Positions 1 through 22,348 of a stretch of 22,348 nt of DNA are shown piece by piece; the first letter of the stretch is position 1, and the number at the start of each line of letters is the position of its first letter. The notes under the pieces were generated by a model, which was given only the letters and a program-made list of their open reading frames with translations, was not told where the DNA came from and did no database searches. Origin of the DNA: a virus; IMG/VR virus record IMGVR_UViG_3300028873_000067, positions 1 through 22,348 of that record; one strand, given 5' to 3'. The translations under genes were made by a program, and so were the position numbers.

Positions 1-440
1 GTTTGCGAAGAGAGGGTGAGGGCATTGGTGGCGTATGGTTTTGTGGGCAGCTGGCCACGGATGCCGTGCGATGCATCAGGTGGGTGCAATTCGCAGCTAC
101 CGGTTGCATCTGGTGCAAACAAGTCCAACGGCATGAGCACCTATGAAAGGGTGGTGGGGAATATGCGGGGTTTGATGGGGTAGACGAATTGCCGGAGTAA
201 TAAACGCTATACCATTATCGCGGGTGGCTGCGAAGCAGGGGTGTATTTCTACACGCCTGCTGTGCGGGCACGAGGCGGGTGCATGAAATGAAGCGTAGTG
301 AAACGGGAGCGCCATGAATGCACTGGCCGGATGCCCAGGCAAATAAACGATCATAGTGTTATTAGTCCGGCGCTGCTGAGAGGGCGGTGGGGTGTAGTGG
401 GGTTTCCTGGTATAAGGCTGTTTGCGGGTGAGCTGTGCGG

Positions 441-513
441 GCTACTTTACATAATGTGGTTATAGTGCAAGTATTTCACATTGCAGTATAACAGCATATT
501 ATGTAAAGGTAGC
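441..513. repeat. Long imperfect palindrome (two stacked stems)
   Basis: The outer stem pairs 441-455 (GCTACTTTACATAAT) with 498-513 (ATTATGTAAAGGTAGC). All 15 left-arm bases pair, with one extra G bulged on the right arm. After a small internal loop the inner stem pairs 459-470 (GTTATAGTGCAA) with 481-492 (TTGCAGTATAAC), 11 of 12 bases, closing a 10-nt loop at 471-480. There is no following T-run, so it does not look like an intrinsic terminator. It could be a structured RNA element, a protein-binding palindrome or the end of a small mobile repeat. Confidence 0.75.
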
Positions 514-615
514 TTTGCTTTGTGCGGATGGCGCGGGCAATGCTGCAAAAGACCGTGCAAGCCCTGCACCAGCTTTTCGCGGAAAGGGCGGGGATTTTGC
601 AGCATGGAGCAAAGC
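512..615. repeat. Second nested inverted repeat, abutting the first
   Basis: GCTTTGCT at 512-519 is complementary to AGCAAAGC at 608-615. Inside it, ATGCTGCAAAA at 540-550 is perfectly complementary to TTTTGCAGCAT at 595-605. The nested arms would bring the two ends of a ~100-nt segment together directly next to the 441-513 palindrome, sharing bases 512-513. Function is unknown. Confidence 0.55.
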
Positions 616-646
616 AGCCGTTTGCCAGGTAATGAGATATGTTTCC

Positions 647-676
647 TTTGGTCTCTAAAATTTTACTGTAAATTTT
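647..676 (+). promoter_or_regulatory. Candidate Bacteroidota-type promoter before the tail operon
   Basis: TTTG at 647-650 is followed 18 nt later by TAAATTTT at 669-676. This approximates the Bacteroidota pattern TTTG, a spacer of about 19-21, then TAnnTTTG, but with one mismatch and a slightly short spacer. It lies ~155 nt upstream of the gp25-like gene. AT-rich DNA can mimic this by chance. Confidence 0.25.
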
Positions 677-831
677 TAAAGTGGTTGCCCTTTTTGGTGG
701 TGAATGATGTGCAGTTGATCAACGGTGCTAACGCCACTGTCGTTTTATAGTAGTAATTCAGCCCGGACCATAAATGTAATAACGGCAATAGAAGGGTAAA
801 TGAGGCTATTGTTTAATGAATTTTATAGGCT

Positions 832-1191
832 ATGGCTGTTTATAGTCTACCAATAACTAATTCCAATGTGTGGTGCATGAGCGTGCAGCAGCCAGGAGTG
901 ATATTACAGGGTATAGATTATTGGAAGCAGCAGTGTTATGTAGTTCTTAATACTCCGTTAGGCAGTGATCCTTTGCGGCCAATGTTCGGGTGTGATTGGG
1001 CAAAACAAGTTGATGGGGGAAGCCTTATTGCAGCGGCAAGCATAAAACAACAGATCATTAATGCGCTCACTATTTGGGTGCCGGAGGTGACGGTTGGTAA
1101 GATAACTTATACCATCAGCGCCGGGAAGGTTGTGTTTAATATCAGTTTATCAGTAGCAGGGCAAAGTATTGTTTTACCGTTAGCAGCGTAA
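832..1191 (+). CDS. gp25/GpW-like baseplate wedge protein
   Basis: This 119-residue protein matches the phage baseplate wedge family of T4 gp25 and P2 gpW, which forms part of the baseplate triggering sheath contraction. The clearest signature is residues ~38-55, where the family pattern 'l.TplGs.plrP.fG' is seen as LNTPLGSDPLRPMFGCDW. It is followed by a helix (about residues 65-80) and a beta-strand-rich C-terminus beginning at VPEVTVGKITY, as expected. Length is typical. The ATG at 832 follows an AT-rich leader without a Shine-Dalgarno sequence. In P2-like phages gpW directly precedes J and I; here three other genes intervene. Family assignment is fairly secure. Confidence 0.85.
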   Translation: MAVYSLPITNSNVWCMSVQQPGVILQGIDYWKQQCYVVLNTPLGSDPLRPMFGCDWAKQVDGGSLIAAASIKQQIINALTIWVPEVTVGKITYTISAGKVVFNISLSVAGQSIVLPLAA

Positions 1192-1196
1192 ATATT

Positions 1197-1523
1197 ATGA
1201 CAGGCGTATTTACAGGAATTACCGGGACTTTAATTGCGGATGCTGCAGTACCTTTTTTAAGGAGTGGTTACGGTTACAATATCACTATAGAATGGGCAGG
1301 CGTTAAGTATAGCTCTTCCGGATTTATTGATATACCATCAGTGGTGAGCTGGGCGCAGAGTAGTTACGGGAGTATAGGACAGTGGGTATATGGAAAGGAT
1401 ATTGTAGCAGTATATGCTAATAGGGGGGTGCAGGATGTGGCTGTAAATATTACAACCGACTTATTGCCTGCAGGAGATTTTGACCCGAGGGATTTTGACC
1501 CGAGGGATTTTTATGTAGGATAA
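1197..1523 (+). CDS. Hypothetical tail-region protein with DFDPR tandem
   Basis: This 108-residue protein starts 5 nt after the gp25-like stop, so it is in the tail operon. I do not recognise the family. It is rich in Gly, Ser, Val and aromatic residues, without a signal peptide or transmembrane segment, as is common for small structural proteins. Its C-terminus carries two exact copies of DFDPR (residues ~94-103) encoded by a 15-bp tandem duplication, followed by a partial third unit (DF). Position between the wedge protein and a fibre suggests a baseplate or fibre-attachment part; that is inference from context only. Confidence 0.6.
   Translation: MTGVFTGITGTLIADAAVPFLRSGYGYNITIEWAGVKYSSSGFIDIPSVVSWAQSSYGSIGQWVYGKDIVAVYANRGVQDVAVNITTDLLPAGDFDPRDFDPRDFYVG
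1476..1511 (+). repeat. 15-bp in-frame tandem repeat
   Basis: GATTTTGACCCGAGG occurs at 1476-1490 and again, identically, at 1491-1505, followed by the first six bases of a third copy. The unit length is a multiple of three, so gain or loss of copies would keep the reading frame. Confidence 0.9.
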
Positions 1524-1533
1524 ACAAAAAGCG

Positions 1534-2979
1534 ATGAATAACGCAAATATCGTTAATTATATTGATGCTCACATTTATAATAATGCTTCCCCGTTAATAC
1601 GAGGAAAAGTGTTACAAAATGCGTTAAGTTATTTAGCTACTATGGATGCGAGGGCATCCGGGACATTTACAGACGGCCAGGACAGCCCTAATGACGGAGT
1701 GTTGAGCATTGATTTCGTGAACCGAATATTATATGATGCCAGCGGTAACATATCTATCAATTACGGTAACAGGTTTGCATATGACGATAACGGAAATTTG
1801 GCGATAGAGTGGACTGTATCAGAGCGTTTATTATACGATTTTGCGGGCACTAATTCTGTAGACTTTGGAAATCGTTACATGTATGATGACTTGGGTACAT
1901 TCGCTATGAGATGGACAAGCAGCGAACGTCAATGGTATGACTATAGTGGTGTATTGTCCGGTGATTTTGGTGGACGTGTGTTTATTGATGCCAGCGGTAG
2001 TGCGGCCAGCATAGATTACGGAAATCGTGAGTTACTTGGTGGCGGCAACAACATAGTAGCTAATTGGGATTCGTATTATTTATATGACCATTTAGGTAAT
2101 TATTCAGTTGATTGGAATAACTATTATCTAACTGCTAACGGCGGCTATCCATCTGTAGATTGGGGCAACGGTTATCTTTTTTATAGCTCAGGTATACCTT
2201 GTGTAGATTGGCTTACAACGTATTTATACGACTCATCCGGTGATGTAGCCGGTAATTGGGACTTCAGGCAATTAACCAGCAGTAGTGGTTATGTAACGAT
2301 GAATTGGGATGCTTGTTTATTGTATGATGCATCCGGTAATATATCTATAGACTACGATAGTAGGACGTTAGGCGATATGGGGGTAGTATTCCTGAATTGG
2401 ATAACTCAAATGGCTTACGATGGTAATGCGGTGTTATCAGTGGCGTGGGGTTATTCTGATAGATACTTAGCAGATGAAAGCGGTACACATTCATTGGACT
2501 GGCAGAATAAATTATTATATGATAATGCAGGTAACGTAGTCATAAATTACAGTGACACGAACGCTCCCACATCCATAACTCAAACTGCTACCGACAGTAG
2601 TGATAAGATCGCCACGACTGCTTTTGTGCAAGCTGCAGCCACTGGTGACCGTACTACGCCTAGCGCTACATTAATAGGAGTAACAGGCTCAGGTGCTACA
2701 GTGTCGGTAGTTGGTAACAGTAAGTTTGGATTAATAACCTTGACCACAGGAACGGGCACCATAACAGGCGGGGACGTGTGTACTATAGGATATGCCACCC
2801 CTTACTCTACAGTGGCGCTGCCTACACTGATGCCATATAATTATGTTACTGCTAACCTTACTGCTACAACCGCTGTGTTTCCCGATAGCTGCAATACAGG
2901 CAGCTTTAAAGTTTTTGTATCTGCACCATTAACCGCGTCTACTGTGTATGTATGGAAGTACTCAGTAGACGGATATTAA
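1534..2979 (+). CDS. Repeat-rich tail fibre protein
   Basis: This 481-residue protein has an N-terminal ~55 residues, then about 18 degenerate repeats of ~16-18 residues (roughly residues 57-350), each of the form 'lyD.sGn.siDW.nr'. Examples are LYDASGNISINYGNR and YLYDHLGNYSVDWNNY. After these comes a linker with the phage-fibre motif 'DSSDKIATTAFVQAA' (about residues 352-366), followed by a beta-rich C-terminal domain. Periodic G-x-x-x-(D/N)-(W/F/Y) repeats and an 'IATTAFV' segment are typical of trimeric tail or side fibres in Bacteroidota phages, so the likely role is host surface binding. It sits between W and J, an unusual place for a fibre in P2-like order. The exact receptor cannot be read from sequence. 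Confidence 0.8.
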   Translation: MNNANIVNYIDAHIYNNASPLIRGKVLQNALSYLATMDARASGTFTDGQDSPNDGVLSIDFVNRILYDASGNISINYGNRFAYDDNGNLAIEWTVSERLLYDFAGTNSVDFGNRYMYDDLGTFAMRWTSSERQWYDYSGVLSGDFGGRVFIDASGSAASIDYGNRELLGGGNNIVANWDSYYLYDHLGNYSVDWNNYYLTANGGYPSVDWGNGYLFYSSGIPCVDWLTTYLYDSSGDVAGNWDFRQLTSSSGYVTMNWDACLLYDASGNISIDYDSRTLGDMGVVFLNWITQMAYDGNAVLSVAWGYSDRYLADESGTHSLDWQNKLLYDNAGNVVINYSDTNAPTSITQTATDSSDKIATTAFVQAAATGDRTTPSATLIGVTGSGATVSVVGNSKFGLITLTTGTGTITGGDVCTIGYATPYSTVALPTLMPYNYVTANLTATTAVFPDSCNTGSFKVFVSAPLTASTVYVWKYSVDGY

Positions 2980-3008
2980 TATTTTTTTAACTATTAAAAT
3001 TAAATGAA

Positions 3009-3335
3009 ATGCAATTATCTGATTACAAAGTATGGTTAGCAACAGCCGTGTGCCGCAACCCGGCATGTTCTTTTGTTGCGGTATCTATTCAGACAGATAC
3101 TAACGGAAATCCTTCAGCCATAGTTGGAACAATATCTACGCCAGCTATACCGGCTGTAGCTGCTGTGCCACCGAGTGCAGGAAACCAGACAGGTACACCC
3201 GGCATTCCCGCCGTACCTGCACAAACAAATGTAGCTATGTCCTGGAATATGAACGGAACGGCTATGAACCGTGATCGCGGTCTGGACCTTGTGCAGAGCG
3301 TTCCTCTTTCGTCAATCACTGTGCCTACGACTTAA
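3009..3335 (+). CDS. Hypothetical structural protein with Pro/Ala-rich middle
   Basis: This 108-residue protein follows the fibre gene by 29 nt. A central low-complexity segment (residues ~42-72) repeats short Pro/Ala/Gly units such as IPAV, with TPAIPAVAAVPP followed by TPGIPAVPAQ. It is flanked by ordinary-looking ends. There is no signal peptide or transmembrane helix. The family is not recognised. It could be a fibre chaperone, a small baseplate part or a cap for the preceding fibre, but only gene position supports this. Another ATG five bases upstream (3004) is in a different frame, so ATG 3009 is taken as the start. Confidence 0.55.
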   Translation: MQLSDYKVWLATAVCRNPACSFVAVSIQTDTNGNPSAIVGTISTPAIPAVAAVPPSAGNQTGTPGIPAVPAQTNVAMSWNMNGTAMNRDRGLDLVQSVPLSSITVPTT

Positions 3336-3351
3336 GAAATGTCCTTTTACA

Positions 3352-3381
3352 ACCTTCTTTCTCAGCAATGAGAAAGAAGGT
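3352..3381. terminator. Perfect 13-bp hairpin, possible terminator or processing site
   Basis: ACCTTCTTTCTCA (3352-3364) and TGAGAAAGAAGGT (3369-3381) are perfectly complementary around a GCAA tetraloop. It lies 16 nt after the stop of the preceding gene. No T-run follows on either strand, so it is not a textbook intrinsic terminator. It may mark the end of the fibre insert or act as an RNA-stabilising or processing hairpin. Confidence 0.5.
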
Positions 3382-3408
3382 ACTGTAATGTAGATGGGAA
3401 AGCGATGT

Positions 3409-3424
3409 AAAGGAGGTGATACAG
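3409..3424 (+). promoter_or_regulatory. Extended anti-16S (super Shine-Dalgarno) sequence
   Basis: AAAGGAGGTGAT at 3409-3420, followed after one mismatch by CAGC (ends 3425 at most), is the complement of the conserved 3' end of 16S rRNA. It does not sit at normal spacing before a long gene. The next ATG with a closer GAGGTG is at 3444 and opens a nine-codon frame. In a phage that otherwise shows few Shine-Dalgarno sites this is conspicuous. Confidence 0.45.
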
Positions 3425-3443
3425 CTGGCTAGTGAGGTGAAAA

Positions 3444-3473
3444 ATGAGTGGTTACCGTTTTAAAATTATTTGA
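3444..3473 (+). other. Possible 9-residue leader peptide coupled to baseplate J
   Basis: ATG at 3444 is preceded by GAGGTG with 4 nt spacing and opens the frame MSGYRFKII. Its TGA stop (3471-3473) overlaps the ATG of baseplate J (3473), giving a TGATG junction typical of translational coupling. The peptide is too short to assess by composition, and chance cannot be excluded. Confidence 0.3.
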
Positions 3474-4594
3474 TGGCAGGTACGTATATACAGTTTGTAG
3501 ATGATAGCGTGGACACAGCGCTTGCGGATGCAATTAACGATTATCAGAGTATTTCCGGGCGTACACTTGGTAACGCTGATCCGGAAATGCTGCTTATAAA
3601 TGCTTTCGCGTACAGGATGGCGAAGATACGGACACAAATAAATTATGTAGGTAATCAAAATCTTATTGCCAATGCTACCGGAGCTGCCTTAGATGAATTG
3701 GCAGCGAAATTCGATGTATTCAGGTTAGATCCCAGCGCTGCAGAGGTGGCTATACTTTTTACTACCGTGGCTGGTGCACCTACATTAGTAATAGCAGCCG
3801 GAACACAAATAAAAAGCCAGGATGGCCTTGTGCTGTTTGCCACCAATGCAGATCTTACTATACTAACGGGTGCCATCACCGGTACGGTTGATGCAACATG
3901 TACTACGCCAGGCGTAATAGGCAACGGATATCTAAGCGGCATGGTAAGTATTATTGTTGATCCCCAACCATTTGTTACCACCGCAAGCAATACCTCCACT
4001 ACCACAGGAGGCAGTGATGCGGAAACGGACGACCAGTTAAGAATACGTATACCACTTGCCTCATCAACTTTCAGCGTTGCCGGTCCATATGATGGTTATG
4101 TTTATTGGGCGAAGACTGCCAGCCCTTCAATTATCGATGTGAGCATAACTACACCGGTGCCAGGGACTGTAAATATATATCCACTGCTTGCCGATGGCGT
4201 AATACCTGACAGTGCAATCCTTGATCTTGTAGAAGGTGTGTGCAGTGGCCGGAAAGTACGGCCACTGAATGATACTGTTGTGGCTGTAGCACCAACGGCG
4301 GTAAATTATAGCCTTACAGCATCGATAACAGTACTTGCCAATTTTAATACGACTGCTGTAAGTGCACAGGTCTTAGCTAACCTCAATGCTTTTGTGAATG
4401 TGTGGACCAACGGATGGGGTGCATTAGGGTATGATATAATCGTGGATCAGCTCATAGGGCAATGTATGAATGTGCCGGGTGTGTACAGCGTGGATTTTGG
4501 AGGCCTTACCGATACTATTCTTGACGATACTGAATTTTCAAATTGCACCGGTGTAACTGTAAACGTAGTAGGAGTTGTGAGCGAACCGCATTAA
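3473..4594 (+). CDS. Baseplate assembly protein J-like
   Basis: This 373-residue protein belongs to the Baseplate_J family (P2 gpJ, T4 gp6-like), which forms the wedge ring around the baseplate hub. Family landmarks are TGGSDAETDDQLRIRIP (about residues 178-194), then FSVAGPYDGYVYWAKTASPSI (about 200-220) with the PGTVNIY strand after it, and GRKVRPLNDTV (about 262-272). Length is normal for the family. ATG 3473 is preferred over an upstream TTG at 3470, because ATG gives the usual start and overlaps the short leader frame. It is followed after 3 nt by tail protein I, the conserved J-I order of P2-like phages. Confidence 0.92.
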   Translation: MAGTYIQFVDDSVDTALADAINDYQSISGRTLGNADPEMLLINAFAYRMAKIRTQINYVGNQNLIANATGAALDELAAKFDVFRLDPSAAEVAILFTTVAGAPTLVIAAGTQIKSQDGLVLFATNADLTILTGAITGTVDATCTTPGVIGNGYLSGMVSIIVDPQPFVTTASNTSTTTGGSDAETDDQLRIRIPLASSTFSVAGPYDGYVYWAKTASPSIIDVSITTPVPGTVNIYPLLADGVIPDSAILDLVEGVCSGRKVRPLNDTVVAVAPTAVNYSLTASITVLANFNTTAVSAQVLANLNAFVNVWTNGWGALGYDIIVDQLIGQCMNVPGVYSVDFGGLTDTILDDTEFSNCTGVTVNVVGVVSEPH

Positions 4595-4597
4595 ACA

Positions 4598-5269
4598 ATG
4601 AATAAAAATGTAATAATAGCCGATAGTATCAAGTATCAACCGCATATGTATGCGTTTGATATCTGGATGCAAGAAGCATTCCGGAGACTGGATGTAAGCC
4701 AGTTGCTATTATATTTTGTAGATACAGTAAACCCCGCAGTGTTACCAATCCTGGCGCAGGAATTTGATGTATTGGGTAACAAGGGATGGAATTTTACAAC
4801 GGACGTCGCCGATCAGCGGGCGCTTATAAAAAAAGCGATTGAGCTTCATAAATATAAAGGCACTCCGTGGGCAATTGACCAGGTATTGATACAGGCAGGC
4901 CTTACGGGAGCAACATTACAGGAAAGCGTAGGGACTGATCCTGATACAGGGTGGGCAGTCTTCAGGATAGTGATAGATACAAGCCTTTTAATGCCTGATC
5001 CGGCGCAAATAGCCAATGCAATTACGCTGATCATGCTGTATAAGAACCAGCGAAGCGTGTTGGATGGGCTTTATTACACCGGGCTTGATTTTACGGAGAC
5101 AAGCGGCCTCGCGCTGAACGAAGAAAACCTGATCATTGATGCAGATGAGACGCTTGCCGGTGACAGTATGGGTACACATGGATCGTTTTATTACAATGGT
5201 GCTGTTTATTATGATGGGAGCCATAATTACAGCCAGGATACAGACACGATTTTCATTGAATTGATATAG
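4598..5269 (+). CDS. Tail protein I-like (P2 gpI family)
   Basis: This 223-residue protein matches the Tail_P2_I family that completes the baseplate wedge with gpJ and gpW. The conserved region is residues ~30-105: LDVSQLLLYFVDTVNPAVLP, then a QEFDVLG-type segment, and the typical 'lI..ai.lHkyKGTpwai..vL...G' stretch, seen as AIELHKYKGTPWAIDQVLIQ. The C-terminal ~60 residues contain a YYNGAVYYDGSHNYSQ segment resembling strand repeats that join to fibres. It is 3 nt downstream of J. The fibre-like proteins that follow probably attach through this protein. Confidence 0.9.
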   Translation: MNKNVIIADSIKYQPHMYAFDIWMQEAFRRLDVSQLLLYFVDTVNPAVLPILAQEFDVLGNKGWNFTTDVADQRALIKKAIELHKYKGTPWAIDQVLIQAGLTGATLQESVGTDPDTGWAVFRIVIDTSLLMPDPAQIANAITLIMLYKNQRSVLDGLYYTGLDFTETSGLALNEENLIIDADETLAGDSMGTHGSFYYNGAVYYDGSHNYSQDTDTIFIELI

Positions 5270-5283
5270 TAAAATTTGTTTTT

Positions 5284-5739
5284 ATGAAAAATGATAGCGT
5301 AAAATTGAAAGGAGTATTCCAGATGAAGTGCATAGAACACGGAACAGGTAAAATACTTCATGAATTTGAGGATAACAACCTTATCGTGACACTCGGCCAG
5401 ACAGCTACAGTCTACCTGCTCGGCGCTGATGTAAGCGCATCCCCGGTAACACAAATAGGAGTGGGAACCAGCAACACGCCTGCGACTATTGCTGATACGA
5501 CCCTTACAGGGGCTTTTATAAAGAACCTGAACACTGCCGGCACAGTGAATACCTATACTTCGAACTCAGTAACATTCGGATATCAGTTTGATACTACTGA
5601 GGCTAATGGTATGACGATATGGGAATTTGGATTATTTACCACCAGCGGCGTTTTGGTGGCGCATAAAGTGTTGAGCGCATCAATTGTGAAGAATAGCAGC
5701 TTTGCAATTGCCGGCACATGGACAATCACAGTAAGTTAA
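5284..5739 (+). CDS. Tail fibre-associated structural protein
   Basis: This 151-residue, beta-rich protein has the look of phage fibre N-terminal or head-binding modules: 'DNNLIVTLGQTATVYLLGAD', then a 'IGVGTSNTPAT..DTTLTGAF' segment, then MTIWEFGLFTTSGVLVAHKV. Such 'N.iv..G......l.g......i..G.G...' proteins occur beside tail fibres in many dsDNA phages. The start at 5284 follows a TTTTT-ATG leader usual for this genome; ATG 5323 (MKCIEHG) is an alternative. It is preceded by tail protein I and followed 10 nt later by the collar fibre, so it is probably part of the distal fibre or its adaptor. Confidence 0.65.
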   Translation: MKNDSVKLKGVFQMKCIEHGTGKILHEFEDNNLIVTLGQTATVYLLGADVSASPVTQIGVGTSNTPATIADTTLTGAFIKNLNTAGTVNTYTSNSVTFGYQFDTTEANGMTIWEFGLFTTSGVLVAHKVLSASIVKNSSFAIAGTWTITVS

Positions 5740-5749
5740 AAGCATTTTT

Positions 5750-6868
5750 ATGACTAATTATAATGGCAATCCTTCAGGCCCATTAAATACAGGCGTACCG
5801 CTGGTAGATACAACAGACCTTGTAATTGGCGGCGCTTCCGGCAATGCAAATGCCGCTACAAAGCTGCTAATGGACAATGATGCTTACCTGTATGGTTTAT
5901 TAGGCAAATTTGAAGGTGTTGTAACATTGAATGTTTCTGCGGGAGCAACGGCAAATATTACTGTAGCTAACCTGACCAATAACCTGCTACTGATGAACGT
6001 GAACGCAGCAACTAATTTCACAGGTAACTTGCCGGATGTCGGAACTTATCCCGTAGGAGGAATTGCAGTTGTCAAAAGACAAGGGGCTTATTCAAACCCG
6101 GTTACTTTACAGGCACATGCCGGGCAAACTTTTTCAGACAGGAATGGCAACACACCATCAAGTATATTTTTGCATAATGGCGAAAGTGTGACTTTATGTA
6201 ATGTTAGCAGTAAATGGCAAATACTGGAAGTTGACGGCAATTATTATGATGTAGGTGATCAGATGTTTGGATATAATATAAAGCCAGGCACATTGAAAAG
6301 GGATGGTACACTTTACGGCCGGGCCGGTTACCCTAGGTTATGGGCGTGGATATTAGCCAATGGTCTTGCAGTAAGTGATGCCACCTGGTCAAGTAATCCG
6401 GGCGGCTCATTGTGTCCTTATCCTTATAAATCGATGTTCAGTACAGGTGATGGCTCTACTACTTTCAGAGTGCCGGATGACAGGGGATTATTTGACCGGG
6501 CGTTAGACATAGGAGCCGGTATAGATGCTGACCGTGTAAGCGCATTGCTTGAAGATACCGTGGCAAGTAAGGAAGCGGATAGCTTTTCGAGCCATACGCA
6601 CATCATTGATCAGACACCGCACACACACGGCACCAGTGAGACGCCACATACACACCAGGTTGGCACATATAACACTACCGGAGGCGCAGAAAGCGGGCTG
6701 GCAGGTATTGTAGATTCCAACAGTTGTACTCCTGATCCATTTGCTTCCGGTGGAGCTGTTACCGGTTTGGGCATTAACAACGCTTCGATTATTATTTCAA
6801 ATGAAAATACCGGTGGTACAGAAAACAGGCCTATCAATGTGGGTAAGCTTCCCCTGCTGGTTTATTAG
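5750..6868 (+). CDS. Collar-domain tail fibre protein
   Basis: This 372-residue protein carries a phage tail collar domain (about residues 168-255). The domain reads as GDQMFGYNIKPGTLKRDGTL, then 'YPRLWAWI' and FSTGDGSTTFRVPDDRGLFD, the standard 'G.....gw....G...s...yp.L......g.gdG.tTF.lPdlRG.f.Rg' pattern. Beyond it are three HTH motifs (H282-H284, H291-H293, H300-H302), as in T4 gp12 and relatives, where HxH motifs bind metal along the trimer axis. The end 'ENRPINVGKLPLLVY' matches the usual 'RP.N......i' terminus. The N-terminal half is a beta-rich shaft. It is probably a receptor-binding short tail fibre. Confidence 0.88.
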   Translation: MTNYNGNPSGPLNTGVPLVDTTDLVIGGASGNANAATKLLMDNDAYLYGLLGKFEGVVTLNVSAGATANITVANLTNNLLLMNVNAATNFTGNLPDVGTYPVGGIAVVKRQGAYSNPVTLQAHAGQTFSDRNGNTPSSIFLHNGESVTLCNVSSKWQILEVDGNYYDVGDQMFGYNIKPGTLKRDGTLYGRAGYPRLWAWILANGLAVSDATWSSNPGGSLCPYPYKSMFSTGDGSTTFRVPDDRGLFDRALDIGAGIDADRVSALLEDTVASKEADSFSSHTHIIDQTPHTHGTSETPHTHQVGTYNTTGGAESGLAGIVDSNSCTPDPFASGGAVTGLGINNASIIISNENTGGTENRPINVGKLPLLVY

Positions 6869-6913
6869 GCAATAGAAGGGGATTAACGAGATAATTGTAT
6901 TCATTTTTGCCAC

Positions 6914-7192
6914 ATGCAGGAAGTTAAGCTATGGATATTGGTTTCATTAGTTGTGATCATGGGGTCTGTGCTTGGTTTCATAGGTAAAGTGGTTACAAAA
7001 ATTATTATTCAAAGGCTTGACGATATAGTGAAAGAGTTGAGGGAATTAAATAAAGCTTCGTCAATGCATGCACAGGATATTAAGAATTTGCAAGAAGCAG
7101 ATACTGTTATAAATCACAGGCTTAATAATCATGCTGATAGAATAAGGGTAATTGAAATGAAAGGTGCTAAGACTAATCACATTGACACTTAA
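6914..7192 (+). CDS. XhlA-like membrane/coiled-coil lysis accessory protein
   Basis: This 92-residue protein has one N-terminal transmembrane helix (about residues 5-25) and then a long amphipathic helix or coiled coil (about 34-80, leucines and isoleucines at heptad spacing, ending VINHRLNNHADRIRVIE). This resembles the XhlA/hemolysin-like phage proteins that sit beside holins, although orientation varies between families. It lies 45 nt after the collar fibre and just before the holin candidate, the usual start of a lysis module. Function is inferred from topology and position rather than from a strict motif. Confidence 0.6.
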   Translation: MQEVKLWILVSLVVIMGSVLGFIGKVVTKIIIQRLDDIVKELRELNKASSMHAQDIKNLQEADTVINHRLNNHADRIRVIEMKGAKTNHIDT

Positions 7193-7201
7193 TTAAATTT
7201 T

Positions 7202-7567
7202 ATGAATACCATAGAACAAAAAATTTGTTACACCGGCATCAGGTATTGGTTGAAAAGATTTACGAGTAAATCGCCAAAATGGGCCGTCCGAATACAGTGG
7301 GTTGGCGGTGTCGCCGCTTCATTATGGGCGTTGGCCATCATGCTTGATCAGAGTGGTTTCTTTTCATTTATGACTGCGCAGCAGCATACAAAATTTGTGC
7401 TGATTACTACAGCAGTAAGCGGGATGCTTACAGGATGTGGTTTTGTTGCAAAACTTCCCTCGACAGATCCTAACCTGGTGCCTGAGGAGGTGAAAGCGGC
7501 AATACTTAACCAGGCGGTACAAAACGGCACGCATGCTATTGTGAAGCAGTCAACCGGTATGATCTAA
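7202..7567 (+). CDS. Putative holin
   Basis: This 121-residue protein has a basic N-terminus (WLKRF...KSPKWAVR), two hydrophobic helices (about residues 31-48 and 64-83) and a hydrophilic tail that includes PEEVKAAILNQAVQNGTH. Two transmembrane segments, a short length and a place between an XhlA-like protein and the endolysin are what is expected of a holin, the membrane pore that times lysis. The N-terminal segment is longer than in many class II holins. It ends in TAATG, overlapping the next tiny gene by one base, so the two are probably translated together. Confidence 0.6.
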   Translation: MNTIEQKICYTGIRYWLKRFTSKSPKWAVRIQWVGGVAASLWALAIMLDQSGFFSFMTAQQHTKFVLITTAVSGMLTGCGFVAKLPSTDPNLVPEEVKAAILNQAVQNGTHAIVKQSTGMI

Positions 7568-7653
7568 TGGATCATCCATACATAGCGTCTGTATGTATTT
7601 TGGGTGCTTTTGTTTTATGTTGTTACCTGCATTACCTGGGCAGGCCTAAGTAA
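7567..7653 (+). CDS. Tiny single-span membrane protein
   Basis: This 28-residue protein (MDHPYIASVCILGAFVLCCY, then a basic tail LHYLGRPK) consists essentially of one transmembrane helix. Its ATG shares an A with the TAA of the holin candidate (TAATG), so it is likely read by translational coupling. It is too small for a family assignment. A regulator or partner of the holin is a reasonable guess; it could also be a chance frame. Confidence 0.45.
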   Translation: MDHPYIASVCILGAFVLCCYLHYLGRPK

Positions 7654-7680
7654 GTTTTTTTAACCTTTAAATACGTTTTT

Positions 7681-8145
7681 ATGTCTTTTTTGAAAAATCT
7701 TGTTGACAAAGTTGAAGTAGATCTGGGTGATGTTGGGGCTGCCCTTACGGCAGCTCACCTAAGCGCTGTTACGAAGGTGCTGACCAATATTGATAATGTG
7801 CTAAAGAACCCGATAGTGGATGGTGTATTGGGAACTGTACTAGATCCACAGATCACTAAATTACTTCCTCAGTTTACTACTGTCCTTGATAAAGCGATAG
7901 TGGACCTGACTATAGCTACTAAGATAGCAGGTGATATAGCCGCTGCCACTTCTACAGAGGCCAAACTTATCATCTTCCTGAAGGACCTACAGGCTGAAAA
8001 TCCTATTATTAAGAGTGCTTTGCTTGATGCCCTTTGCGGCCTTATGCTTGCGGCACTCGGAAATAATGTGTTTTCGGCCCAGATATACGCTATATATGCA
8101 TCCTGTAAGAACTACCTGGCTACGGGTAAACTGCTCGCAGCTTAA
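7681..8145 (+). CDS. Hypothetical Ala/Leu-rich protein of the lysis region
   Basis: This 154-residue protein starts after a TTTTT-ATG leader. It is helical, Ala/Leu/Ile-rich and slightly acidic, with repeated 'VLxxIDNVL / VLDPQITKLLPQFTTVLDKAI' amphipathic segments. A more hydrophobic C-terminal stretch (about residues 113-143, ALLDALCGLMLAALGNNVF onward) could be membrane-associated. No catalytic motif is visible. It lies between the holin candidate and the endolysin, with a hairpin following its stop. I do not recognise the family. Confidence 0.6.
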   Translation: MSFLKNLVDKVEVDLGDVGAALTAAHLSAVTKVLTNIDNVLKNPIVDGVLGTVLDPQITKLLPQFTTVLDKAIVDLTIATKIAGDIAAATSTEAKLIIFLKDLQAENPIIKSALLDALCGLMLAALGNNVFSAQIYAIYASCKNYLATGKLLAA

Positions 8146-8164
8146 TAATCATTTTTTTATAACT

Positions 8165-8197
8165 AATTAACCGGGTGCCATTCGCATCCGGTTAATT
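8165..8197. terminator. Intergenic 10-bp hairpin
   Basis: AATTAACCGG (8165-8174) pairs perfectly with CCGGTTAATT (8188-8197) around a 13-nt loop that can add a TGC/GCA pair. It is 19 nt after the stop of the preceding gene and 13 nt before the endolysin ATG. No T-run follows, so it may modulate endolysin expression or RNA stability rather than terminate. Confidence 0.5.
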
Positions 8198-8210
8198 CAT
8201 TCAAAAGGCA

Positions 8211-8618
8211 ATGGCAGATTTCGAATTATTTTTTCCGCTGATAGTAACTGACGAAAAACTTATTGTTACTGATGATCCTAACGATAGCGGTAAGTATTCG
8301 GTAGCAGGTATATCCAGTGTGGACGATCCGGACGATCCAGCTGTACTCAAAGCGAAAGAACTTGGGTTGACAGATGGCCAGTGGGATGAGTCGCTTTTAC
8401 CGCTAGTAAAAGACTTCTACCGTAACAGGGAATGGAAGTTGTATTGCGGGGACCAGATCATTAACCAGGAGGCGGTAAATACTATTGGTGATCGCGGGGT
8501 AAATATTGGCGCTGGTGAAAGTATAAAAATGACACAGCGCCAGGTAGGCGTAGAAGATACCGGCATCATGGATGCGGAAACTATTGCAAAAATAAACGAG
8601 TTAAATCCATACGCATGA
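8211..8618 (+). CDS. Endolysin, glycoside hydrolase 108-like muramidase
   Basis: This 135-residue protein resembles the GH108 family of phage lysozymes, which cleave the N-acetylmuramic acid to N-acetylglucosamine bond of peptidoglycan. The N-terminal pattern fits: Glu15 in the position of the catalytic Glu, then DDPNDSGKYSVAGISS (about residues 21-36), the counterpart of 'ndP.DpGG.T..Gis'. FYRNREWKLYCGDQI (about 69-83) corresponds to the 'Y....W.....i' segment, and the end 'MTQRQVGVEDTGIMDAETIAKIN' matches the substrate-lobe 'Q...gv..DG.ig..T...I'. It is shorter than typical GH108 proteins (~160-180 residues), and the usual GG after the Glu is not conserved, so activity is likely but not certain. 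It overlaps the next gene by ATGA. Confidence 0.75.
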   Translation: MADFELFFPLIVTDEKLIVTDDPNDSGKYSVAGISSVDDPDDPAVLKAKELGLTDGQWDESLLPLVKDFYRNREWKLYCGDQIINQEAVNTIGDRGVNIGAGESIKMTQRQVGVEDTGIMDAETIAKINELNPYA

Positions 8619-8941
8619 GAAAGATACTTTTAATATTCACGTTATTGGCTTGTACACTGGCTTGTACACTGGCAGGGACCGCAAAAGTTACCGATAGCTG
8701 TAGTTATTACAGAGCCAAATGCGACAGCCTGGAGCATGCCAGCTTCATACTATACTCACAAGTAGATTGGGTGCAATATTACCTTGCGCTGATGCAGAAA
8801 CGGCAAAAAGATACCGTTTATTCGAAAGGGTGGCTTATCAGGGCCGTTGCGAATAAATTACCTGCTAACCCATATATGGGGACACCTGTAAAGAAGCAAG
8901 TGCATAAATCTGCGACAAAAAAGACAATCAAAAAGCACTAA
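8615..8941 (+). CDS. Secreted or lipoprotein spanin-like lysis protein
   Basis: This 108-residue protein starts inside the endolysin stop (ATGA overlap), so it is co-translated with it. It has a short basic N-terminus and a hydrophobic signal peptide (about residues 4-20) containing LLAC and TLAC, either of which could be a lipobox, though neither is a perfect match. The rest is hydrophilic with a very basic Lys-rich tail (HKSATKKTIKKH). Position right after the endolysin, and an exported basic protein, suggest an outer- or single-component spanin linking the membranes at lysis. A periplasmic accessory protein is the alternative. Confidence 0.55.
   Translation: MRKILLIFTLLACTLACTLAGTAKVTDSCSYYRAKCDSLEHASFILYSQVDWVQYYLALMQKRQKDTVYSKGWLIRAVANKLPANPYMGTPVKKQVHKSATKKTIKKH
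8647..8673 (+). repeat. 12-bp tandem duplication in signal peptide
   Basis: GGCTTGTACACT occurs at 8647-8658 and again at 8659-8670, with the first three bases of a third copy. It duplicates the ACTL unit in frame and so doubles the candidate lipobox Cys. Confidence 0.9.
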
Positions 8942-8965
8942 AAGAGCGGGTATATGGAAAATAGG

Positions 8966-8993
8966 GCTGGGCGTGTCTACGCCCAGCTTTTTT
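8966..8993. terminator. Strong intrinsic terminator closing the lysis operon
   Basis: GCTGGGCG (8966-8973) pairs perfectly with CGCCCAGC (8980-8987) around a 6-nt loop and is followed by six T (8988-8993). It ends the plus-strand tail and lysis transcript 25 nt after the last stop, right at the end of the convergent integrase gene. The opposite strand reads CTATTTTC after the stem, so partial bidirectional action is possible. Confidence 0.88.
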
Positions 8994-10293
8994 AATTGTT
9001 CAGGATCTTAAGTGTTTCCTGCCAACGAAGCACATCATCATTACGGAAGTAGCTCATAGTGGTAGCGATATCACTGTGGCCGGCATTGGCCTGTACGAAT
9101 GCGGGGGCGACATTAGAGGAAAGCAAGCGTGTAATGTAAGTGTTACGTGCCATGTGGAAGCTGATCACATCATGCAGGGGTTTCATTTCACGAATTGTTT
9201 TTGCACCCTGCATCTGGATTATTTCACAAGGCCTGTTTAAATTTACGGTATCTTTTTTAAAAATGGTCTTTAGCACTTTGCCGGCAGCCTGGGAGTGCTG
9301 GAACCTGAATAATGTTTTGCGGTTAAAATCTGCTTCACAGTTGATATATCTATCTATGATTGCTGCTGCAGTATTGGACAGAGGCATACTGTTCTGATGG
9401 TCCGTTTTCATATTGGTTAGGGCAATGGAACGGATCACGCCAGAGGTGGTAATATGAGATTGTATATGTGTTGGCTGCAGCTGTATGATATCGGAATGGC
9501 GCAGGCCTGTTTCGCAGGCAAGTAGAAACGCATCGAGCACCATGCGATGGTATTCATTATCGGTAATGTATGCGTGAAGGGTGGCCAGCTCTTCAGGGCG
9601 CAGCGGAAATTTTGCTGCAGGGGTAGTTTTTAGCTTATAAACTTTCTTGTAATCTGGGTTGACATTCTTTATTTTCAGATACTCAATTGCGTAACTCAAT
9701 ACGGTGACTATTTTAGTCATACGTCTGGCAATAGTAGCATTCGTGTTTTTCTCCTCCTGGATCAGGAATAATGTTAATTCCTTATAAAATGACCTGTCAA
9801 TGTGCGATACAAGTATTTCCTTTTTTCGCTTCTCCTGCATTTTTTCCAGCTTACCTTTAATGACCTTGTAACCTCTGATGGTGGTATTATCGTGTGTGGC
9901 TTTGATGGCTGCAAGGAATTGAGCGAAAATGAAAACAAGGGATAGGTCTTTTTCTTTGAAAAGCTTACGGTCTGTTTGGTAAGTGCCAGAAAGTGATTTA
10001 ATGAATTCTGTTATATCAGGTGTTATGTTCTCTATATTGCAATGAGAAATATAACTATCAAACGCATTTTTCCAGTCCTTGATTTTTTTATTAATCTCAG
10101 CCATTTTATCTATGTCCATGCTCCTGACAGTGCCGGTATTCTTATTCCAATATTTATATTCTTTATTTGCTTTGGTGGTTGGAATGGTATAACCTATATA
10201 CTTTGTCGGGCAAACCGGACCGTTCTGGAAAGCAGCCATGATATGCGCTGTGCCGTTTTTCTTGTCTTTAAGGTAGAAGCGTATTGATGCCAC
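8992..10293 (-). CDS. int: Tyrosine integrase, Bacteroidota type
   Basis: This 433-residue site-specific recombinase would integrate and excise the phage. It has an arm-binding N-terminal region of the Bacteroidota kind (about residues 1-60), a SAM-like core-binding domain (about 110-215) and a C-terminal catalytic domain. Catalytic residues can be placed: Arg265 in ETGLRHSDI, Lys296 in the TNMKTDHQ hairpin, His380 and Arg383 in FHMARNTYIT, His406 in AGHSDIATT, and the nucleophile Tyr415 in MSYF. All are intact. The start is GTG at 10293; an in-frame stop lies upstream with no ATG between. It is transcribed towards the lysis genes and has its own intergenic region upstream that may contain attP. 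Confidence 0.93.
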   Translation of the reverse strand: MASIRFYLKDKKNGTAHIMAAFQNGPVCPTKYIGYTIPTTKANKEYKYWNKNTGTVRSMDIDKMAEINKKIKDWKNAFDSYISHCNIENITPDITEFIKSLSGTYQTDRKLFKEKDLSLVFIFAQFLAAIKATHDNTTIRGYKVIKGKLEKMQEKRKKEILVSHIDRSFYKELTLFLIQEEKNTNATIARRMTKIVTVLSYAIEYLKIKNVNPDYKKVYKLKTTPAAKFPLRPEELATLHAYITDNEYHRMVLDAFLLACETGLRHSDIIQLQPTHIQSHITTSGVIRSIALTNMKTDHQNSMPLSNTAAAIIDRYINCEADFNRKTLFRFQHSQAAGKVLKTIFKKDTVNLNRPCEIIQMQGAKTIREMKPLHDVISFHMARNTYITRLLSSNVAPAFVQANAGHSDIATTMSYFRNDDVLRWQETLKILNN

Positions 10294-10294
10294 T

Positions 10295-10510
10295 GGGTAT
10301 GGATTTAGGTATGGATTTCATACTAAGGTATAACTTTTTTGAAACAAACGAATAGGTAACATTTAATAAAAATGCCTGTTAATACTGCGTTTCACAGCTA
10401 ACAGGCATTTTTTAAGAAAAGGTTAAGGTAATGTGTGGTGGCCTCGCCAGGAATACAGTAGATACTGCCAATATTGCATCCTAGCGGTTCGGGTATGGAT
10501 TTGGGTATGG
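10295..10510. other. Candidate attP / integrase-binding region with direct repeats
   Basis: The 223 bp between the integrase start and the next minus-strand gene contain two copies of GGGTATGGATTT(A/G)GGTATGG, at 10295-10314 and 10491-10510, matching at 19 of 20 bases. Each is itself a tandem of GGTATGG. A strong hairpin at 10368-10413 lies between them. Direct repeats flanking a core next to int are typical of integrase arm or core sites. No host att sequence is available to prove it. Confidence 0.45.
10368..10413. terminator. Bidirectional terminator hairpin upstream of int
   Basis: AAAAATGCCTGTTA (10368-10381) pairs with TAACAGGCATTTTT (10399-10412), leaving a 17-nt loop with an inner CTG/CAG pair. 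The A-run on the left and T-run on the right give a U-tract on both strands. On the minus strand it would end the transcript of the gene at 10517-11098 before int. Confidence 0.75.
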
Positions 10511-10516
10511 GTATTA

Positions 10517-11098
10517 TTATTCATTGTCGAGGGAAATCGAAATCAACGACCAATTTTCACCTTCATATTTTAAAGAACAATGGTAACCACTACGCAATAG
10601 AGCACTATATGTATTTTCTGCATCTACATAGCTCACAACAGTATAAATACTGTCTCCGAGATAATGAACAGCTTGCTCATCATAATCAGGAAATTTTGCG
10701 GTAGCAGGTGCCTTTAAACGTTTTTTTAAGAACTCTTGGGACATAACAAAAGCATCTATTGCTTTTTCTGAAGCTTCTTTTTTTAAAGCGTCAGCATGGG
10801 CATTTGCTTCATCTACTTCCTTTTGCTTTAATGCCTGCTGTTTACCAATTTCATCCGTGCTGTCTTTTGCGTGAGTAATACTGTCATCGTGCCTCGTTTG
10901 CGCTACCATTTCGGGAGTAGCCGGTAGTAATGTTGCGGCAATTACAAACATGCCGTAAAATGCTATAATGCATGTAAATACTATCTTCCAGCCAAGTTTT
11001 ATATTTTTAGAAAGCCACAGCAATATTATTCCAAGAGGGAATAAAAATATACAAGAGATTATTATAAATGGACGTTTAAAATACCATTGGGGTTGCAT
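10517..11098 (-). CDS. Membrane-anchored moron-like protein
   Basis: This 193-residue protein has two N-terminal transmembrane helices (about residues 10-30 and 36-58), a charged coiled-coil linker (about 75-118) and a C-terminal domain (about 115-190) with the recurrent pattern 'FVk..LkaPaTAkFp....v..lgd..y.VvSYVDA.N.y.a..R..y.C.l.y....W'. Such domains occur as exported or membrane-tethered accessory proteins in prophages and bacteria. It lies between int and the repressor, where lysogenic conversion or superinfection-exclusion genes often sit, so expression from the prophage is likely. No specific function can be read from the sequence. Two small hairpins lie in its upstream region (11128-11144, 11149-11187). 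Confidence 0.65.
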   Translation of the reverse strand: MQPQWYFKRPFIIISCIFLFPLGIILLWLSKNIKLGWKIVFTCIIAFYGMFVIAATLLPATPEMVAQTRHDDSITHAKDSTDEIGKQQALKQKEVDEANAHADALKKEASEKAIDAFVMSQEFLKKRLKAPATAKFPDYDEQAVHYLGDSIYTVVSYVDAENTYSALLRSGYHCSLKYEGENWSLISISLDNE

Positions 11099-11127
11099 AA
11101 TCTTAAATTTTTTCGTTTCAATTAAGG

Positions 11128-11187
11128 GCCATGGCTTTCATGGCGCCGGGTAGCTTATCGTTGTGGCTCATAGTATGATAGGCTACC
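11128..11187. promoter_or_regulatory. Twin hairpins between repressor and moron-like gene
   Basis: GCCATG (11128-11133) pairs with CATGGC (11139-11144). GGTAGCTTATC (11149-11159) pairs with GATAGGCTACC (11177-11187), with one G-T pair. They occupy the 91-bp gap downstream of the repressor stop on the minus strand and upstream of the moron-like start. No T-run follows, so attenuation or processing is as likely as termination. Confidence 0.4.
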
Positions 11188-11189
11188 GT

Positions 11190-11678
11190 CTATTTTACCA
11201 TTAAACCTGGTTTTCTTTCATCTGCGAGTTCTCTAAGCCATGACATTGTTTTAGCAAGTTCAGCCTTAGTGTGGGCTTCTATCTGCCTCGTCTGGGCATC
11301 TAGTTCAATTGAATTGGCCATCTTCTCAGCCATTCGAAATAGTCTGTCTTCTTTGCTCATAGTAGTATTACCCGTGTTTTTGTCGGGGGACGAATTTAAT
11401 GCACTTTCGTCACTTTCTTGTCTTGCAACAGGTACATTTTCAATGAGTTCTATATTGTTCATAAATACCCTATACAGTTTCACCGCTTTTTTAACATCCT
11501 CTTTTGGCATAGATGCGAAAAAAGTAGCAGAAAGTTCCATTACTTTAAGATCGTGCGCTTTTGGAGGAGGTGTATTTTTCTCTATCCACTTTTGAATACG
11601 CGCTCGTGGAATGCCAGTAAAATCAGCTATCTCCTGTTGTGTGATTCCGTAATTTTCAAGTAACTTTTTTACATCCAT
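11190..11678 (-). CDS. Phage repressor, HTH protein
   Basis: This 162-residue DNA-binding protein has an N-terminal helix-turn-helix (about residues 11-33: GITQQEIADFTGIPRARIQKW) of the Xre/Cro-CI kind. It then has a linker and a C-terminal helical, probably coiled-coil region (about 105-155). There is no S24/LexA-type self-cleavage domain, so induction must work by another route, for example an antirepressor. It is divergent from the early operon, with a palindromic operator between them, the standard place for the lysogeny repressor. Role is well supported by context; exact family is not determined. Confidence 0.78.
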   Translation of the reverse strand: MDVKKLLENYGITQQEIADFTGIPRARIQKWIEKNTPPPKAHDLKVMELSATFFASMPKEDVKKAVKLYRVFMNNIELIENVPVARQESDESALNSSPDKNTGNTTMSKEDRLFRMAEKMANSIELDAQTRQIEAHTKAELAKTMSWLRELADERKPGLMVK

Positions 11679-11710
11679 CTAATTATACTTAAAAATATGT
11701 TAAAAAACAT

Positions 11711-11742
11711 TTTGCGAATTGCGAAATAATTCGCAATCTTTG
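11711..11742 (+). promoter_or_regulatory. Early rightward promoter
   Basis: TTTG at 11711-11714 and AATCTTTG at 11735-11742, separated by 20 nt, match the Bacteroidota promoter pattern (TTTG / TAnnTTTG) with one mismatch. The operator palindrome lies exactly between the two elements, so a bound repressor would exclude RNA polymerase. Transcription would begin ~70 nt before the first early ATG at 11822. Confidence 0.6.
11712..11737. promoter_or_regulatory. Repressor operator palindromes
   Basis: ATTGCGAA-ATAA-TTCGCAAT (11718-11737) is an 8-bp perfect inverted repeat. An overlapping larger one, TTGCGAATT (11712-11720) with AATTCGCAA (11728-11736), shares the same right half. Thus three TTGCGAA half-sites sit within 26 bp, compatible with two competing dimer positions. 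It lies between the divergent repressor and early genes. Confidence 0.7.
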
Positions 11743-11821
11743 TCATGTCGCACTGATAGAGTAGAAAGCAGAATAACGTTAGAAAGCTCTTACACAAAAC
11801 ATGCCAATTTAATTAAAATTT

Positions 11822-12109
11822 ATGAATAAGGCAAATATGACTGATGAAAAGTTAAAAGGTTTAGAGCTAGCCAGAAGGCTTTATGAAATTGGCGGGAAAA
11901 TAACCAGAGGCGATAAGCACCGCGCATGTGAGGTTTTTGGCTCGGGGCCTGAAGAGCCTTTGCACCCGAAGACCGTAGAGCGATACACCAGCGGAAAGAT
12001 CGAAGACCTTAAGGATGAGGATTTTGCCCGTGACTTACTTGCTTACCTGGAGCGGTGCCATGAGACACGGATGAAGATGGTTGAATATTTAAAGACCTCA
12101 TTAGTATAA
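11822..12109 (+). CDS. First early protein, possible Cro-like regulator
   Basis: This 95-residue protein is the first gene of the rightward operon, starting after an AATTT-ATG leader. It is helical and charged, with KITRGDKHRACEVFGSG followed by HPKTVERYTSGKIEDL (about residues 26-60), which could form a helix-turn-helix or wing. The place opposite the repressor is that of Cro in lambda-like switches. I do not recognise a specific family, so a Cro role is inference from position. Confidence 0.5.
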   Translation: MNKANMTDEKLKGLELARRLYEIGGKITRGDKHRACEVFGSGPEEPLHPKTVERYTSGKIEDLKDEDFARDLLAYLERCHETRMKMVEYLKTSLV

Positions 12110-12119
12110 AACTTTTCTT

Positions 12120-12293
12120 ATGGACACGGCCACAGAAAATAAAATCGAACTGGATGATGTGCAGTATGTGGCTGTGCACCTCGGGCCAATATTCCTACAG
12201 ATCGGAATACCAGAGGAGCAAATATTTTCAATGGGTTTTAAAATAGCACGGGTAATAGTTGCGGAACGCGATAACATTTTAGAAAAACAATAG
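12120..12293 (+). CDS. Small early protein
   Basis: This 57-residue protein (begins MDTATENKIELDDVQYVAVH, ends RDNILEKQ) starts 10 nt after the previous stop and ends 2 nt before the next start, so it fits the operon tightly. It is mainly helical with an amphipathic middle; there is no known motif. Tight spacing and ordinary composition argue that it is real. Confidence 0.6.
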   Translation: MDTATENKIELDDVQYVAVHLGPIFLQIGIPEEQIFSMGFKIARVIVAERDNILEKQ

Positions 12294-12295
12294 GT

Positions 12296-12436
12296 ATGCA
12301 AGAAACATTCATTTGGTGGGAGCCATTTATAAATCAGCTAGCACATATAGCGGTTGACAATGGAGTAGATGCGACAACAGATGAGGGTTTTGAATGGTGT
12401 ACCTGCTATATGGTTCTAACGGCTTCTTTAAATTAA
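12296..12436 (+). CDS. Small early protein, Trp/acidic
   Basis: This 46-residue protein (MQETFIWWEPFINQLAHIAV, then DNGVDATTDEGFEWCTCYMV and a short end) starts 2 nt after the previous gene. It is acidic and rich in Trp, with a CTC motif near its end. No family is recognised. The frame is supported by tight packing in the operon. Confidence 0.5.
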   Translation: MQETFIWWEPFINQLAHIAVDNGVDATTDEGFEWCTCYMVLTASLN

Positions 12437-12464
12437 TATTTTCTCATACCTCAAATTTCTAAGA

Positions 12465-12854
12465 ATGGAATACAACTTTCAAGACATTACTACTCCGGAA
12501 GCAGCCTTTGCAGTTCAAGGCCTTGATATATTCAAGACACCAGACTTTAGCAATTACCCTGCTAATATGCGTGAGCATCTTGTGCATGAATGGCGCTGCC
12601 TTGTCTGCATTGCTGCAGTGAATGGTGATTTTGTGCCGGACTGGAAAAACCCTGACCAAATTAGATACATGATCCTATCATGGGTAGTAAGGGATGATTC
12701 CAAGCCTTCCGGGTTCGGGCTTTCGTACTACGACTTCGATAACTCGTACACGTGCACGTTTGTCGGGGCTCGCCTTGTCTTCGGAAGCACGGAGAAACGC
12801 GCTCACTTCAGAAAATATTTTTGGGAGGTTTGGGAAGCTTACTATTTATCGTAA
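12465..12854 (+). CDS. Variable-repeat protein 1 (candidate DGR target)
   Basis: This 129-residue protein belongs to a family common in Bacteroidota phages, with a 'NG.f.PDW.N..q......' segment (here VNGDFVPDWKNPDQIRYM, residues 52-69), a 'sGFGlSyY' segment and an ending like 'GaRLvf.s.e.A..f...f.e.y..yyl'. Residues 82-104 are encoded by a 67-bp block nearly identical to one in the gene at 21652-22056, although the proteins are otherwise only weakly alike. The variable residues are D90, F91, D92, N93, S94, T96, C97 and F99. The biochemical role is unknown; a binding surface that is diversified by a retroelement is the working idea. It lies in the early operon, not next to the tail genes. Confidence 0.7.
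   Translation: MEYNFQDITTPEAAFAVQGLDIFKTPDFSNYPANMREHLVHEWRCLVCIAAVNGDFVPDWKNPDQIRYMILSWVVRDDSKPSGFGLSYYDFDNSYTCTFVGARLVFGSTEKRAHFRKYFWEVWEAYYLS
12709..12775 (+). repeat. Variable repeat copy 1
   Basis: This 67-bp block matches 21902-21968 at 59 of 67 bases. The eight differences are at 12733, 12736, 12739, 12742, 12744, 12750, 12753 and 12760. Each has A in exactly one of the two copies and each lies in codon position 1 or 2. The invariant right end, GTCGGGGCTCGCCT, is GC-rich like the initiation-of-mutagenic-homology segment of DGR repeats. Confidence 0.75.
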
Positions 12855-12869
12855 TAAAAAAAATATTTT

Positions 12870-13091
12870 ATGAGCGAATATCGCGTACATCTTAATGAGA
12901 GAATAGAGCAGCTTAAAAAGGCTCATCAGGAATATCAAAAAAGGGAAGCAGAGGCCACAGATAAAGATATGAAACTGGCATACAATTCACTTGCTGCCAG
13001 CACTTTTGATATGCTCTGTGAGGTTGAAAACCTTTTGAAGCTTTACAACGTTTGCCACCAGGAGAAGGACGAATTAGACATAGTGTATTAA
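12870..13091 (+). CDS. Small coiled-coil early protein
   Basis: This 73-residue, highly charged protein is predicted to be almost wholly helical, with heptad-like spacing (LNERIEQLKKAHQEYQKREA, then CEVENLLKLYN). It starts after a TTTT-ATG leader, 16 nt after the variable-repeat gene. No known domain is visible. It could dimerise or bind a partner; nothing more specific can be said. Confidence 0.6.
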   Translation: MSEYRVHLNERIEQLKKAHQEYQKREAEATDKDMKLAYNSLAASTFDMLCEVENLLKLYNVCHQEKDELDIVY

Positions 13092-13100
13092 ATGCATTAT

Positions 13101-13193
13101 ATGAGTATCAAAAACGTCATTAGTTATTTGATTACCGGAGCAATGCTAGCCGCATTTTGGTTATGCTTATTTTTTGTGAAAATTGAAGAATAA
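13101..13193 (+). CDS. Tiny membrane protein
   Basis: This 30-residue protein (MSIKNVISYLITGAMLAAFW, then LCLFFVKIEE) is one transmembrane helix with short charged ends. Its TAA is immediately followed by the next ATG at 13194. Small single-span proteins of phage early regions can act on host membrane processes; here it is only a plausible gene. Confidence 0.45.
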   Translation: MSIKNVISYLITGAMLAAFWLCLFFVKIEE

Positions 13194-13508
13194 ATGTATA
13201 ACGAGCATTTACAGATAACACCGGAAAATCCACTAATAGTTACATCACAGGCGCAGCTTGAGCTTGTTATGTTTAATGTATTGGGCAAGTGTGGCATAAC
13301 TGCCATGATGCCTGAGCAACGGAAGGTTGTACAAACAGAAATGCCTACCAAGCTTGCAAGGAAATACTTGCTAGAGAAAGGGCACCGGGTTATAGGTGAT
13401 CCGTCTTTTAATGCGCTCATTAAAGAATATGGTATTACCGCCAAGAAGCGGGGTAAAGAGAACTGGTATCAGGTAAGTGACCTGGACAAGATACCAAATA
13501 GATTATAA
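13194..13508 (+). CDS. DNA-binding-like protein, possible excisionase or regulator
   Basis: This 104-residue protein begins directly after the previous stop. Its C-terminal half (about residues 48-103) reads TEMPTKLARKYLLEKGHRVI followed by FNALIKEYGITAKKRGKENW and YQVSDLDKIPNRL. That is a winged-helix/MerR-like arrangement as in helix-turn-helix domain-17 and excisionase proteins, where a final 'r..W.v...Dl.k.p' strand is common. A role in excision or early regulation is possible. The N-terminal half is not recognised. Confidence 0.6.
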   Translation: MYNEHLQITPENPLIVTSQAQLELVMFNVLGKCGITAMMPEQRKVVQTEMPTKLARKYLLEKGHRVIGDPSFNALIKEYGITAKKRGKENWYQVSDLDKIPNRL

Positions 13509-13509
13509 A

Positions 13510-13618
13510 AAAGGGTACGCAGTTGGGGAATTGCTTACTTGAAATATAAATCGTGATGCCGGTTGTGTGTTACCCTTTCAGAGGGTGAAAAAATGATTGC
13601 ACCGCAATAGGGTATTGC
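13510..13618 (+). promoter_or_regulatory. Leader with mutually exclusive hairpins
   Basis: In the 148-bp gap before the next gene, AAAGGGTA (13510-13517) can pair with TACCCTTT (13571-13578). The latter can instead form a local hairpin with AGGGT (13582-13586). Further down, ATTGC-ACC-GCAAT (13596-13608) competes with GCAATA-GGG-TATTGC (13604-13618) for the shared GCAAT. Alternative pairing twice in one leader suggests an attenuator or other RNA switch. Confidence 0.4.
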
Positions 13619-13656
13619 CATGTCTTTTTATTACTAACCATACAACTATTGATTTT

Positions 13657-13914
13657 ATGAGAAAAGCAGAAAAATGGATGAGGCCCGGGAATGTGGTAGA
13701 CATTTCTACAGGTAAGGGTATCATTAAAAATGTTGTCAAAAGCATACTTGGCGAAAACATCTGCCATCATGCTAAGGATGCATGTGTAGTGCTTAAGCTT
13801 TACATACAGCCTGAAGGGGTTAACCAGGCATTCCCTTATAACCCGGTAAATGTAAGTGAATACAGATCGGAAGTGCACCCAATGCGAAAAAATACAGTAA
13901 TGGGAGTGTTATAG
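13657..13914 (+). CDS. Small basic early protein
   Basis: This 85-residue protein (MRKAEKWMRPGNVVDISTGK onward) starts at ATG 13657 after a TTTT leader; a TTG at 13597 in the same frame is less likely because it lies within the leader hairpins. It is slightly basic, with a central GIIKNVVKSILGENICHHAK segment and an ending HPMRKNTVMGVL. The start position is clear but the family is not recognised. Confidence 0.6.
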   Translation: MRKAEKWMRPGNVVDISTGKGIIKNVVKSILGENICHHAKDACVVLKLYIQPEGVNQAFPYNPVNVSEYRSEVHPMRKNTVMGVL

Positions 13915-13938
13915 TTTAAACGTAAAAACGATAACACT

Positions 13939-14193
13939 ATGAATAAGGATGTACTTAACTGGGAATATTTATTGTGCCTTAGCAGGTTCAAACTAGCCGA
14001 CAGCGATAATTTTTATTATATCAAAAAGGGGACGGACGAAATAGAGGCTTACAATATTTGCGATTACACCTCTAATGAAGTGGTAGGATGGGTAACCCGG
14101 ACATTTTACTCCTTTAAGATCTGGACCCGTGTGCATGGTTTGACGCTCAGCAAAGAAATTGAATTCAAGGATATAATTGTAATGAAATGGTAA
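13939..14193 (+). CDS. Small early protein of unknown function
   Basis: This 84-residue, aromatic-rich protein (NWEYLLCLSRFKLADSDNFY, then a strand-rich remainder ending EFKDIIVMKW) has a compact beta-rich look and no recognisable motif. It overlaps the following clamp ORF by seven bases (ATGGTAA), which suggests translational coupling to it. Confidence 0.55.
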   Translation: MNKDVLNWEYLLCLSRFKLADSDNFYYIKKGTDEIEAYNICDYTSNEVVGWVTRTFYSFKIWTRVHGLTLSKEIEFKDIIVMKW

Positions 14194-15527
14194 AGAAAGA
14201 AAGGACCTGCAAGAAATGTGGATGCACTGAAGAACGTGCATGCCGAACAAAGGACGGCCCTTGCTATTGGGTAGCTGATGATCTATGCAGTGAATGTTTA
14301 GTGCATGAAGATGAGGTGGGATCATGGGCACCAGCTGCCGACGGTGATAAAATACACATTGTAAAATTATTAAAGGAAAATAAAGCTAAAAATATGCAAC
14401 GAATTTCAATACCGACCACTGAGCTGCTGGCTATGCTCGAAAAAGTAAAAGAGGTAACCGTGGCAAAGCCCATGAACGAGATACTTACCAATGTATACAT
14501 CAAAGTATTGAAAAAGGGATTGCAGCTTATAGCTACCGACCTTAATGTGACCTTGATAGCTAACATTGATTTTGTCAATGACGGCGAATTTGGGTATGAA
14601 TATCTCCTTCCTTTCGATTTCCTGTTTAAAATATGCAAGGCTGTTGACAGCGAGTTTATAACTGTTGAATATAATGAGAGCATTATAAAGCCTAAAGGGG
14701 AAAATATTACAACCCGCAGCGTAATAATCACTACTCTGAGCGATACGTTTGATATCGATAAGCTAGATGATCCTGTGATGTGGCCTGCGCTTCCGGCGTT
14801 TGATATAAAAAACAGTGTAGGTATAGGTGAGGATTTTATTAATTGCCTGAACCATGCACTAATGACGACCAGTAATGAAAATACCCGGGCCGCTTTGCAA
14901 AAGGTATTTTTAAAAATAACACCGGACGGCCTGACTATGGCCAGCACAAATACCAAGGTGGTATATGAAAAGAAGTTTGATTTTGAGACAACCGAGAGTG
15001 CCAACTTGCTTGTAAATGCAAAAATATGCAAGGCACTGGACGGTTTTAAAAATACATCTATAAGTTGGAATAATACCCATCTGGCTTTTGTAAGCAGTAA
15101 TATTACGCTCATAGGCACTCTTCAGGATGAGCAATTCCCTGATTACACCCGTTATTTCCCGGCAAGTGAAAAGAATTTACACATATCACTTTCAGAGCTT
15201 AGGAGCCTGATGAATAAAATACTTATCAACAAGACACCTCTTAACAGCCCTAAAGCCACACTGTGGCTTAAACGTGAGATCGGGCTTATAGTAGTGGACA
15301 CTTATAACCCGGATCTGAACAGGAGCACAACAATAAGGGTAGCGTGCGATTATAGCGGGAACTGTGAGCGTATAACGATAGATCCTGCTGACATGCTGAA
15401 ATTACTTAGCCAGGTCAGCTATATGACGCTTTCGGTAACTATAACAGAACAGTTTAAGGCGATACTGATAGAAACAGATGCCGATGATAGTTACCGGTCG
15501 ATAATAATGCCTTTATATACAGCTTAA
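14187..15527 (+). CDS. dnaN: Sliding clamp (DnaN-like) with Cys-rich N-terminal domain
   Basis: The open frame of 446 residues has two parts. Residues 1-45 are a small zinc-binding-type module with Cys at 8, 11, 13, 19, 26, 34 and 37 and the signature 'DGPCYWVADDLCSECL', known as small free-standing proteins in other phages. From Met70 (ATG 14394) the sequence is a DNA polymerase III beta subunit. It has MQRISIPTTELLAMLEKVKE, ATDLN (116-120), QFPDYTRYFP (316-325) and the terminal IIMPLYTA, giving ~377 residues for the clamp alone, the normal length. The ring tethers the polymerase to DNA. No stop separates the parts, so it is either a true fusion or two products from ATG 14187 and ATG 14394. 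A phage-encoded clamp next to a ubiquitin-like cassette is notable. Confidence 0.85.
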   Translation: MVKKERTCKKCGCTEERACRTKDGPCYWVADDLCSECLVHEDEVGSWAPAADGDKIHIVKLLKENKAKNMQRISIPTTELLAMLEKVKEVTVAKPMNEILTNVYIKVLKKGLQLIATDLNVTLIANIDFVNDGEFGYEYLLPFDFLFKICKAVDSEFITVEYNESIIKPKGENITTRSVIITTLSDTFDIDKLDDPVMWPALPAFDIKNSVGIGEDFINCLNHALMTTSNENTRAALQKVFLKITPDGLTMASTNTKVVYEKKFDFETTESANLLVNAKICKALDGFKNTSISWNNTHLAFVSSNITLIGTLQDEQFPDYTRYFPASEKNLHISLSELRSLMNKILINKTPLNSPKATLWLKREIGLIVVDTYNPDLNRSTTIRVACDYSGNCERITIDPADMLKLLSQVSYMTLSVTITEQFKAILIETDADDSYRSIIMPLYTA

Positions 15528-15546
15528 TTATTTTAACATATAGTAT

Positions 15547-16086
15547 ATGGGATTTTTTAAAGAGTTATTTATTGCGAGTGAAGCGCTCGACCTCACACTA
15601 AAGATAAAGCGTGTGAAAGATGAACTGGTGATCAGTGTACTGCCTGAGAATGTGGATGATATACAACCACTGACTATTTCAGGTACGCATGAAGAGCTGG
15701 ACGCGGGATTTTTTCAGCACATAAAACCGGCACTCGATAAGACACGGGTAATGGTGAGGAACCTGGAGCAATATGAGAGCCAATTGAAGGTGATAGAGGA
15801 GGAGAAAAAAGAGGAGATCGAAAACAAAAAAAAACCGGCCCCAGCTAAAAAAACTGTAACACCCGCTAAGAAAGCACCTGCGGCAAAAAAGGCTGCGCCT
15901 GCTAAGAAAGCTGCGCCGCCGAAAGAAAGTGCTGCCGATAAAAAGACCGCTCCGAAAAATACTGTAGGTAAAAAGAAACAAGAAAATGATACCAACACCC
16001 AGGATATTAAAATATCTGACCCTATTGTAGTATCCGGAACGGAGGTTAAAAATCCGGCTAGGCCATTGCAGTTATTAATTGAGTAG
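15547..16086 (+). CDS. PRTRC system protein E-like
   Basis: This 179-residue protein starts 19 nt after the clamp. Residues ~1-80 match PRTRC protein E: 'FFKELFIASEALDLTLKIKR', a 'v.v.PenvdD..PL.isGTHEELDAGFF' stretch, and a helix. A charged helix (EEEKKEEIENKKK) leads to a Lys/Ala/Pro-rich tail (about residues 95-145) of AAPAKKA-like repeats that resembles histone H1 or SWIB tails and may bind DNA or carry modifications. PRTRC genes (named for ParB-related, ThiF-related and Cys-rich members) are usually found on plasmids and integrative elements; their biochemistry is poorly known. It is the first gene of the cluster. Confidence 0.75.
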   Translation: MGFFKELFIASEALDLTLKIKRVKDELVISVLPENVDDIQPLTISGTHEELDAGFFQHIKPALDKTRVMVRNLEQYESQLKVIEEEKKEEIENKKKPAPAKKTVTPAKKAPAAKKAAPAKKAAPPKESAADKKTAPKNTVGKKKQENDTNTQDIKISDPIVVSGTEVKNPARPLQLLIE

Positions 16087-16089
16087 TGT

Positions 16090-16344
16090 ATGAGTTGGGA
16101 TTTTGAAAATGGCGATATCGATCCTTTCTTCAGGCGATTAAGTGATATTGAACTTAATAGATGGAAAGCAGATTACGAGCGTATAATTAAGAAGAACGAC
16201 CCGGCTAACGATGGCGATAAGGCAAAAACACCATGGATGTTACCCGCATGGTCCAGAGGCCTTGAAATGGTAAATAAAATAATAAACGAGCGCAATATCG
16301 CTTCAAAACAGAATGTTGTTTTTAAACAAATGTTAATCGAATAA
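16090..16344 (+). CDS. Small protein within the PRTRC cluster
   Basis: This 84-residue protein (begins MSWDFENGDIDPFFRRLSDI) starts 3 nt after PRTRC-E. It is charged, helical and rich in Trp/Arg/Lys, with a middle segment NDPANDGDKAKTPWMLPAW. No motif is recognised. Tight packing between E and C implies that it belongs to the same functional unit. Confidence 0.6.
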   Translation: MSWDFENGDIDPFFRRLSDIELNRWKADYERIIKKNDPANDGDKAKTPWMLPAWSRGLEMVNKIINERNIASKQNVVFKQMLIE

Positions 16345-16354
16345 AAAATATACT

Positions 16355-16573
16355 ATGGCTTTACAGGTAACGAACCTCACGCGGGTTTTCAAAATGAAGA
16401 AGGATGGCAAAGAGATCACGCTTACTGATTTGCCAGGCATGCCACCGGCTGACGTAATGAAATTTTATGCGGCCACTTATCCAGAGCTTACTAATGGGGT
16501 AGTGCAGGGACCGGTGGTGGTAAAGGATAATGCTATTTATACAATGACAACGAAGGCCGGCCAGCTTGGTTAA
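16355..16573 (+). CDS. Ubiquitin-like protein, PRTRC-C / Prok_Ub family
   Basis: This 72-residue protein matches PRTRC system protein C, which overlaps the prokaryotic ubiquitin-like (Prok_Ub, beta-grasp) family. The family pattern is 'RvF...g..l.DlPg..p.dV...Ya.tYPELtna.v.GP.......Y.......G.lG', seen here as ITLTDLPGMPPADVMKFYA and YPELTNGVVQGPVVVK. The C-terminus ends AGQLG with a free terminal Gly, so it would not need a processing protease before activation by an E1-like enzyme. This fits the ThiF and E2-D genes downstream. Conjugation, rather than some other role, is inference from family and neighbours. Confidence 0.82.
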   Translation: MALQVTNLTRVFKMKKDGKEITLTDLPGMPPADVMKFYAATYPELTNGVVQGPVVVKDNAIYTMTTKAGQLG

Positions 16574-16577
16574 TTAA

Positions 16578-16775
16578 ATGCTTATGGATACGCTTGAATA
16601 TGTTAAACAACGAAGGAAATTAAAATGCGTACATCAAACAAGAAAAGTACCGACCGACCTTCACGACAGGATAGGAAGGTTATTGCTTCAGGAAATGGGG
16701 GTAAGGTCAAAAATGGAAATTCAAAAGCCGGAAGTGGTATTGCTGCCTCCTCAGGAACTGGATTACATCTTTTGA
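16578..16775 (+). CDS. Small protein between PRTRC-C and the large cluster protein
   Basis: This 65-residue protein starts 4 nt after the ubiquitin-like gene (ATG 16578 or 16584). The frame has natural codon use and an amphipathic, basic helix, YVKQRRKLKCVHQTRKVPTD, followed by LHDRIGRLLLQEMGVRSKME and a short VVLLPPQELDYIF end. It overlaps, in another frame, the first 151 bases of the longest version of the following ORF. I prefer this frame over that one in the overlap. Function unknown. Confidence 0.55.
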   Translation: MLMDTLEYVKQRRKLKCVHQTRKVPTDLHDRIGRLLLQEMGVRSKMEIQKPEVVLLPPQELDYIF

Positions 16776-16813
16776 GCCAGGAGCTTAAGGGCATATCCCT
16801 TTTTCAGCTTAAA

Positions 16814-17902
16814 ATGATATCCGGAAATAATGATATCTATCCGATGCCAGCAGGGCTGTTAGAAATAATAAATACCGAGGCAAAACAGCTTCAATGTATC
16901 GAGGATCTGTATGCAATCGTGAAGGCGCAGCCCAAGTATAAAAATATGAAGGAACCCCAGTGGACCATAGACAGCAGCCCTATAGAGGTAATATGCCGCT
17001 TGTTAAGAAAGCTAAGCCCTCTAGCTAAAGTAGGAAGATGGACCGTTGATAGCTTCGTGGATAAGGCCGATCCAAATAAACTGAGATACCGATTTGTAGC
17101 CTATAAATATTATAGCAGTAATGAACTGCGTGATAGCGAAGAGTTTTTATCGCTTGATTTTCTTCCTTTTTTAAAGGATCGTGATATTGCCATGCATGAT
17201 ATGATCATTGACACTGTGGCACTTGTAAGTAAGGCAAATAAAGTGCCTTTGTGGGATGAGGATGGAGATTATTCCTTATGCATGAAAGAGCTTGGATCTT
17301 CCTGCTGTTTAGGTAATAATAATCATGTTTTGATGCAACAGTATGCGTCATATTTCGGAGGCGTGGCTTCGCAGTACTTGAAATTAATAAAAAGCAGGCG
17401 TAGGGTAATAACCATTGAAATGATCCGGGCGCAGGTATTGAAATATCGTATCACCAGCTGGAGAAAGCGCCGGGTAATATATTGGGTACAGGCAGCTTTA
17501 GAGCTTGCCGAGAAAGGCGGCTGCATTGCTGACCATACTTATGTGCCACACTATAAAAAGGGAACTCCCTGGACGCCGTACCGGTCCTATAAGTTTATAT
17601 GGAGCTGCCATCAAAACGACTGTATACATAAAAGGGCTAACAGTGTGTTACAGAAAGACCTCAGTAAATACGGCATTTTCGTTCCGTTAATGTTTAGTAT
17701 CGCTAAGCCGGGCCAGGTATTTAAAGAGATAAAAGGAAGTGTTTTCCCAGTGAAGTTATATGATTTTATGCGGGATGGTATCAGTATATTCTTATGGCGA
17801 CACCGCACATATTTCTATAAAGAAATGATGAATGCCCAGGAGACACCGGCAGAGACTTTACTTGAACGGATTGAATTAGCTGAAATTAAAGATGAATTAT
17901 AA
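16814..17902 (+). CDS. Large PRTRC-cluster protein of unknown function
   Basis: The open frame runs from 16625 (425 residues), but its first ~60 residues are Ser/Gly/Lys low complexity and lie over the 65-residue gene in another frame. ATG 16814, giving 362 residues, is therefore the more likely start. The protein is a mix of helix and strand with a central basic stretch (SRRRVITIEMIRAQVLKYRI, then WRKRR) and several Cys (SSCCLG; CHQNDCIHK). It sits between PRTRC-C and PRTRC-B, a place where Bacteroidota PRTRC clusters commonly hold an uncharacterised gene of this size. PRTRC-F is one candidate by size and place; I cannot confirm it. Another possibility is a -1 frameshift from the 65-residue gene at the CTTTTGA near 16770. 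Confidence 0.6.
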   Translation: MISGNNDIYPMPAGLLEIINTEAKQLQCIEDLYAIVKAQPKYKNMKEPQWTIDSSPIEVICRLLRKLSPLAKVGRWTVDSFVDKADPNKLRYRFVAYKYYSSNELRDSEEFLSLDFLPFLKDRDIAMHDMIIDTVALVSKANKVPLWDEDGDYSLCMKELGSSCCLGNNNHVLMQQYASYFGGVASQYLKLIKSRRRVITIEMIRAQVLKYRITSWRKRRVIYWVQAALELAEKGGCIADHTYVPHYKKGTPWTPYRSYKFIWSCHQNDCIHKRANSVLQKDLSKYGIFVPLMFSIAKPGQVFKEIKGSVFPVKLYDFMRDGISIFLWRHRTYFYKEMMNAQETPAETLLERIELAEIKDEL

Positions 17903-17911
17903 TTAGTTTTT

Positions 17912-18700
17912 ATGAATGACACAAATGTTAACCGCCAGTTGCACCCAAAGGTAGTGATCACTGTATATCGCGATCAGAGTAAGAATAATTTTTACCTCGA
18001 AAGCCGTGAGGTTAAAAATGTAGGTGGTAAAGTGTTGCTCGGGGCAGCAGTACCTATGGCTGATGATATTTTCAGGAATATGGCTGTGAGCTATGCAAAG
18101 AACAACAGTTTTGAAATGGATTTTGGTGGATATATAAGTGCTCACATGCTTTACGGGACTAATAAGCTTGGAAAAACTATGGTATGCTGGTACAGGCCTT
18201 CTATGAAACGTACACTTAATTTTTCCGCCTCATTGGGTATAAAAGGTAATAGTGTGGTATATGTTCCGGCAACCTTTTATGTGATCATCAATACAAAGCT
18301 CTATGTATACGCCCTTATGAATGATGAGCGGCCCGAATGGAAAACGAAGCTTTATAATGCTCCATTCTTTAATATTTATAAAGATGGGAATGTATGTCTT
18401 GGGAGTGCACAGGTGGGTAAATATAAAGCTAAGACGTTTGAAAAAGAGGCTGAACGCTTTGAAACCGGTTTTTACATGGCCGAACAAAATAACGTGCACA
18501 ATGACCGCATGTGTAAAAGTAATCCTAAGACACTTTGGAACCGGCTGATAAAGGAAGGAAGTGTGTTCCCGAGTAAAAATGAACTGCAGCAGCATAGTAA
18601 ATATAAAACAGTGGGTGAACTTATTGAAAATTTAATTGGCAACAAAAATGGCTCCAACTACGAAGAAGACTTCGAGGACGACGATATCGAAATCGAATAA
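17912..18700 (+). CDS. E2-like protein, PRTRC-B / Prok-E2 family D
   Basis: This 262-residue protein matches PRTRC system protein B, the prokaryotic E2 family D. Landmarks are CWYRPSMKRTLNFSA (about residues 92-106), a KGNSVVYVPATFYVII strand region, and KLYNAPFFNIYKDGNVCLGS (about 146-165). In the last, Cys162 of 'NVCLGS' is in the place of the catalytic E2 Cys. Such proteins would carry a thioester-linked ubiquitin-like partner. The C-terminal tail (about 250-262) is strongly acidic. Its last 53 bases overlap the start of the E1-like gene. Active-site placement is by family pattern, not by experiment. Confidence 0.82.
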   Translation: MNDTNVNRQLHPKVVITVYRDQSKNNFYLESREVKNVGGKVLLGAAVPMADDIFRNMAVSYAKNNSFEMDFGGYISAHMLYGTNKLGKTMVCWYRPSMKRTLNFSASLGIKGNSVVYVPATFYVIINTKLYVYALMNDERPEWKTKLYNAPFFNIYKDGNVCLGSAQVGKYKAKTFEKEAERFETGFYMAEQNNVHNDRMCKSNPKTLWNRLIKEGSVFPSKNELQQHSKYKTVGELIENLIGNKNGSNYEEDFEDDDIEIE

Positions 18701-19571
18701 TAAAAAGGTGGCCGTGCAGGCACCTGTCAAAGAAGCTGTTCATTATACAGCTGCATATCTCATAGATCCACAGCATCCGGTGACGGTAAATGTGATCGGA
18801 TGCGGTGGCACAGGAAGCCAGGTGATCAACACACTTGGCAGGATGCACAGTGCGCTTAAGGCACTTGGACACCCTGGATTATTTGTAAGGGCTATTGATC
18901 CTGACAAGGTAACTGATGCCAACGCTGCCAGGCAGTTATTCAGCCCTGCAGATGTGGATGGATATAAATGCACAATTCTGGTTGGAAGGATAAACCGGTT
19001 TTTCGGAACTGACTGGGAAGCTTTTCCACTCACTTATACAGCTAAAAGCGAAATAAAGGCGGCTAATATTACGATCAGTTGTGTAGATAGCGGTAAGGCC
19101 AGGAAAGAGATAAAAATGCATCTTATGGCCGCTGTTGCCGCTATAGAACCGAAGCGAGCCACACCACTTGGACGTGTGACCAACTATGCATATATAAGGG
19201 AGCGTGCCGAACCATACGAAATACCTTACTACTGGATGGATTACGGAAATATGCGTGACCGCGGGCAAATGGTAATAGGTACTCTTCAGAAAATAAAACA
19301 GCCTACCGGCAGTGAGTATATATGCCGTGATACACTTCCTTCGATTGACAAATTACACCCTGATATTTTCAGGGACCGGAAGGGGAGCGATCAAGGCCCC
19401 AGCTGCTCACTAGCTGAGGCGATTGGCAGACAAGATCTATTAATCAATACAAATCTTGCTAATAAAGGCCTGGAAATACTATGGAAGTTATTTCACGAGG
19501 CGCATATAAAATATCATGGGGTATATGTGAACCAGGAGACGATGAGCGATAACGGCATTAGGATTAGGTGA
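18648..19571 (+). CDS. E1-like ThiF-family protein, PRTRC-ThiF
   Basis: This 307-residue protein (from ATG 18648; the longer frame opens at TTG 18636) is a ThiF/E1-type adenylating enzyme. After a basic Lys/Ser/Thr N-terminus comes VIGCGGTGSQVINTLGRM (about residues 49-66, nucleotide-binding GxGGxG), then AIDPDKVTDANAARQLF (about 82-98, with the conserved Asp and Arg), and ISCVDSGKARKEI. Cys253 in QGPSCSLAEAI is the best candidate for a transfer cysteine. It would activate the ubiquitin-like protein C-terminus with ATP and pass it to E2. It shares 53 bp with the E2 gene in another frame. No JAB-type protease (PRTRC-A) or ParB-like member is visible in this window. Confidence 0.85.
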   Translation: MAPTTKKTSRTTISKSNNKKVAVQAPVKEAVHYTAAYLIDPQHPVTVNVIGCGGTGSQVINTLGRMHSALKALGHPGLFVRAIDPDKVTDANAARQLFSPADVDGYKCTILVGRINRFFGTDWEAFPLTYTAKSEIKAANITISCVDSGKARKEIKMHLMAAVAAIEPKRATPLGRVTNYAYIRERAEPYEIPYYWMDYGNMRDRGQMVIGTLQKIKQPTGSEYICRDTLPSIDKLHPDIFRDRKGSDQGPSCSLAEAIGRQDLLINTNLANKGLEILWKLFHEAHIKYHGVYVNQETMSDNGIRIR

Positions 19572-19583
19572 ATTATTAACAAG

Positions 19584-20016
19584 TGTTATAACAGAAATAA
19601 TGGTTACAGAACCCTGGTTTAAATTATATGTAGGTGATTATATGCGCGATACCCGGCCGCTTAGTGTTGCCGCCAGGGGAGCATATCAGGAAATTAGAGT
19701 ACAAATGTGGATCAGTAAAGAGCGTGGTGTTATAACAGGTGATATAACAGAGTTGCAAGTTTTGTTAGGTTTCCGTAATAACGAAATTGAAGTTTTGCTC
19801 GGGGAACTTTTTCAAAAGGAGGTTTTTATTATTGAAAAACTTGCGCATGGAAAGCTGAAAATTACAGACCGTTCCATGGTTGCAAATGCCATGAAATCAG
19901 CGCAGAAAGCGGCGGCAGGAAAAAAAGGAATGAAAAAACGTTATGAAGCAAAAAAAGAAAATGAAAATCCTGTTATAACAGATGATATAACACCTGTTAT
20001 AACAAATGATATAACC
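19584..20016. repeat. Iteron-like repeats, candidate replication origin
   Basis: The palindrome TGTTATAACA occurs at 19584-19593, 19728-19737, 19971-19980 and 19995-20004. The last three are followed by (G/A)(G/A)TGATATAAC to form 22-bp units at 19728, 19971 and 19995, the last two spaced 24 bp apart. They lie just upstream of and inside the replication-protein gene, next to an A-rich tract at about 19905-19968. Lambda-like phages place their origin iterons inside the initiator gene (O). The units also encode VITxDIT repeats, so a protein-repeat origin is possible. Confidence 0.6.
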
Positions 20017-20586
20017 TATATGGTATCTGATACTCTGGTATCTAATACTGAATTAGAAAAAGGGGGTTCGGGGGAAAAAGAAAAACCGCCACCTGAGCTA
20101 CCCGCAAAGAAAGTCACCGTAAAGAGCGGCAATGAAATATTGACCCTTGAAGACTGCCTGACTGCTTTTTTGGAAAGTAATGTTTGCGGGCAGGTGCGGG
20201 ATTTGGTGGCCGCGAAACTGATGCTATACGGCCCAACGACCTTAACCGAACGGATAGCATGGCTCAACAACAGGATGCGTGGATGGGCCCGCAGGTTTAA
20301 CGAGCGGTTGGTAGGTGAGCTAATGCAGGTACGTGCACTGAATGAATGGTGCTCGCATTTTATGAACTGGCTGAATATACAGGATTTGAAAACTAACCCT
20401 AATGATGGCAACAATGGGCAACAAGGAGCTGGAAATAAAACAGGCAACATTACTTCAGGTCCTGGACCAAAAGGAGGGGCAACGCTTGCAGATCTCCAAG
20501 CGCTTAAGCATGGTGGAGCTGCAGATAATCCGGAACGAACTGAATTCTCCCATTTTACGGTGGTTAACGGAGAAGGAGGCGCATGA
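19600..20586 (+). CDS. Replication initiation-like protein (DUF1376-type N-terminus)
   Basis: This 328-residue protein opens with WFKLYVGDYMRDTRPLSVAA and RGAYQEI (about residues 6-32), then GVITGDITELQVLLGF, the pattern of the winged-helix DUF1376-type domain seen in phage replication proteins near origins. A Lys-rich linker (about 102-126) is followed by the VIT.DIT repeats, an EKPPPELPAKK linker and a helical C-terminal domain (about 175-265). The last ~60 residues are Gly-rich and overlap the next gene by 185 bases. By position and architecture it is a lambda-O-like origin-binding protein; the iterons inside its gene fit that. Direct DNA binding is inferred. Confidence 0.68.
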   Translation: MVTEPWFKLYVGDYMRDTRPLSVAARGAYQEIRVQMWISKERGVITGDITELQVLLGFRNNEIEVLLGELFQKEVFIIEKLAHGKLKITDRSMVANAMKSAQKAAAGKKGMKKRYEAKKENENPVITDDITPVITNDITYMVSDTLVSNTELEKGGSGEKEKPPPELPAKKVTVKSGNEILTLEDCLTAFLESNVCGQVRDLVAAKLMLYGPTTLTERIAWLNNRMRGWARRFNERLVGELMQVRALNEWCSHFMNWLNIQDLKTNPNDGNNGQQGAGNKTGNITSGPGPKGGATLADLQALKHGGAADNPERTEFSHFTVVNGEGGA

Positions 20587-21334
20587 TGAGCTAATGGATA
20601 TTATCTCTGAAATAAAGATACTAACAGGTGTACCCCTGATGGAGCTTAAAGAGGTAGGGATTCAGATTGAAGTATTAAAAAGGTTTATGTTGTCTTCGCC
20701 ACAGTTTGCAGGGTTGACAACAAATGAGGTTAGACATGCTTTCTACCTGAATAACCAAGGCGAATACGACGAAGTATATAGGCACTTTAACAAGGTTCTA
20801 AATGCGGAATTTGTAGGGGATGTGCTTAGGGCCTACGTGAAATACAAGACTGCTTTATACCGGAAAAAAGCGAGAGAAATAAAGTTACTGCTCGGGCCAG
20901 CGGTTGAAAGAAAAGAAGTACCGATACCGAATGAAATTGAATTACAGCAGATGATACAACATGACTACAACAATTATTTGGCAGGATCAACAGAGTTCAT
21001 CTATCTGTACACCGGTGTGTATAAACTGCTTCGCAAATATGGAGGCATACAGATACACTCGCGCCAATACTGGCACAAGCTGATTGGCTACGCTATACAG
21101 GACCGGATCAGGATAAGTAAATCCACATTATTCCGGAAAGATGTATCGGAGAAGGATAACATTTTGAGGTTGCGCGGCATATATGAGACTTATGAGGCGG
21201 AGGGCTGGATACCATCATCTGAATACCGGATGGTGATCTATACGCTACAGAAGAAATTGTACTTCCGGTTTCTTAAGACTATGGCCTATTTCAATATCAA
21301 AGACATTTTCAAAGAGGTAAAAATTACAAAATGA
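20402..21334 (+). CDS. Probable replication-associated protein, unknown family
   Basis: This 310-residue protein is largely helical, with acidic and basic blocks and a central segment AREIKLLLGPAVERKEVPIP that leads to NEIELQQMIQHDYNNYLAGS. No Walker motif is seen, so it is not an obvious DnaC-like ATPase or helicase. It begins inside the end of the O-like gene in another frame (185-base overlap), and its own first 60 residues (including EIKQATLLQVLDQKEG, VELQIIRNELNSPILRW) look like real protein. A helicase loader or a DNA-binding partner of the initiator is plausible from position only. It ends with an ATGA overlap with the next gene. Confidence 0.6.
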   Translation: MMATMGNKELEIKQATLLQVLDQKEGQRLQISKRLSMVELQIIRNELNSPILRWLTEKEAHDELMDIISEIKILTGVPLMELKEVGIQIEVLKRFMLSSPQFAGLTTNEVRHAFYLNNQGEYDEVYRHFNKVLNAEFVGDVLRAYVKYKTALYRKKAREIKLLLGPAVERKEVPIPNEIELQQMIQHDYNNYLAGSTEFIYLYTGVYKLLRKYGGIQIHSRQYWHKLIGYAIQDRIRISKSTLFRKDVSEKDNILRLRGIYETYEAEGWIPSSEYRMVIYTLQKKLYFRFLKTMAYFNIKDIFKEVKITK

Positions 21335-21618
21335 AAACAGGGATAGAATTAATCGCTATTGAGCGCAAAGAACAAATTGAAAAACATGGAAGAACGCCTG
21401 AACGAGATGTTGCAGAGAACGTTAAGGGTCAACTAATAGAGGCTACAATAGCATTACTTGAAACTGATGGTGATTTGTTTCCCGAAAGTTGGTCAGGTGC
21501 TATTTGCGAAAAAATGCTAATGAAACCATATATTAATAGGTTGATTATTGCAGGCGCATTAATAGCCGCCGAGATTGACCGTTACAATAATATTACTAAT
21601 CAAAGCAAGGGTAAATAA
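21331..21618 (+). CDS. Small conserved phage protein
   Basis: This 95-residue protein has the pattern 'TGIELIaiERkEQiekHGrT.erDv......L..A...L', then 'lfPesW.......k....nrLiiAGALIAAEIDRynn'. It is a family that occurs widely in phages and prophages, usually near replication genes, without an assigned function. It is mostly helical. It overlaps the previous gene by ATGA, so it is translated with it. Confidence 0.7.
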   Translation: MKTGIELIAIERKEQIEKHGRTPERDVAENVKGQLIEATIALLETDGDLFPESWSGAICEKMLMKPYINRLIIAGALIAAEIDRYNNITNQSKGK

Positions 21619-21651
21619 GTATTTATTTATTAATCATAAAAACAAGCAACA

Positions 21652-22056
21652 ATGACAGACAGAACATTGCCGATGCCTACGAAGGTGGCAGATTCGTTTA
21701 AGAACCTTGGTATACCCGAGGATGCATACCCGGACCTTTCAAAGGTGCCGGAGCGGTTTCACGTTGCCATCAGGAAGCATTACGAGCTTATGGTTGTGAC
21801 AGAGGATGTGAATGGCCAGGATTATGAGCCTGACTTTACCAACATGGAGGAAGAGAAATGTATACCGGTGTTTATTGTAGATGCCGATGAAGAGCATAAG
21901 ACCGGGTTCGGGCTTTCGTACTACGGCTACGTTAGCACGTACGCGAGCACGTATGTCGGGGCTCGCCTGCTTTGTAAAGACGATGACACTGCCGAATATA
22001 TTGGTGAGACATTCCGCGAGGAGATATTTGAGCCTTACATGCTTAAAGGAAAATAA
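21652..22056 (+). CDS. Variable-repeat protein 2 (candidate DGR target)
   Basis: This 134-residue paralogue of the protein at 12465-12854 shares the family plan: helical N-terminus, 'VNGQDYEPDFTN' (residues 53-64), 'KTGFGLSYY' and an ending 'VGARLLCKDDDTAEYIGETF' plus a short EEIFEPYMLKGK-like tail, with low identity elsewhere. Residues 84-106 come from the shared 67-bp block. The residues that differ from copy 1 are G92, Y93, V94, S95, T96, A98, S99 and Y101. The gene is last but one before the right edge, followed by a third family member. Function unknown; diversification is inferred from the nucleotide pattern. Confidence 0.7.
   Translation: MTDRTLPMPTKVADSFKNLGIPEDAYPDLSKVPERFHVAIRKHYELMVVTEDVNGQDYEPDFTNMEEEKCIPVFIVDADEEHKTGFGLSYYGYVSTYASTYVGARLLCKDDDTAEYIGETFREEIFEPYMLKGK
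21902..21968 (+). repeat. Variable repeat copy 2
   Basis: This is the counterpart of 12709-12775. The differences are at 21926, 21929, 21932, 21935, 21937, 21943, 21946 and 21953. The first 24 bases and the last 14 bases are identical in both copies, and no third codon position differs. Similarity ends sharply on both sides. Confidence 0.75.
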
Positions 22057-22084
22057 ATTCATTTCATTATTAACAATATCAGGT

Positions 22085-22348
22085 ATGCACTATACAGAGA
22101 TCATAAATATAGAGGCGGTTTTCAAAGCCCTAGGGATGAAACCAGATGCCTTAAAAAATGCCGAGGTAGCTTTTATAAAGCTGGCGAAACTATTACCCCC
22201 TAAGCTGCGGGAGAAGTATATAAAACGCAAACTGGCCGAATTTGTAGTAGATATTATAACTCTTGCCATTAATGGAGATTGGGAAGCAGACTGGACCAAT
22301 ACTGCACAGACCAGGCTAAGCATCTGGTGGTTCATAAAAGCCAATAAG
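22085..22348 (+). CDS. Partial third member of the variable-repeat family
   Basis: The frame from ATG 22085 is open to the window end (88 residues so far). After a longer helical N-terminus (MHYTEIINIEAVFKALGMKP onward) it has 'LAINGDWEADWTN' (about residues 60-72), which aligns with VNGDFVPDWKN and VNGQDYEPDFTN of the two variable-repeat proteins, then 'TRLSIWWFIKANK'. In the two complete members the 67-bp block begins ~45-60 bases after this point, so a third copy would lie just beyond the right edge. Confidence 0.7.
   Translation, partial: MHYTEIINIEAVFKALGMKPDALKNAEVAFIKLAKLLPPKLREKYIKRKLAEFVVDIITLAINGDWEADWTNTAQTRLSIWWFIKANK

Follow-up and report, generated by a model that had tools for sequence, protein, structure and literature searches.

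Most of the targets studied in phage diversity-generating retroelements (DGRs) are tail or attachment proteins (PMC8144416). The DGR of Bordetella phage BPP-1 (mtd, Avd, TR, bRT), which has been reconstituted in E. coli (PMC12875486), has a single tail-fibre target, and Avd lies between this target and the template. The locus described here resembles it in having a homologous reverse transcriptase (RT), a template adjacent to the RT, A-specific differences and a repeat close to the 3' end of its target gene, but it differs in that there are three small targets, none of which is a known tail gene, and in having a different small protein, located after the RT. No space for an ORF of Avd, a protein that not all DGRs have, was present between target and template; an Avd gene elsewhere in the genome is possible.

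A different kind of target was reported in Quimbyvirus, in which a non-structural hypervariable protein is encoded near methyltransferases (PMC8008677). This was the sole case that we found when searching the literature for phage DGRs whose targets are early genes or non-structural. The RT of Quimbyvirus, unlike the one described below, is split over frames, and one tail-region and one early target are present, whereas every target found here is of the early type. Another example involved the Bacteroides phage LoVEphage, whose early target (33613-34197, 195 aa) matched our target-family profile (3e-23) and contains a repeat of the LoVEphage template. It is located among methyltransferase and tRNA-ligase genes, in this respect resembling the Quimbyvirus target. 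One template in LoVEphage feeds both a tail-region gene and this small early target, a further difference from the present locus with its early-type targets, and BT-TP2 likewise has one template for a tail-region gene and an early target-family gene. The BT-TP2 gene (PQ571279.1) is unannotated and crosses the ends of the record (44874-45224 and 1-306); a stretch of about 50 residues is repeated in the joined translation, which is probably due to end redundancy of the assembly. An early or non-structural DGR target is therefore an already known kind, represented by LoVEphage and Quimbyvirus.

Among named phages, the nearest RTs (approximately 42-50% identity) were those of the crAss-like DGRs cr53_1, cr52_1 and LMMB, which differ from the present locus in having a tail protein gene beside the RT. 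Homologs of the small protein that follows our RT were found directly after the RT in the archaeal viruses vir525 and ANMV-1. However, the RT is preceded by a tail protein gene in vir525, and in ANMV-1 by AdtA, which is annotated as the DGR target and has been compared to a tail fibre. The tandem arrangement of small targets and the recurring non-Avd accessory protein appear to be undescribed in the literature searched.

Paired blocks, template repeat and reverse transcriptase

The window, that is, the whole stretch of DNA analysed, is an IMG/VR record of 22,348 bases. A preliminary description of this sequence had proposed that two blocks, 12709-12775 and 21902-21968, are DGR targets, and its observations were reproduced in full: the blocks were identical at 59 of 67 bases, A was present in exactly one copy at all eight differences (p~0.004 at an expectation of 50%), and all eight fell at codon positions 1 or 2, the frame being identical in both genes. 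Ungapped DNA likeness of the two target genes was lost directly outside the block on both flanks. A single-protein search with target 1 yielded zero relatives. A degenerate DNA pattern of conserved codons matched three IMG/VR contigs, including one (designated L003) whose positions 1-5517 correspond to window positions 16832-22348 with 100% identity over 5,517 bases and which extends 2.4 kb beyond the window end. The DGR reading was borne out on this overlapping contig, where a template repeat and a DGR-type RT lie side by side. The features are as follows.

12465-12854, + strand: target gene 1 (129 aa, phrog_11581-like), about 10 kb upstream of the RT
12709-12771, + strand: core of variable repeat 1 (VR1), an ungapped match to L003:5715-5777; the block reaches 12775 in comparison with VR2
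21652-22056, + strand: target gene 2 (134 aa, phrog_11581-like), an open frame with a family match
21902-21964, + strand: core of VR2, matching the template; the block reaches 21968 in comparison with VR1
22085-22348, + strand: target gene 3, 5' part only; the complete gene is L003:5254-5673 (139 aa)
L003:5528-5590 (window-equivalent 22359-22421): VR3, which begins 11 bases beyond the window end
L003:5715-5777 (window-equivalent 22546-22608): template repeat
L003:5889-6944 (window-equivalent 22720-23775): RT
L003:6826-7128: accessory ORF, after the RT

Two of the targets adjoin the RT and one is approximately 10 kb away. The template repeat is located outside the target genes, between the stop of target 3 (5673) and the start of the RT (5889), and has the sequence CCAGGTTCAGGCTTTCGTACAACGACTACGATAACACGAACACGAACACGAGTGTCGGGGCTC. 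When the template pattern with N at each A was searched in the window, two matches were obtained, exactly the two blocks, with 0 mismatches; 100 dinucleotide shuffles gave no match with 3 mismatches permitted. Compared with the template, VR1 had 10 differences (9 at template A), VR2 had 11 (10 at template A) and VR3 had 11 (9 at template A), and the enrichment of mismatches at A versus non-A sites was significant for each of them (Fisher, p=1.7e-5, 3.2e-6 and 8.1e-5, respectively). The preliminary description had proposed looking for a third copy with A at the variable sites. The template has A at seven of the eight sites; the exception is position 52, which is G in the template and T, A and T in VR1, VR2 and VR3. 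We tentatively take this G to have arisen in the template afterwards. One additional non-A difference was present at the 5' edge of VR3.

In the frame of the targets, the template contains four AAC codons, and a stop codon cannot be reached by any change of A. At template positions 3 and 9 (L003:5717 and 5723) the template has A but all three repeats have G, each giving Gly; either the protein is under selection at these residues, in our reading, or replacement ends here on the 5' side. Two related loci (L004 and L005) likewise had a fixed A-to-G difference at this edge. As to the other end, the preliminary description had compared the GC-rich invariant 3' segment to an IMH, and the sequence GTCGGGGCTC, common to the template and the repeats, agrees with such an assignment. 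No hairpin stem of at least 6 bp common to the three targets was found after the repeats. This result is not decisive because a downstream hairpin is reported to be needed in only a subset of DGRs (PMC3521204). Searches with the template pattern across IMG/VR revealed no further variant of this phage, for which one haplotype is known.

The RT encoded on L003 is full length and matches Pfam RVT_1 (2.7e-16) and phrog_1423 (4.5e-111). Both the IGNYLSQ motif (IGxxxSQ) and YADD are intact, and the SQ motif is a mark of DGR RTs (PMC3521204). Its best match in PDB was 8ub7, the Bordetella BPP-1 RT (2e-39), and the best group II intron RT scored 2e-16. A defence RT was considered and rejected: PADLOC matches were weaker than phrog_1423, and the best of them was a generic RT model. 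In phylogenetic analysis, the 38 RTs of small-target loci that were included fell to the same side of a modestly supported branch (86/85), and the crAss-like RTs with tail targets were nearest to them. This tree, from which near-copies and RTs with internal stops in the matched range were left out, is rough, with several long reference branches and with stops masked in the crAss sequences.

Layout and activity of related loci

We further analysed related loci identified by an RT-alignment search; the sample comprises the best 80 of 474 confirmed relatives and is accordingly biased. In 75 of these 80 loci a template was located just upstream of the RT and was accompanied by one to four repeats, usually two, and the shared order was small target genes (usually two), template, RT and then a protein of about 100 residues. 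Template-repeat pairs were found in 75 of the 80 loci with A as the mutable base, compared to 0 with C, 2 with T and 16 with G; the 16 loci of the G control are read as repeat-to-repeat matches. In 149 pairs taken together, the repeat differed from the template at 69% of A sites versus 3% of other sites, the latter figure being bounded by the search filter. The target profile had matches in 75 loci, and the lengths of the target genes clustered at 122-175 aa.

Remote repeats comparable to VR1 were present in two relatives (L058 and L045), 4-9 kb off. Whole-record BLAST searches of five relatives, which were not exhaustive and missed heavily mutated repeats, detected repeats near the RT in four. 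The L058 record contained four repeats, among them the known remote targets (39787-39855 and 52663-52731) and another at 571-639. In one relative, L004 (IMGVR_UViG_3300047994_000588), a DGR of this type is preceded by ORFs (2676-8865) that, by eye, resemble a Mu-type transposase, a MuB-like ATPase and Gam; judging from these ORFs, the DGR cassette may also occur in transposable phages.

Comparison of near-identical loci provided evidence of activity. L067 and L079, which came from different samples, differed at 13 of 4,590 bases; 12 of the differences were in one repeat, all at template-A sites. Between L024 and L027, all nine repeat differences were at template A, and the remaining listed differences lay towards the end of the alignment. 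The preliminary description had regarded equal non-A variation in relatives as contrary to its reading; what we observed in these near-identical genomes is A-only variation in the repeats. This lineage of DGRs is therefore functional in nature. As one haplotype of the phage described here is known, activity in this exact phage is deduced from these relatives.

Target proteins, gene neighbourhood and the protein after the RT

Both targets 1 and 2 match phrog_11581, a family of unknown function, and no family was identified for the target proteins in Pfam, NCBIfam or PADLOC. Conservation within the target family is highest in the part encoded by the block (GFGLSY...VGxRL), and the variable repeats end approximately 25-30 codons before the target stop. 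An AlphaFold2 model of the target, based on an alignment of 89 sequences, had a pLDDT of 86, with a value of about 50 in the variable loop. Foldseek found no match for this model in PDB; two BFVD matches at E<0.001 were both uncharacterised phage proteins. On these results, the region around the variable repeat may or may not adopt a C-type lectin fold.

Genes in the window are arranged in the order of tail genes (baseplate, tail fibre), endolysin, then an integrase and a repressor-like gene on the opposite strand, followed by target 1, beta clamp, a PRTRC cassette, a primosomal protein, target 2 and target 3. None of the window tail genes (832-6868) was matched by the template pattern. The commonest annotated neighbours in the relatives were helicases, primases, exonucleases, replication initiators, methyltransferases and terminases, these being taken from the 25 commonest of 115-133 families, such that rarer tail genes could go unseen. 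We call the targets early-region by gene content and infer their time of expression. The proposal that an early-region protein family, rather than a tail tip, is diversified gained support from these neighbourhoods.

Two other features of the window were observed. The PRTRC cassette between the target genes (15547-19571) has its C and ThiF components above the NCBIfam cut-off and B and E below it, and is seemingly unusual cargo for a phage. In the tail region, a 481-aa protein (1534-2979) contains many degenerate LYDxSGN...DW repeats; it had no family match, and the repeats were not visible as DNA tandem repeats.

The protein of about 100 aa encoded after the RT (phrog_19665) was present in 78 of the best 80 of 474 relatives. 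Its profile had no match in the fetched regions of the crAss-like DGRs cr53_1, cr52_1 and LMMB. The model of this protein had a pLDDT of 90 and weak OB-fold, RPA-like and SSB-like matches (all E>0.03), a suggestion of an OB fold. Since the protein is linked to the RT whatever the target, including in vir525 and ANMV-1, we suggest that it serves retrohoming, perhaps by binding cDNA or template RNA. It is a candidate accessory factor for DGRs that lack Avd at the usual place.

Alternative explanations and the role of the targets

Our data indicate that the blocks are almost certainly variable repeats of one phage DGR with at least three target genes. We infer the steps of retrohoming in this phage as follows. 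Template-repeat RNA would be copied by the adjacent DGR RT with errors at template adenines, and the mutated cDNA would then be exchanged for a block of 63-67 bp in each target gene; the GC-rich invariant 3' end next to the replaced block is the likely initiation site. With AAC-type codons in the template, about 14 residues would be variable without a stop codon ever being generated.

Paralogues in phages recombine, and the block is the best conserved part of its family; on these grounds it could be a protein motif that evolves slowly, or the product of recent gene conversion between paralogues, with the bias toward A arising by chance. However, conversion yields neither A-only differences nor a separate template with A at seven of eight sites beside a DGR RT, and the near-identical phages differ almost exclusively at template-A sites. 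Gene conversion was rejected after the template repeat and the RT were found, and the motif or conversion explanation as a whole is extremely improbable. A formerly active DGR that is now frozen in this phage is unlikely, if less so: template position 52 is out of step with the repeats and one haplotype is known, yet the RT is of full length and has its motifs intact, the three targets are open, and activity is seen in close relatives that share the layout.

The nature of the targets is a separate question. They could be virion-borne adhesins, such as tail accessory or decoration proteins, encoded off the tail operon and involved in ordinary tropism switching, and the prominence of tail and attachment proteins among the studied targets is consistent with this, as are the tail genes adjoining the nearest named-phage RTs (crAss-like). 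Terminase, portal and neck protein genes are located downstream, and late transcription is therefore possible; an adhesin may also be produced early or become part of the virion. On the other hand, the targets, single-domain proteins mostly of 120-175 aa, lack any recognisable part for attachment to the tail and match no fold in PDB, and the single template of LoVEphage and of BT-TP2 diversifies a tail-region gene as well as a small early protein of this family, suggesting that the latter has a separate job. We consider a virion adhesin a serious but lesser candidate and favour a role in intracellular conflict. Our best guess from the gene neighbourhood is that the targets are probably variable binding proteins that act inside the cell against host factors that change, such as defence proteins, and are not receptor-binding tips. 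More tentatively, there might be a broad phage DGR lineage, probably of Bacteroidota phages, with mainly tandem small intracellular targets acting against defence or on host machinery, in which Avd is replaced by a dedicated accessory protein that has an OB fold and binds nucleic acid.

The function of the targets can be tested in culturable Bacteroides phages (LoVEphage-type and BT-TP2), because in these a template feeds a member of the target family together with a tail-region target. Phage DGRs have mostly been explained as a means of changing receptor-binding tips; the occurrence of at least 75 loci with small targets in replication regions implies that phages hypermutate something else too.
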